A stretch of 64,000 bases of DNA from Bradyrhizobium sp. CCBAU 53421 (GTDB lineage: Bacteria; Pseudomonadota; Alphaproteobacteria; Rhizobiales; Xanthobacteraceae). Below the pieces are notes generated by a model, which saw nothing but the letters and a program-made list of their open reading frames with translations, was not told the origin of the DNA and searched no databases. A program made the position numbers and the translations under genes. Below, in pieces: positions 1 to 64,000 of the stretch. The stretch lies in the NCBI RefSeq assembly GCF_015291625.1, contig NZ_CP030047.1, positions 6,944,001-7,008,000 on the forward strand, in the 5' to 3' direction. Numbering within the stretch: the stretch's first letter is position 1; the number at the start of each line of letters is the position of its first letter.

Positions 1-548
1 AGGTCCGCGAGCGGCACCACGGCGTTGGCGAGGCCGATGGAAACCGCAGTCTCCGCCTCGACCGGTTCGCCGAGCGCGAACATCGCATAGGCCCGCGCGT
101 AGCCGATGCGCTGCGGCAGCAGATAGGTCGACGCCGCCTCCGGCACCAGCGCAAGATTGACGAACGGCGTGATCAGCCGCGCGGTCGGTGCGAGGTAGAC
201 GAGATCGCAATGCAGCAGCATGGTGGTGCCGATGCCGACCGCATTGCCCTGCACGGCGGCAACCAGCGGCCGCGTCGCCTTGGCGAGGCCGGCGAGGAAG
301 CGCGACACGTGGCGCTCGCCCTGCACGCCGCGCGACACCGCCGCGAAATCGGCAAGGTCATTGCCTGCGGTAAAGCTGTCGCCGTCGCCCTGCAGCAGCA
401 CGGCGCGGATCGCGGAATCGCCTTCCGCGCGTTCGAGCGCATCGGCCATCGCGCCATACATCGCGTTGGTGATCGCATTCTTCTTGTCCGGACGCGCCAT
501 CGTCACGGTGAGAACGCCACCGTCCAGCGTCACGACCACTTCACTCAT
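1..548 (-). CDS. Enoyl-CoA hydratase/isomerase family protein (partial, 3' end outside window)
   Basis: Translating the minus strand from the ATG at 548 gives an open frame of about 182 residues that runs off the left edge. It begins MSEVVVTLDGGVLTVTMARP and has crotonase landmarks: DKKNAITNAMY near residue 22, the first oxyanion-hole segment SFTAGNDLADF, and the second one GNAVGIGTTMLLHCDLVY. Crotonase-fold enzymes hydrate or isomerise acyl-CoA thioesters; the substrate cannot be told from the sequence. The start has GGAG (caggagtgagacATG) at good spacing. The MarR-type gene lies 77 bp upstream on the same strand, so the two may form one transcript. The two catalytic glutamates typical of true hydratases are not obvious in the visible part. 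Confidence 0.88.
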   Translation of the reverse strand, partial: MSEVVVTLDGGVLTVTMARPDKKNAITNAMYGAMADALERAEGDSAIRAVLLQGDGDSFTAGNDLADFAAVSRGVQGERHVSRFLAGLAKATRPLVAAVQGNAVGIGTTMLLHCDLVYLAPTARLITPFVNLALVPEAASTYLLPQRIGYARAYAMFALGEPVEAETAVSIGLANAVVPLAD

Positions 549-580
549 GTCTCACTCCTGTTGCTTTCATGTTGTTCGAC

Positions 581-628
581 GCGTTTTCTCGACGCGAATG
601 GGTACCGGATTCGTTTGAAAATGCTCTA
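581..628. repeat. Dispersed palindromic repeat, TAGAGCATTTTC type
   Basis: An imperfect hairpin. GCGTTTTC at 581-588 pairs with GAAAATGC at 617-624 with one G-T wobble, and an inner CGAAT (595-599) pairs with ATTCG (609-613). Read on the minus strand it starts TAGAGCATTTTC, and that TAG is the stop codon of the MarR gene. It is related in layout to the repeats at 9847-9950 and 30941-30977, which also begin TAGAGC at a gene end. From memory, such elements are abundant in Bradyrhizobium genomes. Confidence 0.6.
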
Positions 629-1060
629 GCCGTCCTTGTCCTTTGGAAACTTGTCTTGCAGGCTGGTCAGCCAGCGCGACACCACGTCGATCTCCGCTTC
701 CGAAAATCCGTCCATCAGGCGATTGTTGATCACCCGGGTTCGCGTCGCGGCGCGCTTGCCGAGCTCCTGCCCCGCCGCGGTTAGATGCAGCCGCTGGCTG
801 CGTCCGTCCTCGCCGTCGCGCCGGCGCCTGACGAGGCCCGCACGCTCCATCCGGTCGGCGAGACCGGACATCGCCGAGGGCACGATGTCGAGCGCCTGCG
901 AGACGTCGCCGATCAGCGCGCCGTCATTGCGCCCGAGGAAGAACAGCACACCCGCCTGCGCCGACGACAGATCATGCGCAGCCGTCTCCTGATCGATGGC
1001 GCGCTGCAGTCGCCGATAGGCCACGGTCAGAAGAAAGATCAGCCGGTGTTCCGCTCTCAT
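626..1060 (-). CDS. MarR family transcriptional regulator
   Basis: 144 residues, the normal size for a MarR dimer subunit. A helical N-terminus (YRRLQRAIDQETAAHDLS) leads into a winged helix: SSAQAGVLFFLG, then the recognition region VPSAMSGLADRMERAGLVRR and the wing RDGEDGRSQRLHLTAAG with its usual basic and acidic residues. MarR proteins bind palindromes and release them on binding small, often aromatic or acyl-CoA ligands. The two palindromes at 1072-1123 lie directly upstream of the start, so autoregulation is likely. The downstream crotonase gene is the probable target, which would fit an acyl-CoA ligand (inference). The stop codon TAG is supplied by the palindromic repeat at 581-628. 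Confidence 0.93.
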   Translation of the reverse strand: MRAEHRLIFLLTVAYRRLQRAIDQETAAHDLSSAQAGVLFFLGRNDGALIGDVSQALDIVPSAMSGLADRMERAGLVRRRRDGEDGRSQRLHLTAAGQELGKRAATRTRVINNRLMDGFSEAEIDVVSRWLTSLQDKFPKDKDG

Positions 1061-1071
1061 GCCTCCGTTAT

Positions 1072-1123
1072 ATATTTCGTACGCGAAATATCAAGGTATT
1101 TCGTGCACGAAATATCTTGATAT
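1072..1123. promoter_or_regulatory. Tandem MarR-type operator
   Basis: Two palindromes lie 12-50 bp upstream of the MarR start. Site 1 (1072-1091) has arms ATATTTCG and CGAAATAT around TACG. Site 2 (1097-1114) is the perfect palindrome TATTTCGTGCACGAAATA, which extends to a 36-bp dyad (1088-1123) with a single mismatched pair (1096/1115). The centres are 24 bp apart. The AT-rich tracts stand out in GC-rich DNA. The position suggests the MarR protein binds here and controls its own gene, and perhaps the divergent CHAD gene. Confidence 0.75.
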
Positions 1124-1323
1124 CTGGCGCGCGCAGACCGAGCCTCACGGACTGACCTGATTGAGCCCCGCGACCGCGTTGATTGCGACATTTTGAACGC
1201 GTCACTGGATCGCTGCACTGCGTTCAAGCAGAAAACCCTTGATCGACAACGGTCAAACGGGAAATCTTGCGCCCGGGAGCCCAAGTGTCGCGCTTGCGGA
1301 TCGGCCGGGGTCACGAGAGTGTC

Positions 1324-2223
1324 ATGACGTCAGCGGCAAGTTCGGACAGGGAGCGCGTTGTCCGCCCGAAGCGGCCGCGCCATCTCAGCGAAGCCATGCG
1401 TTGTGAGACCGCGTTTCGCCTGATCCTGTCCGAATGTCTCGAGGAAGTCGCGACCAACCACGAGGCGTTGAGCTCCGGCGATCCGGCCGCGCTCCACCAG
1501 ACCCGCATTGCACTGACGCGGCTGAAGGCGGCGGTCGCCTTCTACGGCCCGATGGTGGCGGACACCGAATGGACGCGACTGAAGTCCGAGTTGAAATGGC
1601 TGAGCGCTCATCTCGGCGCAACGCGCGACCTCGACGTCGCGATCGGGAACAGCAAGGGGCTGCCGGAAGAGCACATGCTCCAGACGGCGCGAACCGACGC
1701 GTTCGAAGCGCTCAAGGACGCCTTGCAAAGCGACCGTTACTGGCAATGGTTCGACGGCATGTGGGACTGGGTCGGTAGCGGCCCCTGGGCCGCGCGGCAG
1801 GACCGCCGCGCCGCGCAACGGCGCGCCGTACCGGTGTCGGTCTTTCACGCGCGCCGGCTGGCGCGGTGGCATGGCAAACTGTGCCAGAAGAGCCGCGGGC
1901 TGCAGGGCATGGGCAAGAACAAGCGCCACCGCGTCCGGCTCGCCAGCAAGCGGCTGCGCTACGCCATCGAGTTCTCGGAAGGCGGATTGCCGCCCGACGA
2001 ATACGCGTCATGGCGGACCGTGCTGAAGCATCTGCGCAAGGGACAACAACTGCTCGGCGAATTGAACGATGACGAGGTGCGCCGCGCGCTGCTCGAAAGT
2101 GCCGATGCCCTCGCGCAGCGCGCTCACGAGCGCAAGGCCAAGCATCAGCGCGTGCACGAGCGCAAGCGCAAGAGCCGGCTGCTGCGCCGCGCCGCAGACG
2201 TCTACCGGAAGATCGCCGACTGA
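1324..2223 (+). CDS. CHAD domain-containing protein
   Basis: 299 residues from the ATG at 1324 (MTSAASSDRERV). Features match the CHAD domain (conserved histidine alpha-helical domain): a long helical, very basic protein with LHQTRIALTRLKAAVAFY near residue 60, LSAHLGATRDLDVAI, and the late helix HRVRLASKRLRYAIEFSE. CHAD domains bind polyphosphate and often localise to polyphosphate granules. The usual fused CYTH triphosphatase domain is absent, so this is a stand-alone CHAD protein. The C-terminal 40 residues are rich in Arg/Lys/His (HERKAKHQRVHERKRKSR), suitable for a polyanion. A longer frame opens at 1267, but it has no better ribosome site and starts with atypical residues. Confidence 0.85.
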   Translation: MTSAASSDRERVVRPKRPRHLSEAMRCETAFRLILSECLEEVATNHEALSSGDPAALHQTRIALTRLKAAVAFYGPMVADTEWTRLKSELKWLSAHLGATRDLDVAIGNSKGLPEEHMLQTARTDAFEALKDALQSDRYWQWFDGMWDWVGSGPWAARQDRRAAQRRAVPVSVFHARRLARWHGKLCQKSRGLQGMGKNKRHRVRLASKRLRYAIEFSEGGLPPDEYASWRTVLKHLRKGQQLLGELNDDEVRRALLESADALAQRAHERKAKHQRVHERKRKSRLLRRAADVYRKIAD

Positions 2224-2276
2224 GCGCGCATCAGCGCATCGGAGACGGCGCGGATGCGGCCCGAGCCTGCGTTCAA

Positions 2277-2299
2277 AAATGATGTATGAAACATCATTT
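2277..2299. promoter_or_regulatory. AT-rich inverted repeat upstream of the XRE/hyf-like operon
   Basis: AAATGATGT (2277-2285) and ACATCATTT (2291-2299) form a perfect 9-bp inverted repeat with a 5-nt spacer, 80 bp before the regulator gene. The surrounding 2275-2340 stretch is strikingly AT-rich. A weak promoter-like pair follows (TTGTAG at 2307, CATAAA at 2330, 17-nt spacing). This may be the operator for the XRE-type protein encoded by the first gene of the operon. Confidence 0.5.
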
Positions 2300-2378
2300 A
2301 TTACTCTTGTAGCATTACTACTTGTTGTGCATAAATGACATTCAAATAGACCCGACTCTCAATCGACGGCCCCAATCG

Positions 2379-2654
2379 ATGATCACCGCGGCGCAGCTCC
2401 GGGCTGCCAGAGCCTTGCTTGGCATCGACCAACGGCAGCTCGCCGAGCTGTCCGGACTTTCGGTGCCGACCATCCAGCGCATGGAGGCGAGCGAGGGCAC
2501 CATCCGCGGCAATGTCGACTCGCTGGTGAAACTGATCGACGCGCTCGGCACCGCCGGCGTCGAAGTCATCAACGAGGGCGCCGTCAGTGGCGGCGGCGGC
2601 GGCCGCGGCGTGCGATTGAAGGCCGGATCCGGCTCGCCGAAGGTGCAGACATGA
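2379..2654 (+). CDS. XRE-type helix-turn-helix DNA-binding protein
   Basis: 91 residues from the ATG at 2379 (MITAAQLRAARALLGIDQRQ). An XRE/Cro helix-turn-helix is plain: LRAARALLGIDQRQLAELSG then LSVPTIQRMEASEG, followed by VDSLVKLIDALGTAGVEVIN, the common tail of short alphaproteobacterial XRE proteins. A Gly-rich segment (SGGGGGRG) precedes the C-terminus. The stop overlaps the next start (ATGA at 2651-2654), so it is translationally coupled to the complex-I-like operon and very likely regulates it. An in-frame ATG at 2322 lies inside the AT-rich promoter region and is less likely to be the start. Confidence 0.85.
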   Translation: MITAAQLRAARALLGIDQRQLAELSGLSVPTIQRMEASEGTIRGNVDSLVKLIDALGTAGVEVINEGAVSGGGGGRGVRLKAGSGSPKVQT

Positions 2655-4666
2655 ACCCGGGGGTCGCTCAGCAGATCTGGTGTGTCGCCGCGCTGCTGGG
2701 AACGACCGCTCTCGCGATCGCAGCGAGCAGATCGCGCCGATCGACTGCCATCGTCTACGGCGCGACCTTTGCGATTTCGTTGGTGGCATTGGCCGGGGCC
2801 CTGTTCGCGCTCGTCACCCAGGCCAGCGCGACGGAACTGGTATTGCCGGTCGGCTTGCCGTGGCTGGGATCGCATTTCCGCCTCGATGCGCTCGCAGCCT
2901 TCTTCCTCGCCGTGGTCAATCTCGGCGGCGCCGCTGCAAGTCTTTATGGCCTCGGCTACGGCAGCCACGAATCCGCACCGCAGCGCATTCTTCCCTTCTT
3001 TCCGGCATTCCTGGCCGGGATGAATCTCGTCGTGCTTGCCGACGACGCGTTCACCTACCTGCTGTGCTGGGAATTCATGTCGCTCGCGTCCTGGGCGCTC
3101 GTCATGGCGCACCACCGTGACCCGGACAATGCCCGGGCGGGCTATGTCTATCTCGTGATGGCGAGCTTCGGAACGCTGGCTTTGTTGCTCGCCTTCGGCC
3201 TGCTGTCGGGAGCCGCTGGCGGCTACAATTTTGCGGCCATCCGCGGCGTCCAGCACACGCCGTCCGAAGCCGCGCTGGTGCTCGCGCTGATGCTGCTCGG
3301 CGCCGGATCGAAAGCCGGCCTGGTCCCGCTGCACGTATGGCTGCCGCTGGCGCATCCCGCGGCACCGAGCCATGTCTCGGCGCTCATGAGCGGCGTGATG
3401 ACGAAGGTCGCCATCTACGGATTCATCCGGGTCGCGTTCGATCTGCTCGGGCCGCCAAGCTGGTCGGCGGGTGTCGTCGTGCTCATCCTGGGCGGTGCGA
3501 CCGCCGTCATCGGAATTCTCTACGCGCTGATGGAGAACGATCTCAAGCGTCTGCTCGCCTACAGCACGATCGAGAACATCGGCGTCATCTTCGCAAGCCT
3601 CGGCCTGGCGCTGGCATTTCAGGCGAACGGCCTCGGTCTGGCAGCCGCCCTCGCCTTCACGGCGGCGCTGTTCCACGTCCTCAACCATTCGTTCTTCAAG
3701 AGCCTGCTGTTCTTCGGAGCCGGCGCCGTGCTGACGTCGACCGGCGAACGCGACATGGAGAAGCTGGGCGGCCTGATCCACCGCATGCCGCTCACGAGCT
3801 TCGTCTTTCTCGTCGGCTGCGTTGCGATCTCGGCGCTTCCGCCATTCAACGGATTCGTATCGGAATGGCTGATGTTTCAGGCCGTCCTGCAGAGCCCCGA
3901 CCTGCCGCAATGGCTGCTGAAGATCATGGTGCCGGCGGTCGGCGCCTTGCTGGCGCTGGCGGCGGCACTCGCCGCCGCATGCTTCGTCAAGGCCTTCGGA
4001 ATCACGTTCCTCGGTCGCGCGCGGAGCCCGGCCGCGGAAGCCGCCGGCGAGGTCGATCGCTATTCGCTCGCTGCGATGTTCAGTCTCGCTGCGCTCTGCT
4101 TCCTCGCGGGCGTTCTGCCGGGCGTTGTGATCGACGCGCTCTCGCCGGTCGCGCAGGCCATGATCGGCCACCGGATGCCGGTTCAGGCGAACGACCCCTG
4201 GCTCTCGATCGTGCCGATCGAGGAGAGCCGCAGTTCCTACAACGGATTGCTCGTCTTTGTCTTCATCAGCGCTGCGGCCTCGCTTGCGGTGTATTTCATC
4301 CATCGCTTTGCCTCGCGCGCGATCCGGCGCGGACCCGCCTGGGGCTGCGGCTTCGACGATCCGACACCGGCGGCGCAGTATTCCGGAGCGAGCTTCGTGC
4401 AGCCGATCCGCCGCGTCTTCGGCACGCTGGTCTTCCAGGCCCGCGAGCATGTCGACATGCCCGCACCCGGCGACATGCGGCCAGCCCGTTTCAAGGTTGA
4501 TATGCACGATCTGGTCTGGGAGCGCCTGTACACGCCCGTGACCGAAGCGGTGTGGTTTTTCGCCGATCGGCTGAACCAGCTCCAGTTCCTGACCATCCGC
4601 CGCTATCTCAGTCTGGTGTTCGCAACCCTCGTCACACTGCTGCTGGTGCTCGCGATATGGTCGTGA
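2651..4666 (+). CDS. hyfB: Hydrogenase-4 component B-like proton-pumping subunit
   Basis: 671 residues, a polytopic membrane protein of the NuoL/M/N (Mrp antiporter) superfamily. The diagnostic core includes LLCWEFMSLASWALV, GSKAGLVPLHVWLPLAHPAAPSHVSALMSGVMTKVAIY, and ENDLKRLLAYSTIENIGVI, with the conserved lysines and the Glu in the helix-5 region (CWEFMSL). In the hydrogenase-4/Ehr family this subunit forms an antiporter-like ion-translocating channel in the inner membrane. It is the first membrane subunit of a six-gene array and overlaps both neighbours (ATGA with the regulator, 10 nt with the next gene). The C-terminal region (from about residue 560) is a cytoplasmic-like segment plus a final helix. 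Confidence 0.93.
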   Translation: MNPGVAQQIWCVAALLGTTALAIAASRSRRSTAIVYGATFAISLVALAGALFALVTQASATELVLPVGLPWLGSHFRLDALAAFFLAVVNLGGAAASLYGLGYGSHESAPQRILPFFPAFLAGMNLVVLADDAFTYLLCWEFMSLASWALVMAHHRDPDNARAGYVYLVMASFGTLALLLAFGLLSGAAGGYNFAAIRGVQHTPSEAALVLALMLLGAGSKAGLVPLHVWLPLAHPAAPSHVSALMSGVMTKVAIYGFIRVAFDLLGPPSWSAGVVVLILGGATAVIGILYALMENDLKRLLAYSTIENIGVIFASLGLALAFQANGLGLAAALAFTAALFHVLNHSFFKSLLFFGAGAVLTSTGERDMEKLGGLIHRMPLTSFVFLVGCVAISALPPFNGFVSEWLMFQAVLQSPDLPQWLLKIMVPAVGALLALAAALAAACFVKAFGITFLGRARSPAAEAAGEVDRYSLAAMFSLAALCFLAGVLPGVVIDALSPVAQAMIGHRMPVQANDPWLSIVPIEESRSSYNGLLVFVFISAAASLAVYFIHRFASRAIRRGPAWGCGFDDPTPAAQYSGASFVQPIRRVFGTLVFQAREHVDMPAPGDMRPARFKVDMHDLVWERLYTPVTEAVWFFADRLNQLQFLTIRRYLSLVFATLVTLLLVLAIWS

Positions 4667-5613
4667 TCTCGGACATCTTCGTTCAGCTTGGCCAGATGGC
4701 GCTTGTGCTGCTGCTCGCGCCGCTCCTGACCGGCGTCGTGCGCAAGATCAAGGCCCGCTTGCTCCGCCGAAGGGGACCGTCGATCTTTCAACCCTACCGC
4801 GACCTGCTACGGCTGCTGCGCAAGGAGGTCGTCCTCGCCGAAAACGCGTCCTGGCTGTTCCGTGTCACGCCCTATGTGACGTTCGCGGCCATCTGGGTCG
4901 CCGCAGCGCTGGTCCCGACATTTGCGTCCGGCCTGCAATTCAGCTGGAATGCCGACCTGATCGCGATCGTCGCCCTGCTCGGCAGCGCGCGCTTCTTCCT
5001 CGCGCTTGCCGGCATGGACGTCGGCATCAGCTTCGGCGGCATCGGCTCCAGCCGCGAGGTGATGATCGCCGCGCTCGCTGAGCCGGCCATGTTGTTGATG
5101 GTGTTCTGCGTCGCGCTGATTGCCGGCTCGACCCAGCTATCGACGGTCGCGACCTTCATGGCGTCATCCGAAGTGGGACTGCGCGTTTCGCTCGGCATGG
5201 CGATGATCGCACTGATCATGGTAGCGCTCGCCGAGAATGCCCGCATTCCGGTCGACAACCCGGCGACGCATCTGGAGCTGACCATGGTGCACGAGGCGAT
5301 GATCCTCGAGTATTCCGGGCGTCACCTCGCCATGATCGAGTTCGGCGCCTTCCTCAAGCTGCTGCTCTACATCTCCCTGATCATCTGCGTGTTCTTCCCC
5401 TGGCAGATCACCACCGAAGGCGCGGGTCCGCTGTCCTATCTGGTGAGCGTCGCCGCCTATATCCTCAAGCTTGCGGTCGCAAGCTTCCTGCTTGCCGTGT
5501 TCGAGACCGCGACCGCGAAGGTGCGGGTCTTCCGTGTCCCCGAGTTCCTCGGCGCCGCACTGATGCTCGGCCTGCTCGGCACGCTGCTTCGGTTCGTGTC
5601 ACGGGGCTTCTGA
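4657..5613 (+). CDS. hyfC: Hydrogenase-4 component C-like / NuoH-family membrane subunit
   Basis: 318 residues from the ATG at 4657, which lies inside the end of the preceding gene. It is a NuoH/HyfC-type protein: RRGPSIFQPYRDLLRLLRKE near residue 37 and the acidic loop AENARIPVDNPATHLELTMVHEAM, which in complex I faces the electron-transfer arm and carries residues essential for coupling. About eight membrane helices are visible. In the assembled complex it would anchor the NuoB/NuoCD-like hydrophilic subunits encoded downstream. The stop and the next start share one base (TGATG at 5611-5615). Confidence 0.93.
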   Translation: MVVISDIFVQLGQMALVLLLAPLLTGVVRKIKARLLRRRGPSIFQPYRDLLRLLRKEVVLAENASWLFRVTPYVTFAAIWVAAALVPTFASGLQFSWNADLIAIVALLGSARFFLALAGMDVGISFGGIGSSREVMIAALAEPAMLLMVFCVALIAGSTQLSTVATFMASSEVGLRVSLGMAMIALIMVALAENARIPVDNPATHLELTMVHEAMILEYSGRHLAMIEFGAFLKLLLYISLIICVFFPWQITTEGAGPLSYLVSVAAYILKLAVASFLLAVFETATAKVRVFRVPEFLGAALMLGLLGTLLRFVSRGF

Positions 5614-6275
5614 TGCACAACCTCGCCTTCGACATCGCCCATCTGCTCGCCGGCGGGCTCGTCCTGATCAGCTTCATGATGCTCTACCAGGACCGCCTGT
5701 ATGCGCTGCTGAACATCTTCGCCCTTCATGCGGTGGTGCTCGCAGCTTCGGTCGCCTGGCAGGCCTTCATCCAGAATGCGCCGCATCTCTACGTGACGGC
5801 GGTGATCGCGCTGGTCTTCAAGGCGACCATCATCCCGGTGGCGCTGCACCGGATCGTCAGGCAGCTCGGCATCCATCGCGATATCGAGACCTCGGTAGGT
5901 ATCGGCTTGACCATGCTGGCAGGCATGGGGCTCGTCGCCCTTTCCATGATGGTGATGTTGCGCGTGACCGGCGGCGCCGATCCGCTGGCGAGGGAAGACC
6001 TCGCCTTCGCGCTGTCGGTGGTGCTGCTGGGATTGCTCGTCATGGTGACGCGGCGCAACGCCGTCAGCCAGGTCGTCGGCTTCATGTCGCTGGAGAACGG
6101 CCTGGTGCTGGCCGCGACCGGCGCCAAGGGTATGCCGCTCGTCGTGGAAATCAGCGTCGCGTTTTCGATCCTGATCGCATTTATCGTGATCGGCGTGTTC
6201 CTGTTCCGGATTCGGGAGCGGTTCGACACCGTCGACGTCGGTGCGCTCGATGAATTCAGGGGAGAGCGTCGATGA
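5613..6275 (+). CDS. hyfE: Hydrogenase-4 component E-like membrane subunit
   Basis: 220 residues with six or so hydrophobic helices. The C-terminal half carries the NuoK-like signature FMSLENGLVLAATGAKGMPL, including the membrane-embedded Glu, followed by VVEISVAFSILIAFIVIGVF. HyfE is a NuoK-related subunit with extra N-terminal helices. It is translationally coupled on both sides (TGATG upstream, ATGA at 6272). The coding density and order B-C-E-F match hydrogenase-4-like clusters, except that component D (a second NuoL-like subunit) is missing. Confidence 0.9.
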   Translation: MHNLAFDIAHLLAGGLVLISFMMLYQDRLYALLNIFALHAVVLAASVAWQAFIQNAPHLYVTAVIALVFKATIIPVALHRIVRQLGIHRDIETSVGIGLTMLAGMGLVALSMMVMLRVTGGADPLAREDLAFALSVVLLGLLVMVTRRNAVSQVVGFMSLENGLVLAATGAKGMPLVVEISVAFSILIAFIVIGVFLFRIRERFDTVDVGALDEFRGERR

Positions 6276-7720
6276 CTGCTGCATCCGATGCCGTCGCCTG
6301 GGTTCTGCTGATACCGATCTGTGCCGCGGCGGTGCTGGCGGTGCTGCCTGGCTACCGGCTGACCGCGGGGATCAATATCCTGGCCAGTCTTGGCACCTTG
6401 CTGGCCGCGCTTTCGCTGCTCGTCATCGAGCGCCCGCAGCCCGGCCAATACCTGCTGATCGACGATCTCAACATCGTCTTCATCGTGCTCAACACCTTCG
6501 TGGGATTCACGACCAGCGTGTTCAGTGCGAGCTACATCGCCCATGAACTCGAAACCGGACGGCTGACGCCCGGCTACCTGCGATTCTACCATGCCATGTA
6601 TCAGGTCATGATGTTCGGCATGAACCTCGCATTCGTGTCGAACAATATCGGCCTGATGTGGGTTGCAGTCGAGATCGCCACGCTGACCACCGTCCTGATG
6701 GTCGGCATCTACCGGACCCATGCGGCGCTGGAGGCGGCCTGGAAGTATTTCATACTCGGCAGCGTCGGTATCGCGCTCGCGCTGTTCGGCACGATCCTGG
6801 TCTACATGGCCGCGCTGCCGGTCATCGGCGAGGGTCAGGACGCCATGGTGTGGACGGTGTTGATCAGCCGCGCGGCGACGTTCGACCCGGCATTGCTCAA
6901 CGTCGCCTTCATCTTCCTGCTGCTCGGATATGGGACCAAGGTTGGCCTGGCGCCGCTGCACGCCTGGCTTCCGGATGCGCATGCCGAAGGCCCGACGCCG
7001 ATCTCCGCCGTGCTGTCCGGCCTGCTACTCAACGTCGCGCTCTATGCGGTGCTTCGCTTCAAGATCCTACTCGCCGCCAATCCTGACGCGATATCGCCGG
7101 GCCCGCTGATGGTGACGATGGGGCTGACCTCGCTGATGTTCGCGGCCTTCATGCTTTACCGCCGTCGCGACATCAAGCGGCTGTTTGCCTATTCCTCGAT
7201 CGAGCACATGGGCATCATCGTGTTTGCGTTCGGCATGGGCGGACCGCTCGCCAACTTTGCCGGCCTGCTGCACATGGTGATGCACAGCCTCACCAAGTCG
7301 GGAATCTTCTACGCAGTCGGTCACATCGCGCAGGTGAAGGGCACGCAGCGGATCGCCAACATTCGCGGCCTGACTGAAACCCATCCCGCACTCGGCTGGA
7401 GCCTCGTGATCGGCGTGGTCGCGATCGCCGGTCTGCCGCCGCTCGGCATCTTCATGAGCGAATTCCTCATCGTCAGCTCCACCTTCGCGCGCCAGCCGCT
7501 GCTCGCCATACCGCTGGTGTTCGGCCTGCTGCTCGCTTTCGGCGCGCTGATCCTGCGCCTGACCAGCCTCGCGTTCGGCGAGCCGCGCGGCAATGCCGCG
7601 CCGGCGGATGCGTCCTATTTGCCGATGTTCGCGCATTTCGCGCTGGTGCTGACCGCGGGCATCTACCTTCCGGGACCGCTGGTTGTCTGGTTCCAGCACG
7701 TCGCCAACCTTCTGGGTTAG
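6272..7720 (+). CDS. hyfF: Hydrogenase-4 component F-like proton-pumping subunit
   Basis: 482 residues, a second NuoL/M/N-family antiporter-like subunit. Landmarks are MWVAVEIATLTTVLMV (conserved Glu), YGTKVGLAPLHAWLPDAHAEGPTPISAVLSG, and RRDIKRLFAYSSIEHMGII. With HyfB it gives two ion-translocating modules. It follows hyfE by a 4-nt overlap and ends 16 bp before the large-subunit gene, so all are probably one transcript. Confidence 0.93.
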   Translation: MTAASDAVAWVLLIPICAAAVLAVLPGYRLTAGINILASLGTLLAALSLLVIERPQPGQYLLIDDLNIVFIVLNTFVGFTTSVFSASYIAHELETGRLTPGYLRFYHAMYQVMMFGMNLAFVSNNIGLMWVAVEIATLTTVLMVGIYRTHAALEAAWKYFILGSVGIALALFGTILVYMAALPVIGEGQDAMVWTVLISRAATFDPALLNVAFIFLLLGYGTKVGLAPLHAWLPDAHAEGPTPISAVLSGLLLNVALYAVLRFKILLAANPDAISPGPLMVTMGLTSLMFAAFMLYRRRDIKRLFAYSSIEHMGIIVFAFGMGGPLANFAGLLHMVMHSLTKSGIFYAVGHIAQVKGTQRIANIRGLTETHPALGWSLVIGVVAIAGLPPLGIFMSEFLIVSSTFARQPLLAIPLVFGLLLAFGALILRLTSLAFGEPRGNAAPADASYLPMFAHFALVLTAGIYLPGPLVVWFQHVANLLG

Positions 7721-7736
7721 CGAGGGAGAGCGGGAT

Positions 7737-9248
7737 ATGGCGACATTGATCGATCTGATCCGGGCAGGCCACAAGGTCGAACGGCATCGTCCATGGCCGC
7801 GCGCAGTGGTGGACGCGGAAGTCTGGCGCTCCTCCGCCAGCGCCCTCGCCGACGGCGGCTTCAGCCTGCTCGGACTGTGGGGCGAGCCATCCTGCGTGCA
7901 TATGGCGATTCTCGACAACCGCACATCCGATGTCGGTGTGCTCAGCCTGGATTGTCCCGATCGCCAATTCCCTTCGGTCGCGGCCCATCATCCTCCGGCG
8001 CTTCGATTGGAGCGCACCATCCACGACCTGTTCGGGCTGGTGCCCACGGGGACACCGGATCCCCGGCCATGGCTCGATCATGGTCGATGGCAATTGCGCT
8101 TCCCGCTGGGCGAGCGTCTCGATGCGTCAACGGATACGGCGCCCTATCGTTTCCTTCCGGCCGAGGGAGACGGCCTGCACCAGATTGCGGTCGGCCCGGT
8201 CCATGCCGGCATCATCGAGCCCGGACATTTCCGCTTTACCGCGAGCGGAGAGACGGTGGTCCGCCTCGAGCAGCGGCTCGGCTACACCCACAAGGGCGTC
8301 GAAGGGCTGATGGCCGGAAGTACTGTCGAGCAGGCCGCGCGGCTCGCCGGCCGGATCTCCGGCGACAGCACTGTTGCCTATGCACTGGCGTTCGCGCAGG
8401 CCGTCGAGGCCGCGCAGCGAATGGCCGTGCCGCCGCGCGCGCTGTTGCTGCGGGCGCTGATGGCCGAACTCGAGCGGCTGGCCAACCATCTCGGCGACAT
8501 CGGCGCGATCTGCAACGACGCGTCATTTGCGCTGATGCAGGCGCATTGCGCCGTGCTGCGCGAGTCCGTGCTGCGCGCTGCCGACGCTGCTTTCGGCCAC
8601 CGCCTGATGCGCGACCTTGTCGTTCCCGGCGGCGTGGCGCGCGACATCGCCGGCGATGGATCCAGCGCAATCCGCGCCGCGCTCGACCAGATCCGCCGGC
8701 ATTTCCCGGCGCTGATCGAACTCTACGACAACACCGCCTCATTGCAGGATCGCACGGTCACCACCGGGGTCGTGACCGCGGCACTCGCCCGGCAATTCGC
8801 CGCCGGCGGCTATGTCGGACGTGCAAGCGGCCGCGACCATGACGCTCGACGCGCGCCCGGCTATCCTCCCTATGACGGTCTGCGTTTCGAAGTGCCCGTG
8901 CTCAGTGATGGCGACGTCAACGCGCGAGTCTGGATCAGGATCCGCGAAGTCGAGCAGAGCCTTGCGCTGGCGGACCAGATCCTCGCTGGCCTCGAGGCGG
9001 GCCCGATCAGAGTGTCGCTGCAAGCTGCGACGGAACCTTGCGAAGGCATGGCGCTGGTCGAAGGTTTCCGCGGCGATATCCTGGCCTGGCTACGCCTGAG
9101 CGGCGATCGGATCGAGCGATGTCATCTGCGTGATCCGTCATGGTTTCAGTGGCCCCTGCTCGAGGCAGCCATCGAAGCCAACATCGTGGCGGACTTCCCA
9201 CTCTGCAACAAGTCGTTCAACTGCTCCTATTCAGGGCAGGACCTCTGA
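7737..9248 (+). CDS. hyfG: NuoC-NuoD fused large subunit lacking NiFe-binding cysteines (Ehr-type)
   Basis: 503 residues from the ATG at 7737 (purine-rich gagggagagcggg upstream). The N-terminal 150 residues are NuoC-like, with LERTIHDLFGLVPTGTPDPRPW. From about residue 160 the protein is NuoD/hydrogenase-large-subunit-like: HKGVEGLMAGSTVEQAARLA, LMAELERLANHLGDIGAICND. In true NiFe hydrogenases the L1 motif is RxCGxC; here the matching place reads RISGDST. The C-terminal DPCxxC motif is also absent; the end reads FPLCNKSFNCSYSGQDL. All four NiFe ligands are therefore missing. The protein cannot bind a NiFe centre in the known way and belongs with energy-converting-hydrogenase-related complexes. 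Its electron-transfer partner is unknown. Confidence 0.9.
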   Translation: MATLIDLIRAGHKVERHRPWPRAVVDAEVWRSSASALADGGFSLLGLWGEPSCVHMAILDNRTSDVGVLSLDCPDRQFPSVAAHHPPALRLERTIHDLFGLVPTGTPDPRPWLDHGRWQLRFPLGERLDASTDTAPYRFLPAEGDGLHQIAVGPVHAGIIEPGHFRFTASGETVVRLEQRLGYTHKGVEGLMAGSTVEQAARLAGRISGDSTVAYALAFAQAVEAAQRMAVPPRALLLRALMAELERLANHLGDIGAICNDASFALMQAHCAVLRESVLRAADAAFGHRLMRDLVVPGGVARDIAGDGSSAIRAALDQIRRHFPALIELYDNTASLQDRTVTTGVVTAALARQFAAGGYVGRASGRDHDARRAPGYPPYDGLRFEVPVLSDGDVNARVWIRIREVEQSLALADQILAGLEAGPIRVSLQAATEPCEGMALVEGFRGDILAWLRLSGDRIERCHLRDPSWFQWPLLEAAIEANIVADFPLCNKSFNCSYSGQDL

Positions 9249-9260
9249 GGACCGGGGGCG

Positions 9261-9794
9261 ATGCGCAAACTTCTATTCCAGAGCCTGTTTCGTCAACCAT
9301 TGACCGAGCAAGCGCCGCGGCCGGACGATGCCGCGCTTGCAGAGCTCGCGGCCATGGTCGGCCATACCGCAAGGCGGCGTCTCGGCCGCAGCCTTTCGAT
9401 CCGCGAAGTTGATGCAGGCTCGTGCAACGGATGCGAGCTGGAAATTCACGCACTGAGCAATGCGTATTACGACGTCGAACGGTTCGGCATCCGGTTCGTC
9501 GCCTCGCCCCGTCACGCCGACGTCCTGCTCGTCACCGGTCCCGTCACGAAGAACATGCGCGAGGCGCTCGAGCGCACCTATCGTGCGACCCCCGATCCCA
9601 AATGGGTCGTCGCTGCGGGCGATTGCGCCAAAGACGGCGGATGCTTCGCCGGCAGCTACGCAGTGGTGGGCGGGGTCTCCGCGGTCGTTCCCGTCGATCT
9701 CCACATTCCGGGTTGCCCTCCTTCTCCGATGGCCATTCTGCGTGGCCTGGTCGCCTTGCTCGAGGCGGTGGACTCTGGCGTCGCGGCGAGGTGA
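9261..9794 (+). CDS. hyfI: NuoB-like iron-sulfur subunit of the Ehr-type complex
   Basis: 177 residues, the size of NuoB or the small subunit of group-4 hydrogenases. It keeps all ligands of the proximal 4Fe-4S (N2-type) cluster: Cys55 and Cys58 in GSCNGCELEIH, Cys122 in AAGDCAKDGG, and Cys152 in HIPGCPPSP; Cys128 is extra. So electron transfer to the large subunit is conserved even though the NiFe site is not. The gene starts 12 bp after the large-subunit stop. No NuoI/HyfH-type ferredoxin gene follows, so the electron input route is not encoded here. Confidence 0.92.
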   Translation: MRKLLFQSLFRQPLTEQAPRPDDAALAELAAMVGHTARRRLGRSLSIREVDAGSCNGCELEIHALSNAYYDVERFGIRFVASPRHADVLLVTGPVTKNMREALERTYRATPDPKWVVAAGDCAKDGGCFAGSYAVVGGVSAVVPVDLHIPGCPPSPMAILRGLVALLEAVDSGVAAR

Positions 9795-9846
9795 GAGCAC
9801 GGAGAGAGACGAGTTGGCTGCGCCCGCAATGTCGCGGCGATGATCG

Positions 9847-9950
9847 CTAAAGCGCGATGAGATTGGGTTGAATCGTCATCGCGCTTTAGCTCCTTGTTTG
9901 AGCATGATCTTTTCGGAAAACCGCTTCACACTTTTCCGGATCATGCTCTA
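9847..9950. repeat. Composite palindromic repeat (two elements)
   Basis: Element 1: CTAAAGCGCGATGA (9847-9860) and TCATCGCGCTTTAG (9876-9889) are perfect 14-bp arms with a 15-nt loop. Element 2: GAGCATGATC (9900-9909) pairs with GATCATGCTC (9939-9948), and inside it CGGAAAA (9914-9920) pairs with TTTTCCG (9932-9938). Element 1 resembles the copy at 30941-30977. Element 2 read on the minus strand starts TAGAGCATGATCC and supplies the LacI stop codon. The structure could also end transcription of the operon from the left and of lacI from the right. Confidence 0.75.
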
Positions 9951-10958
9951 GCCGCTGTCGCGCAGCACCAGCTCGAAGCCGAGATCGATCCGGCGCTCGC
10001 CGCCGCGCTCCAGCGTCAGCGTCGCCGCGGTGCGGCCGATCGCATCGCCATGCACGCTGATCGTGCTCAATGTCGGCGAGATCAACTGGCCCATTTCGAG
10101 ATCGCCGAGCCCGATCACGGCAACCGGCTGCGCCGCTGCGGGCCCGTCGCGCAGCAGGCCGGCCTTGCGCAGGCCCGACATGAAGCCGATCGCATGCGCA
10201 TCGTTGGCGGCGAACACCGCATCGACACCGGGCAGGCGCGCGTGCGCCGCCACACTGCCGGAATCCTTGCGGTCCAGGATCAGCCGCCGCGGCTCGGCAA
10301 GACCGCTGGCCAGCGCCTCGTCCCTGAAGCCGAGCCAGCGCCGCGTGCCGCGCGGATCGTCGCCGCCGATGAAGGCGAGTTGCTTGCGCCCTTGCGCAAC
10401 CAGATGTTTCGCGACGGCGACGCCGGCCTTGTAATTGTTGAAGCCTGCGACCGCATCGATCGGGTTGGCCGGCAGGTCCCAGGTCTCGACGATCGGAATC
10501 CGCGCATTGCGCAGCAGGCGGCTGCCCTCCTCCGTCGCGGGCGAGCCGACCATGATGATCGCCTCCGGCCGCCGCGACAGCAGCGCCGCCAGCATGCGGT
10601 CCTCGCGCATCGCATCATAGCGCGACTGCGCCAGGATCACGGAGAAGCCGAGCGGTTCGAGCTTGTCGGACAGGCCCTGCACGGTGTCGGCGAAGATCGC
10701 GTTGGCGATGGTCGGCACCAGCACGCCAACCGAATTGGTCCGCGCGCTCGCCAGCGCGCCTGCCACGAGGTTCGGGACATAACCGAGATCGCGCATCGCC
10801 CGCTCGACCCGCGCCCTTGTCTCCGGCGCGACCAAATCGGGCATCCGCACCACCCGGCTCACCGTGATCGAGGAGACGCCGGCACGCTTGGCCACCTCTG
10901 AAAGGGTGGGCGCGGCACCGGTCGGGCCGGTCTCGGGGTCGGTGAGGTCGGAGCTCAT
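9948..10958 (-). CDS. LacI family transcriptional regulator
   Basis: 336 residues from the ATG at 10958 (MSSDLTDPETG). The LacI helix-turn-helix is TLSEVAKRAGVSSITVSRVV at about residues 18-37, with the hinge VPNLVAGALASARTNSVGVL. A periplasmic-binding-like ligand domain follows with AIIMVGSPATEEG, VAGFNNYKAG, LAFIGGDDPRGTRRWLGF and VFAANDAHAIGFM, typical of sugar- or sugar-acid-sensing members. Two operators sit between it and the divergent PhyH-family gene (10996-11034), so it probably represses both. The start at 11012 would place coding sequence across the operators and is rejected. Confidence 0.94.
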   Translation of the reverse strand: MSSDLTDPETGPTGAAPTLSEVAKRAGVSSITVSRVVRMPDLVAPETRARVERAMRDLGYVPNLVAGALASARTNSVGVLVPTIANAIFADTVQGLSDKLEPLGFSVILAQSRYDAMREDRMLAALLSRRPEAIIMVGSPATEEGSRLLRNARIPIVETWDLPANPIDAVAGFNNYKAGVAVAKHLVAQGRKQLAFIGGDDPRGTRRWLGFRDEALASGLAEPRRLILDRKDSGSVAAHARLPGVDAVFAANDAHAIGFMSGLRKAGLLRDGPAAAQPVAVIGLGDLEMGQLISPTLSTISVHGDAIGRTAATLTLERGGERRIDLGFELVLRDSG

Positions 10959-10995
10959 GGGCCGGACCCTGCACGATTCCAGGTTGCCAAGCCAC

Positions 10996-11034
10996 GATGT
11001 TAGCGCTAGCATCGCCTTATGTTAGCGCTAACAT
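10996..11034. promoter_or_regulatory. Double LacI-type operator
   Basis: Two palindromes centred on TAGCGCTA. Site 1 (10996-11013) is GATGTTAGCGCTAGCATC, with one mismatched pair. Site 2 (11019-11034) is ATGTTAGCGCTAACAT, perfect. Their centres are 22 bp apart, about two helical turns on the same face. They lie 38 bp from the LacI start and 23 bp from the PhyH-family start. The central CG step flanked by symmetric half-sites is classic for LacI-family proteins. Confidence 0.85.
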
Positions 11035-11056
11035 GAAACAAATCGGGAGAAACGGT

Positions 11057-11929
11057 ATGATTTCGGACGAGCAGGCCCAGGCCTACAAGCGCGACGGGGT
11101 GATCGTGGTCCCCGAGGTGCTCAACCAGGAGACCCTCGGCGAAGTGCGCACGGTGCTCGCAGAGCTCGTGGCCGGCGCGGCCAGTGTGAGCGAGCACACC
11201 GATGTCTACGACCTCGAGCCGGGCCATACGCCGGAGACCCCGCGGGTCCGCCGCATCAAGGCGCCGCACAAGGTGCATCCGATCTTCGACAAGATCGTCC
11301 GCAGCCCCGCCGTGATCTCGATCCTGACCAAGCTGATCGGCCCCGGGCTTCGCCTGCACGGCTCCAAGCTCAACATGAAGTCGGCGCAATACGGCTCGCC
11401 GGTCGAGTGGCATCAGGACTGGGCGTTCTATCCGCACACCAATGACGACATCCTCGCGATCGGTGTGCTGCTCGACGACTGCGACATCGAGAACGGCCCG
11501 ATGCTGGTGACCCCCGGATCGCACACCGGCGCCACGATGTGGGACCACCACGGCGAGGACGGCTGCTTCGCTGGCCTGATCGATCCGGACCAGATCCAGG
11601 ACGACATCAAGCGCGCGGTGCCCTGCATGGGCAAGGCCGGCAGCATGTCGTTCCACCACGTGCGCGCGCTGCACGGCTCGGCGACCAACACGTCGAACCG
11701 GCCGCGCAACCTCTTGCTCTATGAAGTCGCCGCGAGCGACGCCTGGCCGCTGATGGGTGTGAAGGATTTTGACGAGTTCAACAGCCGCCTGCTGGCGGGC
11801 CCACCGGTGGTTGCCCCGCGGTTGACCGACGTGCCGGTGCGCATGCCGCTGCCGCCGGCCAAGCGACAAGGATCGATCTACGAGACCCAGTCGGCGTCGA
11901 AGAAATCCTACTTCACGCGCGCGGCCTGA
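11057..11929 (+). CDS. Phytanoyl-CoA dioxygenase (PhyH) family protein
   Basis: 290 residues from the ATG at 11057 (GGGAGAAACGGT upstream). Fe(II)/2-oxoglutarate oxygenase fold: iron ligands His119 and Asp121 in VEWHQDWAFYPHTND, distal His206 with Arg215 in ALHGSATNTSNRPRN. Bacterial PhyH-family enzymes hydroxylate small molecules such as ectoine, and not only phytanoyl-CoA, so the substrate is open. It faces a LacI regulator across shared operators and is followed by a hairpin, an MFS carrier and a TIM-barrel isomerase, suggesting uptake and oxidation of a small polar compound. Confidence 0.9.
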   Translation: MISDEQAQAYKRDGVIVVPEVLNQETLGEVRTVLAELVAGAASVSEHTDVYDLEPGHTPETPRVRRIKAPHKVHPIFDKIVRSPAVISILTKLIGPGLRLHGSKLNMKSAQYGSPVEWHQDWAFYPHTNDDILAIGVLLDDCDIENGPMLVTPGSHTGATMWDHHGEDGCFAGLIDPDQIQDDIKRAVPCMGKAGSMSFHHVRALHGSATNTSNRPRNLLLYEVAASDAWPLMGVKDFDEFNSRLLAGPPVVAPRLTDVPVRMPLPPAKRQGSIYETQSASKKSYFTRAA

Positions 11930-11940
11930 GAACTGACGAC

Positions 11941-11966
11941 AATGCCCGCGGCGAGCCGCGGGCATT
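11941..11966 (+). terminator. Strong hairpin after the PhyH-family gene
   Basis: AATGCCCGCGG (11941-11951) and CCGCGGGCATT (11956-11966) form a perfect 11-bp stem with a 4-nt loop, 11 bp after the stop codon. The tail (gctgctttc) has only a short T run, so it may end or attenuate transcription, lowering expression of the MFS gene that starts 40 bp later. Confidence 0.65.
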
Positions 11967-12005
11967 GCTGCTTTCAATACATAAAAACAGATAACGGGGA
12001 AACGA

Positions 12006-13352
12006 ATGACCGAGATGGCAAGAGATGGCGCGCGCACATCGCGCCTGCGTGTGATCCTGGCCGCAAGCATCGGCTCCGCGCTCGAATGGTACGATTTCTT
12101 CCTCTATGGCACCGCCGCCGCGCTGGTGTTCGGCGAGCTGTTCTTTCCGAAGAGCGATCCGGTGGTCGGCACGCTGCTGTCGTTCCTGACCTTCGGCGTC
12201 GGCTTCGTGGTGCGGCCGTTCGGCGGCCTGTTGTTCGGCATCCTCGGCGATCGCTATGGCCGCAAGCCGGTGCTGGTCGCAACGCTGCTGATGATCGGCA
12301 TCGGCACCACCGCGATCGGCTTCCTGCCGACCTATGCGCAGATCGGCGTCTGGGCGCCGGTCCTCCTGGTCGCGATGCGCGTCATCCAGGGTCTCGGCGC
12401 CGGCGCCGAGTATGGCGGCGCGGTGATCTACCTGGTGGAGAACGCGCCGCCGAGGCATCGCGGCTTCTGGGGCGGCTTCGCGCCGCTCGGCGTTTCCGTC
12501 GGCAATCTGCTCGCGGCCGGCGCCTTTGCGCTGGTGACGATGCTGCCGCGCGAGCAACTGATGAGCTGGGGCTGGCGGCTTCCCTTCCTGGCGAGCCTCC
12601 TCTTGATCGTCGTCGGCATCTTCGTTCGCATGCGCATCACCGAGACGCCCGTCTATACCGAGGCGGTGGTCGCGCGCGGCAAGGTCGAGAGCAACCCGGC
12701 GATGGAGGCGTTGCGCCAGCACCCGCGCAACTTCTTCGTCGTGCTCGGCGCGCGGATGGCCGAGAACGGGCTCGGCTATTTCTTCCCGGTGTTTGGACTG
12801 AGCTACGTCATCACCACGCTCGGCGTGCCGAAAGCAGAGGCGCTCAGCGCGCTGATGCTGGCCTTCACGGTCGAGCTGTTCGCGATCCTCGGCTTTGCGG
12901 CGTTGTCCGACCGGATCGGACGGCGGCCGGTCTACATGTTCGGCGCGTTGGCCGGCGTCGCGCTCGCCTTCCCGTTCTTCTGGATGGTCGGCACCAAGGA
13001 GTGGATCATGATCGCGCTCGCCTTCATCCTGGCGCGCGCCGTGGTGACGGCGGCGATGTTCGGGCCGCAGGCGGCGTATTTCGCCGAGCTGTTCCCGCCG
13101 CAACGCCGCTTCGCCGGCTTCGCCTTCGCCCGCGAGCTCGGCTCGCTGTTATCTGGCGGCCCGGCGCCGTTCGTCGCCACTGCACTGGTGGCGGCTTACG
13201 GCACCTGGTGGCCGGTCGCCTGCTACGCGATGTTCCTGTCGGCCTGCACCGTGGTCGCGATCTGGATCGGGCCGGAGACCTATCAGGAGAATATCGCCGC
13301 CGACGCGAGCGAGCAGGCCGAGCTGCCCGCGGCGATCCCGGCGCGGGCCTGA
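12006..13352 (+). CDS. MFS transporter, metabolite:H+ symporter type
   Basis: 448 residues with 12 predicted membrane helices. The N-terminal ASIGSALEWYDFFLYGTAAALVF and the loop 2-3 motif GILGDRYGRKPVL, plus the loop 8-9 repeat LSDRIGRRPVY, are characteristic of the MHS branch (ShiA, KgtP, ProP). These carry carboxylates such as shikimate, 2-oxoglutarate or dicarboxylates, or betaines, with protons. The gene ends 3 bp before the next one. In this locus it is the likely importer of the substrate used by the dioxygenase and isomerase. Confidence 0.93.
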   Translation: MTEMARDGARTSRLRVILAASIGSALEWYDFFLYGTAAALVFGELFFPKSDPVVGTLLSFLTFGVGFVVRPFGGLLFGILGDRYGRKPVLVATLLMIGIGTTAIGFLPTYAQIGVWAPVLLVAMRVIQGLGAGAEYGGAVIYLVENAPPRHRGFWGGFAPLGVSVGNLLAAGAFALVTMLPREQLMSWGWRLPFLASLLLIVVGIFVRMRITETPVYTEAVVARGKVESNPAMEALRQHPRNFFVVLGARMAENGLGYFFPVFGLSYVITTLGVPKAEALSALMLAFTVELFAILGFAALSDRIGRRPVYMFGALAGVALAFPFFWMVGTKEWIMIALAFILARAVVTAAMFGPQAAYFAELFPPQRRFAGFAFARELGSLLSGGPAPFVATALVAAYGTWWPVACYAMFLSACTVVAIWIGPETYQENIAADASEQAELPAAIPARA

Positions 13353-13355
13353 TCG

Positions 13356-14216
13356 GTGGCGCAGCAGCTGCGGGTCCTGCAGTCGCTCTGGGCGATGGAG
13401 CGACGGCTGGCCGACGAGGCCGAATGGCCGCTGCAAACCCAGCTCGCGATGATCCGCGATGCCGGGTTTGACGGCGCCGGTGTGCGTTTCATCGATCCCG
13501 CCTTTGCGCGCGAGGTGACGAGCTTCCTCCGCGCCCATGGCATGATCTGGCAGGCGCAATGCTATCCGAAGAGCGTCGACGACCTGAAGCCGGTGCTCGA
13601 TCTGGTCGCGCAGCTCGGCGCCGACCACGTCAATTTGCAGCCGGACGTTCGGCCGCGCCGGCTCGCCGGTTGCATTCCCCTGCTCGAAGGCTGGCGAAGG
13701 CTCGCCAACGAGGCCGGCGTCGCCGTGCATGTCGAGACCCATCGCGACCGCATGACGACCGACCTGTTCTTCATGCTCGATCTGCTCGACTGCTTTCCCG
13801 ATCTGCGGCTGACCGCCGATCTCTCGCATTATCTGGTCGGCCGCGAATTCGCCTGGCCGGTCGACGACGTCAACCACGCGATGATCCACCGCATCCTCGA
13901 CCATGCCTGGGGTATCCACGGCCGCATCGCGAGCCGCGAGCAGGTGCAGATCTCGTCCGGCTTTCCGCAGCACCAGGGCTGGGTGTCGCTGTTCACAGAC
14001 TGGTGGGACTACGGCATCCGTTCCTGGCGCAAGCGCGCCGGGCGTGACGCGACCCTCACCTTCCTGTGCGAACTCGGTCCCCCGCCTTATGCCATCACCG
14101 GAGCCGACGGCAGGGAATTGTCCGACCGCTGGCAGGACGCGCTGGCCATGAAGGACATGATCCGCGCGCTGTGGGATCGCATCGTGAACGCGCCAGACGG
14201 CGGGCCACAGCGTTGA
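13356..14216 (+). CDS. Sugar phosphate isomerase/epimerase-like TIM-barrel protein
   Basis: 286 residues from a GTG at 13356; an ATG at 13395 is an alternative. It has the xylose-isomerase-like/AP-endonuclease-2 barrel layout: MIRDAGFDGAGVRFID near the N-terminus, GADHVNLQP, VHVETHRDRMTTDLFFML (a metal-binding Glu), RLTADLSHYLVGREF and ILDHAWGIHGRIASREQVQ. These supply the Glu/Asp/His metal ligands of the family. The enzyme probably isomerises or epimerises a sugar or keto acid, or acts as a dehydratase. It follows the MFS gene by 3 bp and is clearly in the same operon. Confidence 0.85.
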   Translation: MAQQLRVLQSLWAMERRLADEAEWPLQTQLAMIRDAGFDGAGVRFIDPAFAREVTSFLRAHGMIWQAQCYPKSVDDLKPVLDLVAQLGADHVNLQPDVRPRRLAGCIPLLEGWRRLANEAGVAVHVETHRDRMTTDLFFMLDLLDCFPDLRLTADLSHYLVGREFAWPVDDVNHAMIHRILDHAWGIHGRIASREQVQISSGFPQHQGWVSLFTDWWDYGIRSWRKRAGRDATLTFLCELGPPPYAITGADGRELSDRWQDALAMKDMIRALWDRIVNAPDGGPQR

Positions 14217-14223
14217 TTCAAAG

Positions 14224-15777
14224 ATGCCGCGGCGGCATTCTGAGCCACCGCAACTCGGAACGCCGCGAGGACCCTTGCGCGTCGCCAGCGCATACCCGTG
14301 TCGCCGCATCGCATGCGCCGCCTGGGCCGCCGTCCTCGTCTGCACCAGGGCGGCCGCGGCAGACCTGACGCTTGACGTCGCGACGATGCCGCGCGTCGGA
14401 ACGATCGACCCGCGCTTCCAGTCCTACAACATCGAGATGGTCGAGGTGACCGGCGGGCGATTTTGGAAACCTTATGCCGCCCGCGCACGGACGAGTGCGA
14501 ACGCCGAACGGTTCGCGGCGCGCACGCCGATCGATCTGCACGACGACCGGCTGCGCAGGCTCGCAGCGGCACTCGCGCCTGCATACCTTCGCGTCAGCGG
14601 AACCTGGGCCAACAGCACGTTCTTTGCGGATACCGAAACGCCACCGGCTGCACCGCCGGCCGGCTTCAAGGGCGTGCTGACACGACAGCAGTGGCGGGAC
14701 GTGATCGACTTCTCGCACATTGTCGACGCACCCATCGTCGCATCCTTTGCGATCAGCGCCGGCACGCGTGACGCCGAGGGGCGATGGACCTCCGAACAGG
14801 CCGGCCAGCTTCTCGCTTTCACCCGATCGGCCGGCGGCCGGATCGCCGCAGCCGAGTTCATGAACGAGCCCGATCTGCCGGCGATCGGCGGCGCCCCCGA
14901 CCGCTACGATGCCGCAGCCTACGGCCGCGATTTTGCAACCTTCCGCACATTCATGAAGGACGCCGCGCCCAACGTCACGATCCTCGGCCCGGGCACGATC
15001 GGCACCGGCGCGGATGCGCAAGCGCGCTTCACGGTTTCGGCGGCCGGCGTCGACGTCGTCTCCTACCATCATTACGGCGGGCTCTCGGCGCGATGCTCTG
15101 GCGATCGCACGGCGAAGCAGGCACTGTCGGACCAATGGCTGGCCCGAACTGGCAAGACATTCGCTCTCTACCGGGCGCTGCGCGACCGGCTTGCGCCGGG
15201 CAAGCCGATCTGGCTGACCGAGACCGCGGAGAGCGCCTGCGGCGGCAACCGCTGGGCCACGACCTTCACCGATACGTTCCGCTATCTCGATCAGCTTGGG
15301 CGGCTCGCCAAGATCGGCGCTCAGGTGGTGATGCACAACACCCTTGCGGCAAGCGACTACGGGCTGCTCGACGAGCGGACCCATCTGCCGCGGCCGAACT
15401 ACTGGGCCGCACTGCTGTGGCGGCGGCTGATGGGAACCACCGTGCTCGATGCCCGCGTCGGCGAACACTCCGGCTTCCATGTCTACGCGCATTGCGCACA
15501 TGACGTGCCCGGTGGAGTGGCCCTGCTCGTGATCAACAACGATCGGCGGATGCGGCGCAAGCTCACGCTCTCGGCCGCCTCGCAACGCTACACATTGGCG
15601 AGCGCAACGCCCGACGATGGCAATGTGCAGCTCAATGGCAGCACGCTTGCACTTGGCGCGTCCGACCAGCTTCCCACTCTGAGTGGTGATGCCACCGCGG
15701 CGGGAGTGATCGCCTTCGCTCCCGCAACGATCACGTTCCTGACCGTTGCCGATGCGGGCAACGCCAATTGCCGGTAA
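14224..15777 (+). CDS. Secreted GH79 heparanase/beta-glucuronidase-like glycosidase
   Basis: 517 residues. An N-terminal export signal (CAAWAAVLVCTRAAAADL, about residues 30-48) precedes a (beta/alpha)8 barrel. The acid/base candidate is Glu215 in AAEFMNEPDL, and the nucleophile candidate is Glu333 in IWLTETAESACGG. Following this, TFTDTFRYLDQLGRLAKIGA, VVMHNTL and PRPNYWAALLWRRLMGTTVL match the heparanase region with the WLDKLG...PDYWLSLLFKKLVG pattern. A beta-sandwich C-domain follows. GH79 enzymes cleave glucuronic-acid-containing glycans. It starts 7 bp after the isomerase stop, so it may be co-transcribed. The assignment rests on motif recall. Confidence 0.78.
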   Translation: MPRRHSEPPQLGTPRGPLRVASAYPCRRIACAAWAAVLVCTRAAAADLTLDVATMPRVGTIDPRFQSYNIEMVEVTGGRFWKPYAARARTSANAERFAARTPIDLHDDRLRRLAAALAPAYLRVSGTWANSTFFADTETPPAAPPAGFKGVLTRQQWRDVIDFSHIVDAPIVASFAISAGTRDAEGRWTSEQAGQLLAFTRSAGGRIAAAEFMNEPDLPAIGGAPDRYDAAAYGRDFATFRTFMKDAAPNVTILGPGTIGTGADAQARFTVSAAGVDVVSYHHYGGLSARCSGDRTAKQALSDQWLARTGKTFALYRALRDRLAPGKPIWLTETAESACGGNRWATTFTDTFRYLDQLGRLAKIGAQVVMHNTLAASDYGLLDERTHLPRPNYWAALLWRRLMGTTVLDARVGEHSGFHVYAHCAHDVPGGVALLVINNDRRMRRKLTLSAASQRYTLASATPDDGNVQLNGSTLALGASDQLPTLSGDATAAGVIAFAPATITFLTVADAGNANCR

Positions 15778-15791
15778 CGACCTGGCCTCGC

Positions 15792-16643
15792 TTACGCCGC
15801 GTCGCGGCCGGCGTCGGATGTCTCCGGCGGGCGCGCCACCAGATGGCCGAGCATGATCGCGGTCATCAGCCGCTCCATCTCCAGCCACGCGGTGACGTGC
15901 GACATGGTCGGCCGGCCACCGAGCGCCAGCCGATTGACGTCATCGACCGCAGTCAATCCGCGCGGATAGAATTCGCGGAAGATCACCCGCTCGGCCAGGC
16001 CATCGACCAGGCGGAAATTCAGCGTTTTCGACAATTCGCTCAGCGCCTCGCCGACCAGCCGCTTGTTGCGCGAACCGAGCGTGGAGAGGCGATTGCGCAG
16101 CACCACCCATTCGAATGCCGGCTGATCGTTCGCGCTGCGCTGGCGCCGCGCCTCCTCCACCATCTTCGAATAGTGGCTGATGCCGGTCACCTTGAAGTCG
16201 TTTGGATCGACCGTGCCGAGCACGTCGAAGTCGACGAAGCTGTCGTTCAGCGGCGTAATCAGCGTGTTCGCCAGCGAATGCGTGAACGTCGTCAGATAGG
16301 TGTCGTGGCCGGGGCAGTCGATGACGACGAAATCGTGCGACCGGCTGAGCCGCTCGACGATCTCGGCAAGCGCGCTGCGGCCGAGCGTCTCGACCTCGCT
16401 GCCCCTGCCGCTCACCGTCTCGAAGCACATATGCGTGGGGGCGCCGAGCTCGAGCGAGGTCTCCCGCGCCCAGTCCCGCCGGTTATCGACGTAGTGCGTC
16501 AGCGACTTCTGCTTGTTGTCGAGATCGATGGTGGCGACCCGCTGACCCGCCTTGATCAGCGCGATGGCGACGTGCATGGCAATTGTCGACTTGCCAGAGC
16601 CGCCCTTGTTATTTCCGACAACAATTACTCGTGCGTTTGTCAT
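15792..16643 (-). CDS. mipZ: MipZ division-plane positioning ATPase
   Basis: 283 residues from the ATG at 16643 (MTNARVIVVGNNKGGSGKST). It has the deviant Walker A of the ParA/MinD class at residues 13-20 (KGGSGKST), Walker A' region VATIDLDNKQKSLTHYVDNR and Walker B VVIDCPGHD. The N-terminal VIVVGN-KGG-GKSTIA and the DLD-(R/K)Q-S motif are those of MipZ. In Caulobacter it forms a bipolar gradient through ParB and blocks FtsZ assembly away from midcell. The gene is monocistronic and converges on the GH79 gene with a 14-bp gap. Longer upstream frames lack a sensible start. Confidence 0.92.
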   Translation of the reverse strand: MTNARVIVVGNNKGGSGKSTIAMHVAIALIKAGQRVATIDLDNKQKSLTHYVDNRRDWARETSLELGAPTHMCFETVSGRGSEVETLGRSALAEIVERLSRSHDFVVIDCPGHDTYLTTFTHSLANTLITPLNDSFVDFDVLGTVDPNDFKVTGISHYSKMVEEARRQRSANDQPAFEWVVLRNRLSTLGSRNKRLVGEALSELSKTLNFRLVDGLAERVIFREFYPRGLTAVDDVNRLALGGRPTMSHVTAWLEMERLMTAIMLGHLVARPPETSDAGRDAA

Positions 16644-16851
16644 GGGAATCCATACCGGACGCTTGAGTGAAAGCAGGACGAAATTGAATTTAATGAATGG
16701 CTCGAATCTCCCTGATTCGACGAATCTCGACAAGAGTCGTCGCGCGATCGCCGTGATCGAAATTGATGCGGCTGCGACAACATTGTCACAACCGCAAGCC
16801 ATGCACGTATCGTGAACGCAGCGAGTGCCGCTCGGGCTTGCGCCCCTGGGA

Positions 16852-17640
16852 TTAGCGTCCCTGGAACACCGCGGCGCGGCGCTCCACGAACGACTTGATG
16901 CCCTCGGCCGCGTCAGCCGTGTTGAGCACGCGCTCGCGGATCTGCGGAATGATCGCAATCGCCGCCTGCTCGCCGGCTTCGATGAACTTGCGGCCCGCCT
17001 CCTTCGTCACCTGGATTCCGAGCGGCGCATTGCGCGCGATGATCTCGGCAAGCGCCATTGCGCGCTCGATCTGCTGACCGGCCGGCACGACTTCCTGCAC
17101 GAGGCCGATCCGATGCGCTTCCGCGGCAGTGAACTCGTCGCACAGCAGGAGGTGATACATCGCATCGCCCCACCCGGCTCGGCTGATGTAGCGGAAGTGC
17201 GCGCCGGCCAGCGGCGCGATGCCGCGCTTGGCCTCCATCTGGCAGAACCGGCTGTCGTCCGCGGCAATGACGATATCGCCGGCCAGCATCATCTCGATGC
17301 CGACGGTGAACACGATGCCCTGCACCGCGGTGATGATCGGCTTCCGGCACCGCTTCGACAATCCAAAGGGATCGACATTGCCTTCCGGCAGCGGCTTGCG
17401 GCTCGCGGTCGGGCCGAAGAATTTCGGCATGTCGAGCCCGGCGGTGAAACTGCCGCCGGCGGCGCACAGCACGCCGACCCAGAGGCCGTCATCATTGTCG
17501 AGCAGCGTCAGCGCGTCGGACAGCTCGGCCATCATCTCCGGACTGAAGGCGTTCTTCTTCGCGGGATTGTCGATGATGATCTTCAGGATGTGGTCATGCC
17601 GCTCGTGGCGGACCCGCCCTTCGCTCGCGCTGCCGGACAT
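16852..17640 (-). CDS. Crotonase/enoyl-CoA hydratase family protein
   Basis: 262 residues from the ATG at 17638-17640, preceded by GAGGAAC. Crotonase landmarks: NPAKKNAFSPEMM, oxyanion-hole segments GGSFTAGLDMPKFF and QGIVFTVGIEMMLAGDIVIA, and the trimerisation-region helix near PLGIQVTKEAGRKF. Catalytic Glu positions of true hydratases read as MEAKRGIAPLAGAH, where Glu is replaced, so the reaction may be isomerisation or other CoA chemistry. It is divergent from a TetR gene with a shared operator, suggesting regulation by an acyl-CoA or related ligand. Confidence 0.9.
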   Translation of the reverse strand: MSGSASEGRVRHERHDHILKIIIDNPAKKNAFSPEMMAELSDALTLLDNDDGLWVGVLCAAGGSFTAGLDMPKFFGPTASRKPLPEGNVDPFGLSKRCRKPIITAVQGIVFTVGIEMMLAGDIVIAADDSRFCQMEAKRGIAPLAGAHFRYISRAGWGDAMYHLLLCDEFTAAEAHRIGLVQEVVPAGQQIERAMALAEIIARNAPLGIQVTKEAGRKFIEAGEQAAIAIIPQIRERVLNTADAAEGIKSFVERRAAVFQGR

Positions 17641-17671
17641 CTGTTCCTCCCTGCTTTGTGACTGAACATTT

Positions 17672-17695
17672 TCTGGATGATACTTGTCATCCAGA
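17672..17695. promoter_or_regulatory. TetR-type operator in the crotonase/TetR intergenic region
   Basis: TCTGGATGA (17672-17680) and TCATCCAGA (17687-17695) form perfect 9-bp arms with a 6-nt spacer. A further half-site ATCCAGAA lies at 17711-17718. The palindrome is 31 bp from the crotonase start and 50 bp from the TetR start, placing it over both promoters. Confidence 0.75.
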
Positions 17696-17745
17696 TGCAT
17701 GATGGTCATAATCCAGAACGAGAGTCAAACAGGGGCACTGCGAAA

Positions 17746-18315
17746 ATGGGCCATTCCCAGGCCGACAAGGCCAGGAGCCGTGAGCGCATACTGAACGAGG
17801 CGGCGACGCAGATCCGCGACAAGGGGCTGGATGCGCTCAGCATCGGCAGCCTGATGCAGCAGGTGAAGCTGACCCATGGCGGCTTCTATGGGCACTTTGC
17901 CTCGCGTTCCGAGCTGATCGCCGCGGCGCTGCAACAGGCGCTGAATTCGGGCGAAGCGTCGGCGCACGCAGCGCGCGATCCCGACAAGCCGGTCAGCGTC
18001 AACGCCCTGGTACGAAGCTATCTCAGCCGCGCCCATCGCGACTCGCCGAAATCGGGCTGCGCGATCGGCGCGCTGATCTCGGATGTCGGCCGTGCCGATG
18101 CGCGGTGCCGCGCGGTGATGGAACCGCACATCGAATCCTTCATCGCCAAGGTCGTCGAGACGCTCGGCGACGATGACGACAGCAGCGCGATCGTCGCAGT
18201 GAGCGCGATGGTCGGCGCGCTCGCGATCTCGCGCGTCATCATCGATCCGAAGCGGTCCGACGCCATTCTGCGCACGGTGCGCGATGCCATCGTCGCGATG
18301 GCGTCCGACGAATGA
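17746..18315 (+). CDS. TetR family transcriptional regulator
   Basis: 189 residues from the ATG at 17746 (MGHSQADKARSRERILNEAA). The TetR helix-turn-helix spans LSIGSLMQQVKLTHGGFYGHFASRSEL in pieces: helix 2 LSIGSLMQQV, turn LTHGG, recognition FYGHFASR. The C-terminal part (SYLSRAHRDSPKSGCAIGALISDVGR) matches TetR_C domains of the AcrR/NemR-like group with a conserved Cys, which in NemR-type sensors can respond to electrophiles. It is divergent from the crotonase and upstream of an SDR, with an operator at 17672-17695. Confidence 0.93.
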   Translation: MGHSQADKARSRERILNEAATQIRDKGLDALSIGSLMQQVKLTHGGFYGHFASRSELIAAALQQALNSGEASAHAARDPDKPVSVNALVRSYLSRAHRDSPKSGCAIGALISDVGRADARCRAVMEPHIESFIAKVVETLGDDDDSSAIVAVSAMVGALAISRVIIDPKRSDAILRTVRDAIVAMASDE

Positions 18316-18352
18316 TTTCACCCGCGCCGCGGGCACCTTGATGGAGCAAGCC

Positions 18353-19111
18353 ATGAACGACCGATCCGGCCACGGGCCGACCGCTGTAGAGGGAAGCGTG
18401 CTGATCGCCGGCGTCGGCGCCTCCAACGGCCTTGGCGCTGCGATCGCGCGCCGCTTTGCGGCCGGCGGTTACCCCGTGGCGATCGCCGGGCGCAACGCCG
18501 AGAAGCTCGCCGCAACGGCGGCCGAACTCGCGGCAAGCGGCGCCAAGGTCGCCCATGTCGTCGGCGATGCCTCCACCGCCGCGGATGTCGCCCGCTTCGT
18601 CGAGGCCGCCGGGAAGCTCGCGCCGCTGGCGATGGCCGTGCACAATGCCGGCTCCAACCGGCCCGCACCGTTTCTCAAGGTCAGCGAGCAGCGCTTCGAG
18701 GAGCACTGGCGCGAACATGCGCTCGGCGGCTTCCAACTCGCGCAGGCTGCGATCCCTGCCCTGCTGGCGCGTGGCGGCGGCACGCTGGTGTTCACCGGCG
18801 CCAGCGGCTCGCTGCGCGGCAAGGCCAACTACGCGCCGTTCGCCTCTGCCAAGGCGGCGCTGCGCGCGCTGGCGCAGAGCGTGGCGCGGGAATTCGGGCC
18901 GCAAGGCATCCATGTCGGCCATGTCGTGGTCGACGGTGGCATCGAGGGCGATCGCCTGCTGAGCCTGCGCCCGCAACTGAAGGATGACCGCGGGCCGGAT
19001 GGACTGCTCAACATCGCGGCGATCGCGGACGCCTATTGGGTGCTGCATCACCAGCATCGCAGTGCATGGACGCTGGAGCTCGACCTGCGGCCATGGGCGG
19101 AACAGTTCTGA
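18353..19111 (+). CDS. SDR family oxidoreductase with Phe in place of the catalytic Tyr
   Basis: 252 residues from the ATG at 18353, chosen for GGAG seven bases upstream. Rossmann fold with an unusual glycine motif, GVGASNGLGAAIARRF, then VHNAGSNRPAPF (NAG motif) and LVFTGASGSLRG (Ser). Where classical SDRs have YxxxK, this reads FASAK within YAPFASAKAALRALAQ, so the catalytic Tyr is Phe; the nearby Tyr is three residues earlier. This is seen in a subgroup of SDRs and suggests altered or no dehydrogenase chemistry. The gene follows the TetR gene by 37 bp and precedes a GST. Confidence 0.88.
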   Translation: MNDRSGHGPTAVEGSVLIAGVGASNGLGAAIARRFAAGGYPVAIAGRNAEKLAATAAELAASGAKVAHVVGDASTAADVARFVEAAGKLAPLAMAVHNAGSNRPAPFLKVSEQRFEEHWREHALGGFQLAQAAIPALLARGGGTLVFTGASGSLRGKANYAPFASAKAALRALAQSVAREFGPQGIHVGHVVVDGGIEGDRLLSLRPQLKDDRGPDGLLNIAAIADAYWVLHHQHRSAWTLELDLRPWAEQF

Positions 19112-19223
19112 CGGCACGGCGCCGTCGTCGTTCTCCCGTGGAAATGGGTTGCGATCCGCCGAAATCTTGTCAGGCTACGCGACAAGGTCCGAGGAGATCG
19201 CACCCCTGTCCCGGGAGGAGGCC

Positions 19224-20147
19224 ATGTCGCAGCCCACGCCGATCCTGCATCATTTCGATCAGTCGCCGTTCTCCGAGAAGATCCGCGTCATCTTCGGATT
19301 CAAGAAGCTGGCCTGGACCTCGGTGCGGATTTCCCGGATCATGCCGCGGCCGGATTTGATGCCAATGACCGGCGGCTATCGCCGCACGCCCACGATGCAG
19401 ATCGGTGCCGACATCTATTGCGACACCCAGATCATCATCCGCGAGCTGGAGCGGCGCTATCCGACGCCGACGCTGTTTCCCGCCGGCAATGCCGGGATGC
19501 CCTGGGCGCTCGGCATGTGGAGCGACCGGCTGTTTTTCCAGAACACCGTGAACCTCGTGTTCGGCTTCATCGGCGACAAGGTCCCGCAAGAATTCATCGC
19601 GGATCGCGAGAAGCTGCGCGGCGCCAAGTTCGACGTCGCCGCCATGACCGCAGCGCTGCCGCAGATGCGCGACCAGTTCCGCGCCAACATCGACTGGATC
19701 GAGGCGCAACTCGCCGACGGCCGATCGTGGCTGTCCGGCGAGTTCAGCCTCGCCGACGTCAACGCCTACATGAACGTGTGGTACGCACGGCAGAGCCTCG
19801 CCCCGATGGACCAGATCATGAAGCACTTCCCACGCGTTGCGGCATGGGAAGAGCGCATCCGCGCCATCGGCCACGGCACGCGCACCGAGATGTCGTCGGC
19901 CGACGCGCTCGAGATCGCGGCGAAGGCGCAGCCGGAGTCGCCCGTTTTCGGCGACCCCGCGGATCCGAACGGCCGCAAGCCCGGCGATATCGTCAGCGTG
20001 ATGCCGGATGATTACGGCAAGGTCCCGGTCCGCGGTGAGATCGTCTCGCTGTCGGCACAGCACATCGCGATTCGCCGGTCAGACGAACGGACAGGCGAGG
20101 TGGTGGTGCATTTCCCGCGGGCCGGCTTCCTGGTCAGCCCGGGCTGA
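19224..20147 (+). CDS. Glutathione S-transferase family protein with extra C-terminal domain
   Basis: 307 residues from the ATG at 19224 (GGGAGGAGG just upstream). N-terminal thioredoxin-like domain: ILHHFDQSPFSEKIRVIFGFK with a Ser/Cys-type active-site segment, cis-Pro region TPTMQIGADIYCDTQIIIRELE. The helical GST_C domain has WLSGEFSLADVNAYMNVWYAR. From about residue 235 a further 70 residues (PVFGDPADPNGRKPGDIVSV to the end) form a beta-rich tail not found in ordinary GSTs of about 220 residues. Its function is not clear. It follows the SDR by 112 bp and may share its transcript. Confidence 0.87.
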   Translation: MSQPTPILHHFDQSPFSEKIRVIFGFKKLAWTSVRISRIMPRPDLMPMTGGYRRTPTMQIGADIYCDTQIIIRELERRYPTPTLFPAGNAGMPWALGMWSDRLFFQNTVNLVFGFIGDKVPQEFIADREKLRGAKFDVAAMTAALPQMRDQFRANIDWIEAQLADGRSWLSGEFSLADVNAYMNVWYARQSLAPMDQIMKHFPRVAAWEERIRAIGHGTRTEMSSADALEIAAKAQPESPVFGDPADPNGRKPGDIVSVMPDDYGKVPVRGEIVSLSAQHIAIRRSDERTGEVVVHFPRAGFLVSPG

Positions 20148-20242
20148 TCGCCGCAGCCTCGACCACGGCTGGATACAAGCGACCTGGAAACGCTGCGTTT
20201 CGCGGCGTGACCTTGCCGGTCGGCGAACAGGCCATAGGTTTA

Positions 20243-20254
20243 TTGGAATTCCAA
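20243..20254. promoter_or_regulatory. Palindrome upstream of the LLM flavoprotein gene
   Basis: TTGGAATTCCAA is a perfect 12-bp palindrome in the otherwise GC-rich gap 20148-20370, flanked by AT-rich bases (gtttattggaattccaacc). It lies 117 bp before the start of the next gene. It could be an operator or promoter element; nothing else supports this. Confidence 0.3.
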
Positions 20255-20370
20255 CCAAAGGCTCCACAGCGCAGGCTCGCGGACATCTCCGCAGCACCAC
20301 GACCCTTCGGCCTGCGTGCGATGGGTGGCCCGTGGCGGATGCTCCGCCACGCCGACAACTGGACTATGTG

Positions 20371-21405
20371 ATGACGACCTCTCTCGAATTCGGGCTCGAC
20401 ACGTTCGGCGATGTCACCAAGGACGCCGCCGGCGCGCCGCTGTCGCACGCCCAGGTGATCCGCAACGTCGTCGACGAGGCGGTGCTGGCCGATCAGCTCG
20501 GGATCGATTTCATCGGGCTCGGCGAGCACCACCGGGCCGACTTCGCGATCTCCTCGCCCGAGACCGTGCTGGCGGCCATCGCCGCGCGCACCCAGAACAT
20601 CCGGCTCGGCTCGGCGGTGACCGTGCTGAGCTCGGACGATCCGATCCGCGTCTTCCAGCGCTTCGCCACCGTCGACGCGGTCTCGAACGGCCGCGCCGAG
20701 GTGATCCTCGGCCGCGGCTCCTTCACCGAGTCGTTCCCGCTGTTCGGCTTCGACCTCAAGCAATACAACGAGCTGTTCGAGGAGAAGCTCGATCTGTTCA
20801 CCGAGCTCCTGAAACAGGAGCCGGTGAACTGGGAAGGCAAGCTGCGGCCGCCGCTCAAGAGCCAATCGGTCTATCCGCCGGTCGAGCACGGCCGGTTGAA
20901 GACCTGGATCGGCGTCGGCGGCAGCCCCGAATCGGTGGTTCGCGCGGCGCATTACGATCTGCCGCTGATGCTCGCCATCATCGGCGGCGATCCCAAGCGC
21001 TTCGCACCCTATGTCGATCTGCACCAGCGCGCCTACCAGCAGTTCGGCCGGACGCCGAAGCCGATCGGCGTTCATTCGCCGGGCTACGTCGCCGAGACCG
21101 ACGCGCAGGCGCGCGAGGAGCTGTGGCCGGACTACAAGCTGATGCGTGACCGGATCGGCAAGGAGCGCGGCTGGCCGCCGATGGGCCGCGACGAGTTCGT
21201 GGCCGAGGCCGAGCACGGTTCGCTCTATGTCGGCGCCCCCGAAACCGTCGCCCGCAAGATCGCGTCGACCGTCAAGGCGCTCGGCGCTGCGCGCTTCCAG
21301 CTGAAATATTCGGCCGGTCCGATGCCGCACGAGAAGCTGATGAAAAGCATCGAGCTCTATGGCCGTAAGGTGGTGCCGATGGTGCGCGACATGCTCGCCG
21401 CCTGA
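20371..21405 (+). CDS. LLM class flavin-dependent oxidoreductase
   Basis: 344 residues from the ATG at 20371 (MTTSLEFGLDTFGDVTKDAA). Bacterial luciferase-like TIM barrel: FIGLGEHHRADFAISSPETVLAAIAARTQ in sections, LGSAVTVLSSDDPIRVFQRFATVDAVSNGRAEVILGRGSF in sections, and the C-terminal VGAPETVARKIASTVKALG. It belongs to the group of LuxA-like enzymes with an EHH motif, using FMN or F420; in this organism FMN is more likely. The physiological substrate is unknown. It stands alone, away from the sulfur cluster. Confidence 0.9.
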   Translation: MTTSLEFGLDTFGDVTKDAAGAPLSHAQVIRNVVDEAVLADQLGIDFIGLGEHHRADFAISSPETVLAAIAARTQNIRLGSAVTVLSSDDPIRVFQRFATVDAVSNGRAEVILGRGSFTESFPLFGFDLKQYNELFEEKLDLFTELLKQEPVNWEGKLRPPLKSQSVYPPVEHGRLKTWIGVGGSPESVVRAAHYDLPLMLAIIGGDPKRFAPYVDLHQRAYQQFGRTPKPIGVHSPGYVAETDAQAREELWPDYKLMRDRIGKERGWPPMGRDEFVAEAEHGSLYVGAPETVARKIASTVKALGAARFQLKYSAGPMPHEKLMKSIELYGRKVVPMVRDMLAA

Positions 21406-21432
21406 TACGCGAGCGAGCCGACCAAAGCAAAA

Positions 21433-21456
21433 CCCCCGGCGTTTTGGCGCCGGGGG
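21433..21456 (-). terminator. Rho-independent terminator for the minus-strand winged-helix gene
   Basis: CCCCCGGCG (21433-21441) pairs with CGCCGGGGG (21448-21456), loop ttttgg. On the minus strand the stem is followed by TTTTGCTTTGG, a U-tract, so it acts on transcripts coming from the right. It shares the string CAAAGCAAAACCCCCGGCGT with the terminator at 21845-21866. It may also slow transcription from the LLM gene on the left. Confidence 0.8.
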
Positions 21457-21521
21457 CAAGTTGAAGATAGACCATGCGAAGCCCGGCTGCCCGGGACAAT
21501 CGGATCAGTGCCAGTCTTGGC

Positions 21522-21770
21522 TCAGAGATCGGGCTTTGCTGCGTGATACGTGAACGGGTCCGCCGCCCATCCTCGACCGTGCCGCTCCAGCCAGCCCGCT
21601 GCCACCAACTTTCGGCACGTTGGATTGACGCGCTGTATGGAGCCTTCCTCGCCGAAGATGCGCTCGGCAATCTGGCGTTCGGTAAGACCTGGTCGCTCGC
21701 GAATGAGCCGAATTATTTGTTGAGCTACCGTCATCGGTGCCAAACGATCCATCGGTGGGCGGGTAAGCAT
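21522..21770 (-). CDS. Small winged-helix DNA-binding protein
   Basis: 82 residues if started at the ATG at 21770; starts at 21752 and 21734 are also possible. The sequence MTVAQQIIRLIRERPGLTER then QIAERIFGEEGSIQRVNPTC and RKLVAAGWLERHGRGWAADP is a winged helix: a helix, a turn with LTERQIAERIFG, a recognition helix and a wing around RHGRGWAADPFTYH. No family is certain. It has its own terminator at 21433-21456 and sits downstream of the porin terminator, so it is likely transcribed separately. GC content is lower than the neighbours. Confidence 0.65.
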   Translation of the reverse strand: MLTRPPMDRLAPMTVAQQIIRLIRERPGLTERQIAERIFGEEGSIQRVNPTCRKLVAAGWLERHGRGWAADPFTYHAAKPDL

Positions 21771-21844
21771 TAATGAACAGAATATGACATCGTGCAAAAA
21801 GATGGCGCTCTTGTGAGAGCTGCCGCTGACTGAACAAAGCAAAA

Positions 21845-21866
21845 CCCCCGGCGTTTCCACCGGGGG
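21845..21866 (-). terminator. Rho-independent terminator of the porin gene
   Basis: CCCCCGG (21845-21851) pairs with CCGGGGG (21860-21866), loop cgtttcca, followed on the minus strand by TTTTGCTTTGTT. It lies 31 bp past the porin stop. Confidence 0.85.
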
Positions 21867-21897
21867 CTCTGTTAACTTGCAGTCAGATCAACCGGTA

Positions 21898-23448
21898 TTA
21901 CCAGTTGCGCTGAGCGCGAAGCAGCAGGGTCACAGTATTCTGGTCCTTCAGCTCGTAGAGAGCGGCAGGCTTGCCGATGGCGGCGCTGGGCGCCGAGACC
22001 GTACCAGCATACTTCTGATCCAGATGGGTGTAGGTCAGGTCTGCCGTGAAGGTCAGGTTCTTGACCGGGGTCCACTGGGTCTGGGTACCAATCTGCGCGA
22101 TGTTGTAGTCGGGGTTGCAGGTGGTGATCGCGCCGCCCAGAGCATTGAGGGTGGTACGAACCGAGCCGCCCACGCCACCGATGCCGCAGAGGAGGGTCTT
22201 AGCCGTATCGTTGTAGGTGATGCCGGCATAAGCACCGTAGATCGAGGTGTTCCAGTAGGGGCTCCAGTTGTGCACGTATGCACCGCGGAAACCCCAGGTC
22301 GTGACGAGCTGCTGCCCAGTGTTCACGCCGCCGATGGCACCGAACACGCTGTCAGGAGCAACGCCGATACCAATGCTCTGGTACGCGCCGGGCAGACCGG
22401 TTCCACCATAAATGGTGTTGGCACCAGCCGAACCAGCGAGGTCCTGGATGTTGTAGCGCGTCGCACCGTTGGTGTAGACGCCCTGGACGTTGATGGTGTC
22501 GCCAGGTCCGGTCGGGATGTTCTTGATCGACAAGGCCAACTGACCAGCCCAGCCCCACTTGTCGTCCGGATGACCGGTCAACTCAGTGCCGCCGTAGTAG
22601 GCCGCGTGGTTGTCATGCGCCGCGAACGACGCCTGGAACAGACCCCAAGCCTGGTCGACGCGCAGCATCGCGACGAGGTCCGGAGCGATCGTGCCAGCGT
22701 AGTCGCTGGTGCCGTACGCGCCGCCTGCGAGGATGTTGTTCACGCCAGCCTGATAGTAGGCCGTCTGGTCCTGAGCCGACAGAGACAGCGACACGCCGTT
22801 GCCGAACTGCGCGGTGTAGGTGAACTGGTTCACACCAGTGATCGTACCGCCGCCGCCGACGAGACCGTCGAAGTTGTTGCCCGGATAGTTGGCCCACGGA
22901 GCCGAGAACTGCGAGACCGCCTTACCCATGGTGAAGCCGGCGAACTGGATGAAGGCGTAGTAGACGCCGACCGTACCGCCAGCAACCGCACCGGAGTTCG
23001 CGTTGTTCGGAGCCTGAGTCGTGCCGATCGGCGAGTAAACGGTCGCGCCGTTACCCTGGCCGGCGTAGGTGTCCGACGTCCACGAGAACGTCGCATCGAA
23101 GAACGTACGAACGACGCCGTACTCGGTCGCCGTGCGCGTATCGATGTTCAGGTCTTCACGAGAGCGCCAGGTGTAGCCGTTGGTGAACCGGTTGTTCGCA
23201 CCGCCGGCACCCGAGGTGTTGCCGGTGTGATCCGAGTTCGAGTTCACGACGACGTCAGCGCGCAGGTAACCGCCCAGCTTGATACAGGTATCGGTGCCCG
23301 GGATGTAATAGAAACCGGGACCATACAGGGAGCAAATCTTCACGTACTCGACCGCTTTGGCCTTGACGGGAAGATCGGCCGCCTGAGCTCCGCCGACCGC
23401 GACGAGTGCCGCCGCCGAGCCGAGGATAAGGCTCTTAACCATCTTCAT
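21898..23448 (-). CDS. Porin (Porin_2 / alphaproteobacterial Omp family)
   Basis: 516 residues with a clear signal peptide (MKMVKSLILGSAAALVAVGG, cleavage after AQAA). The mature protein starts DLPVKAKAVEYVKICSLYG, and the phrase FYYIPGTDTCIKLGGYLRADV is the N-terminal mark of Rhizobiales porins. Alternating hydrophobic strands rich in Gly, Asn, Thr and Tyr and a final aromatic residue (RAQRNW) fit an outer-membrane beta-barrel for diffusion of small solutes. The ribosome site GGAGG precedes the ATG by 7 nt. GC is lower than nearby genes and codon use looks biased, as in highly expressed genes. Confidence 0.94.
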   Translation of the reverse strand: MKMVKSLILGSAAALVAVGGAQAADLPVKAKAVEYVKICSLYGPGFYYIPGTDTCIKLGGYLRADVVVNSNSDHTGNTSGAGGANNRFTNGYTWRSREDLNIDTRTATEYGVVRTFFDATFSWTSDTYAGQGNGATVYSPIGTTQAPNNANSGAVAGGTVGVYYAFIQFAGFTMGKAVSQFSAPWANYPGNNFDGLVGGGGTITGVNQFTYTAQFGNGVSLSLSAQDQTAYYQAGVNNILAGGAYGTSDYAGTIAPDLVAMLRVDQAWGLFQASFAAHDNHAAYYGGTELTGHPDDKWGWAGQLALSIKNIPTGPGDTINVQGVYTNGATRYNIQDLAGSAGANTIYGGTGLPGAYQSIGIGVAPDSVFGAIGGVNTGQQLVTTWGFRGAYVHNWSPYWNTSIYGAYAGITYNDTAKTLLCGIGGVGGSVRTTLNALGGAITTCNPDYNIAQIGTQTQWTPVKNLTFTADLTYTHLDQKYAGTVSAPSAAIGKPAALYELKDQNTVTLLLRAQRNW

Positions 23449-24291
23449 GTTAAACCTCCAAGTTGCTCTATCTCAGGGAAGGTTCCGGTTCCGCCGGGTA
23501 AAACACCCTCAGGTTGGTTCCCTTTGTCCCTTAAATCCCCGCTTAGTCGCTTCGCGCCTTCGGACACACCCGCATGAACGCGAGGGACTTAAGCGAACCA
23601 CCTAGAACGGGACGACCTTGGGATGCCCCCCTCCGTCGCAGTTCCATATGAGACAGAAGGCCCCCGATCACGCAACAAAAGACCGCTGGCGCCGAGCCGC
23701 GTTGCGGCTGTTTTCGGGCAAATGTTGCACAAATATCACGGGCATTTGAACTGCGGCGCTTCGTCAAGCCATTGAAATACAAAGGTAATATTTGAGATAC
23801 CGCTAGCGGGCACAAGTCTGGGCAACACCGGGCGGAACGGTGTGCAAAACGCGTAGTCCTACGGAGAAAGCGAAAATCGGAGCCCGTCCTGGTGCCGCTG
23901 ATTCCGGCTCGATGCCCAAAATTTCGGCTCAAAAACAACGGTATCTGAACGAGATAACCCGCCCCGATTACCGTCGACTCGCGCCTTGAAGGGGGCATTC
24001 CGATTGCTCGGAGCAGGCCGGAAGACGGCGGACAGACCACCTCATACGTGCTCTATCGGCGCTACATGTCACCGCGATGTCAGTGCGCGGAATCAATCGA
24101 TTTGTTCTCCGCAGCCGCCGCGCGATGAAAGATCTCCACTGCACGCGTGACGTCCTCACACGACGCGATGCAGCTCGATGCAGCCACAAGACGCGTCGTT
24201 GGCGAGAGCCCGCAGGCGCCGCGAAGCGGCGCCGTGACCGTTCGTATCGGGCAACGGCGGCGACGGGACTCCGCCGGGAGCAGCCTCGTAC
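23449..24291. other. Long non-coding stretch upstream of the porin
   Basis: About 840 bp between the divergently oriented ends of the porin start and the helicase stop. No convincing coding frame is visible; open frames here lack ribosome sites and family motifs. The first 150 bp probably hold the porin promoter and a long 5' leader. The 23700-23830 part is AT-richer (gcacaaatatcacgggc, gaaatacaaaggtaatatttg). Small RNAs may hide here but none is recognisable by eye. Confidence 0.5.
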
Positions 24292-27200
24292 TCACTCGTC
24301 CAGAATGTCGAGCAGATCATTGATCCGCTCGAACGGCGGTTCGTCGGTGTTGTCTGAGTAGAAGACGCGATCGCCGTCGCGTTGGAGCGATCGTGCTCTG
24401 GATTTCGGAAGCCTCCCCGGGAGGAATGTAGCTGCGACGGCTTCCGGCCCGACGTCGAGCCTCACGATACCTCGCCGCTTGCAATCGATCCTGAGCCTCG
24501 CCGCCGCGAAGAAATCCTGAGCCGCCGACGGCAGCCTGCCGAAGCGGCGAGAGGTCTCTTCCTCCAGATCTTCCAGATCGTCTTCGCTCCGGCACCTCGC
24601 GACGCGGCCATAGATTTCAAGGCGCATGGATTCCGATTGCACGTAACTCCTGGGCAGCAGATCCGCGAGTGGCAGGTTGAGATCCGGCACCCAAAGATCC
24701 GCAGCCCGGTCGTTGGTCTTCTCCGATGCCTGTTTCAGAAGGTGGCTATAGAGCACCGGCCCGAAAACCTGCACGTGTCCCGATTGCCGCTCGGAAAGCA
24801 GATCTCCGGCACCTCTGAGGTCCAGATCGCGCTCGCTGATCGCGAAACCGGCGCCCGGTCTGCTGAACTCCTCGAGAACGGCCAAGCGCTTGCCGGATTG
24901 CTCCGAGCTCGATTCCGTCAGCATGTACGCGAAGGCGCGCGTGCCACCGCGCCCCACCCGCCCTCTGAGCTGGTGAAGCTGTGCCAGACCGAACTTTTCC
25001 GGCCAGCAGACCACGATGGTGTTCGCGCGGGGAATGTCGAGACCGCTTTCCACGATATTGGTCGCCAGCAGCACGTCGGCCCCGCCTTCGACGAAGCTCA
25101 TCATGCGGTCGTCGAGCTCATCGGCGGGCAGCTTGCCGTGCAGGCAGACGATGCGGAGCTCCGGGGCCACCGTCTGCACGCGCGCCAGCAGCGGATCCAG
25201 ATCCTGGATGCGCGGGCAGATCAGGAAGCTCTGTCCGTGACGCCGCTGCTCGCGCAGCAGCGCAGCGGCAATGGCGGCGTCCGAAAGCGGCGCGATCTTG
25301 GTCACGACCGGAAGCCGATGCACCGGCGGGGTTGCGATCACGCTCAGCTCCCTGAATCCGGCAAGACCCGCCGCAAGCGTGCGCGGGATCGGCGTGGCAC
25401 TCATCCAAAGCGTATGGACGCCCTTCGCCAGGCCCGAAAGCTTCGCCTTCTCCGCCGCTCCGAAGTGCTGCTCCTCGTCGACGATGACCAGGCTCAGCTT
25501 GGCGAATTTCACGTCCTTCGAGGCGATCGCCTGCGTACCGACCACGACCTTCATCTTTCCGCTTCGCAGAGCTTCCTTCGTCCGCTTCATCTCCGCAGCC
25601 GACGTCGCGCGCGACAGGCTGCCGACTTCGATGCCGAACGGAGCAAACCGCTTGCGGAACGTTGCGACGTGCTGCCTTGCCAGAACGGTCGTCGGCACGA
25701 CGACGGCAACCTGCTTGCCCGACAGGGCAACGGCCGCCGCCGCGCGCAAGGCAACCTCGGTCTTGCCGAATCCGACGTCGCCGCACACCACCCGGTCCAT
25801 CGGATGACCCGACGCAAGATCATCCAGCACGTCCCGGATCGCCTTGGCCTGGTCGACCGTCGTGAAATAGGGAAAGCGCGCGACGAACCGCTCGTATGCG
25901 GGACCGGGAGCCACCAGCCTGGGCGCGCGCCGGCGCCGCCGCTGCGCGATGTGCTTGGCGAGCGCCTTGGCGGCAAGTTGAATTTCCTGCTCCGCTTTGG
26001 TCCGCCGCGCCCACCACGTGCTTCCGTCCGCCCTGTCCAATGTCAGCTTGCCGCGCTCCGCCGCATACGGCCAGATCAACGCAAGATCGGCGGGCGGAGC
26101 GAGCACGGCATCATCCCCGGCAAATGCCAGCCTTACCATCTCGCGGGACGATCCCTTACCCATGTCGAGGGTTTGCAAGCCATCGAGCACGGCCAGCCCG
26201 CGCTGCAGATGGACGACGACCGCGCCGCGCTCCGGCACGTCGGGATGATCGAAGGCCGCGCTCCAGGCTCTGGCCATCGGCTGCGGATGATGCGCCCGGC
26301 TGCCGAGCACGTCGGTCGCCGTGACGACGACGAGCGGCTTGCGGCCCGAACCGATGAAGCCGGTGTCGAAGTCGGCCAGCAGCGCCGCCTCGCCGCCCCG
26401 CCCCTTCGCCGCCTCGTCCCAATCGGCGACGCGCTCCGCCTTGATCCCGCTCATGCGCTCGATCGCGCGCAGGTCGTCCTCGACCGCCGCAACGAACACC
26501 AGCCGCGATCCGGCGCGCTCGGTGTCGGCGACAAATGCGCGGAGCGCCTTTCGCGACGAGGCGACCTTCGAGAAATCAGGCGTCGGGATGAACGCCGCCT
26601 TGCGGGGCAGCGCGCTCATAGATTTGTTCAGCCGCTTCCAGTCGCCAGGCCCCAGATACTCGCGGTCTGCCTCTCTGCGCCCGGCCGCCTCCTTGATCGT
26701 GCTCAGCCAGCTATCGGCGTGACCGGCAACGCCCGCGTCCGCGATCCAGCGGGCACGTTGACAATAATCCGGCAGCGCCGCGCGCTGTGCCCGCTTGCCT
26801 CCCAAGGCGATCTGTTCCGACATCGGATCGATCAGCAATTCCTGGGTGTCGAAGACGACGTCGTGCTCGTTGGGATCGACGCCGGCGATCCTGCGGATCA
26901 CTCCATTGGAATGCTCGATCCTGAACGGCCCGAGGGCACCGGCAGGAAACACTTCGAACGTCATGCCGTGGAACAGGACGCTTCCGGGATAATCCGCCTC
27001 TTCGTCGAGATCGTATCCGAGCGCTTCCAGGCGATCCTTGAGATCCTGCTCGGAATAGCGCGCACCGACCTTCAGGCTGATGCTGAAGCGCCCCCAGCTG
27101 GCGGGCAACGGCAACCGTTCCATGATCGCCTCGGCCGTCGACACCAGGAAGACGGGCTTCCTGCTCTTGGCAAGACGCCGCAGCACCGAACTCCGCCTGC

Positions 27201-27492
27201 CGGCGATCTCGCGCGACGGCTCCAGCCCGTCGAACGGCAAGGTGTTCAGCCGCGGAAACACCAGCACCTCGAGCGAAGGGTCTAGCGAATGCAGCACGCT
27301 GCCGAGGCGCTCAGCCCGGTTCTCGTTGTCCGCAAGGAAGACGATGCCGTCACGCCCGGACGTCTTCCATTGCTCGAGAAGATGCAGCGCCAGCATGCCA
27401 AGTGGCGAGGAGGATGAGATCCCGGAGCGCGTCAATCCCTTGCTGTTCTTCTTCGCGCCAGCAGCCGCGCGGGCCTTCTTGGTATTCGCCAC
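24292..27492 (-). CDS. Mfd-like DEAD/DEAH-box helicase (transcription-repair coupling factor paralog)
   Basis: 1066 residues if started at GTG 27492 (VANTKKARAAAG); ATG at 27540 and TTG at 27609 are alternatives. It has a UvrB-like N-terminal module (VFPRLNTLPFDGLEPSREI), a CarD/RID-like domain (GAVVVHLQRGLAVLDGLQTL), a RecG/Mfd translocase (Walker A CGDVGFGKTEVALRA, box II VDEEQHFG, WMSATPIPRTL, QLHQLRGRVGRGG) and a C-terminal TRCF-like domain. Canonical Mfd has DEEQRFG, and the RID residues that contact RNA polymerase are poorly kept. Canonical Mfd is usually encoded elsewhere, so this is probably a divergent second copy. Confidence 0.85.
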   Translation of the reverse strand: MANTKKARAAAGAKKNSKGLTRSGISSSSPLGMLALHLLEQWKTSGRDGIVFLADNENRAERLGSVLHSLDPSLEVLVFPRLNTLPFDGLEPSREIAGRRSSVLRRLAKSRKPVFLVSTAEAIMERLPLPASWGRFSISLKVGARYSEQDLKDRLEALGYDLDEEADYPGSVLFHGMTFEVFPAGALGPFRIEHSNGVIRRIAGVDPNEHDVVFDTQELLIDPMSEQIALGGKRAQRAALPDYCQRARWIADAGVAGHADSWLSTIKEAAGRREADREYLGPGDWKRLNKSMSALPRKAAFIPTPDFSKVASSRKALRAFVADTERAGSRLVFVAAVEDDLRAIERMSGIKAERVADWDEAAKGRGGEAALLADFDTGFIGSGRKPLVVVTATDVLGSRAHHPQPMARAWSAAFDHPDVPERGAVVVHLQRGLAVLDGLQTLDMGKGSSREMVRLAFAGDDAVLAPPADLALIWPYAAERGKLTLDRADGSTWWARRTKAEQEIQLAAKALAKHIAQRRRRRAPRLVAPGPAYERFVARFPYFTTVDQAKAIRDVLDDLASGHPMDRVVCGDVGFGKTEVALRAAAAVALSGKQVAVVVPTTVLARQHVATFRKRFAPFGIEVGSLSRATSAAEMKRTKEALRSGKMKVVVGTQAIASKDVKFAKLSLVIVDEEQHFGAAEKAKLSGLAKGVHTLWMSATPIPRTLAAGLAGFRELSVIATPPVHRLPVVTKIAPLSDAAIAAALLREQRRHGQSFLICPRIQDLDPLLARVQTVAPELRIVCLHGKLPADELDDRMMSFVEGGADVLLATNIVESGLDIPRANTIVVCWPEKFGLAQLHQLRGRVGRGGTRAFAYMLTESSSEQSGKRLAVLEEFSRPGAGFAISERDLDLRGAGDLLSERQSGHVQVFGPVLYSHLLKQASEKTNDRAADLWVPDLNLPLADLLPRSYVQSESMRLEIYGRVARCRSEDDLEDLEEETSRRFGRLPSAAQDFFAAARLRIDCKRRGIVRLDVGPEAVAATFLPGRLPKSRARSLQRDGDRVFYSDNTDEPPFERINDLLDILDE

Positions 27493-27609
27493 GTCAAATC
27501 CATCGTTATTGCGCAAGTTCGATCGCCCGGAGACAAGCATCCCAGGTCGATCGCGGGCCGCCGGCGCCCCCCGACGCACGCGGCCAGCGCTCTCATTACA
27601 GTCTCGCAA

Positions 27610-28136
27610 TCGCGTTGAATAGCGGCGGGTTCAAGATCAATTGCGGCATCGGGGGTGTCTTGCTCCGCGCCGCCGTCGTCATTGTAATCCAGCCTTCGTA
27701 ATCCAGCCTTCGCATCGAGTCGCGCGATCCGGAGGCATCCGAGAATTCATCGGTCGGAAAAATCACCACAAGCCAGCTGCGGTTGCAGCCGACTATCCGA
27801 TGACCGGCGCGAGCTTTCTAAACATGTCTGGCTGGCTGCTATACCGACACGACCGCAACGCGCGTGCCCGCCCGTGAAGAACTCGCTCGCCCGGTTCTTC
27901 GGTGGATCGGTCACCGGACTGCCGAGCTACGATCCTGCAACATCGAAGGCCAGCAATCCCGGTTATGATCCGAATGTCGTCGGGGTCATCCGCGACCATG
28001 GCTAGCAGGAGTTCGATGGCGCGTGGGCCAGCGACATCCCCATTCTTCATCTTGCCTCAAGCCGCGGCCGGCAGGCCTCGGAGCGCTGCCGCGGCCTACA
28101 GCGCCTCGGACACGCGGGTCGACGGCTGCTTGGGTG
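27610..28136. other. Intergenic stretch between helicase and MetQ-like gene
   Basis: About 530 bp with no strong gene. A GTG-started frame of 43 codons at 27874-28005 on the plus strand (ends PNVVGVIRDHG) has a protein-like composition but no ribosome site and no known family; it may be a remnant. The promoter of the helicase must lie at 27500-27700. Confidence 0.4.
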
Positions 28137-28919
28137 TCACCAGCCCGGCAACACAGCGCCCTTGAACTTGGTCAGAACGAATTCCTTGACCTCCGGCGAG
28201 TGATAGCTGTCGACCAGGATCTTGACCCAGGGCTTGTCCTTGTCGGCGGCGCGAACCGCAATCAGATTGACGTAGGGGCCTTTCGGGTCTTCGCGCAGGA
28301 TCGGATCCTTGACCGGATCGAGCCCGGCCTGGGTCGCATAATTGGTGTTGATGGCTGCGGCGTCGACATCGTCGAGCGCGCGCGGCGCCTGCGCCGCATC
28401 GACCTCGACGAACTTCAGCTTCTTGGGATTCTCGGTGACATCGAGGACCGTCGGCTTGAAGCCGACGCCGTCCTTGAGCTTGATCACACCCTTGTCGCGC
28501 AGCAGAAGCAGGACCCGGCCGCCGTTCGTCGGGTCGTTCGGTATCGAGACCTTCGCGCCATCCGGAACATCGGTCCAGCTCTTGTGCTTCTTCGAATAGA
28601 CCCCGATCGGGAAGTTGACCGTCAGGCCCACCGCTTCGATCTTGTAGCCGCGGTCCGCCTTCTGATTGTCGAGGTACGGCTGGTTCTGAAATGAGTTGGC
28701 CTGGATGTCACCGGCATCGAGCGCTGCATTCGGCACGACATAGTCGGAGAACTCGATCAGCTGAATGTCGAGCCCTCCCTTGGCCGCGATCGGCTTCACG
28801 GCTTCGAGGATTTGCGCATGCGGTCCCGGCGTCACGCCGATCTTGATCGTCTCGGCTGCGACGTGTGTCGACCAGGCGGCGAGCAAGGTTGCGAGGATCA
28901 GGACGGGACGAAATGACAT
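28137..28919 (-). CDS. MetQ/NlpA family ABC transporter substrate-binding protein
   Basis: 260 residues from the ATG at 28919, with GGAG (cggagattacaATG) upstream. Signal peptide MSFRPVLILATLLAAWSTHV, cleavage near AAETIK; there is no lipobox Cys, so unlike E. coli MetQ it is a soluble periplasmic protein. Family core: IKIGVTPGPHAQILEAVKPI, QANSFQNQPYLDNQ, VSIPNDPTNGGRVLLLLRD, and ALDDVDAAAINTNYATQAGL. It binds methionine or a related sulfur compound. The matching MetN and MetI are encoded at 34950-36729, so it likely feeds that importer. Confidence 0.92.
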   Translation of the reverse strand: MSFRPVLILATLLAAWSTHVAAETIKIGVTPGPHAQILEAVKPIAAKGGLDIQLIEFSDYVVPNAALDAGDIQANSFQNQPYLDNQKADRGYKIEAVGLTVNFPIGVYSKKHKSWTDVPDGAKVSIPNDPTNGGRVLLLLRDKGVIKLKDGVGFKPTVLDVTENPKKLKFVEVDAAQAPRALDDVDAAAINTNYATQAGLDPVKDPILREDPKGPYVNLIAVRAADKDKPWVKILVDSYHSPEVKEFVLTKFKGAVLPGW

Positions 28920-29545
28920 TGTAATCTCCGTGGAATCGATGTTGCCGTTCATCGCCTGCGCGGCCGGCGAAATCAATGAAATGGAAATTCAAAATTGCCG
29001 CTGCTACGGAACATGGCTCCTTCGGTCACAATGATAAGAGAACGGAACCGGCGACGGACCTGCCTCGGCAGTCCACCACGGACGGAGATCGCGGGGAAGG
29101 ACCTTTCCTTGCTGCGCTCGATGAGGAAATGACCCCGCTGCCGCCAGCCATCGAGACAGGTCGCCGATTGCAAAGTTGCGGTCGTGGCAGATATTCGCAC
29201 GCGGCCGAAGAAAAGCCATGCTATCTTTAACGCGTGTCGCATGCGCAGGAGGTTTGAAGCGGATGGCTTCTTCCTGGTTTACCAAACTTGGCCGGATCAC
29301 CCGGCGCCTGCAGCGTTGGCAACGAAGACTGGCGCGCGCCGCGACGTCTGACGGCCAGGACAACCTTCACGAGATATTCCTGTTCGGGCCGCACGGCTGA
29401 TCGACGGCCGCTTCCTCGCTAGGTCGGTTCGAACGCCGCGCAGCGGAAACATGCGACGGCCTCATTGAGGCTGCGCTTCAACTTGCGTCCAGATGCCATC
29501 CCTGATGCCGCGCGTCGCGCGGCCAACTGATCGGTGGGCAACAGC
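28920..29545. other. Intergenic stretch upstream of MetQ-like and FAD genes
   Basis: Divergent promoter region for the minus-strand MetQ-like gene and the plus-strand FAD-binding gene. Apart from the possible small frame at 29263-29400 no gene or clear operator is visible. Confidence 0.4.
29263..29400 (+). CDS. Possible small basic protein
   Basis: 45 codons from the ATG at 29263 (MASSWFTKLGRITRRLQRWQ), with AGGAGG ten bases upstream. The product is strongly basic and amphipathic in its first half (RITRRLQRWQRRLARAA) and ends HEIFLFGPHG. No family is recognised. The good Shine-Dalgarno is the main reason to list it; it could be spurious. Confidence 0.3.
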   Translation: MASSWFTKLGRITRRLQRWQRRLARAATSDGQDNLHEIFLFGPHG

Positions 29546-30943
29546 ATGGCGAGTTCCGGCGGCCGTCACGTCATCATCATCGGCGGAGGCGCCAGCGGCG
29601 TGTTGCTGGCTTATCAGGTACTGCAACAGCCGACGGGGACGCTTCGCGTCACGCTGGTGGAGCAGCGGCCGGAGATCGGCCGCGGCATTGCCTATCATAC
29701 CGGAAATCCCGATCACCTGCTGAATGTGCGCGTCGCGAACATGAGCGCGCTGCCCGACCAGCCGGATCACTTCTGGCGTTGGCTGGCCTCGCGTGAGCTC
29801 GACGCTCCGCTCTGCCCCGATCCCTACTGCTTCGTGCCCCGGCGGATTTACGGCGACTACATCGCCAGCCTGCTCGAGCAGCGCACATCCGATCCGGCGG
29901 ACGTGGAGCGGCTGTCGATCGTACGTGGTACGTGCGTCGACATCCACGAGCACCCGGCCGGTGTGTCGGTGATCCTGGGCGACGGCCAGTCGCTGCTCGG
30001 CGATGCCGTCGTTCTGGCAACCGGGCATGACATGCGGGCCAGCCGTTCGGGCTACGCCGATCCGTGGGCCCCGCCATCGGCCGCGCCGATTGATCCGGAC
30101 GCCGCGGTCCTCCTCCTCGGCACGGGACTGACGATGGCGGACTACGTGCTGTCGCTGCTTCGCGACGGACACCGTGGACCGGTCATCGCGATGTCGCGGC
30201 GCGGCCTGCTGGCGAAGGCGCATCGTCGCGTCGACGCCCAGCGCATCGAAGCCGCTGACGTTCCATTCGGCACCGGCATCACCGAGTTGCTTCGCTGGCT
30301 TCGCGCCCGCATTGAGCGCAACGCGGCCGATGGCGGCGACTGGCGCAGCGTGATCGACGGCCTGCGGCCCTATACCCAGCGGCTGTGGCAGGAGCTGCCG
30401 CAAGCCTCCAAGCGCCGCTTTCTCGAGCACGCACGCGCCTGGTGGGACGTGCATCGGCATCGGATGGCGCCGGAAGTCGAAGCCCGCATCACGCAGGCGA
30501 TCTACGCAGGGCAACTCACCCTGATGGCGGCCAAGGTGATCAGCGTCGCATCGGACGACGATGGGGCGCTGATCAACTATCGCAGGCGCGGCGATACGCG
30601 GATCCTCAACATGCGGGTCGGCGCCGTCGTCGATTGCACCGGCATTGTCAAGGATCCACGCGCGACGCCCAATCCGGCGGTGCGCAGGTTGTTCGAGCGC
30701 GGCCTCGCCCGCGTCGACCCGCTCTGCATCGGGATCGAGACGACCCCGGACTGCGCGATCGTTAACCGGGACGGCACGACCTCGCGGCGCCTGTTTGCGG
30801 TCGGCCCGCTCACGCGCGCCGCGTTCTGGGAGATCGTCGCCATTCCCGACATCCGCCACCAATGCGTCGCCCTCGCCGTCCTGCTCGCCGACACCGTTGG
30901 CGAGGAGCAGGTCGAGCGGCGCTATGAGCCCATCGGAGTCTAG
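29546..30943 (+). CDS. FAD/NAD(P)-binding protein (NAD_binding_9 type oxidoreductase)
   Basis: 465 residues from the ATG at 29546; a GTG at 29534 is also in frame. N-terminal dinucleotide fold HVIIIGGGASGVLLAYQVL, then GRGIAYHTGNPDHLLNVRVANMSAL in sections, which is the mark of the NAD_binding_9 (HpyO-like) family. A second nucleotide fold is at AVLLLGTGLTMADYVLSLL, and the C-terminal part has VVDCTGIVKDPRATPNP and LFAVGPLTRAAFWEIVAIPD. These proteins resemble flavin monooxygenases; the substrate is unknown. Its place between two MetQ-like genes suggests sulfur metabolism. The stop TAG lies in a palindromic repeat. Confidence 0.88.
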   Translation: MASSGGRHVIIIGGGASGVLLAYQVLQQPTGTLRVTLVEQRPEIGRGIAYHTGNPDHLLNVRVANMSALPDQPDHFWRWLASRELDAPLCPDPYCFVPRRIYGDYIASLLEQRTSDPADVERLSIVRGTCVDIHEHPAGVSVILGDGQSLLGDAVVLATGHDMRASRSGYADPWAPPSAAPIDPDAAVLLLGTGLTMADYVLSLLRDGHRGPVIAMSRRGLLAKAHRRVDAQRIEAADVPFGTGITELLRWLRARIERNAADGGDWRSVIDGLRPYTQRLWQELPQASKRRFLEHARAWWDVHRHRMAPEVEARITQAIYAGQLTLMAAKVISVASDDDGALINYRRRGDTRILNMRVGAVVDCTGIVKDPRATPNPAVRRLFERGLARVDPLCIGIETTPDCAIVNRDGTTSRRLFAVGPLTRAAFWEIVAIPDIRHQCVALAVLLADTVGEEQVERRYEPIGV

Positions 30944-30977
30944 AGCGCGGTGAGATCTGGATGAATCGTCACCGCGC
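30941..30977. repeat. Dispersed palindromic repeat, TAGAGCGCGGTGA type
   Basis: GCGCGGTGA (30945-30953) and TCACCGCGC (30969-30977) form perfect 9-bp arms. The element reads TAGAGCGCGGTGAGATCTGG, then ATGAATCGTCACCGCGCCCTA, and is a clear relative of 9848-9889. The first TAG is the stop codon of the FAD-binding gene. It may terminate convergent transcription with the MetQ-like gene that ends at 30986. Confidence 0.75.
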
Positions 30978-30985
30978 CCTATCTC

Positions 30986-31783
30986 CTAACTGCTGAAGCC
31001 GGCCGGAATGAACGCCGGTATCTTCTGCTCGATGAACTGCTTGACCTCGGGCGAATTGAAGACCTGGATGAAGGCCTTCAGGCGCGGATCGTCCTTCTTG
31101 TCCGGCCGTGCCGTGAAGCGCAGCACCAGGCCGTCATCGACCGTGCGGTCGATCACCAGCGCCGACTTGGGGTCACCGCCCGCGGGTATCAGATAGGTGA
31201 TGTTGACGAGCGCGAGGGTGACATCGTCGAGCGAGCGGTAGGTCTGCGCCGGATCGAGCTCGACGATCCTGAGGTTCTTCGGGTTGTCGATGATATCGAA
31301 CCGGCTCACCGAAAAGCCCTTGCCGGGTGCCAGCTTGATCAGCCCGGCACGCTCGAGCAGGATCAGCCCGCGCGCGCCGTTCAGCGGCTCGTTCGGGATC
31401 GCGACGCTGTCTCCGGACTTGATCTCGTCAAGCGACTTGATCTTCCTGGAGAACAATCCGACCGGCGCGATCACGCCGACCTTGTCGACCTGAACGAGGT
31501 TGAAGCCGCGCTGCTTGTTCTGCAGTGCGAGGTAGGTCGCATGCTGGAACAGATTGGCATCGACGTCGCCGCTGTTGACCACCTCGTTCAACGCGACCCA
31601 GTCCGACAGCTCGACGATCTTGACGTCCTGCCCCTTGTCTTTGGCGAGTTTGGCCGCGAACGCCGCCAACTGTCCGACCGGCCCGGCGCTGGTCGCGATC
31701 TTCAATGGTTCGCCGGCCCAGGCAGAGCCGGCCAAAGCCACAGCCAGACCTACGGCCTGCGCCAGGCGAAAGAGAGTTTTCAT
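30986..31783 (-). CDS. MetQ/NlpA family ABC transporter substrate-binding protein
   Basis: 265 residues from the ATG at 31783; the ATG at 31789 is equally possible. Signal peptide MKTLFRLAQAVGLAVALAGS, cleavage at AWAGEP, again without a lipobox Cys. Family motifs: LKIATSAGPVGQLAAFAAKL, DANLFQHATYLALQNKQRGF, VAIPNEPLNGARGLILLERAG and RSLDDVTLALVNITYLIPAG. It is a paralog of the protein at 28137, so two binding proteins of different specificity may share one MetNI. It lies 32 bp downstream of the sulfhydrylase gene on the same strand and is probably in its operon. Confidence 0.92.
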   Translation of the reverse strand: MKTLFRLAQAVGLAVALAGSAWAGEPLKIATSAGPVGQLAAFAAKLAKDKGQDVKIVELSDWVALNEVVNSGDVDANLFQHATYLALQNKQRGFNLVQVDKVGVIAPVGLFSRKIKSLDEIKSGDSVAIPNEPLNGARGLILLERAGLIKLAPGKGFSVSRFDIIDNPKNLRIVELDPAQTYRSLDDVTLALVNITYLIPAGGDPKSALVIDRTVDDGLVLRFTARPDKKDDPRLKAFIQVFNSPEVKQFIEQKIPAFIPAGFSS

Positions 31784-31815
31784 TGTCATCCATCCGTTTC
31801 TTGTTGAAGCCTTGA

Positions 31816-33141
31816 TCACGCCGCCTTGCGCGCACTGCCGCCAGCTTCCGCCTGCGCGAGCGCCTGGGTAAGATCGGCGAGGATGTCGTCGGGATGCTCG
31901 ATCCCGACCGAAAGCCGGACGTAGCCGGGTGTGACGCCGGCTGCGAGCTGCTCGGCGGCCGAGAGCTGCTGGTGAGTGGTCGACGCCGGGTGGATCGCCA
32001 GCGATCGGGCGTCACCGATATTGGCGACGTGATAGAACAGCTTCAGCGCGTCGATGAAGCGGCGCCCCGCTTCGACGCCGCCTTGCAACTCGAAGCCGAC
32101 CAGCGCGCCATAGCCGCCCTTCAGATAGGCGTCCGCACGGCGGCGGTTCTCGCCGCTCTGCAAGCCCGGGAAGATCACATGGGAGACGGCCGGATGCCCG
32201 GCCAGGAAATCCGCGACCTTGATCGCATTCTCATTGTGCTGGCGCAGCCGCAGCGGCAGCGTCTCGAGTCCCTGGATGAACTGGAAGGCGTTCTGCGGCG
32301 CGATCGCGGCGCCGAGATCGCGCAGCAGCTTCACCCGGGCGCGCAGGATGTAGGCGATCGGGCCGAGCGGCTTTGCGGCCTCGGTCCAGATCGCGCCGTG
32401 ATAGGCGTCGTCCGGCCGGGTCAGCAGCGGAAACCGGTCCGCATGCGCCGCCCAGTCGAAATTGCCGCCGTCGATGATCGCGCCGCCGATCGAGGTGCCG
32501 TGGCCGCCGATATACTTCGTCGTGGAGTAGACCACGATCGCGGCGCCATGCTCGAACGGGCGCGCGATGATCGGCGTTGCCGTATTGTCGAGGATGAGCG
32601 GGACGCCCAGCGAACGGCCGATATCCGCGACCTCCCTGATCGGAAACACGTTGAGCTTGGGGTTCGGCAGGGTCTCGGCGAAATAGGCGCGGGTCCTGGC
32701 GTCGGTGGCGCGCCAGAAATTCTCCGGATCGGCCGGATCGACGAAGCGGACCTCGATGCCGAACTGCTTCAGCGTCTGCGACAGCAAGGTCCAGGTGCCC
32801 CCGTAGAGATCGGTCGAGGAGACGATATTGTCGCCGGCCTGTGCGATATTGAAGATCGCGAACGCCGAAGCGGTCTGGCCGGACGCGACGGCAAGCGCCC
32901 CGACTCCGCCCTCCAGCGCCGCCAGCCGCTCCTCGAATGCGTCAGCCGTCGGGTTCTTGATCCTGGTGTAGATCTGCCCGATCGCCTCCAGCGCGAACAG
33001 GCGCGAGGCATGATCGGTGTTCTCGAACTGAAATGACGTCGTCTGATAGATCGGAACGGCCACCGCCCCGGTTGCCGGATCCGACCGGTAGGAACCCCCA
33101 TGCAAGGCTAGCGTCTCGACATTCTTGGTTTCGACCGGCAT
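31816..33141 (-). CDS. O-acetylhomoserine sulfhydrylase-type PLP enzyme
   Basis: 441 residues, Cys/Met metabolism PLP family (fold type I). Landmarks: HGGSYRSDPATGAVAVPIYQ, YTRIKNPTADAFEERLAALE, PLP-stacking segment SSTDLYGGTWTLL, Asp185 in PLILDNTATP, and the PLP-binding Lys209 in YSTTKYIGGHG. Length and the long central insertion fit O-acetylhomoserine aminocarboxypropyltransferase (MetY), which makes homocysteine from O-acetylhomoserine and sulfide; cystathionine-gamma-synthase-type proteins are shorter. It would let sulfide released from organosulfur compounds enter methionine. Upstream GGAG (ctgcaggagacatcgagATG) supports the start. Confidence 0.92.
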   Translation of the reverse strand: MPVETKNVETLALHGGSYRSDPATGAVAVPIYQTTSFQFENTDHASRLFALEAIGQIYTRIKNPTADAFEERLAALEGGVGALAVASGQTASAFAIFNIAQAGDNIVSSTDLYGGTWTLLSQTLKQFGIEVRFVDPADPENFWRATDARTRAYFAETLPNPKLNVFPIREVADIGRSLGVPLILDNTATPIIARPFEHGAAIVVYSTTKYIGGHGTSIGGAIIDGGNFDWAAHADRFPLLTRPDDAYHGAIWTEAAKPLGPIAYILRARVKLLRDLGAAIAPQNAFQFIQGLETLPLRLRQHNENAIKVADFLAGHPAVSHVIFPGLQSGENRRRADAYLKGGYGALVGFELQGGVEAGRRFIDALKLFYHVANIGDARSLAIHPASTTHQQLSAAEQLAAGVTPGYVRLSVGIEHPDDILADLTQALAQAEAGGSARKAA

Positions 33142-33533
33142 CTCGATGTCTCCTGCAGTCGGTGAATTCGGCGTTGCGGATCGGCAAATGATGCGCAGCC
33201 CGCATTGCGCTGTCGAGACGTCCGGGAAAATAGCGATGCACGTGCTGTCGCACCGAGACGAAACACCGCGAATGTTTCAGCAGACACGTCAATCGCAAAC
33301 GGTTTGTTTTTGCCGGGATCGCGCACATGGCGAGAGCGCAGACGGCTGACGCCGACATCGGCAGCGTGCAGCTCCACAGTGGATCATCAGCAGGCAGCAG
33401 ACGCGCCGATCAAAACATTTCCGCATTCGACTACCCTGCAGCAGGATTTTCACCACCGTGATCCGAATAGAAAATCAAGCACTGTCGACCCGATGATAGG
33501 CTGCTCGAGACCATTCAGTGTCGGGACAGATCG
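33142..33533. other. Divergent promoter region, sulfhydrylase / LLM gene
   Basis: 392 bp between two divergent starts. No coding frame is convincing. I looked for SAM-responsive leaders (SAM-II is common before alphaproteobacterial met genes) but did not recognise the pseudoknot elements. Confidence 0.4.
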
Positions 33534-34937
33534 ATGGCGAGACCGAGAGAACTTCGTTTCAACGCGTTCAACATGATGGCGCCGAGCCACAACTGGGCGG
33601 GCCTCTGGTCGCATCCGCGCGATACCTCGCTCAACTACAATTCGCTGGATTACTGGGTCGACCATGCGCGGACCGCCGAGCGCGGCCTGCTCGACGGCAT
33701 CTTCCTCGCCGACGTCTTCGGCGTCTACGACGTCTATGGCAGCGGTCCGGATACGGCTCTGAGCCACGCCGTCCAGCTGCCCAACGCCGAGCCGACCTTG
33801 CTCGTCTCCGCCATGGCGCTGGTGACGAAGCATCTCGGCTTCGGCATCACCTCCAACCTAACCTTCGAGCATCCGTATCAGTTCGCCCGCCGGTTCTCGA
33901 CGCTCGATCACCTCACCGGCGGGCGGATCGGCTGGAACATCGTCACCGGTTATCTCGACAGCGGCGCGCGCGGGATGGGCCTCGATGCGAACCGCGCGCA
34001 TGACGACCGCTACGAGGCGGCCGAGGAGTTTCTCGCCGCGACCTATAAACTGTGGGAAGGCAGTTGGAAGGATGACGCGGTTCGACGCGACCGATCATCT
34101 CGCATTTTCACCGACCCTGCCAAAATCCATCGCATCCGGCACGAGGGCCGCCATTACAAGGTGGACGGCATCCATCTCGCCGAGCCCTCTCCACAACGCA
34201 CGCCGCTGCTTTACCAGGCCGGAACCTCGAAGCGCGGCCGCGCCTTCGCCGCAAGACATGCGGAGGCGATCTTCCTCAACGGCCAGACCAGGCCGATCCT
34301 CGCCCGTACCGTTCGCGACATCCGCGATGCTGCCAAGGAGTTCGGTCGCGATCCCTACGATATTCGCCTGTTTGCCGGCGCGACGGTGATCGTGGCGCCG
34401 ACCCGCGCGGAAGCCAACGACTTGCTGACTGAATATGCCGCACACGTTGATCAGGCCGGCCAACTCGCCCTGCTCTCCGGCTGGACCGGCATCGATTTCT
34501 CGACCTATCGACCGGATCAGGCGGTGCAATATGTCGAGAGCAACGCGATCCAGTCGATGGTCGAGAATTTCACGTTGCGCAGCGATCGCCCCGTCCGCGT
34601 CGGCGATCTTGCAACGCTCAGCCGCGTCGGTGCGCGCTCGCCCTTCGTGGTCGGCTCGCCCCAGGATGTCGCGGACGAGCTGATTGCCTGGGCGGATGAA
34701 ACCGACGTCGATGGCTTCAACCTGTTCCGCCTCGTCGCGCCGGAATCGCTGAACGCTTTCGTCGATCTCGTGGTGCCTGAACTGCAATCACGCGGTGTCT
34801 ACAAGACGGCCTATGCCGAAGGCACGCTGCGGGAGAAGCTGTTTCCGGGACGCGGGGCCCGCCTGCATGTCACGCATCCCGGCGCCGGCTACCGCCACGC
34901 GGCCTCCGCTGCGGTTCGTCCCGACGCCGCTGAGTAA
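33534..34937 (+). CDS. LLM class flavin monooxygenase (NtaA/SnaA/DszA family)
   Basis: 467 residues, the typical size of the NtaA/SnaA/DszA subfamily of FMNH2-dependent monooxygenases. Family motifs: RFNAFNMMAPSHNWAGLW, LLDGIFLADVFGVYDVYGSG, the FMN region LTGGRIGWNIVTGYLDS and RYEAAEEFLAATYKLWEGSW, and LLYQAGTSKRGRAFAARHAE. These enzymes need a partner flavin reductase (one is encoded at 45710) and oxidise sulfides, sulfones or amines next to a heteroatom. It converges on metI with a 12-bp gap. Confidence 0.92.
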   Translation: MARPRELRFNAFNMMAPSHNWAGLWSHPRDTSLNYNSLDYWVDHARTAERGLLDGIFLADVFGVYDVYGSGPDTALSHAVQLPNAEPTLLVSAMALVTKHLGFGITSNLTFEHPYQFARRFSTLDHLTGGRIGWNIVTGYLDSGARGMGLDANRAHDDRYEAAEEFLAATYKLWEGSWKDDAVRRDRSSRIFTDPAKIHRIRHEGRHYKVDGIHLAEPSPQRTPLLYQAGTSKRGRAFAARHAEAIFLNGQTRPILARTVRDIRDAAKEFGRDPYDIRLFAGATVIVAPTRAEANDLLTEYAAHVDQAGQLALLSGWTGIDFSTYRPDQAVQYVESNAIQSMVENFTLRSDRPVRVGDLATLSRVGARSPFVVGSPQDVADELIAWADETDVDGFNLFRLVAPESLNAFVDLVVPELQSRGVYKTAYAEGTLREKLFPGRGARLHVTHPGAGYRHAASAAVRPDAAE

Positions 34938-34949
34938 CGAAGCCCCGTT

Positions 34950-35615
34950 TCAGCGGTGACGCAGGCGGCGATTGACGCGGCGGGCGAGATAATCGCCCGC
35001 GGTCTGGACCGTCTGCACCAGCGCGATCAGCACGACAACGACAGCCAGCATCATCTCCGGCATGAAGCGCTGGTAGCCGTAACGGATGCCGAGATCGCCG
35101 AGGCCTCCGCCGCCGACGGCGCCGACCATCGCGGAATAACCGAGCAAGCTGACGATCGCGAGCGTCAAGGCGAGCAGCAGTCCGGGCAAGGCTTCCGGGA
35201 TCAGCACCTTGAAGACGATCTGCAGCGGGCTGGCGCCGAATGAGGACGCGGTCTCGATCAATCCGGCGTCGACTTCGCGTATCGCCGCCTCCACCAGGCG
35301 GGCGATGAAGGGCGTTGCCGCGATGGTCAGCGGCACGATCGCAGCGCCCGAGCCGATCGAGGTGCCGGCAATCAGTCGCGTGAACGGGATGATGGCCACG
35401 ACCAGGATGATGAACGGCGTCGAGCGGGCCGCATTGACGATCACGGCGAGCACGCCATTGACGGCGGGCGCCGCGAACAGCTCACCCTTGCGGCTGGTTG
35501 CCAGGAACACGCCGAGCGGAAGCCCGAACAGGGTCGCGACCAGGGCGGCGACCGACACCATGAACAGGCTTTCGCCGGTGGCCTGGATGATCAGATTGAT
35601 GAGCTCACGCGACAT
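34950..35615 (-). CDS. metI: Methionine-type ABC transporter permease MetI
   Basis: 221 residues with five or six membrane helices. MetI features: N-terminal GESLFMVSVAALVATLFGLP, and the EAA loop ASSFGASPLQIVFKVLIPEALPG that contacts MetN, followed by LLALTLAIVSLLGYSAMVG and GGGGLGDLGIRYGYQRF. Its start lies 11 bases inside the end of metN, so the two are translationally coupled. The complete importer would use one or both MetQ-like proteins encoded at 28.1 and 31.0 kb. Confidence 0.95.
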   Translation of the reverse strand: MSRELINLIIQATGESLFMVSVAALVATLFGLPLGVFLATSRKGELFAAPAVNGVLAVIVNAARSTPFIILVVAIIPFTRLIAGTSIGSGAAIVPLTIAATPFIARLVEAAIREVDAGLIETASSFGASPLQIVFKVLIPEALPGLLLALTLAIVSLLGYSAMVGAVGGGGLGDLGIRYGYQRFMPEMMLAVVVVLIALVQTVQTAGDYLARRVNRRLRHR

Positions 35616-36729
35616 AGCCGAGGCGCTCCACGCGGAATGTGTTGTGTGAAAGATAGGCGGCGGCCTGCTTGGCCGCGGCTTCGCCGCCGGGAATTCCTAT
35701 CGTCAGCGAGCCGACATGCTGGCCGCCGATCTCGTCGATGCGGGCCGACAGCAGCGCCACATCGATCCCGAGCTCGCGCGCGAGCCGCGCCAGGATCGTG
35801 TCGCCGGCGCCGGCACCGCGCACCTGTATGCGGATGACGGCCTGCCCGCCCGCAACGGGCTGTCGCAGCAGGCGGCTGGTCAGCGACACCGGGAGGCTGT
35901 CGCCGACGGCCTCCGACAGGAAGGCCTGCGTGACCGGATGCCTCGGATGCGTGAAGATGTCGGCAACATGGCCGCGTTCGACGATCTGGCCGCCGTCGAC
36001 CACCACGATTTCCCTGGCGAGCTGGCGGACCACCGACATCTCGTGGGTGATCAACACGATCGTGACGCCGAGCTCGCGATTGATGCTTGCCAACAGATCC
36101 AGGATCGCCCGCATGGTCTGCGGATCGAGCGCCGAGGTCGCCTCGTCGGACAACAGGACGTTCGGACGGGTCGCGAGCGCGCGGGCGATGCCGATGCGCT
36201 GCTTCTGGCCGCCGGACAGCTCGGACGGATACCGATCGAACTTGTCGGCGATGCCGACCAGCTCGAGCAACTCCGCCACCCGGACCGCAATGTCGGCCTT
36301 CGACCAGCCGGCGATCTCCAGCGGCAGCGCGATGTTATCAGCGGCGGTGCGCGACGACAGCAGGTTGAAATGCTGGAAGATCATGCCGATCGAGCGCTGT
36401 GCCAGGCGCAGCTCCCGGCCGGCGAGCGCGGAGATGTCGCGGCCATCGACGACGACACGTCCCGTCGACGGCTTCTCCAGGCCGTTGATGAGCCGCACCA
36501 GGCTCGATTTGCCGGCGCCGGAGCGGCCGATCACACCGGTGATCGAGCCACGCGGGATCGCGAAATCGATATCCTGCAGCGCGCGTACGCTCGGCTTGTC
36601 ACGGTAGGCGGGATAGATCTTCGAGACCGTCTCGAACCGCACCATGGCGTCGCTCGCGGCGGGCTGCGGCACCGGCGACGGATGCGGTTCGACGGGCCGC
36701 GCCGTCGTCAGGGATTGATGCACGTTCAT
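35605..36729 (-). CDS. metN: Methionine-type ABC transporter ATP-binding protein MetN
   Basis: 374 residues from the ATG at 36729. Walker A GRSGAGKSS, signature LSGGQKQRIGIARAL, Walker B VLLSDEATSALD, and H-loop LITHEMSVV. The C-terminal 90 residues (VIRIQVRGAGAGDTILARLA to the end) are the NIL regulatory domain, which in E. coli MetN binds methionine and inhibits transport. An N-terminal 28-residue Pro-rich extension precedes the usual start; an in-frame Met (AMVRFETV) could be the true start. It lies 50 bp after the ferredoxin gene in the same operon. Confidence 0.94.
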   Translation of the reverse strand: MNVHQSLTTARPVEPHPSPVPQPAASDAMVRFETVSKIYPAYRDKPSVRALQDIDFAIPRGSITGVIGRSGAGKSSLVRLINGLEKPSTGRVVVDGRDISALAGRELRLAQRSIGMIFQHFNLLSSRTAADNIALPLEIAGWSKADIAVRVAELLELVGIADKFDRYPSELSGGQKQRIGIARALATRPNVLLSDEATSALDPQTMRAILDLLASINRELGVTIVLITHEMSVVRQLAREIVVVDGGQIVERGHVADIFTHPRHPVTQAFLSEAVGDSLPVSLTSRLLRQPVAGGQAVIRIQVRGAGAGDTILARLARELGIDVALLSARIDEIGGQHVGSLTIGIPGGEAAAKQAAAYLSHNTFRVERLGYVA

Positions 36730-36779
36730 CCAGTTGGTCCAATTGGCAATGCTTCGGTCGGTCCGGGATCGCCCGGAAC

Positions 36780-37100
36780 TCAATGACCAAAGAGCAGGTA
36801 GCTGCGGTCGACGGCGCGGCGGTCCCGCGTGTCGTCGGTCCAGCCGACGGCGCGGCGGTAGCTCCCCATCGCATTGGTCTGCTTGAGGGCGATCACGTCG
36901 ATCGCCTGCGCGTCGTCCGCGAACGGAGAGACATAGAGCGCATCCTCGGGACAGTAAAGCTCGCAAAGGAAGCAGGTCTGGCAATCGCTCTGCCGGGCGA
37001 TGACCGGAATTCCGTCCGTCTTGTCGAAAACGTTGGTCGGGCACACATTCACGCAGATGTCGCAGGACGTGCAGCGCTCGGCGTCGATGACCTCGATCAT
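36780..37100 (-). CDS. Two-[4Fe-4S] ferredoxin, AprB-like
   Basis: 106 residues. Two perfect 4Fe-4S motifs: Cys10, 13, 16, 20 (CTSCDICVNVCP) and Cys40, 43, 46, 50 (CQTCFLCELYCP). A 55-residue tail (AIDVIALKQTNAMGSYRRAV and on) follows, as in the beta subunit of adenylylsulfate reductase, where the tail wraps the alpha subunit. The start overlaps the flavoprotein stop by 4 nt. It almost certainly delivers electrons to or from that flavoprotein. AprB is longer (about 150), so this is a relative and not AprB itself. Confidence 0.9.
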   Translation of the reverse strand: MIEVIDAERCTSCDICVNVCPTNVFDKTDGIPVIARQSDCQTCFLCELYCPEDALYVSPFADDAQAIDVIALKQTNAMGSYRRAVGWTDDTRDRRAVDRSYLLFGH

Positions 37101-38725
37101 TCCGCGGCCTCCGCAAACGACGCCTCGGCATGCGGCCGGATATCGGTCCAGACCTCGTCAAGGCCGCCGGTCGTCACGTAGTGGCGCTGCCGCTCGTCCT
37201 GATCGGGGAAATCGTCGCGGCGATGCATGCCGCGGCTTTCCTGGCGGTCAAGCGCGCTGCGATACATCCACCGCGCGGTCGCGAGCATCGCCGCGCTTTC
37301 GCGGGCGCGCAGGATATCGGCCTTGCCGGCGGCGTCTGCATCGGACGCGTCGCGCCAGGCTGCGTCGAGACGCGCCAGCGACCCTTGCAGCCGTGTCGCT
37401 TCACGGAAGTAGTTCAGCTCGTATGGAAATACTTCGGCCTGGACGTCCTTCGCCAGCGCGGCCGGCTCGAATGCACGTTGGGAGCGGCTGCGGAAAGCGA
37501 TGGTTCCGGCGGATGACAATTGTCGCCGGGCCGGCGCGGCAAGCTGGCTGGCATAGGTTGCGGCACCCTGCCCGGCCCAGGTCCCCGACGAGATCGCCCA
37601 GGCCGCATTGTGGCTCCCGCCACCGGTGAAGCCGCCACAGATCAATTCGCGCGTGGCCGCATCGCCGGCGGCATAGAGGCCCGCGACGCTGGTCGCACAG
37701 CTGTCGTCGACGATGCGCAGGCCGCCGGTGCCACGCACCGTGCCCTCCAGGCGCAAGGTGATCGGAAAGCGATCCGTGAACGGGTCGATCCCGGTCCGGT
37801 CGAACGGCAGGAAGAAGTTCGGCTGCGACGCGCGCATGTGACGCTGCACGTCATCGTCGGCCTTGTCGAGCCGCGCATAGACCGGGCCCCGCAGCAGCGC
37901 GCGGGCGATCGCCGACCGGCCGCCCTTCGACGCCGCGCCCGGGACGACGCTGCCGTCCTCGTGGCTGAAGGTCGCCCAACCGAAGAACAGCGTCTTGGTC
38001 ACCGAGCCGAAGGCCGCGGATATCGCGTAAGGGTTGGAAAACTCCATGCTGCTGAAATCGGCACCGGCCTCGGCGGCCATCAGATACCCGTCGCCGGTCA
38101 GCACGTTCGAGCCCAGCGTCTTGCTCAGGAACGCGCATCCGCCGGTCGCGATCACCACGGCCTTGGCGCGCACGATCCAGCGGTCATGCTTTTGCCGGCG
38201 CACGCCGCTGGCGCCGGCGACCGCACCGTCGCCATCCACCAGCAGCTCCAGGGCCGGGCTGTGATCGAGGATGGTGACGCCCGCCTGCTTGGTGCGCTTG
38301 CGCATCAGCCGCATGTATTCCGGTCCTTGCAGCGAATTGCGCTGCGACCTGCCGCGATCGTCGACGGGATAGGGATAGCCCCAATCCGCGAGCCGGTTGC
38401 TCTGCTGATAGGTCCGGTCGAGGACGCGCGCCATCCAGCGGCGATCCTGCAAATGGCCGCCCAGCTTCTCGCGGTTGGCCATCGCGGCCTCGCGCTGTGC
38501 CGGATCCGGATCGACGTACCAGACGCCGGTGCCGGCCGCGGCCGTCGCGCCCGACGTGCCGCAGAATCCCTTGTCGGCCAACACCACGCGCGCCCCGCGT
38601 TCCGCCGCGCTGACCGCAGCCCAGGTGCCTGCCGGCCCGCCGCCGAGCACCAGCACGTCGGCATCGAACTCGACGGATCCGGTCGGCGCGAATACGCGCT
38701 CCGCGCGATGGGCTTTGCTCGTCAT
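37097..38725 (-). CDS. FAD-dependent oxidoreductase, AprA/fumarate reductase flavoprotein-like
   Basis: 542 residues from the ATG at 38725. FAD fold VLVLGGGPAGTWAAVSAAER, then DKGFCGTSGATAAAGTGVWY, mid-segment VIATGGCAFLSKTLGSNVLT, and the FAD-closing GLYAAGDAATRELICGGFTG then GGSHNAAWAISSGTWAGQGA. This is the succinate dehydrogenase/fumarate reductase/AprA superfamily, with a helical C-domain. Coupling to a dicluster ferredoxin copies the AprBA layout. Position at the head of an operon with metN and metI links it to sulfur use, but no known substrate can be named. Sulfate-reducer AprA is longer (over 600). Confidence 0.88.
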   Translation of the reverse strand: MTSKAHRAERVFAPTGSVEFDADVLVLGGGPAGTWAAVSAAERGARVVLADKGFCGTSGATAAAGTGVWYVDPDPAQREAAMANREKLGGHLQDRRWMARVLDRTYQQSNRLADWGYPYPVDDRGRSQRNSLQGPEYMRLMRKRTKQAGVTILDHSPALELLVDGDGAVAGASGVRRQKHDRWIVRAKAVVIATGGCAFLSKTLGSNVLTGDGYLMAAEAGADFSSMEFSNPYAISAAFGSVTKTLFFGWATFSHEDGSVVPGAASKGGRSAIARALLRGPVYARLDKADDDVQRHMRASQPNFFLPFDRTGIDPFTDRFPITLRLEGTVRGTGGLRIVDDSCATSVAGLYAAGDAATRELICGGFTGGGSHNAAWAISSGTWAGQGAATYASQLAAPARRQLSSAGTIAFRSRSQRAFEPAALAKDVQAEVFPYELNYFREATRLQGSLARLDAAWRDASDADAAGKADILRARESAAMLATARWMYRSALDRQESRGMHRRDDFPDQDERQRHYVTTGGLDEVWTDIRPHAEASFAEAAE

Positions 38726-39044
38726 GGGTTCGCGCCTCCGGCCGAAATCGAATGCGACCGCAGATCGCGCCGCAGCGGTATCGTTGCGCGACCGGTTAGC
38801 GCTGGCAATTTCAGATATTTGCGCAGAATTGGACGAAGCTTTCATCGTCATAACCGGACGAAGAAGATTCCTGTTGCGGCATGGCGGATGTTTCGTTCCC
38901 GCCGGACGGCACGGTATGGATCGCGCGCGCAGTGCTTCCGTGAAGGCGGATATTTCTTTTTGCACGCGAATGCCCGCGGCGCGTTTTCTTGCAGGCATCG
39001 CGGCGATATGTCGTTGGTCCATCCACTCAGCGCACACGGCCGCC
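38726..39044. other. Divergent promoter region, flavoprotein operon / LLM gene
   Basis: 319 bp with divergent starts on both sides. It must contain the promoters of the flavoprotein-ferredoxin-metNI operon and of the LLM gene. An AT-rich patch (ttgcgcagaattggacg, gaagattcctgttgcgg) lies at 38818-38880. No clear palindrome was seen. Confidence 0.4.
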
Positions 39045-40385
39045 ATGTCGCAACGTCAGCTTCATCTCAACGTCAATCTGCTGCACTCGGGCGTCTATGC
39101 GTCGGCCTGGCGGCTGCCGGAAAGCGATCCGCGCGCCTGCTTTGACGTCGGGCACTACGTTCGGGTGGCGAAGATCGCCGAGCGCGGCAAGCTTGATGCG
39201 ATCTTCCTGGCCGATACGCCGGCGATCACGGACCGGATCGACTATCGCTCATTCATGTCGATGGAGCCGACCATCGTGCTGGCGACCGTCGCCGCCGCGA
39301 CCAGCCATATCGGGTTGATCGCAACGGCGTCGACGACCTACAACGAGCCCTACAACATCGCGCGCCGCTTCGCGACGCTGGATTTGGCGAGCGGCGGCCG
39401 GGCCGGCTGGAATGCCGTCACCACGGCGGACGCCGCCGCCAGCCGCAATTTCGGCCTATCCAGCGTGCTCGAGCACAAGGCGCGCTACGAGCGCGCCAAG
39501 GAATTCGCCGAGGTCGTGCACGCATTGTGGGACAGCTGGGAAGACAACGCCTTCATCGGCGACAAGGCGACCGCACGATTCGTCGACACCTCGAAAGTGC
39601 ATCCGATCGCGCATCGCGGTTCGCATTACACGGTCGCCGGACCGCTCAATGTTCCGCGTTCGCCGCAAGGGCGTCCCGTGACCGTGCAGGCCGGCGGATC
39701 AAGCGATGGCCGCGATCTCGCAGCCGCGCAGGCCGAGGCGGTGTTCACGCTTGCGCAGAACATCGATGAGGGTGTCGCCTACGCGCGCGATCTGCGTGCT
39801 CGCGCCACGGCCTACCGCCGCGCTGGCGACTCCATCGTCATCCTGCCGGGGCTTGCAACCGTGATCGGAAGCACTGAGGCCGAAGCCAGGCGGCGGCAGG
39901 ATGATCTCTGGGAGCTGGTCCCAATCGAATACAGCCTCGCTCGCCTTGCCAGCACGCTGCAAGTCGACCCGGAGATCCTCGCACTCGACGCGCCCCTGCC
40001 CGATCCGTTGCCGCTGCCGGCCAATGCGAACCACACCATGTTCCAGGGCACGGTGAATCTCGCCCGCCGCGGCAATCTCACGGTCCGTCAGCTGCTGCGT
40101 GCGCTTGGCGGCGGCGTCGGGCACCGGATCATCGTCGGCACGCCCGAGCAGATCGCTGACGACATCGAGGCCTGGTTCAGAGCCGGCGCAGCCGACGGAT
40201 TCAACCTGATGCCGGACGTCTTGCCGACGGGGCTCGAGGTCTTCGTCGACACGGTGGTGCCGATCCTGCAGCGCCGCGGCCTGTTCCGCAGCGACTATGC
40301 CGGGACCACGCTGCGCGATCATCTCGGCCTGCCGCGACCGGCCAGCCGCTTTGCGCGGCAGGCGACGGCCGCAGCGGGCGCCTGA
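39045..40385 (+). CDS. LLM class flavin monooxygenase (NtaA/SnaA/DszA family)
   Basis: 446 residues from the ATG at 39045 (MSQRQLHLNVNLLHSGVYAS). Family motifs: LDAIFLADTPAITDRIDYRS, LIATASTTYNEPYNIARRFA, LDLASGGRAGWNAVTTADAA, and ALWDSWEDNAFIGDKATARF. It is a close paralog of the gene at 53761: both share HALWDSWED- or TRLWDSWED-type segments, GPLNVPRSPQGRPV/GPLNISRPPQGRPV, and an end RRGLFRSDYAGTTLRDHLGL. It likely oxidises a sulfonate, sulfone or dialkyl sulfide using FMNH2. Confidence 0.92.
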   Translation: MSQRQLHLNVNLLHSGVYASAWRLPESDPRACFDVGHYVRVAKIAERGKLDAIFLADTPAITDRIDYRSFMSMEPTIVLATVAAATSHIGLIATASTTYNEPYNIARRFATLDLASGGRAGWNAVTTADAAASRNFGLSSVLEHKARYERAKEFAEVVHALWDSWEDNAFIGDKATARFVDTSKVHPIAHRGSHYTVAGPLNVPRSPQGRPVTVQAGGSSDGRDLAAAQAEAVFTLAQNIDEGVAYARDLRARATAYRRAGDSIVILPGLATVIGSTEAEARRRQDDLWELVPIEYSLARLASTLQVDPEILALDAPLPDPLPLPANANHTMFQGTVNLARRGNLTVRQLLRALGGGVGHRIIVGTPEQIADDIEAWFRAGAADGFNLMPDVLPTGLEVFVDTVVPILQRRGLFRSDYAGTTLRDHLGLPRPASRFARQATAAAGA

Positions 40386-40390
40386 TCTCG

Positions 40391-41479
40391 TCAGCGCCCG
40401 CTAGCCGACAATGGCGGCTTTTCGCCGACCGCAGACGCGGCGCGCGCGCGCGGGATGACCTCTCTGGCGAAACGCTCCATCTCTGCCTCGAACGGCTGGA
40501 ACTGCAGCATGAACAGTTCGATGCCCGCGGCATGGAACGCCTTGATCCGGTCCGCCACCGCGTCGTAGCTGCCGACGAGGCCGGCCGCGGTACCGCCATT
40601 GCTGCCGACCCGCGCCGATTTCTGCATCGTCTGCATCATCACAACCTTCGGATCGGTGTTCTGTTTCTGGATCGCCTTGATCGGCGCGTCCTTCCTTGAC
40701 AGCTCAAGCAACCGCTCATAGGCGGCCTCGGCTTCAGCCTGTGTCTCGCGCGCGATCACGAAGGCCGACAGACCAAAGCGAAGCGGTGCCGACGCCCGCG
40801 GCCGGGCCGCGACATCGGCAATCAGGCCGGCGACATCCTCCAGCGGCTGCCCATTGATGAACCAGACGTCGCCGTGATCCGCGACCAATGCGCGCGCAGG
40901 TTCGGATTCGCCGCCGACATAGATCAGCGGCCGGTCGCGATAGAGGCTGGTCGGCCGCAGCAGATAGTCGCGCACGTCGAAATGCTCGCCCTTGTAGGTC
41001 AACCGCTCGCCCTGCATCAGCCGCGACACCACCGTGATCCATTCACGGCCATAAGCATAGCGGGCGTCATGCTCGGCGAAACCGATCCCCGCCCTGTCGA
41101 GCTCGGGCCGGTTCCAGGCGTTGACGAGGTTGATGGCAAAGCGGCCGCGGCTGATGTTCTCGATTCCGAGCGCCAGCTTGGCGAGCACGACCGGATGATA
41201 GAGATAGGGCTTGATGGCGGCGATGATCTCGATCTTGCCGGTCAGCGCCGCAATCGCAGCCGCCGCGCTCCAGGCCTCGAGCTGGTCGAGGTCTTCCTGA
41301 TGCGGGTTGATCGTGTGCTGCGCGATCAGCGTCGAGTCGTAGCCGAGCGCTTCGGCCGCAAGCACGAGATCGCGGTTGCGTTCCCATGACGCATCATAAG
41401 GCTCTTCCGGATCCTGATAGGCGGCGCGCGAGCCGTGCACCAACGCCCAGATGCCGAAGCGGAGCGGTCGTGTCGTCAT
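40391..41479 (-). CDS. LLM class flavin monooxygenase, SfnG/SsuD-like
   Basis: 362 residues from the ATG at 41479 (MTTRPLRFGIWALVHGSRAA). The pattern DSTLIAQHTINPHQEDLDQL, KIEIIAAIKPYLYHPVVLAK, SRGRFAINLVNAWNRPELDR and EHDARYAYGREWITVVSRLM matches FMNH2-dependent enzymes of the dimethylsulfone (SfnG) and alkanesulfonate (SsuD) group. These split the carbon-sulfur bond to give sulfite or sulfinate. It converges with the LLM gene at 39045 and is divergent from the ABC transporter operon at 41790. Confidence 0.9.
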   Translation of the reverse strand: MTTRPLRFGIWALVHGSRAAYQDPEEPYDASWERNRDLVLAAEALGYDSTLIAQHTINPHQEDLDQLEAWSAAAAIAALTGKIEIIAAIKPYLYHPVVLAKLALGIENISRGRFAINLVNAWNRPELDRAGIGFAEHDARYAYGREWITVVSRLMQGERLTYKGEHFDVRDYLLRPTSLYRDRPLIYVGGESEPARALVADHGDVWFINGQPLEDVAGLIADVAARPRASAPLRFGLSAFVIARETQAEAEAAYERLLELSRKDAPIKAIQKQNTDPKVVMMQTMQKSARVGSNGGTAAGLVGSYDAVADRIKAFHAAGIELFMLQFQPFEAEMERFAREVIPRARAASAVGEKPPLSASGR

Positions 41480-41718
41480 TGCGATCTCCAACATTCTCTA
41501 CGTCACGTGTGAGCTGTTTCACGCCAAGTGCGGCGCGATAGCAAGCAACGGCGCATCAAAAGATTTTCCTTGTCGCGCCGCGCACGCGGATAAACCAGAA
41601 AACTCCGGAACCAACGACAATTGGAAAACCGCTCTATTTCTGTTGGCTGAAAATCGTGGGAGAGTTTGTAGCGTCTGAACGACGCTTACATTCACGAGAG
41701 CGGCGCGATGCCGATCGC

Positions 41719-41759
41719 GTGATCGTTGACCTGTGCCATGCGTGATCAACGACGATCAC
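41719..41759. promoter_or_regulatory. Imperfect inverted repeat upstream of the sulfonate-type operon
   Basis: GTGATCGTTGA (41719-41729) and TCAACGACGATCAC (41746-41759) are imperfect arms, the second with a 3-nt insertion. It lies 31 bp before the permease start in the 310-bp gap shared with the divergent LLM gene. It may bind a sulfur-status regulator; no protein can be named. Confidence 0.35.
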
Positions 41760-41789
41760 CCATGTCGATGAACGAGGACGGACTTAACC

Positions 41790-42656
41790 TTGAGCAACCT
41801 CGAACAGGCCGCTGCATCGGTCGCATTTGATACTTCGCCGAATGACGACCGCACGGCCGCGCCCTCCCGAACCAGGCAGTTCGAGATCGGCCGACGCGGC
41901 CTGCAACTGCTGTCGTGGCTTGCGCCCGCGGTGATCGTCATCGTCTGGGAGTTGCTGTCGCAGGCCGGCTGGTTGTCGCCGCAAGTCTTGCCGGCGCCGA
42001 GCAAGGTCGTCAGGACCGCATTCAAGCTGATCAGCTCCGGAAGCCTGCTGAACGATCTCAGCGTCAGCCTGTTGCGCGCGGCGATCGGCTTTGCGATCGG
42101 CGGCAGCATCGGCTTCCTGCTCAGCATCCTTGTCGGCTTCTCGCGGATCGCCGAGGCAATGATCGATCGCAGCGTCCAGATGATCCGCGCTATCCCCTTC
42201 CTCGCGGGGGTGCCGCTCGTCATCGTCTGGCTGGGCGTCGGCGAGGCCGAGAAGATCTTCCTGGTCGCGCTCGGCGTCACCTTTCCGATCTACGTCAACA
42301 CCACGCTCGGAATCCGGCAGGTCGATCCGAAGCTGCTCGAGCTCGGCTGCGTCCAGGGCCTCGGCACGCTGGAGCTGATCCGGCGCATCGTCCTGCCGGG
42401 GGCGCTGCCGTCGATTCTGACCGGCGTGCGCTATGCGCTGGCCACCGCGTGGCTGGCGCTGGTGGTTGCCGAGACTATCGGCGCGCAATCCGGCATCGGC
42501 TTCCTGGCGATGGATGCGCGGGAATTCCTGCGCACTGACGTGATCGTGCTGACGATCGTCATCTATGCCCTGATCGGCGTCGCCGCCGACGGCATCGCGC
42601 GTTTCCTGGAGCGACGGCTGCTGGCCTGGCATCCGAACTATGGAGGCGCGCGATGA
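41790..42656 (+). CDS. Sulfonate-type ABC transporter permease (SsuC family)
   Basis: 288 residues from a TTG at 41790 with AGGACGG nearby; no ATG is in frame near the N-terminus. The BPD_transp_1 fold has about six helices, SKVVRTAFKLISSGSLLNDL, LGVGEAEKIFLVALGVTFPI and the EAA loop CVQGLGTLELIRRIVLPGAL, then ETIGAQSGIGFLAMDAREF. These mark the SsuC/TauC group of aliphatic sulfonate, taurine and nitrate permeases. It overlaps the ATP-binding gene by 4 nt and heads a six-gene operon ending with the serine acetyltransferase gene. Confidence 0.92.
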   Translation: MSNLEQAAASVAFDTSPNDDRTAAPSRTRQFEIGRRGLQLLSWLAPAVIVIVWELLSQAGWLSPQVLPAPSKVVRTAFKLISSGSLLNDLSVSLLRAAIGFAIGGSIGFLLSILVGFSRIAEAMIDRSVQMIRAIPFLAGVPLVIVWLGVGEAEKIFLVALGVTFPIYVNTTLGIRQVDPKLLELGCVQGLGTLELIRRIVLPGALPSILTGVRYALATAWLALVVAETIGAQSGIGFLAMDAREFLRTDVIVLTIVIYALIGVAADGIARFLERRLLAWHPNYGGAR

Positions 42657-43378
42657 CCTTGCACGTCGTGCCGTCTTCGACCGCGACGTCACCTGCCGTG
42701 GTGGTGACCAACCTGCGCCGCGCCTACGGCGAACGCGTCGTGATCGAGAGCCTCAATCTGCGCATCGAGCGCGGCGAGTTCGTCGCACTGCTTGGCGAGA
42801 GCGGCTGCGGCAAGACCACGCTGCTTCGGGCGCTGGCCGGCCTCGACCCGATCGACGGCGGGCGCATCGCGGCGCCGCGCCGCCCCGCGGTCGTGTTCCA
42901 GGAGCATCGGCTGCTGCCGTGGGACAGCCTGTGGCGCAACGTCTCGCTCGGCCTCAAAGCCGACGATCCACGCGGTCGCGCCGCGACGGCGCTGGCTGAA
43001 GTCGGCCTCGGCGACCGGCTCGACGACTGGCCGCGCAATCTCTCCGGTGGACAGGCGCAACGCGTCGCCCTGGCACGCGCGCTGGTGCAGGAGCCGGAAC
43101 TGTTGTTGCTTGACGAACCCTTTGCCGCACTCGATGCGCTGACCCGGATCCGCATGCACGAGCTGGTGCGCGACCTGGTGGCAACGCATCGGCCCGGCGT
43201 GCTCCTGGTCACTCATGATGTCGACGAGGCGATCGCGCTGGCCGACCGCATCCTGGTGATGCGCGAAGGCCGGATCGCCTTCCAGCATCGCACGAACGGT
43301 CGCGGCAGCGCATCGATTGCCCGCACCGAGCTACTGGCAGAGCTCGGCGTCGGTGCCGTTCACCCTATCCCCGCTTGA
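42653..43378 (+). CDS. Sulfonate-type ABC transporter ATP-binding protein (SsuB family)
   Basis: 241 residues. Walker A GESGCGKTTLLRALAGLDPI, Q-loop VFQEHRLLPWDSLWRNV, signature LSGGQAQRVALARALVQEPE, Walker B LLLDEPFAALDALTRIRM and H-loop VTHDVDEAIALADRI. The Q-loop EHRLLPW is typical for SsuB/TauB. It overlaps the permease stop by ATGA at 42653. Confidence 0.94.
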   Translation: MTLHVVPSSTATSPAVVVTNLRRAYGERVVIESLNLRIERGEFVALLGESGCGKTTLLRALAGLDPIDGGRIAAPRRPAVVFQEHRLLPWDSLWRNVSLGLKADDPRGRAATALAEVGLGDRLDDWPRNLSGGQAQRVALARALVQEPELLLLDEPFAALDALTRIRMHELVRDLVATHRPGVLLVTHDVDEAIALADRILVMREGRIAFQHRTNGRGSASIARTELLAELGVGAVHPIPA

Positions 43379-43398
43379 ATCTTCTGAAGGACCGCTTC

Positions 43399-44400
43399 AT
43401 GCCTCGCCCCATCGCAAAACCTTCCCGCCGTGGCTTCCTCGGCGGCGCCGCGTTCGGCATCGGTGCCCTCGCCGGCTTCAACCTTCCGGAGACAGCGCAA
43501 TCGGCCACCGGACGGGTCACCGATACCGTTCGTCTCACCTGGGGCCTCAGCGGCCTCAACCTGATCGCCAGGGAGCGCGGAGAGTTCGAGAAGCATCTCG
43601 CCAAGGACGGCATCAAGGTGGAATGGCTCGGTCCGTTTCCGAACCATGCCCCAACGCTGCAGGCCGTGACCGGCGGCAGCGCGGATTTCAGCTTCGGCGG
43701 CAGCACGACGCCGGCATTGGCCGCGATCATCGCCGGCTCGCCGCTCGTCTTCACGCAGTTCGTGGTCTACGAGCCCCGCACCACCGCGATCATCGCGCGG
43801 GATGATTCCGGCATCAACAAGGTCGAGGATCTCGTTGGCAAGTCGGTTGCGGTGAACCGCTCCGGCCTCGGCGAGTTCCTGCTGGTGGCCGCGCTTGAGA
43901 AGCACAAAATCGATCGCTCCGCGGTGAAGTTCGTCTACCTCAACCCGCCTGACGCAGCACCGGCCCTCGCCTCCGGCAAGGTCGATGCGTGGTCGATGTG
44001 GAGCCCCGGCGTCGACATCGCCCGGCTCGACTACAAGGCGCACGACATCTTCCTCGAGGGACGCGACCTGGATTTCCAGATCGACTACACGTCGTACCTG
44101 ACCACAAGGAAGTTCGCGACGGAGAACCCCGGGCTGGTGCGCGCCGTCAACGACGCCTTCCGCGCCGAGGGAAAATGGATTTCCGAGAACAGCAAGGACG
44201 CCGAGTACATCGCGCAGAAGGCCGGCAAGTACAGCGACCAGGTGCGCGACCAGTTCGTCGCGCTTGACCGGAAGTACCGCTACTTCCCGGTCAATGACGA
44301 GAAATTCCTGTCCGAGCTGCAAAAGGCCGCCGACTGGCTGGTCGCGCGCAAGGTGCTGCCCGAGCCGGTCAAGGTCACCGATCACCTCGCGCAACTCTGA
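43399..44400 (+). CDS. Sulfonate-type ABC substrate-binding protein with Tat signal
   Basis: 333 residues from the ATG at 43399, with GAAGGA upstream. The N-terminus has a twin-arginine signal (PSRRGFLGGAAFGIGALAGF), so it is exported folded, which is less common for ABC binding proteins. The mature part follows the NMT1/SsuA pattern: VRLTWGLSGLNLIARERGEF, TGGSADFSFGGSTTPALAAI, FVVYEPRTTAIIARDDSGI and SVAVNRSGLGEFLLVAALEK. It should bind an alkanesulfonate or related organosulfur compound. Confidence 0.92.
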   Translation: MPRPIAKPSRRGFLGGAAFGIGALAGFNLPETAQSATGRVTDTVRLTWGLSGLNLIARERGEFEKHLAKDGIKVEWLGPFPNHAPTLQAVTGGSADFSFGGSTTPALAAIIAGSPLVFTQFVVYEPRTTAIIARDDSGINKVEDLVGKSVAVNRSGLGEFLLVAALEKHKIDRSAVKFVYLNPPDAAPALASGKVDAWSMWSPGVDIARLDYKAHDIFLEGRDLDFQIDYTSYLTTRKFATENPGLVRAVNDAFRAEGKWISENSKDAEYIAQKAGKYSDQVRDQFVALDRKYRYFPVNDEKFLSELQKAADWLVARKVLPEPVKVTDHLAQL

Positions 44401-44437
44401 ACCAGATTTTTCGACCAACGCCATCCGGGGTCATTCA

Positions 44438-45667
44438 ATGAACAAGCCTGTATCTGCCACCTCGCTGCAGCCGTCCGATCGCCTCAGCACCCATGCACCC
44501 GACATCGACGCGCTCCTCAGCCGCATCGCAGAGGGCGCCAGCGATCGTGAGCGCGAGCGCGTCCTGCCCTTCCCCGAGATCGATCTCATCCGCAATGCCC
44601 GCCTTGGTGCCCTGCGGCTTCCCACCGATGCCGGCGGTGCGGGTGCATCGATCCGCAGCCTTTTCGAGATCGTCATTCGGCTGGGAGAAGCCGACGCCAA
44701 CGTCGCGCACATCCTGCGCAACCATTTCAGCGTGGTCGAGCGCCTGGTACGCCGGCCGAACGACGATCAGCACCGGCAGTGGCAGAAGGCGGTCGCCGAC
44801 GGCGCGATCGTCGGGCTTGCGGCGACCGAGCTCGATACGCCCAAGGTCGGCAACGTGACGCCGAATACCACGCTGACCGCCGACGGCGACGACTATGTGC
44901 TGAACGGCACGAAATATTACAGCACGGGCACGCTCTATTCCGACTACGTCCTGGTACGCACGGCCGATACGTCCGGCGCCAACGCTGCGGTCCTGATCCC
45001 GATCAAGCGCGAGGGCATCGATCTGATCGACGATTGGGACGGGCTGGGGCAACGGCTGACCGCGACCGGCACCAGTCATTTTCGCAACGTCCGCGTCAAG
45101 CGCCAGGAGGTGGTGTTCGATGCCCCGGATGCCGGCTACGGCATCGCCTACGCCAACACATTCGCGCAATTGTTCCTGACCGCGATCAACGCCGGCATCT
45201 CACGCGCAATCCTGCGCGACGCCGCCGCCCTGGTGCGATCCCGCAAGCGGACGTTCTACTACGCCCCGAGCGAAACACCGGTCGACGACCCGCTGCTGCA
45301 ACAAACCATCGGCCAGATCGCAAGCGGCGCGTTTGCCGCCGAAACCGTCGTGCTGGCGGCGGCCGAAGCGCTCGATGTTGCGACCGATGCGTTTGACGCC
45401 GGCGACGCCAGCGCGGCCGAGGCTGCGCACCGTGCTGCGCTGCTTTCGGCGAAGGCCAAGATCGTCGCGGACGAATTCGCGATCCGCGGCGGCAGCCTGC
45501 TGTTCGACGTCGGCGGCGCCTCCGCCACCAAGAAGTCGACCAATTTCGATCGGCACTGGCGCAACGCACGGACACTCGCCTCGCACAATCCAAATACCTT
45601 CAAGGCCCGCTCGATCGGCCAATACGAGATCAGCGGAACGCCACTGCCAGCCAAGGGCTTCTTCTGA
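44438..45667 (+). CDS. Acyl-CoA dehydrogenase-fold flavoprotein, SfnB/DszC-like
   Basis: 409 residues from the ATG at 44438. Acyl-CoA dehydrogenase fold: FPEIDLIRNARLGALRLPTD, GLAATELDTPKVGNVTPNTT, DDYVLNGTKYYSTGTLYSDY and GTSHFRNVRVKRQEVVFD. It lacks the catalytic Glu region of true dehydrogenases and resembles the DszC/SfnB group of FMNH2-dependent sulfur monooxygenases, which oxidise thiophenes or take part in dimethylsulfone or methanesulfonate use. It lies in an operon with a flavin reductase that could supply FMNH2. Confidence 0.88.
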   Translation: MNKPVSATSLQPSDRLSTHAPDIDALLSRIAEGASDRERERVLPFPEIDLIRNARLGALRLPTDAGGAGASIRSLFEIVIRLGEADANVAHILRNHFSVVERLVRRPNDDQHRQWQKAVADGAIVGLAATELDTPKVGNVTPNTTLTADGDDYVLNGTKYYSTGTLYSDYVLVRTADTSGANAAVLIPIKREGIDLIDDWDGLGQRLTATGTSHFRNVRVKRQEVVFDAPDAGYGIAYANTFAQLFLTAINAGISRAILRDAAALVRSRKRTFYYAPSETPVDDPLLQQTIGQIASGAFAAETVVLAAAEALDVATDAFDAGDASAAEAAHRAALLSAKAKIVADEFAIRGGSLLFDVGGASATKKSTNFDRHWRNARTLASHNPNTFKARSIGQYEISGTPLPAKGFF

Positions 45668-45709
45668 CCGAAGGTCCGATCCGGCGAGGCAAGGAGAGGG
45701 AGAGACCCG

Positions 45710-46282
45710 ATGAGCAAGCCGGACATCCACCTCGTCGATGCCGCGAACGAGATCGAACGCCAGTTTCGGCTGGTCATGCGCCGCCTCGCCGGCGGCGTCT
45801 GCATCATCACGGCCGGACAGGGCGAAGACATCACCGGCATGACGGTCACCTCCTTGACCTCGCTCAGCGCGGCGCCGCCCCGGCTGCTGGTCAGCATCAA
45901 CCGCCAGGCCTCGTCCTTTGCGCCGATCGCCCGTCACCGGCTGTTCGGCGTCAACATCCTGGGCTCCGACCAGCAGGCGCTGGCGGAGCGCTTCAGCAAT
46001 GGCCGCCTGAAAGGCCGCGAGCGCTTCGACGGCATCGCCTGGTCTCACGGTCCATCCGGCGTGCCGCTGCTCGAACGCTCGCTGGCGATGGTCGAATGCC
46101 AGGTCGAGGAGATCATCGAGCGGCATTCGCACGGCATCATCGTCGGCCGCCTTTCCAGCATGGAGCTCTCACACCGGCTGTCCGGCCTCACCTACTGGAA
46201 CGGACAGTATGTCCAGATCGATCACGAGGCCGACCTCGATCTTCTGGCCGAAGTCAGCATTCCCCTTGCACACGTCCGATAG
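45710..46282 (+). CDS. Flavin reductase family protein
   Basis: 190 residues. Flavin_Reduct-domain pattern: FRLVMRRLAGGVCIITAGQG, GMTVTSLTSLSAAPPRLLVS, INRQASSFAPIARHRLFGVN and the flavin-binding LAERFSNGRLKGRERFDGIA, then GQYVQIDH near the end. NADH-dependent reduction of FMN supplies FMNH2 to two-component monooxygenases. It starts 42 bp after the SfnB/DszC-like gene and could serve all LLM enzymes of this region. Confidence 0.93.
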   Translation: MSKPDIHLVDAANEIERQFRLVMRRLAGGVCIITAGQGEDITGMTVTSLTSLSAAPPRLLVSINRQASSFAPIARHRLFGVNILGSDQQALAERFSNGRLKGRERFDGIAWSHGPSGVPLLERSLAMVECQVEEIIERHSHGIIVGRLSSMELSHRLSGLTYWNGQYVQIDHEADLDLLAEVSIPLAHVR

Positions 46283-46296
46283 ACCCGGAGCAGCCA

Positions 46297-47250
46297 ATGA
46301 AGCGCGAAACGCCGCCGCAATCGCCGCCCTCATCGGTGGGGCCGGCAGGAAGTCCGCCCGGCCGCTGGCAACTCGACCGCATCGTCGCCGAGCTGCGCGT
46401 TTCCCGCGAGGAGACCCACAGCATCCGGCAGGACGGCGAAGCGCGGCGCGCCCCCTCGCGCGATGCGCTCGAGGCGATTCTCGACGGCCTCACCGAGGCG
46501 CTGTTTCCACGGCATTACGGGCAGTCGGACCTCGACGGCGAGAACATCGACTATTTCGTCGGCAACAAGCTGAGCATGGCACTGGACTCGCTCAGCGCCC
46601 AGATCCACCGCGGCGCGCTGTTCGTCGGCGACGAGCTCGAACCGGGCTTCGTGGCCGAAGAGGCGGTCGAGCTGACACGCGCATTCGCATCGCAATTGCC
46701 GCAGGTCCGGGGGCTGCTGATCAACGATCTGCGCGCGGCCTTCGTCGGCGATCCGGCCGCCCGGAACTTCCCGGAGATCCTGATCGGCTATCCCGGGATG
46801 ACCGCGGTCATCCACCATCGCCTCGCGCATCTGCTGTACCGGCTCGGCGCGCGGTTGATCGCCCGCCTGATGTCGGAGATCGCCCATGCGCGAACCGGCA
46901 TCGATATCCATCCGGGCGCCAGCATCGGCTCCGGCTTCTTCATCGATCACGGCACCGGCGTCGTGATCGGGGAAACCGCCATCATCGGCAACAATGTCCG
47001 CATCTATCAGGCCGTGACGCTCGGCGCGCGGCACTTTCCCACCGACGACGAAGGCAGCCTGATCAAGGGCGATGCGCGCCATCCGATCGTCGAGGACGAT
47101 GTCGTGATCTACGCCGGCGCGACCATTCTCGGCCGCATCACGATCGGCCGCGGGTCGACCATCGGCGGCAATGTCTGGCTCACCCGCGACGTGGCACCGA
47201 ACAGTGTCATCACCCAGGCCACCGCCCGGAACAGTCCGGGCGGTACCTGA
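46297..47250 (+). CDS. cysE: Serine O-acetyltransferase (EpsC/CysE type)
   Basis: 317 residues from the ATG at 46297 (CCCGGAGCAGCCA upstream). N-terminal helical part with FPEILIGYPGMTAVIHHRLA, then left-handed beta-helix hexapeptides: IAHARTGIDIHPGASIGSGF, FIDHGTGVVIGETAIIGNNV, RIYQAVTLGARHFP. This is the O-acetylserine-forming step of cysteine synthesis. The N-terminal 60 residues are variable and Pro-rich. As the last gene of the ABC-flavoprotein-reductase operon it would raise the acceptor for sulfide released by desulfonation. It converges on the second transporter's permease gene (9-bp gap). Confidence 0.92.
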   Translation: MKRETPPQSPPSSVGPAGSPPGRWQLDRIVAELRVSREETHSIRQDGEARRAPSRDALEAILDGLTEALFPRHYGQSDLDGENIDYFVGNKLSMALDSLSAQIHRGALFVGDELEPGFVAEEAVELTRAFASQLPQVRGLLINDLRAAFVGDPAARNFPEILIGYPGMTAVIHHRLAHLLYRLGARLIARLMSEIAHARTGIDIHPGASIGSGFFIDHGTGVVIGETAIIGNNVRIYQAVTLGARHFPTDDEGSLIKGDARHPIVEDDVVIYAGATILGRITIGRGSTIGGNVWLTRDVAPNSVITQATARNSPGGT

Positions 47251-47259
47251 TCACACGCC

Positions 47260-48126
47260 TCACGCCGTCACCGGTGCCTTCCAGCGCATGAAGCGCCGCT
47301 CCAGCGCCTCGAGGACGGTGTTGAACACCAATCCGATCACGGTGATCGCGAGGATGCCGAAATACATCTGCGGGATCAGGAAGCTGTACTGGCTGTTGAT
47401 GATGAGATAGCCGAGCCCGGCCTTGGCGCCGACCATTTCGGACGCCACCAGCACCAGCATGGCCGAGGCGCTGGCGAGGCGAATGCCGACAAAGATGGTC
47501 GGCAGCGCGGCCGGCAGGATCACTTTCCGGAACAGCTGCTGCGGGCTTGCACCCATGGTCCGCGCCGACTTGATCAGGAGCGGGTCGACCTGCTTCACCG
47601 CCGCGATCGTGTTAAGCAGCAACGGCCAGGCACAGCTATAGACCACCATCGTGATCTTCGAGAGCTCGCCGATGCCGAGCAGCAGGATGAACACCGGCAG
47701 CAGCGCCAACGGCGCGGTGTTGCGGCAGATCTCGATGAACTGGCTCAGGAGGTCGCCGAGCCGGGCATACCAGCCGACCGCAAGGCCCAGCGGCACGATC
47801 AGTGCGACGGAGATCAGAAACCCGCTCAACGCCCGCAGCAGGCTGGCCGAAACGTCGTCATAGAGCTCGCCGGTCTGCGCCAACTGCCAGCCGGCCGCGA
47901 TCACCTCGGAGAACGGCGGCAGGAACACGGCGTCGATCAGACCGAGCCTCGGCGCCGCTTCCCACACCGCCAACAGGGCAATCAGCAGCAGGGACCGGCG
48001 ACCCGCGGAGGCCAGCAGGCGAAGGGCAGCGCGCATCCGGACCGCCGTCGATGCCTTGCCGTCCGCGCCGGTCTCCCGCCGGCCATAACCAAGCTCCAGC
48101 AGGGTCAACATCTCCAGACTAGACAT
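47260..48126 (-). CDS. Sulfonate/taurine-type ABC transporter permease
   Basis: 288 residues, about six helices. LLLIALLAVWEAAPRLGLID, LPPFSEVIAAGWQLAQTGEL, EAA loop SARTMGASPQQLFRKVILPA, and ALPTIFVGIRLASASAMLVL, then EMVGAKAGLGYLIINSQYSF. This is the SsuC/TauC group; the 8-nt overlap with the ATP-binding gene shows one operon. It is the last gene of the operon starting with the FAD-binding protein at 52522. Confidence 0.92.
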   Translation of the reverse strand: MSSLEMLTLLELGYGRRETGADGKASTAVRMRAALRLLASAGRRSLLLIALLAVWEAAPRLGLIDAVFLPPFSEVIAAGWQLAQTGELYDDVSASLLRALSGFLISVALIVPLGLAVGWYARLGDLLSQFIEICRNTAPLALLPVFILLLGIGELSKITMVVYSCAWPLLLNTIAAVKQVDPLLIKSARTMGASPQQLFRKVILPAALPTIFVGIRLASASAMLVLVASEMVGAKAGLGYLIINSQYSFLIPQMYFGILAITVIGLVFNTVLEALERRFMRWKAPVTA

Positions 48127-48982
48127 GCGCAGCCTCCTCCACCCCGCGGCCGGCGCGACGCACGCTGCCCGCCAACTGTCCCTGCTGGGCCTTCTGCACT
48201 TCCTCGCGCAGCAGGCTCCATATCTCGTGCCTGACGTGACCGAACTCCGGCAGCGAACGCACGTCCTCGGCCTCGCTGCGAAGCGCGTCCGGGATTGCGA
48301 TCACCTGCTTGATCCGGCCCGGGCGCGACGTCATCACCGCGACGCGCTGACCGAGCACCACCGCCTCGTCGATGCCATGGGTGATGAAGACGATGGTCTT
48401 GCCGGTGGTGCGCCAGATCCGCAGCAATTCGCCCTGCAGCGTCTCGCGCGTTTGGGCATCGAGCGCGGCGAACGGCTCGTCCATCAGCAGGACCTCCGGA
48501 TCGTAGGCAAGGCTCCGCGCGATCGCGACGCGCTGCTTCATGCCGCCGGAAAGTTCGTGCGGATAGCGATCGGCAAAGCCGGTCAGCCCGACCAGGTCGA
48601 GGAAGTGCCGCGCGATCTCCTGTCGCTCCCTCTGCTTCAATCCGGCGATATCGAGCCCGAACTCGACGTTCTGGACGGCGGTTCGCCAGGGAAATAACGC
48701 ATATTGCTGGAACACGATGCCGCGGTCGCGACCGGGGCCGCCGATCGGCCGGCCATCGAGCAGGATGCGGCCGCTGGTCGGCGCCGTCAGGCCGCCCAGC
48801 AGATCGAGCAAGGTCGATTTACCGCAGCCGCTCGGTCCGACCAGCGCGAGGAATTCGCCAGCACGAACGTCGAGCGTGACGTCCTCCAGTGCGGTGAAAC
48901 GGCCTGCCGGGCGGCCGCCCTCGCCTCGCGCGACGAACTCCTTGCGGACCTGCTCGAAGCGGATCTTGACCGGGGTCGTCAT
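48119..48982 (-). CDS. Sulfonate/taurine-type ABC transporter ATP-binding protein
   Basis: 287 residues. Walker A GPSGCGKSTLLDLLGGLTAP, Q-loop VFQQYALFPWRTAVQNVEFG, signature LSGGMKQRVAIARSLAYDPE, Walker B LLMDEPFAALDAQTRETLQG, H-loop FITHGIDEAVVLGQRVAVMT. It is the TauB/SsuB type. It overlaps the binding-protein gene by 4 nt and the permease gene by 8 nt. Confidence 0.94.
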   Translation of the reverse strand: MTTPVKIRFEQVRKEFVARGEGGRPAGRFTALEDVTLDVRAGEFLALVGPSGCGKSTLLDLLGGLTAPTSGRILLDGRPIGGPGRDRGIVFQQYALFPWRTAVQNVEFGLDIAGLKQRERQEIARHFLDLVGLTGFADRYPHELSGGMKQRVAIARSLAYDPEVLLMDEPFAALDAQTRETLQGELLRIWRTTGKTIVFITHGIDEAVVLGQRVAVMTSRPGRIKQVIAIPDALRSEAEDVRSLPEFGHVRHEIWSLLREEVQKAQQGQLAGSVRRAGRGVEEAAHV

Positions 48983-50034
48983 CGCGCCTCCGCCGTCTTG
49001 CCGGGACGGAAATGGTTGAACTCATTGGTGTAGGTGTCGGCGGCCTTGATCTGGCCGGGCTTGAACAGCCCGTCCTTCACGAGCCAGTCGATCCACACCT
49101 GGATCTCGGCATCCGAGATCACGCCGCCTTTGCTCGCGACACCGGTGCTCTTCCAGTACTTGATCGAGGAGCCGTCCTCGTTGCGTTTGCGTTCGGCGAT
49201 GATCCGCTCGAAACGGGCCCGGACGTCCGCCGGTGGCGTGGTCTGGGCCCATTGGATCGCGCGCGAGATGCCCTCGACCAGCTTGCGCGACGCATTCGGA
49301 TTGTCCTTGATGAACTTGTCCCGCAGCACATAGGCGCCGCCGGTGAACTGGCCGAACAGATCGGTATCGTTGAACAACGAATGGATGCCGCCCCGCTCCA
49401 GCGCCTTGTCGCGCAGCACGCCGCTGAGCGTGCTCACCTCAACCTGGCCCTGGCGCAACGCCTGCTCTCCGGTCACCGGCGGTATCGCCACCAGCGTCAC
49501 CTGCCTCGCCTCGCTGGCGCTGAGGCCATTGCGCGCCAGATATTCGCGGAGCGCGAATTCGAGATGGGCGCCCAGCGTATTGACCGCCACCTTCTTGCCG
49601 ATCAGGTCGCGTGCCGTCTTGATCGGACTGTCGTCCTTGACGAAGTAGCCCTGATAGGTGTTGGCGTCGGAGCCGTAATAGCCGACCACCGCCTTGATCG
49701 GCGCTTTCGCCGCGATCAGCTTGAGGATGGCGCCATAGAACGCGCCTCCGATGTCGATATCGCCGGTGACGACGGTCTGGATGTCCTGCGGTCCGCTGAT
49801 GGTGTTGCCGACCCATTTCAGCTTCAGCGGCGCGAGATAGCCGAGGTCTTCGGCAAGCTCAGTGAACGTGACCTGCCCGGCCCAGCCCTGGTAGCGGATC
49901 TCGGTCTTCTCGAGCGGCGGCTCGGCGAAGGCCGGGGCCGCAAGGCCCATTGCGACGGCGACGGCGAACAAGGCACGCGCGGCCGCGCGCGCGGCGAGAC
50001 GCCGCGAGCGAAGAAGTCGAATCAATGCGTTCAT
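48979..50034 (-). CDS. Sulfonate/taurine-type ABC substrate-binding protein
   Basis: 351 residues with a Sec-type signal (AARAAARALFAVAVAMGLAA, cleavage near APAFAE). NMT1/SsuA-like pattern: TEIRYQGWAGQVTFTELAED, QTVVTGDIDIGGAFYGAILK, PIKTARDLIGKKVAVNTLGA and VEVSTLSGVLRDKALERGGI. It is not close to the Tat-exported binding protein at 43399, so the two systems likely differ in substrate. A taurine- or sulfate-ester-like ligand is suggested by the adjacent TauD-family gene. Confidence 0.9.
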   Translation of the reverse strand: MNALIRLLRSRRLAARAAARALFAVAVAMGLAAPAFAEPPLEKTEIRYQGWAGQVTFTELAEDLGYLAPLKLKWVGNTISGPQDIQTVVTGDIDIGGAFYGAILKLIAAKAPIKAVVGYYGSDANTYQGYFVKDDSPIKTARDLIGKKVAVNTLGAHLEFALREYLARNGLSASEARQVTLVAIPPVTGEQALRQGQVEVSTLSGVLRDKALERGGIHSLFNDTDLFGQFTGGAYVLRDKFIKDNPNASRKLVEGISRAIQWAQTTPPADVRARFERIIAERKRNEDGSSIKYWKSTGVASKGGVISDAEIQVWIDWLVKDGLFKPGQIKAADTYTNEFNHFRPGKTAEAR

Positions 50035-50058
50035 CGTGGTGACTTTCCCAGAGCTGAA

Positions 50059-50988
50059 TTAGGCTGCCTTCGCGGTCTGCGGCTTTGATGTCTTGATGCG
50101 CGTCACGCTGTGACGGCCGTCGATCGAAACCGGGACCTCCCCATCGATCGTGGCGCGGCGCACCACGCGATGCTGATCGCCGTAGTCGTTGACCGCATAG
50201 TGCTGCGTGGCGCGGTTGTCCCAGATCGCGACGTCGCCGGCCTTCCAGTTCCACCGCACCGTGTTCTCGGGCGCCGTGATATGCGACTGGAACAGGTCGA
50301 AGAGTTTCTGGCCGTCATATTTCGGCAAGCCGACGAAGCGCTGCACGAAATTGCCGAGGACGAGCGTGCGCTCGCCGGTCTCCGGATGAACCCGCACCAC
50401 CGGATGTTCGGTCTCGTAGACCGTGCCGGTGAACACCTCGTCGAAATGCTTTCTGTCCGCTTCGGTCGCACGCGACTTCACGGCGTAATCATAGGCATTG
50501 CTGTGCACCGCCCAGAGTTCGTCGGCGAGCCTGCGCAGCGGCGCCGGCAGATCGAGATAGGCAGCGGCAGTGTTCGACCAGACGGTATCGCCGCCATAGG
50601 GCGGGATCACCACGCCGCGCAGCACCGAGATCTTCGGATAGGCATCGACGAAGGTCACGTCCGTGTGCCACTGGTCGGCGCGTCCGCCACCGCGTCCCGA
50701 ATCGAGATCCAGGATCGACGATGTCCCCTTCGACGGACCGATGGTCGGATGCGGCACCAGCTTGCCGAGCCGCACGGCGAAGCGCTCCTGCTCGGCGTCA
50801 TCGAGGTGCTCCTGGTCGCGGAAGAAGATCACCTTGTGCTCGAGCAGCACCTGGTTGACGGCACGCACGACCTCGTCGGACAGGTCGCCCGACAGCTTGA
50901 TGTTCCTGATCTCGGCGCCGAGCCGGGCTGCTCGTTTGACGATGTCCGCGCGCGGAATGACGTTGTCGATGGTCGTGGTGCTGCTCAT
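50059..50988 (-). CDS. TauD/TfdA family 2-oxoglutarate-dependent dioxygenase
   Basis: 309 residues from the ATG at 50988. Fe(II) ligands: His108 and Asp110 in DQWHTDVTFV, and His263 in ATQHYAVNDY; Arg278 (VVRRATI) should bind 2-oxoglutarate. The spacing from His263 to Arg278 equals that of E. coli TauD (255 and 270). The family hydroxylates the carbon next to sulfur in taurine or cleaves alkyl sulfate esters (AtsK). The start of the binding-protein gene is 24 bp downstream, so it is in one operon with the transporter. Confidence 0.93.
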   Translation of the reverse strand: MSSTTTIDNVIPRADIVKRAARLGAEIRNIKLSGDLSDEVVRAVNQVLLEHKVIFFRDQEHLDDAEQERFAVRLGKLVPHPTIGPSKGTSSILDLDSGRGGGRADQWHTDVTFVDAYPKISVLRGVVIPPYGGDTVWSNTAAAYLDLPAPLRRLADELWAVHSNAYDYAVKSRATEADRKHFDEVFTGTVYETEHPVVRVHPETGERTLVLGNFVQRFVGLPKYDGQKLFDLFQSHITAPENTVRWNWKAGDVAIWDNRATQHYAVNDYGDQHRVVRRATIDGEVPVSIDGRHSVTRIKTSKPQTAKAA

Positions 50989-51085
50989 GATCCTGCTCTC
51001 ATCATGCGATCCCTGGACAAGGCTCCGCCATGCGCCGGTCGCGTGAGCGACGGCGGAGATTGATGGCATCGTTTGTGGGTGGGCG

Positions 51086-52522
51086 TTACTCCGCTGCCAC
51101 GTACTCCGGCGGCCGCCAGATCGCCGACGCATAGAGATCCGGCGCAAAATCCTCGGCGATCGTCCCGTTGATGCGTGCTTCATGGGCGGCGATATCCGCC
51201 AGGAACAGATCGCGGCTGATCCGCGCCACGATCGATGGAATATCGCGCTTGAAGCTCGGAACGTCCCCGACCGGCAAGCCGAAGCTGACAAAGGCCGCGG
51301 GATTGAACACGTGGATGTCCCTCAGATACGGCGCGCGGCCCGGTACCTTCTCCAGATATTCATGCGCCGATCCGAGATAAGGATAGGCGGCCAGCGTCTC
51401 GTCCCGCTCGTCATCGGGCGGCGTGAAGCGATCGCGCCAAAGCTGGATCTCGTCCGCGAAATCGCGCAGCTCGGTCTGGGTCCCGAGATCGACCGAATAG
51501 CCGGTGGCGGCGATCGCAAAGTCGAACGCGAACGCGCCGTGGGCCGTCTCCGCAACGGGACGCACGCCCTGCAACCGTGCCGAGGTCCACGGCGCGTTCA
51601 AATGCAGATGGAAATTGGGGAACGACACCGCCCGCGAGATCGCATCCGGCGGCGGCGTCGAGCCGGCCAGTCGAAAGCGGATTGCCTGGTGCCAGCGCAC
51701 CGGGTCCGGCAGCGCACCGTAATTGTCGTAGGCCCCCGGGTAGCCGCGAATCCGGATCACCGGCAACGACGCCAACGTCTGCCGCCGCGCGAACAGGTGA
51801 ACATCGCGGGCGCCGGCCTCCAGCGCGACTGCCGCGGCATCGAAAGCCGATGCGGCGCTGCCGATCACGGCGACCGACAGGCCTCGCAGACTCCTGAAAT
51901 CGATCGTCTCGGATGAATGCGCATACAATCGCTTCGGCAGGCCTTGCAAAGCCTCGGGGACATAAGCACCGCCGCTCCCGGCGAAGCCCGTGGCGAGCAC
52001 CAGCTTCCGCGTGGTCTCGACAATCGGCGCGCCACTCCGTTCCAGATGCAGTCGCAAGTGGCCGTCGGCAGGCTCGACGCGGAGCAGCCGCGTTCCGTAG
52101 CGGATCGCGACACCGGTGACCTTGCGGTACCAGTCGAGATACGCCGCCCAATCAAGCCGCGGAATGCGATCGAGCGCGTCATAGGCGGCCGCGCCGTGGC
52201 GTGCCTCGTACCAGGCCTGGAAACCGAGCCCCGGCAGGCCCAGCTCGGGCCCCGGAAGCGTCTTCGGCGTCCGCAGCTTGTACATGCGCGCGCTGGTCAG
52301 CCACACGCCCGACCTTGCCGCGTCGGGCGCGGCATCGATCACCGAGACCTTGCCGATCCCCGCGCGCCGAAGCGCGAAGGCAAACGCGGAGCCGGACTGC
52401 CCGCCACCGACCACGACGACATTGTGATCGATGCCGTCGCGATCCGGAACCCAATTCTGCGGGTCGGCCCCGATCAGGCGAAGGGCTTCGCGGGCGACGC
52501 TGTCGGGATCGGATTGCGGCAT
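51086..52522 (-). CDS. FAD/NAD(P)-binding flavin monooxygenase-like protein
   Basis: 478 residues. First dinucleotide fold VVVVGGGQSGSAFAFALRRA near residue 35; a second fold VAVIGSAASAFDAAAVALEA at about 215. Between them: RTPKTLPGPELGLPGLGFQA, WYEARHGAAAYDALDRIPRL. FAIAATGYSVDLG near residue 345 is the ATGY motif of flavin-containing or Baeyer-Villiger monooxygenases. It is first in an operon with the TauD-family enzyme and ABC transporter, 97 bp before it. A role in oxidising the sulfur compound or a carbon intermediate is inferred; the substrate is unknown. Confidence 0.87.
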   Translation of the reverse strand: MPQSDPDSVAREALRLIGADPQNWVPDRDGIDHNVVVVGGGQSGSAFAFALRRAGIGKVSVIDAAPDAARSGVWLTSARMYKLRTPKTLPGPELGLPGLGFQAWYEARHGAAAYDALDRIPRLDWAAYLDWYRKVTGVAIRYGTRLLRVEPADGHLRLHLERSGAPIVETTRKLVLATGFAGSGGAYVPEALQGLPKRLYAHSSETIDFRSLRGLSVAVIGSAASAFDAAAVALEAGARDVHLFARRQTLASLPVIRIRGYPGAYDNYGALPDPVRWHQAIRFRLAGSTPPPDAISRAVSFPNFHLHLNAPWTSARLQGVRPVAETAHGAFAFDFAIAATGYSVDLGTQTELRDFADEIQLWRDRFTPPDDERDETLAAYPYLGSAHEYLEKVPGRAPYLRDIHVFNPAAFVSFGLPVGDVPSFKRDIPSIVARISRDLFLADIAAHEARINGTIAEDFAPDLYASAIWRPPEYVAAE

Positions 52523-52908
52523 GGAGAACGACCTCGCTTTGACGTTGCAAATCGTAAGAGCGGGCGATGTTCAGTCAATGAAACGAAACCAGCTTTGTTT
52601 TCGCCCGCGCGCAACGATCGCTTCGTCAGCCGCGCGCGCGCTGAAAAATTTGCGGCGATCGCCTCGGGATCGACCGCTTCCGACCCGACGCGACGAGCAA
52701 AATTGCGGCGATCGACACCGAGCGCATCCCAAATCACTGCGCGGTGGCGCCACCGCAATCGCACTCGTCTCCGCCCGGCGACCAACTCATAACGTTCATG
52801 CTCGCTTCCCGGACAACAACGCAAATTCATTTCAGCAGCACCGACGTAGAGTTTGTTGCAACCACAGCACCACGTCCGACACGCGGCTGCACGACAATGG
52901 ACGGAGCA
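52523..52908. other. Divergent promoter region, FAD operon / methyltransferase
   Basis: 386 bp between divergent starts. No other gene is visible. Lower GC, with a run like cgaaaccagctttgttttcg, is consistent with promoters. No palindrome stands out. Confidence 0.4.
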
Positions 52909-53733
52909 ATGCCCCAACCCGGCAACATCATCAGCCTCGAGCGTGACACACCGGAGCTCGCCCGCTCCTATGACGAAGCGGGGCTCGTTCAATTCCGTCA
53001 TGGCAAGTTCCTGATCGGGCCGCTGGCGATCAAATCGGGCGAGCAGGTGCTCGACATCGGAACCGGGACCGGGCGGCTTGCGGAATTCGTCGCCGGGCTC
53101 GTCGGGCCGACGGGCCACGTGATCGGGATCGATCCCCTCGCCGGCCGGATCGAGATCGCGCGGCTGCGACAGTCGGAGAACCTGCGGTTCGAGACCGGCC
53201 GCAGTGAAGACCTTTCGCGCTTCGCCGACGGACAGTTCGATGCGGTCTATCTCAACAGCGTGTTTCACTGGATCGCCGACAAGGACCGCGCGCTGCGGGA
53301 GATCCACCGGGTGCTCAAACCGGGCGGCCGCCTCGGCCTGAACGTCCAGGATCCGTTAAGGCCACATCAATCCCGCGTGCTGCTCCGCCAGGCCATCGCC
53401 AAGGCGGGCCTCGCCGACCACCACCAGGATTCCAGTCCGGTGCTCGGATCGACCGATGCGGAGCTCGAAGTGCTGTTCGTAGCCAACGGGTTCACCGACT
53501 ATCGCAGCGAACTGCGCGCGCTGGTCGACATTCATGCCGATGCGGATTCGCTGCTGCGCTGGTCGGAAGCGAGCGCCTTCGGCAACTTTCTCGACGCGTT
53601 CTCGGCGACCGAGCGCAAGCTGGTACGCCAGGCGTTCGCGGACCTCGTCGAGGACAAGCGCACGCCCGAAGGCCTCTCGCTGGAACGCTATCTGCGCTTC
53701 GCGTTCGCCCGCAAGGCGGCGCCGGCCGCCTGA
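52909..53733 (+). CDS. Class I SAM-dependent methyltransferase
   Basis: 274 residues from the ATG at 52909; ATG at 52897 is also possible. Methyltransf_11-like core: motif I VLDIGTGTGRLAEFVAGLVG, acidic end of strand 2 VIGIDPLAGRIEIARLR, FETGRSEDLSRFADGQFDAV, and YLNSVFHWIADKDRALREIH then RVLKPGGRLGLNV. This resembles ArsM/UbiE-type small-molecule methyltransferases. The C-terminal 100 residues are an additional helical part. It is 27 bp upstream of an LLM gene and likely co-transcribed; the substrate could be a thiol or sulfide (inference). Confidence 0.9.
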   Translation: MPQPGNIISLERDTPELARSYDEAGLVQFRHGKFLIGPLAIKSGEQVLDIGTGTGRLAEFVAGLVGPTGHVIGIDPLAGRIEIARLRQSENLRFETGRSEDLSRFADGQFDAVYLNSVFHWIADKDRALREIHRVLKPGGRLGLNVQDPLRPHQSRVLLRQAIAKAGLADHHQDSSPVLGSTDAELEVLFVANGFTDYRSELRALVDIHADADSLLRWSEASAFGNFLDAFSATERKLVRQAFADLVEDKRTPEGLSLERYLRFAFARKAAPAA

Positions 53734-53760
53734 CCTGATCATCCCGCACGAGTACCAGCC

Positions 53761-55101
53761 ATGAGCAAACGGCAGCTTTCCCTCAACTTCTTCATCTATC
53801 CGGACGGCCACCATGAGGCGGCCTGGCGTCACAGCGCTTCGGCTTCCAGCCGCCTCCTCGATGTCACCTACTATCAGGAGCTGGCGCAGCGCGCCGAAGC
53901 GCACAAATTCGACGCGGTGTTCTTCGCAGACGGGCCGGCGCTGGCGGAGAATGTCCGCCACGCAGCGCGATTTCGGCTCGAGCCGATCACCCTTCTCACC
54001 GCGATCGCTTCCGCCACCCAGCGCATCGGCCTGATCGCGACCGCGTCGACGACCTACACGGAGCCCTACAATCTCGCCCGCCTGTTCGCCTCGCTCGACC
54101 ATCTCAGCCGTGGCCGCGCCGGCTGGAACATCGTGACCACGAGCACGCCACAGGCGGCGCAGAATTTCGGGTTGCCCGAGCATCCCCCGCATCATGAGCG
54201 CTACGAGCGGGCGCGGGAATATCTCGATGTCATCACCAGGCTGTGGGACAGCTGGGAGGACGACGCGCTGGTCAACGATCCCGTTTCCGGCGTCTTCGCC
54301 GACACGGCGAAGATTCACGCCATCAACCACGTCGGGAAGCATTTTCGCGTGCGCGGGCCGCTCAACATCTCGCGTCCCCCGCAGGGCCGGCCGGTCTATG
54401 TCCAGGCCGGCTCGTCCGACGACGGGCGCGCCTTCGCCGCACGGTTCGCGGAAGCGATCTTCACCGCGCATCAGACATTGGCCAGCGCGCAGGAGTTCTA
54501 TGCCGATATCAAGCGGCAGGCGCGCGCCTTCGACCGCAGCCCCGATCAGATCAAGATCCTTCCCGGCATCAGCCCGTTCATCGCTAGCACGCAAGCCGAG
54601 GCCGACCGGCTGCAGGACGAGTTCAACGCGCTGATCCAGCCGGAATATTCGTTGGCGCAGCTGCGCCAGATGATCGGTCTCGACCTCTCCGGCTTCGATC
54701 TCGACGGGCCCTTCCCGCGCCATCTGATCGACACCGATGGCGCGCGCGGTGTCGCCAGCCGGTTCAAGCTGGTCGTCGACATCGTCGATCGCGAGAAACC
54801 GACCATCCGTCAGCTGGTGCAACGCCTGGCCGGCGCGCGCGGCCATTGGGTGATCGCCGGGCCGCCGGAAAAGATCGCCGACAACATCCAGACCTGGTTC
54901 GAGAACAGAGCGGCCGACGGCTTCAACGTCATGCCGCCCTGGCTGCCCGGCGGCTTCGATATCTTCGCCGAGCAGGTCGTCCCGATCCTGCGCAAGCGCG
55001 GCCTGTTCCGTCACGACTACGCCGGCACGACGCTGCGCGACCATTACGGGCTGACCCGGCCGGCAAGCAGCTATTCCAGCTCAATCCAGGCGATCGCATG
55101 A
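53761..55101 (+). CDS. LLM class flavin monooxygenase (NtaA/SnaA/DszA family)
   Basis: 446 residues from the ATG at 53761 (MSKRQLSLNFFIYPDGHHEA). Motifs: FDAVFFADGPALAENVRHAA, LIATASTTYTEPYNLARLFA, LDHLSRGRAGWNIVTTSTPQ, RLWDSWEDDALVNDPVSGVF and YVQAGSSDDGRAFAARFAEA. It is a paralog of the gene at 39045 with the same length. The conserved FMN-binding segments and the partner reductase at 45710 suggest oxidation of a sulfone, sulfonate or sulfide. It ends 240 bp before the tRNA fragment and the decayed region. Confidence 0.92.
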   Translation: MSKRQLSLNFFIYPDGHHEAAWRHSASASSRLLDVTYYQELAQRAEAHKFDAVFFADGPALAENVRHAARFRLEPITLLTAIASATQRIGLIATASTTYTEPYNLARLFASLDHLSRGRAGWNIVTTSTPQAAQNFGLPEHPPHHERYERAREYLDVITRLWDSWEDDALVNDPVSGVFADTAKIHAINHVGKHFRVRGPLNISRPPQGRPVYVQAGSSDDGRAFAARFAEAIFTAHQTLASAQEFYADIKRQARAFDRSPDQIKILPGISPFIASTQAEADRLQDEFNALIQPEYSLAQLRQMIGLDLSGFDLDGPFPRHLIDTDGARGVASRFKLVVDIVDREKPTIRQLVQRLAGARGHWVIAGPPEKIADNIQTWFENRAADGFNVMPPWLPGGFDIFAEQVVPILRKRGLFRHDYAGTTLRDHYGLTRPASSYSSSIQAIA

Positions 55102-55340
55102 TCGCCTGACGCCCGCTCCGCGCCGCCGGCGCCACGAATCCCGCAGTGACCGACCTGCGACAAGAAGCGTCGATCGAAAGACCTCGGATCGACCTTCCAT
55201 GACCGGTCCTGGGGTGTCCCGAGTCGGTCTCGGGATCGGCCTTGGGGTAGCCCCCTTGAAACAGCAACCGTCCCTGAACGGGCAACGGACTCCAGCGGGT
55301 CCGCCCGAGGCCGAAAATCTGATTTCTTCAACAATATCAA

Positions 55341-55387
55341 TGGATTGGGCGGGAGGGATCGAACCTCCGAATGGCGGAATCAAAATC
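55341..55387 (-). other. 3' fragment of a tRNA-Gln(UUG) gene: probable attachment-site scar
   Basis: On the minus strand the segment reads GATTTTGATTCCGCCATTCG, then GGAGGTTCGATCCCTCC, CGCCC and AATCCA. The T-arm is perfect (GGAGG/CCTCC stem, loop TTCGATC; 55352-55368), and the anticodon loop TTTTGAT carries UUG. No matching 5' half (D-arm, acceptor) is found on the right side, where the sequence is unrelated. The last bases before CCA (AAT) also differ from the expected CAG. A 3' tRNA end without the 5' half is the usual product of site-specific integration or excision. The assignment to Gln is by recall of alphaproteobacterial tRNA-Gln. Confidence 0.7.
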
Positions 55388-55514
55388 AGGCGGGACGCTG
55401 AGCGATATCAACGCACGTTCTGAATTCTGGGCAAAACCTTACCACAGACTGAACAATAGGTTAGCGCGCAATTCAGAATGACGACGGCGAGAGATTTGCA
55501 GTCCGATAGCAGCG

Positions 55515-55566
55515 CGAGAGGATTATTCTGGGCTGCGGGCGACAGCCCGAACCGATGATCCTCTCG
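55515..55566. repeat. Two-tier hairpin
   Basis: CGAGAGGAT (55515-55523) pairs with ATCCTCTCG (55558-55566), and inside it GGGCTG (55530-55535) pairs with CAGCCC (55543-55548). The size and symmetry suggest an RNA hairpin, an integrase/recombination site or a mobile-element end. It is 130 bp right of the tRNA fragment. Confidence 0.55.
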
Positions 55567-56698
55567 AGGCCGCCGGGGCCGCCAATCACCCAGGGAGAGC
55601 CGACGTTACAATCCCGCGTGCGCCGTGAAGTGGTCGCCAGCGAAGTTCCTATGTCGGATCACCTTTCGGCTGCCGCTCGCCAACGATGGCATCACCCCGA
55701 TTCCAGTCCGTTCGATGGGCTAGACTGACTTGGTGATAGTGAATGTATTCGTCGCTCACTCATCTGTTGGAGATGCTCTCCCCGTTGCCGATCTGCGGCC
55801 GAGGCTCGATGGTCAATCGGTGGTTGGCGTGTGATCCCAAACGTGAGCGCGTCCCACGAGCCGATGGTGAGGATAATGATCCTTCGGCACTTGCCGGTCT
55901 GTCGGGGGTTCGAGTCACCGGAGCGCTACCGCTTTTCCCCACACCAACCAAACCTTCGATACATTATCCAATCCATCGCATAGGGCAGTTCGTGAGCCCG
56001 TGGGGGCGAGTGCAGATTTATCCCAACAAAGCGGAACGTTGAAAGACCTCCGCCTGCAGATCAGGCGAAAATGACCTCTGCCGCGGAATATCGAAAGCCC
56101 GTCTTCGGTGCCGGCATCGTACCGCAGGCGCGTGGTGCCCCTCGTCTGCTTCCTTCCGACCACCTCCGGCCAATTTCTCGGCTGACCTACCAGATCGCGC
56201 CAGACCTCTCGCTGTCGCGCGGATACCATTTCTAGACTGGTCGCGGGTCGATGACGACTGGACAATCAACCTATCCCATGTGCCAGGCACACCACTGCGA
56301 TTGCCTCGACAATGCGCTGGTCGAGACTGGCGTAAGCGCCCAGATAGGTCTGCGCATGCGCCGATTGGACGATCTCAAGGTTCGCCGACGCTGCTACGGC
56401 AGCCGTCTGGCGGATGGCCCTAACTCCTCCTATTTGTCGCGAACGGATGGAGCTGATTCTGCGGTCGGCCGCTCGCGCTCGGCGACGTGATTGCATGACG
56501 CGGTGCCTACCGTGCTCGCCAGCCTGCGCCGCGCTGTTTTTGCTTCGGCCAGTCCAGATAGCTCACCATAGCGTCCCAGCGCATCAGTAGAACGTCAAAA
56601 CCAAAATGGCTCGTTGCGGAGCCCCGAAATCTCGCCAAAGGTTTCGCTCCGATTCAAATCGTGCGTCTTGCCATTTCACGCCAATCTTGTGGAATAAT
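55567..56698. other. Non-coding, decayed stretch
   Basis: About 1.1 kb with no intact gene that I recognise. Short frames on both strands lack ribosome sites and family motifs. Base composition is less GC-rich and less codon-structured than in the flanks. This fits remnants of an integrated element between the tRNA fragment and the broken AraC genes. Confidence 0.5.
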
Positions 56699-57449
56699 TC
56701 AGCTATCGATCGCGCAAGGTCGTCTGCGATGGGGCGCTTGCCGATGTTTACCGGCAAGTTGCTGCCGCCTGTAGACAACGGGCTGAACCTTCATCAAACG
56801 CGAGAAAGTGCGGCTAAAACTGCTTGCACTGGAATAGCCGAGGAATTTTGCGATGTCTGACAGAGGCTTGCTCGAGTCCGCGAGCAGCTGGCAAGCCATA
56901 TTCAAGCGAACCTCCGCAAGCATTGCGCGGTAGCTTGTGCCCATACGGCTGAGATGACGCTGCAACGTCCGCGTGCTGATCTTGCAGGCGCGAGCTGTGC
57001 CATTTATGGTTGCGTCACCGTGTCGCAGCGACGCGACAATGGCCGTGCGGATCGCCTCGGACGAAGGCAAACGGACGGCTCTCATCTGTTGGTGTGAGGC
57101 ACGAAGTCCATGCTCCGTCTAGAGAATACCAGATGCTTCGAGGCTATGGGTATTCCGTGTGGCCGACTGTCCGGTAAAACCAGGCATCTTTCGATCACAC
57201 AGCGGCTCTCTTCGACATTGTCGAGCGCACGCAATATTGCGAGGGTACGGAGTGAGAATTCATGGCGACGCAGAACGAAGCGCTCACCTTTCCTCCATTC
57301 CGGTCGTAGTTTGGATCTCAAGCAAGCCTATGCAGCGAATTGCTGGCCGTCTGGCCATAAGCCGCCAAAAAAGCCGGCAAGGCTCGCATCAAACGAGCGG
57401 CTCCGCTGATCGACGCAATAGACCGCTGGGGTGCAGAGAACGGTGGATG
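56699..57449 (-). pseudogene. Broken AraC-family regulator (frameshifted)
   Basis: The C-terminal 128 codons (57085-56699) encode an intact-looking AraC double helix-turn-helix: ATINGTARACKISTRTLQRH, LSRMGTSYRAMLAEVRLNMA, then LSDIAKFLGYSSASSFSRTF. The N-terminal ligand domain follows upstream in other frames: the piece at 57321-57082 has HLVFSRRSMDFVPHTNR, matching the LVFSR..LD.PLP region of the Arabinose_bd domain, and ends at a TGA overlapping the next ATG by 4 nt. A third frame (57449-57318) has ARLMRALPAFLAAYG, the usual AraC N-terminus. At least two frameshifts are needed, so the protein is probably not made whole. Confidence 0.72.
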
Positions 57450-57558
57450 CCCGGAGGGGGTAGCGAACTCTTTCCTTCTTGACGGCGACGCCAACACCAG
57501 GTCCCAGCGAAATTCCCGCCGACAGGCAGCATTCATTTTGCGATCGAGGGGCGGCTCG

Positions 57559-58556
57559 GTGGCAAATATTCATTTGACGCGCAGCCAATTCCTCATGCCC
57601 TTCGTTGATATCCTTAGCGAAATCGGCGCATCGACGGGTTCGTTTCTGGCAAAATTTCATCTTCCGACATCATTGGAAGAGAAAGCCAATCACTATGTTC
57701 CGATTCTGCGTGCAATCGACTTCGCGGAAATCGCCCGGAGATCACAAGGTATTCCGGATTTTGGATTCCTCGCTTCCCAACGTCTGCACTATTGTCACCT
57801 GAGCGAAAAACCCGGACTCTGATCGGCCATGCCCCAACGCTGTTGGTCGCGTTGTAACAGGCTTGCAAATGGGCATCGATCGAGGACTCGAACTTGAAGA
57901 ACTGGCTCGAACGCCACGACGATCACGTGAGGTTTTGCAGCAGTCTCACTGGAACAAAAGGACTCCTGCATCTCGAGCATTCACAGTGGCTTCAGAATAT
58001 TTTCCCCATATACATCGTTCAGCAATTCGCCGGACCGGATTGGGCTCCTGCAACAATCGCCTTTGAAGCCCGCTATGCGCCGAGCCCTGCGTGTCAATCA
58101 TTCTGGCCGAATACGCGCTTCCTGTCTGGACAGGACGCATCATGGATCGACGTGCCGATCTCGCTCCTCAGCCTCCCCAACCGTGCAAGGGTGAAAGTGC
58201 TCTCCCTGCCGGACGGTCAGGCTGGCCCGTCAGGTCATGATATCATCGCAACGCTCAAGTTGATGTTGCCGTCCTACCTCGACCAAGGACTTCCGGCTCT
58301 CGCTGAAGTTGCGGAGATGGCTGGCGCGAGCGCGAGAAGCCTACAACGCAAACTCGCGTACGCCGGCATGACATACTCGGATCTGCTCGACACAATCCGG
58401 TTCGAGAATGCAAGCAAGCTTTTGCGGGACACGGATTCCAAGATTATTGAAATCGCATTCTCCTCCGGTTACACTGATCCGGCGCATTTTACTCGCGCCT
58501 TCCGCCGAGTTACCGGCGTTACGCCGCGACAGTTTCGTGCGCAATCGCGGCCGTGA
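57559..58556 (+). pseudogene. Broken AraC-family regulator (one frameshift, one premature stop)
   Basis: The first piece (57559-57822) starts VANIHLTRSQFLMPFVDILS and ends in TGA; the second frame continues from ALIGHAPTLLVAL through a TAA at 57855-57857 to QACKWASIEDSNLKNWLERH and onward. So a one-base shift in the run GAAAAACCC (about 57804-57813) and an in-frame TAA interrupt it. The remaining C-terminal part (to 58556) has the helix-turn-helix LAEVAEMAGASARSLQRKLA and IIEIAFSSGYTDPAHFTRAF, then RRVTGVTPRQFR, the AraC family signature. Reading across both lesions restores a protein of about 330 residues, normal for AraC/Arabinose_bd. Confidence 0.8.
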
Positions 58557-58786
58557 TAAGCGCATTCTGCGTTGGGTGCCATGCCACCCGAATGATTGAA
58601 AGTATCCTTTGATTCGACACGACCTCACCGTCGATCTATCTGGATCGACCTCTCCTCCTTTGCGCCGTGGAGTTGAAGCGTCGGTCTCTATCAGCAGAAC
58701 GGCGTGACGCCGCCGACGGTCACGTGGCGCGGCGCGTGTGCCACGAAAGCGCAGGACCGTCATCCTCGAAAGCGCATCAGGCGAAC

Positions 58787-59218
58787 CTAAAAGTCCGGAC
58801 CGAATACGTCATCGTTGAACTGGGCTGACGCGTCATCGTTTTCCATGCTGTTGATCAGGTTTTGCTCCGGATTCGTAAAGCCGCTTTCCGAGAGCGCAGT
58901 TGCCGGCAATGCACCATAACTGGCGCGATATTTGTCCATCGCGGCCACGCTGCCGACATACGCACAGGTACATCCGGAGGGATCGGCGTAGACGTAGTAG
59001 GGGCGTCCGCCCTTTTGCCGTAGCTGAAACTGATTGGTCGGAAATGACATCAGCCGTTTCAACATCTCCGGCGTGGTAGCTGCGATGGGATTAAACCCCG
59101 ATGATATCAACAATTGGCCCGTCGATTGCTGAGCGTAACTGCGGGCACCCGAGTATAACTGGACGAGAAGAACGACCGAAACGATGGCTGCAGAAGCGCC
59201 TGCAAATCGAAGACGCAT
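58787..59218 (-). CDS. Small exported protein of unknown function
   Basis: 143 residues from the ATG at 59218, with GGAG (ccggagaaaaaATG). A signal peptide (AGASAAIVSVVLLVQLYSGA, cleavage near RSYAQQ) directs it to the periplasm. The mature part has TTPEMLKRLMSFPTNQFQLR, KGGRPYYVYADPSGCTCAYV with a Cys-x-Cys pair, and an acidic C-terminus (NDDASAQFNDDVFGPDF). The family is unknown to me. It lies 61 bp after the HlyD-like gene on the same strand, so the two may be co-transcribed and functionally linked in the envelope. Confidence 0.75.
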   Translation of the reverse strand: MRLRFAGASAAIVSVVLLVQLYSGARSYAQQSTGQLLISSGFNPIAATTPEMLKRLMSFPTNQFQLRQKGGRPYYVYADPSGCTCAYVGSVAAMDKYRASYGALPATALSESGFTNPEQNLINSMENDDASAQFNDDVFGPDF

Positions 59219-59279
59219 TTTTTCTCCGGAGATACCTGGATGGGCTACCAATTGGAGCCGAGAGTGAAACGGAAGGCGT

Positions 59280-60389
59280 CTATAGATATGCCGTATACGA
59301 GCCGATCCAGACCAGGATCGACATCAGCAGGCCGATGACGCCGGCGTTGTCCGCGAACACGGTGGCGGTGCCCGGCATTCCGAGCCGGAGTTGGCTGCGG
59401 TCGATGGTCTTCGGGATCGAAATAGCAGCCGGATAAACCTTCGCGCCTCCGATCGAACCGACCCGCGCCAGCGTACCTGAGACCGCTATCTGGCCCTGCC
59501 CCACGCCTTGGGGAATAGCCGTGACCGTCGCTTCATGGATACGGCCGGGGTCGTCGTCGAAGACGAGCTTGACCTGCGCGCCGGGCCTGATGGTCTTGAA
59601 TCCGTTCGGCGGGAACATGCCGGTGATGACGACATCGTCTGCGACGATGAACGACAGCACCGATCGCGCCGGCATGGCACGGTCGCCGACGGACAGCGCC
59701 ATGATTGTAACGACGCCATCACTTACCGCACGGATCGTCGTCTGCTCGAGCTCCCATTTGGCATGGTCGAGCTGGGCCAGGATCTGCGCCACGCTCGTGT
59801 TGACACCGCCGATTTCCGATTCCATCGCCAATTGCGCGCTCAGCTGGGTGGCCTTGGCCGCCTGGAGCTGGAATTCGACCGTGTCGTACTGCACCTGGAC
59901 GTCTTGCAATTTAAACTCGGCCTGCGCGTCCTCGCTGACGAGCTTGCGGTAATCGGCGAGCCGCTGGGTGTGAAAGGCGAGCTGCTTGGTCAACCCGTCG
60001 ACATTCGCCGTCGCCTGCTCGTAACTGGCCTTCAGCTGCTTGACCTGCTGGCGTGCTTGCGCGAGCGACGCCTCGAGCTGGTTGACCTTGTACTGGAACG
60101 GCGCCGGATCGATACGAAACAGCACCGCGCCGGCCTTTACCGGTTCGTTCGGCTTGGCCGGAATTTCAACCACCTCGCCGGAAACGTTAGGAGCGACCTC
60201 CATAACGCGGGAAATCACGACAAAGCTCCCCGACGGGGTCAGGTAATTGAACATCGCCAAAAACACCGCGAGGATGAAAGCGCCGACGAGCCCCGCGAGC
60301 GTGCCGGACGCCCAGCCCCACCTCACCAGCTTGAGCCTAAAGAAGACCAGCCATACCAGAACGAGGTAGAGCGTCAGAATGATGAGCAC
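59280..60389 (-). CDS. HlyD/EmrA-family membrane fusion protein
   Basis: 369 residues. Two N-terminal membrane helices (LIILTLYLVLVWLVFFRL and LAGLVGAFILAVFLAMFNYL), then the lipoyl half-motif APNVSGEVVEIPAKPNEPVK, AGAVLFRIDPAPFQYKVNQL, a long alpha-hairpin (residues about 115-215, EASLAQARQQVKQLKASYEQ) and the returning half WELEQTTIRAVSDGVVTIMA. Periplasmic adaptors join an inner-membrane pump to an outer-membrane channel. No pump gene (MFS, ABC or FUSC) adjoins it, so this adaptor is orphaned here. Two transmembrane helices instead of one is unusual. Confidence 0.87.
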   Translation of the reverse strand: MLIILTLYLVLVWLVFFRLKLVRWGWASGTLAGLVGAFILAVFLAMFNYLTPSGSFVVISRVMEVAPNVSGEVVEIPAKPNEPVKAGAVLFRIDPAPFQYKVNQLEASLAQARQQVKQLKASYEQATANVDGLTKQLAFHTQRLADYRKLVSEDAQAEFKLQDVQVQYDTVEFQLQAAKATQLSAQLAMESEIGGVNTSVAQILAQLDHAKWELEQTTIRAVSDGVVTIMALSVGDRAMPARSVLSFIVADDVVITGMFPPNGFKTIRPGAQVKLVFDDDPGRIHEATVTAIPQGVGQGQIAVSGTLARVGSIGGAKVYPAAISIPKTIDRSQLRLGMPGTATVFADNAGVIGLLMSILVWIGSYTAYL

Positions 60390-60511
60390 GACCGAATTCC
60401 TCTATCTGCCGTGCAGAATTGCACACCCACAAGCCTGGTAGAACGGCGATATCGGCCAATGCTTGATCCGCGACACTGTCGCCGCGCATCCGGCCGATAC
60501 CAATCCTATCT

Positions 60512-61981
60512 CTACGACACGCGCTTGAAGCCGGGCGGCTTCCACGTCCCCTCGCCAGCCGGCAGAATCGACGGCGGCGTGGTTTTGGGCCAGTACAGCC
60601 GCATCGCCACATAGATCGGACCGTCCGGCGCCGGCAGCCAGTTTGCCTCCTTGTCGGCTCCGGGCGACTTGTTCTGGACGTAGATCGTCAGCGAACCGTC
60701 GGAGCCGCGCTTCATGTGCGGCAACATCGGCGAGTTGATCAGATAGCGATTGATCGGGTTCTTCACCAAAAGCTGCGTCTTGCCGTCGTACATCGTGACA
60801 GACCAGAACGCATTGACCGGCGGCAGTTGCTCCGCAGGGAAGGTGAGCGTGTAGTTCGACTTCGAGCAGTCGAGCTCTTTGCCATCGGCGTCCACTTTGC
60901 CCAGAGGGTACATGGCCTCCACCGCGTCGTTGCCATAGATGCCCGCCTTCGCTGCTGCCGCGCGCAGGAGCCAATCGCCATGAAAGAATGCGGCATCGCC
61001 GAACGACGCGCCGACGCGCCAGCCGTTGATATCCTTGCCGAGGGTTGCTACCGCCTCGGTGACCTTGCGCTCGCCCTCCTTCATGCCGAGCAGGATCTCG
61101 GCTTTGTCTTCCAGCGACAGGCTGCGGAAATCAAAGCTCTTGCCCGGCCCGACACCGATCCGCGCCAGTTGTTCGCGGATCCAGCGATCCTCCGGCAGCG
61201 CCGGCGCGAACTGAAGCACGAAATCCAGGTATTCGAAGAACTCCGTGCGCACGAGGTCCTTCGCGAATTTGGGGAAAGAAAGCGCCGGTGCCGGCGCGGG
61301 AGCAGGCTGGTTCAGGAAGCTGGAGAGCGATTGCATCTTGTAGCCGGCCTGAATTTTCTTGACGGCCTCGATATCGGCCGGGTCGAATAATTGCGTACGC
61401 AAAAGCGCGAGGCAGAAATCGGTGGTCGAGCGGAACACCTTCTTGATGCCGGCGGGTGTCGCGCCAGTCCATCGCGGGCCGACGATCATATAGCTTCCGG
61501 CATCGCTGCCAGTGGCGCGCGTGCCGACATAGCCAAAATTATACGTGTTAAGGTCGTTCAGCTGCAGCGCGTAGTAGCGCTTGGGATCGATCGCCGGCAC
61601 CGAAAAGACAAGCGGCTCGGCCCGCAAGTCCAGCCAAGCGAACGAGTACGGCGTGTCACTGTTGGGCGTGATGACGGCTGTATCTTCGTATGTGAAGACG
61701 CGCGCCTCGTTGAACAGCGTATTGAACGGCGCCTTGTACTGGCCCGACGACTTGTCGACCGCGTACTCATTCATGACGCCATAGGCCATCACCATCGGCA
61801 GGCCATAGATGAAGCCAGCCTCTGCAATGTCCTTGGCCTTGAAGAATCCCGGACGTTCGGACCATTCGGCCCAGGCCTGGCTCGATTTGGCGCCAGCAGC
61901 GGCGACGCTCGCCAGTGCGGCAGATCTCAGTAAATCGCGCTTCGTGAGCATGTACGGGCTCTGGATCGATCGCTTTTGCAT
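60512..61981 (-). CDS. DUF1254/DUF1214 domain exported protein
   Basis: 489 residues from the ATG at 61981 (cGGAGtattttgATG). The N-terminus carries a Tat-like signal (TKRDLLRSAALASVAAAGAK, cleavage near QAWAEW). The DUF1254 part has FIYGLPMVMAYGVMNEYAVD and ITPNSDTPYSFAWLDLRAEP; the DUF1214 part has PVNAFWSVTMYDGKTQLLVK, SDGSLTIYVQNKSPGADKEA and NWLPAPDGPIYVAMRLYWPK. The function of the family is not known to me. It is divergent from a homolog at 62341. Confidence 0.9.
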   Translation of the reverse strand: MQKRSIQSPYMLTKRDLLRSAALASVAAAGAKSSQAWAEWSERPGFFKAKDIAEAGFIYGLPMVMAYGVMNEYAVDKSSGQYKAPFNTLFNEARVFTYEDTAVITPNSDTPYSFAWLDLRAEPLVFSVPAIDPKRYYALQLNDLNTYNFGYVGTRATGSDAGSYMIVGPRWTGATPAGIKKVFRSTTDFCLALLRTQLFDPADIEAVKKIQAGYKMQSLSSFLNQPAPAPAPALSFPKFAKDLVRTEFFEYLDFVLQFAPALPEDRWIREQLARIGVGPGKSFDFRSLSLEDKAEILLGMKEGERKVTEAVATLGKDINGWRVGASFGDAAFFHGDWLLRAAAAKAGIYGNDAVEAMYPLGKVDADGKELDCSKSNYTLTFPAEQLPPVNAFWSVTMYDGKTQLLVKNPINRYLINSPMLPHMKRGSDGSLTIYVQNKSPGADKEANWLPAPDGPIYVAMRLYWPKTTPPSILPAGEGTWKPPGFKRVS

Positions 61982-62340
61982 CAAAATACTCCGTTTCCGT
62001 GGTGGACGGGGCTGACACGCCAAGCGTCTTTTCGTCCGTTTGCCAACCTAACGAAAACGCGCCCACCCGCTATGCAGATTCGGCAAGTGGCAGACTCGTG
62101 CGAAGCAATGGTCTGAAATCGCGTTCAGTTTAATGCCAGCAAGGGGTCTTCGACTTCGGCATGCGCCCGCTAGCCGATTCCCAATTCGCCAAGCGATTGG
62201 TCGGATGGCCCCGATCCAGGTCAGAAACTGCATAGCAGATGCTGGAAAGTACAGGCTAGCCTGCCTTGCGCGGCACAAGATGGAGCGCCGCAACGCTGCC
62301 ATACAACCGTCTTGAACGAAACCAATCCCAGGAAAGAACG
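61982..62340. other. Divergent promoter region between two DUF1254 genes
   Basis: 359 bp with starts pointing out on both sides. Lower GC; no clear operator or gene seen. Confidence 0.4.
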
Positions 62341-63777
62341 ATGGACATCACCCGCCGTTTTGCGCTGAAGACCGGACTTGCCGCCGCTTCCACCGCACTG
62401 ACCCCGTCGATCCTCCGAGCGCACGAAGGCCCAGTATTTGATATCGTTGAAGGGGCGGAAGATTTTTGGCTCGCCACCGACGCCTATGTCTTCGGTTATC
62501 CACTTGTCACAATCGAGATGACGCGCCGGGTCTTCACCAACGTGGTCAAACCGGAGGGCACGCGTGCCCCCATGGGGCAAATCATTAGGTTGCGTCAGTA
62601 TCCGGACGCCTCGTTTCGCGATGTGACAGCACCGAACGCCGATACGCTCTACACCACGGCATTCTTCGACGTCGGCAAGGAGCCATGGGTGCTGAGCATT
62701 CCCGACATGAAGGACCGGTATTTCCTCATGCCGATGCTCGACGGCTGGACCAATGTGTTCGCGGTGCCCGGAAAACGCACAACCGGCACCGGGGCGCAGA
62801 CCTATGCAATCACGGGTCCGGGCTGGAGCGGCACGCTTCCGTCCGGCGTCAAGGAATTGAAAGCCCCAACCAACATCGTCTGGCTGCTCGGCCGGATCTA
62901 CTGCACGGGCACTCCGGAAGACTACGCAGCCGTCCACGCCTTGCAGGACCAGTTCAGGCTGGTGCCGCTGAGCTCCTACGGAAAGGACTACACGCCTCCC
63001 TCGGGCACGGTCGATCCGTCCATCGACATGAAGACGGCCGTGCGCGAACAGGTCAACCGCATGGATGCGGCCGAATACTTCACCCTGCTCGCCCGGCTGA
63101 TGAAAGTGAATCCTCCCTCTGCTGCTGACGCGCCCGAACTCGCGCGGTTCGCCAAGATCGGTCTTGTCCCGGGCCAGGACTTCGATGCCAGCAAGCTGGA
63201 CGCGGATTTCGTCAAGCGCATTCCCCGCGCCGCGTTCGATCGCATCATGCTCCAGCTCAAGGTCAACGACGCCATCAAGAAGGTCAACGGATGGATCTAC
63301 GACACCGAGACCGGCGTCTACGGGACCGACTATCTCAATCGTGCGCTGGTCACCGCGATCGGGCTCGGCGCGAACCGCAACAGAGACGCGGTTTATCCGC
63401 TTTCGCTAAAGGACGCAGACGGTAGCGACTATCACGGCTCGAACAAATACGTCATGCGTTTTCCAAAGGGCCAACTGCCGCCGGTGAGCGGCTTCTGGTC
63501 CGTTACCATGTACGATGCCAACTATTTCTTCGTCTCCAACCCGATCAATCGTTACTCGATCAGCTCACGACAGAATCTCAAGGTCAATCCGGACGGATCA
63601 ACGGACCTGTACATCCAGAATCAATCCCCGGGGGCCGACAAGGAGTCGAACTGGTTGCCCGCGCCGACCGGCAAGTTCATCCTGATGTTGCGCATGTATT
63701 GGCCGAACGAGGACGACCCGTCGATACTCAATGGCACGTGGTCGATCCCGGCGGCCAAAAAAAGCGACGTAAGTTGA
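62341..63777 (+). CDS. DUF1254/DUF1214 domain exported protein
   Basis: 478 residues from the ATG at 62341 (caggaaagaacgATG). Tat-like signal MDITRRFALKTGLAAASTAL, cleavage near ILRAHE. DUF1254: AYVFGYPLVTIEMTRRVFTN, TAPNADTLYTTAFFDVGKEP, PMLDGWTNVFAVPGKRTTGT. DUF1214: PVSGFWSVTMYDANYFFVSN, DGSTDLYIQNQSPGADKESN, WLPAPTGKFILMLRMYWPNE. It is a distant paralog of the protein encoded opposite (60512-61981) and similar in length. No function is assigned. Confidence 0.92.
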   Translation: MDITRRFALKTGLAAASTALTPSILRAHEGPVFDIVEGAEDFWLATDAYVFGYPLVTIEMTRRVFTNVVKPEGTRAPMGQIIRLRQYPDASFRDVTAPNADTLYTTAFFDVGKEPWVLSIPDMKDRYFLMPMLDGWTNVFAVPGKRTTGTGAQTYAITGPGWSGTLPSGVKELKAPTNIVWLLGRIYCTGTPEDYAAVHALQDQFRLVPLSSYGKDYTPPSGTVDPSIDMKTAVREQVNRMDAAEYFTLLARLMKVNPPSAADAPELARFAKIGLVPGQDFDASKLDADFVKRIPRAAFDRIMLQLKVNDAIKKVNGWIYDTETGVYGTDYLNRALVTAIGLGANRNRDAVYPLSLKDADGSDYHGSNKYVMRFPKGQLPPVSGFWSVTMYDANYFFVSNPINRYSISSRQNLKVNPDGSTDLYIQNQSPGADKESNWLPAPTGKFILMLRMYWPNEDDPSILNGTWSIPAAKKSDVS

Positions 63778-63791
63778 AGCGGCGGGGCTGT

Positions 63792-63813
63792 GGGGACGCT
63801 TCGCGGCGTCCCC
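63792..63813 (+). terminator. Hairpin after the DUF1254 gene
   Basis: GGGGACGC (63792-63799) and GCGTCCCC (63806-63813) form a perfect 8-bp stem with a 6-nt loop, 15 bp past the stop. No T run follows, so it is a weak or Rho-assisted terminator. Confidence 0.5.
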
Positions 63814-64000
63814 TCGCCCGTCACGCTACGCAGCGAATTGAGCAACGATCTCGCACCGTTGTAAAAAGCTCCCCCGTGACCAATGATGCGCTAAGCTTTC
63901 GTTGCGAGCGCTCGCCCGGAAGCCAATGTAAGCGGCGGCGCAGGTACCCGGTTGCGGAGAACAGTAGCCAAATGCTGATCGACACACCGACCGCAGCGCA
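63814..64000. other. Right edge, no recognisable gene
   Basis: The last 187 bp show no domain. An ATG at 63972 (MLIDTPTAA) runs off the edge; a GGAG lies 13-17 bases before it, so it may begin the next gene, but nothing more can be said. Confidence 0.3.

Follow-up and report, generated by a model that had tools for sequence, protein, structure and literature searches.

Flavoproteins of the SdhA/FrdA type and L-aspartate oxidase have an SdhB/FrdB-type partner or none, and organosulfur-scavenging clusters of the ssu, sfn and dsz types release sulfite by oxygenases. The PAPS reductase of Methanothermococcus thermolithotrophicus (8a8o), which has an assimilatory role and is encoded with sulfate-activation genes, comprises an SdhA-fold FAD subunit and a ~100-aa subunit with two [4Fe-4S] clusters. 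The part of PMC10322725 used here states that this enzyme retains the catalytic residues of AprA and proposes that a Trp carries electrons to FAD. MsuD is an oxygenase releasing sulfite, according to the part of PMC8234197 used here, and the part of PMC10708946 used here deals with Sox, Ssu and TauD only.

The gene pair described here comes from Bradyrhizobium sp. CCBAU 53421 (NZ_CP030047.1, 6,944,001-7,008,000; coordinates are positions in this 64,000-nt stretch, the window). It has in common with dissimilatory AprBA the fold, the two-subunit make-up and a 2x[4Fe-4S] partner, whose clusters are predicted. The genes for the flavoprotein, the dicluster ferredoxin, MetN and MetI are consecutive on the minus strand (Table 1), and we confirmed the place, the strand and the 4-nt flavoprotein/ferredoxin overlap (a common ATGA) given by a sequence-only reading. 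The metN and metI genes overlap by 11 nt; metN starts at ATG 36729 or 36645, the MetN match beginning at 36645. With an NIL-domain MetN (below the equivalog cut-off), MetI and NlpA-type MetQ, the parts of MetNIQ are present, and the importer of the locus is a putative methionine transporter.

Table 1. Features of the locus and the surrounding cluster
Feature	Position	Strand	Remarks
MetQ/NlpA-type binding protein 1 (MetQ1)	28137..28952	-	start ATG 28952 or 28919
FAD/NAD(P)-binding protein, PF13454	29534..30943	+	family match
MetQ/NlpA-type binding protein 2 (MetQ2)	30986..31819	-	family match
O-acetylhomoserine/O-acetylserine sulfhydrylase family enzyme, sulfide-fixing step	31816..33141	-	TIGR01326 above cut-off
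NtaA/DmoA-family FMN monooxygenase	33534..34937	+	family match
metI, ABC permease	34950..35615	-	above MetI subfamily cut-off
metN, ABC ATPase with NIL domain	35605..36729	-	ABC_tran + NIL; 379.6 bits vs MetN equivalog cut-off 499.7
2x[4Fe-4S] ferredoxin subunit	36780..37100	-	106 aa; ATG 37100, stop 36780; Fer4
SdhA/AprA-fold FAD flavoprotein subunit, own subfamily	37097..38725	-	542 aa; ATG 38725, stop 37097; FAD_binding_2 + Succ_DH_flav_C
NtaA/DmoA-family FMN monooxygenase, divergent from flavoprotein gene	39045..40385	+	start read from sequence
SfnG/SsuD-like FMN monooxygenase	40391..41494	-	below SfnG equivalog cut-off
SsuC-, SsuB-, SsuA-like ABC importer genes	41790..44400	+	labels by reading; homologues recur near pair
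SfnB-type oxidoreductase	44438..45667	+	302 bits, below equivalog cut-off 430.9
Flavin-reductase-like gene	45710-46282		by reading
NtaA/DmoA-family FMN monooxygenase	53761..55101	+	family match

The four-gene frame of the earlier reading proved too narrow, as the pair sits within a ~27-kb organosulfur cluster (28-55 kb of the window) that holds MetQ1 and MetQ2, the genome's sole two MetQ proteins, together with an O-acetylhomoserine sulfhydrylase, four luciferase-like monooxygenases and an SfnB-type oxidoreductase. LLM monooxygenases, SfnB-like oxidoreductases and SsuABC/TauABC-like importers are common to this cluster and to the ssu, sfn, msu and dsz clusters; the pair differs in not being of an oxygenase family. 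Between 41.8 and 51.3 kb, the labels flavin reductase, serine acetyltransferase, SsuABC/TauABC and TauD were given by reading, without a family match. A promoter/terminator scan returned 0 promoter-like sites and 2 terminator-like sites, where shuffled sequence gave 2.1. For five of the cluster's intergenic regions between divergent genes, a comparison (gapped dyads, k-mers; no control) returned GC-rich matches only, in 3-4 of the 5 regions.

The predicted model of the flavoprotein (pLDDT 85.6, pTM 0.89) has a fold of the SdhA/FrdA/AprA/L-aspartate-oxidase type. Foldseek places the AprBA-like PAPS reductase 8a8o_A first (E 1e-26, TM 0.76), with ~20% identity; other structural matches include AprA (1jnr/2fja), FrdA and L-aspartate oxidase, and VIA-align orders FrdA above 8a8o and AprA. 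The AprA catalytic residues, present in the 8a8o enzyme, are lost from the flavoprotein family. Specifically, the His column of the GSH motif, His in 6/6 AprA, holds Val in 38/41 and Ile in 3/41 family members, while the columns of the Arg (ARFKDGYGP) and the FAD-loop Trp (GRxWY), both present in 6/6 AprA, are gaps in 41/41. The His/Glu/His/Arg set of complex II flavoproteins and L-aspartate oxidase, which has catalytic and dicarboxylate-binding roles, is not kept either, with Tyr233, Lys244, Glu327 and Gly368 at the aligned positions. The two positions that hold His and Glu in NadB and the genome's SdhA-like protein (the label "SdhA-like" of L130 was given by reading) are Tyr and Lys in 6/6 AprA, and in the family they are Tyr in 40/41 and Lys or Arg in 41/41. 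Invariant in 41/41 are Arg142, Arg310, Arg331, Arg359, Glu360, Asn373 and Trp376, an Arg-rich set that would suit an anionic substrate, although some of these residues may serve FAD or the fold.

In the ferredoxin subunit, eight Cys are invariant in 18/18, and the Trp of the AprB "CWEC" motif, which may correspond to the electron-carrying Trp proposed in PAPS reductase, is replaced by Gln. A fold search with the modest ferredoxin model (pLDDT 76.7) gave no match at E <= 0.001, so AprB and other dicluster ferredoxins are not told apart; weak matches include 8a8o_C and AprB chains. The APS-reductase_C domain of AprBA is absent from the ferredoxin, and a profile search found none in the source genome and located it in 41 of the 398 genomes searched. 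PF12139 was dropped as an AprA marker; the domain belongs to the AprB C-terminus, and its open frames are mostly ~140-190 aa, with AprA adjoining. Judged by its sequence, the pair is not an APS reductase; the expectation of a different reaction is supported, with the AprA catalytic positions changed and no APS-reductase_C in the genome. The description "AprBA-like" stands for the fold and the two-subunit make-up and fails for membership, since the family groups apart from AprA: the six AprA and the family, with 26/41 family rows used, are separate in the tree (SH-aLRT 99, long branches). This quick tree puts the family together with AprA, opposite one SdhA-like protein and one NadB; because its branches are long and its outgroup has two rows, it carries no weight on descent.

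The pair is found in Alpha- and Betaproteobacteria, Nostocales, Paenibacillus and Actinomycetota. A ferredoxin lies <=250 nt downstream for 91 of 102 homologous flavoprotein ORFs (91 loci), indicating that the pairing is not chance, and the 4-nt overlap recurs in 70/91 pairs. The two-gene unit is widespread: among 7,997 scored candidates, 4,531 proteins reach E <= 1e-20, a number that may include other flavoproteins, and among the matches listed a relative is encoded in at least 561 of at least 593 pattern-matched stretches. In the records viewed, annotation of the two genes goes no further than "FAD-binding protein" and "ferredoxin family" or "4Fe-4S" protein. A full-text search of the open-licence literature (titles/abstracts) gave no assignment of the pair's function among the matches listed, and a term search of the main texts of PMC7661421 and PMC11852219 gave no match.

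The general partner of the pair is an SsuA/TauA-type importer, the use of a methionine-type one being local. For 19 genome-set loci (fetched of 21 found), we compared the ~20 kb surrounding the pair with 20 control stretches. All 19/19 loci encode a nearby SsuA/TauA-type binding protein and 0/20 controls do, by a profile trained on seven pair-adjacent binding proteins, one of them from genome G004, itself among the 19; this agrees with the proposed tie to sulfur-compound uptake. The same type is found in 78/91 named/plasmid loci, and the closest solved relative of the adjacent binding protein of one locus (L049) is SsuA 3uif (E 5e-36). In annotated records from Azospirillum, Haematobacter, Paracoccus, Paenibacillus and Roseateles, a binding protein directly follows the pair, and permease(s) and ATPase lie to one of the two sides. 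Homologues of the PF13454 protein are near the pair in 5/19 loci and 0/20 controls. None of six sulfur classes is found in 9/91 named/plasmid loci, or in 6/83 with the pair intact; among these six is L041, a Bradyrhizobium homologue, 78% identical.

The claimed link to a methionine-type importer accordingly holds for this locus, where metN and metI directly follow the pair, but not in general: the next gene is metN in 9/91 pairs, SsuA/Tau-type in 44/91 and unrecognised in 38/91. The four-gene unit is kept in other genomes, with metN then metI in 9 loci, but all are Bradyrhizobium or Xanthobacteraceae. This narrow distribution, and the SsuABC- and TauABC-like genes (labelled by reading) within 12 kb in the window, favour metNI being a recent, functionally loose neighbour, with the substrate entering by the ssu-/tau-like importers of the cluster. 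The order kept in 9 loci argues against this, as do the 50-nt ferredoxin-metN gap, the common strand and the absence from our scan of a terminator-like site on the minus strand from the flavoprotein start to the metI end, and we regard it as possible but on balance unlikely.

The pair lies close to organosulfur importers in many soil bacteria and cyanobacteria, and therefore probably serves to remove sulfur from a molecule that the cell has taken up. Our leading, still tentative, reading is an AprBA-wired flavo-iron-sulfur enzyme that frees sulfur from an anionic organosulfur compound after its import, most likely by reduction; that the subunits form a complex, the class of substrate, the direction and sulfite as product are what we infer. 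An ABC importer, of SsuABC/TauABC type in most sampled loci and MetNI with MetQ1/MetQ2 in this one, would bring in the compound, most likely sulfonate-like. The two [4Fe-4S] clusters of the small ferredoxin would pass two electrons to the FAD of the SdhA/AprA-fold subunit, and the reduced flavin would cleave an S-X bond and free sulfite, as AprBA frees sulfite from APS. Reduction and fixation of the sulfur would follow, with the O-acetylhomoserine sulfhydrylase next to the pair a plausible agent at this locus. As the AprA residues for APS chemistry are lost, the analogy with AprBA rests on fold and wiring. Also counting against this reading are the Gln in place of the "CWEC" Trp, the loci that show none of the six sulfur classes, the pairs whose next gene is unrecognised, the overlap of the binding-protein profile's training set with the 19 loci and the modest ferredoxin model. 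No LLM, SfnB or TauD homologue was detected in 9/19 genome-set loci, hence it may be the pair that acts as the unit's redox enzyme. A more specific version, which we consider rather unlikely, is a new class of oxygen-independent reductive desulfonase (or desulfatase) for sulfur assimilation by aerobes, in which low-potential electrons would reach the flavin via the two [4Fe-4S] clusters and a C-S, N-S or O-S bond in the imported compound would be broken, with sulfite leaving.

Oxidative chemistry in the style of SdhA or L-aspartate oxidase would fit the fold equally well. The FAD would dehydrogenate the imported organosulfur compound, the product would lose sulfite or sulfinate, and the ferredoxin would remove the electrons. 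The fold common to SdhA, FrdA and L-aspartate oxidase, the C-terminal R-x-E-x-R segment kept in the family and the named hosts, largely soil aerobes and cyanobacteria, speak for such a reaction. It is nevertheless unlikely: the His/Glu/His/Arg set is replaced, and the low-potential clusters would have to accept electrons drawn from an aliphatic C-H, an uphill transfer.

Alternatively, the pair could be a source of electrons for sulfite reductase, SfnB-type enzymes or the flavin-dependent monooxygenases without itself acting on the organosulfur compound. LLM homologues occur in 49/91 and SfnB homologues in 25/91 named/plasmid loci, a redundant set, and LLM, SfnB and TauD homologues in 3, 4 and 6 of the 19 genome-set loci; with one of them nearby in 10/19, the pair could serve those enzymes. 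However, the remaining 9/19 loci are without a detectable oxygenase of the types searched, the importer is the most constant partner of the pair, this cluster has its own flavin-reductase-like gene (by reading) and, to our knowledge, proteins of the SdhA fold generally act on a substrate of their own, which makes electron supply improbable. A role in which MetNI-MetQ imports methionine sulfoxide, sulfone or a related compound and the pair acts on it is more doubtful still: metNI directly downstream in 9/91 pairs and both MetQ in this cluster favour it, as do the MetNIQ genes close to the pair in R. etli (L109) and, in a cyanobacterium (L062), homologues of metI and metN and two of metQ, but MetQ homologues occur in 2/19 and 18/91 loci against the counts above for SsuA/TauA-type binding proteins, and L062 has both types. 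A plain APS or PAPS reductase for assimilation is highly improbable, for despite the top Foldseek match the AprA residues and the APS-reductase_C domain are missing, and PAPS_reduct-family genes occur in 17/17 pair-bearing genomes tested (of 21), weak evidence because the family includes CysD besides CysH and matches all 14 controls. On the same weak count, the pair as a CysH replacement is disfavoured.

A sulfonate-assimilation module, which would respond to sulfur starvation and support growth on organosulfur compounds, is a candidate role for the pair, and with enzyme and binding protein in one operon the substrate is directly testable. An AprBA-type architecture would here be re-used with a new active site. 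The desulfonase reading, if true, would place another route beside that of SsuD/TauD/SfnG, which depends on O2, and if the pair acts on imported sulfonates, soil bacteria and cyanobacteria would have a second chemistry for sulfur supply, possibly without oxygen.

The flavoprotein, ferredoxin, metN and metI genes recognised by the sequence-only reading lie at the places and on the strand it had given them, with 50 nt between ferredoxin and metN and an 11-nt overlap between metN and metI. The host genome is a single contig of 9.26 Mb, and the closest named relatives are Bradyrhizobium proteins of up to 91% identity. The region from ~28 to 55 kb of the window is an organosulfur-scavenging cluster. 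MetQ1 and MetQ2 are the sole NlpA/MetQ (PF03180) proteins found across the genome and both lie within the cluster; MetNI and these two proteins thus make up the genome's only importer of the MetNIQ type with a binding protein, located in the sulfur cluster. Three of the genome's eight NtaA/DmoA-family monooxygenases above the cut-off are encoded in the cluster. Genes in the window outside the cluster are apparently unrelated.

Features of the four-gene unit, the surrounding cluster and the rest of the window (window positions)
Feature	Position	Strand	Assignment
FAD flavoprotein, 542 aa	38725..37097	minus	FAD_binding_2 and Succ_DH_flav_C (Pfam/NCBIfam)
Ferredoxin, 106 aa	37100..36780	minus	two-[4Fe-4S] Fer4 (Pfam/NCBIfam); shares ATGA with flavoprotein gene
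metN	36729..35605	minus	ABC ATPase with NIL domain; MetN-like, under equivalog cut-off
metI	35615..34950	minus	MetI permease (Pfam/NCBIfam)
MetQ1	28137-28952		NlpA/MetQ
FAD/NAD(P)-binding protein	29534-30943		PF13454; above no NCBIfam cut-off
MetQ2	30986-31819		NlpA/MetQ
O-acetylhomoserine sulfhydrylase	within 28-55 kb		family matches
SfnG/SsuD-like monooxygenase (one)	within 28-55 kb		
SfnB-type oxidoreductase	within 28-55 kb		score under equivalog cut-off
SsuABC-, TauABC-, TauD-, flavin reductase-, serine acetyltransferase-like genes	cluster		labelled by reading of the sequence
Mfd-type helicase	24292-27609		outside cluster
Porin_2 porin	21901-23448		outside cluster
NADH/Mrp-antiporter-type genes	2651-7717		outside cluster

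The pair is conserved well outside Bradyrhizobium. Among the matches listed, relatives occur in Bradyrhizobium, Rhizobium, Azospirillum, Paracoccus, Cupriavidus, Paraburkholderia and Variovorax, and also in Nostocales, Paenibacillus, Neobacillus, Nocardia and Pseudonocardia. The distribution is patchy, with relatives in 13/198 sampled genomes of the family, 12/397 across the phylum, and 59 of 72,556 plasmid records. A set of 91 loci (80 named genome contigs and 11 plasmid records) contains 102 flavoprotein ORFs, 91 of which are followed within 250 nt by a ferredoxin, with the 4-nt overlap present in 70 of these 91 pairs by the start rule used. The remaining 11 ORFs comprise ten cyanobacterial copies and L094, whose translated match contains an in-frame stop; the copy in L063 sits at a contig edge, those in the Nostocales loci L058 and L061 adjoin a complete pair, and in L053 and L083 a ferredoxin lies upstream. 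Other Nostocales loci likewise hold flavoprotein copies with no ferredoxin downstream. Seven clusters (L034, L035, L036, L037, L040, L152 and L159) carry two pairs, one 69-80% identical to that of the window and the other ~46-49%, which suggests two different substrates.

The linkage to a methionine-type importer, proposed from this locus, holds here but not in general: a search for co-occurrence of the four-gene unit found metN as the next gene in only 9/91 pairs, every one of them from Bradyrhizobium or Xanthobacteraceae (L026-L033, L042). Another 44 pairs are followed by a gene for an SsuA/Tau-type binding protein or an ABC gene, and 38 have no recognised next gene within 400 nt. Because the 91-locus set is redundant, we used a less biased set of 19 loci of 17-20 kb, drawn from the 21 pair-bearing sampled genomes after leaving out that of the window and one fragment at a contig edge. 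As controls we took 20 stretches, each 20 kb long, at positions fixed beforehand in five of these genomes. An SsuA/TauA-type binding protein is found near the pair in 19/19 loci and 0/20 controls, by a profile trained on seven pair-adjacent binding proteins, one of which comes from a test-set genome (G004). For one pair-adjacent binding protein, SsuA (3uif) is the closest relative of solved structure. The other sulfur classes scored are luciferase-like monooxygenase (LLM; 3 loci), SfnB (4), TauD (6), sulfhydrylase (1) and MetQ (2), each absent from all 20 controls. In the redundant set the counts are 78 (binding protein), 49 (LLM), 25 (SfnB), 21 (TauD), 18 (MetQ) and 15 (sulfhydrylase), and nine loci have none of the six classes.

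Annotated records show similar arrangements. The Azospirillum operon L107 reads PLP-dependent transferase (matching sulfhydrylase), pair, NrtA/SsuA/CpmA-family binding protein, ATPase, permease, amidohydrolase and FAD/NAD(P)-binding protein, and the same kind of importer-linked unit is found in Haematobacter (L108), Paracoccus (L113), Paenibacillus (L114) and Roseateles (L115). The binding protein of the Sinorhizobium meliloti unit (L111) is annotated as aliphatic sulfonate. Near the pair, R. etli (L109) has two SfnB genes, one LLM and MetNIQ; Sphingobium (L116) has an LLM directly upstream, with a sulfatase and EpsC nearby; in Nostoc (L112) and Pseudonocardia (L110), LLM genes occur with sulfonate-importer or TauD genes, but no binding protein lies directly 3′ of the pair. 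Amidohydrolase genes, annotated in Azospirillum (L107:13733-15400), are found around it in Nostocales loci as well, with 20 ORFs across 12 loci (e.g. L078:13508-15061), and a role as second enzyme of the pathway is possible. Beside the A. brasilense operon is an annotated family 2A encapsulin cargo cysteine desulfurase (L107:17765-19554). A redoxin (AhpC-TSA) gene directly precedes three more distant flavoprotein homologues (L167:1649-2290, L164:10761-11354, L111:7301-7885).

The pair would act directly on the imported compound, since the importer is its most constant partner and 9/19 sampled loci have no LLM, SfnB or TauD homologue at the thresholds used. The latter count speaks against a rival that is still live, in which the pair supplies electrons to oxygenases. 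We lean towards reductive cleavage, with sulfite as the putative product, for two reasons: the SdhA-fold enzymes with a two-[4Fe-4S] ferredoxin subunit known to us (AprBA, methanogen PAPS reductase) use S(VI) substrates, and the family has several invariant arginines that would be in keeping with an anionic group. Even so, a reductive desulfonase is a tentative assignment, well short of an even chance; oxidation of an imported organosulfur compound is also a live rival, as is a methionine derivative as the substrate. APS reduction is disfavoured by the active-site residues, which support the earlier suggestion of a different reaction, and to which PAPS_reduct-family genes in 17/17 genomes tested (of 21 pair-bearing), yet also in 14/14 control genomes, add weakly. 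The FAD/NAD(P)-binding protein has homologues near the pair in 5/19 sampled loci versus 0/20 controls; at a guess, it may serve the pair as electron donor or as an accessory.

The architecture is already known from AprBA and PAPS reductase, but the active site and importer linkage set the pair apart. Among the matches listed, we found no description of the pair in the open full-text literature and no function assigned to this combination of active site and importer linkage. We read the role of the pair as organosulfur uptake, and MetNI as an importer adopted in one lineage, as a local choice.
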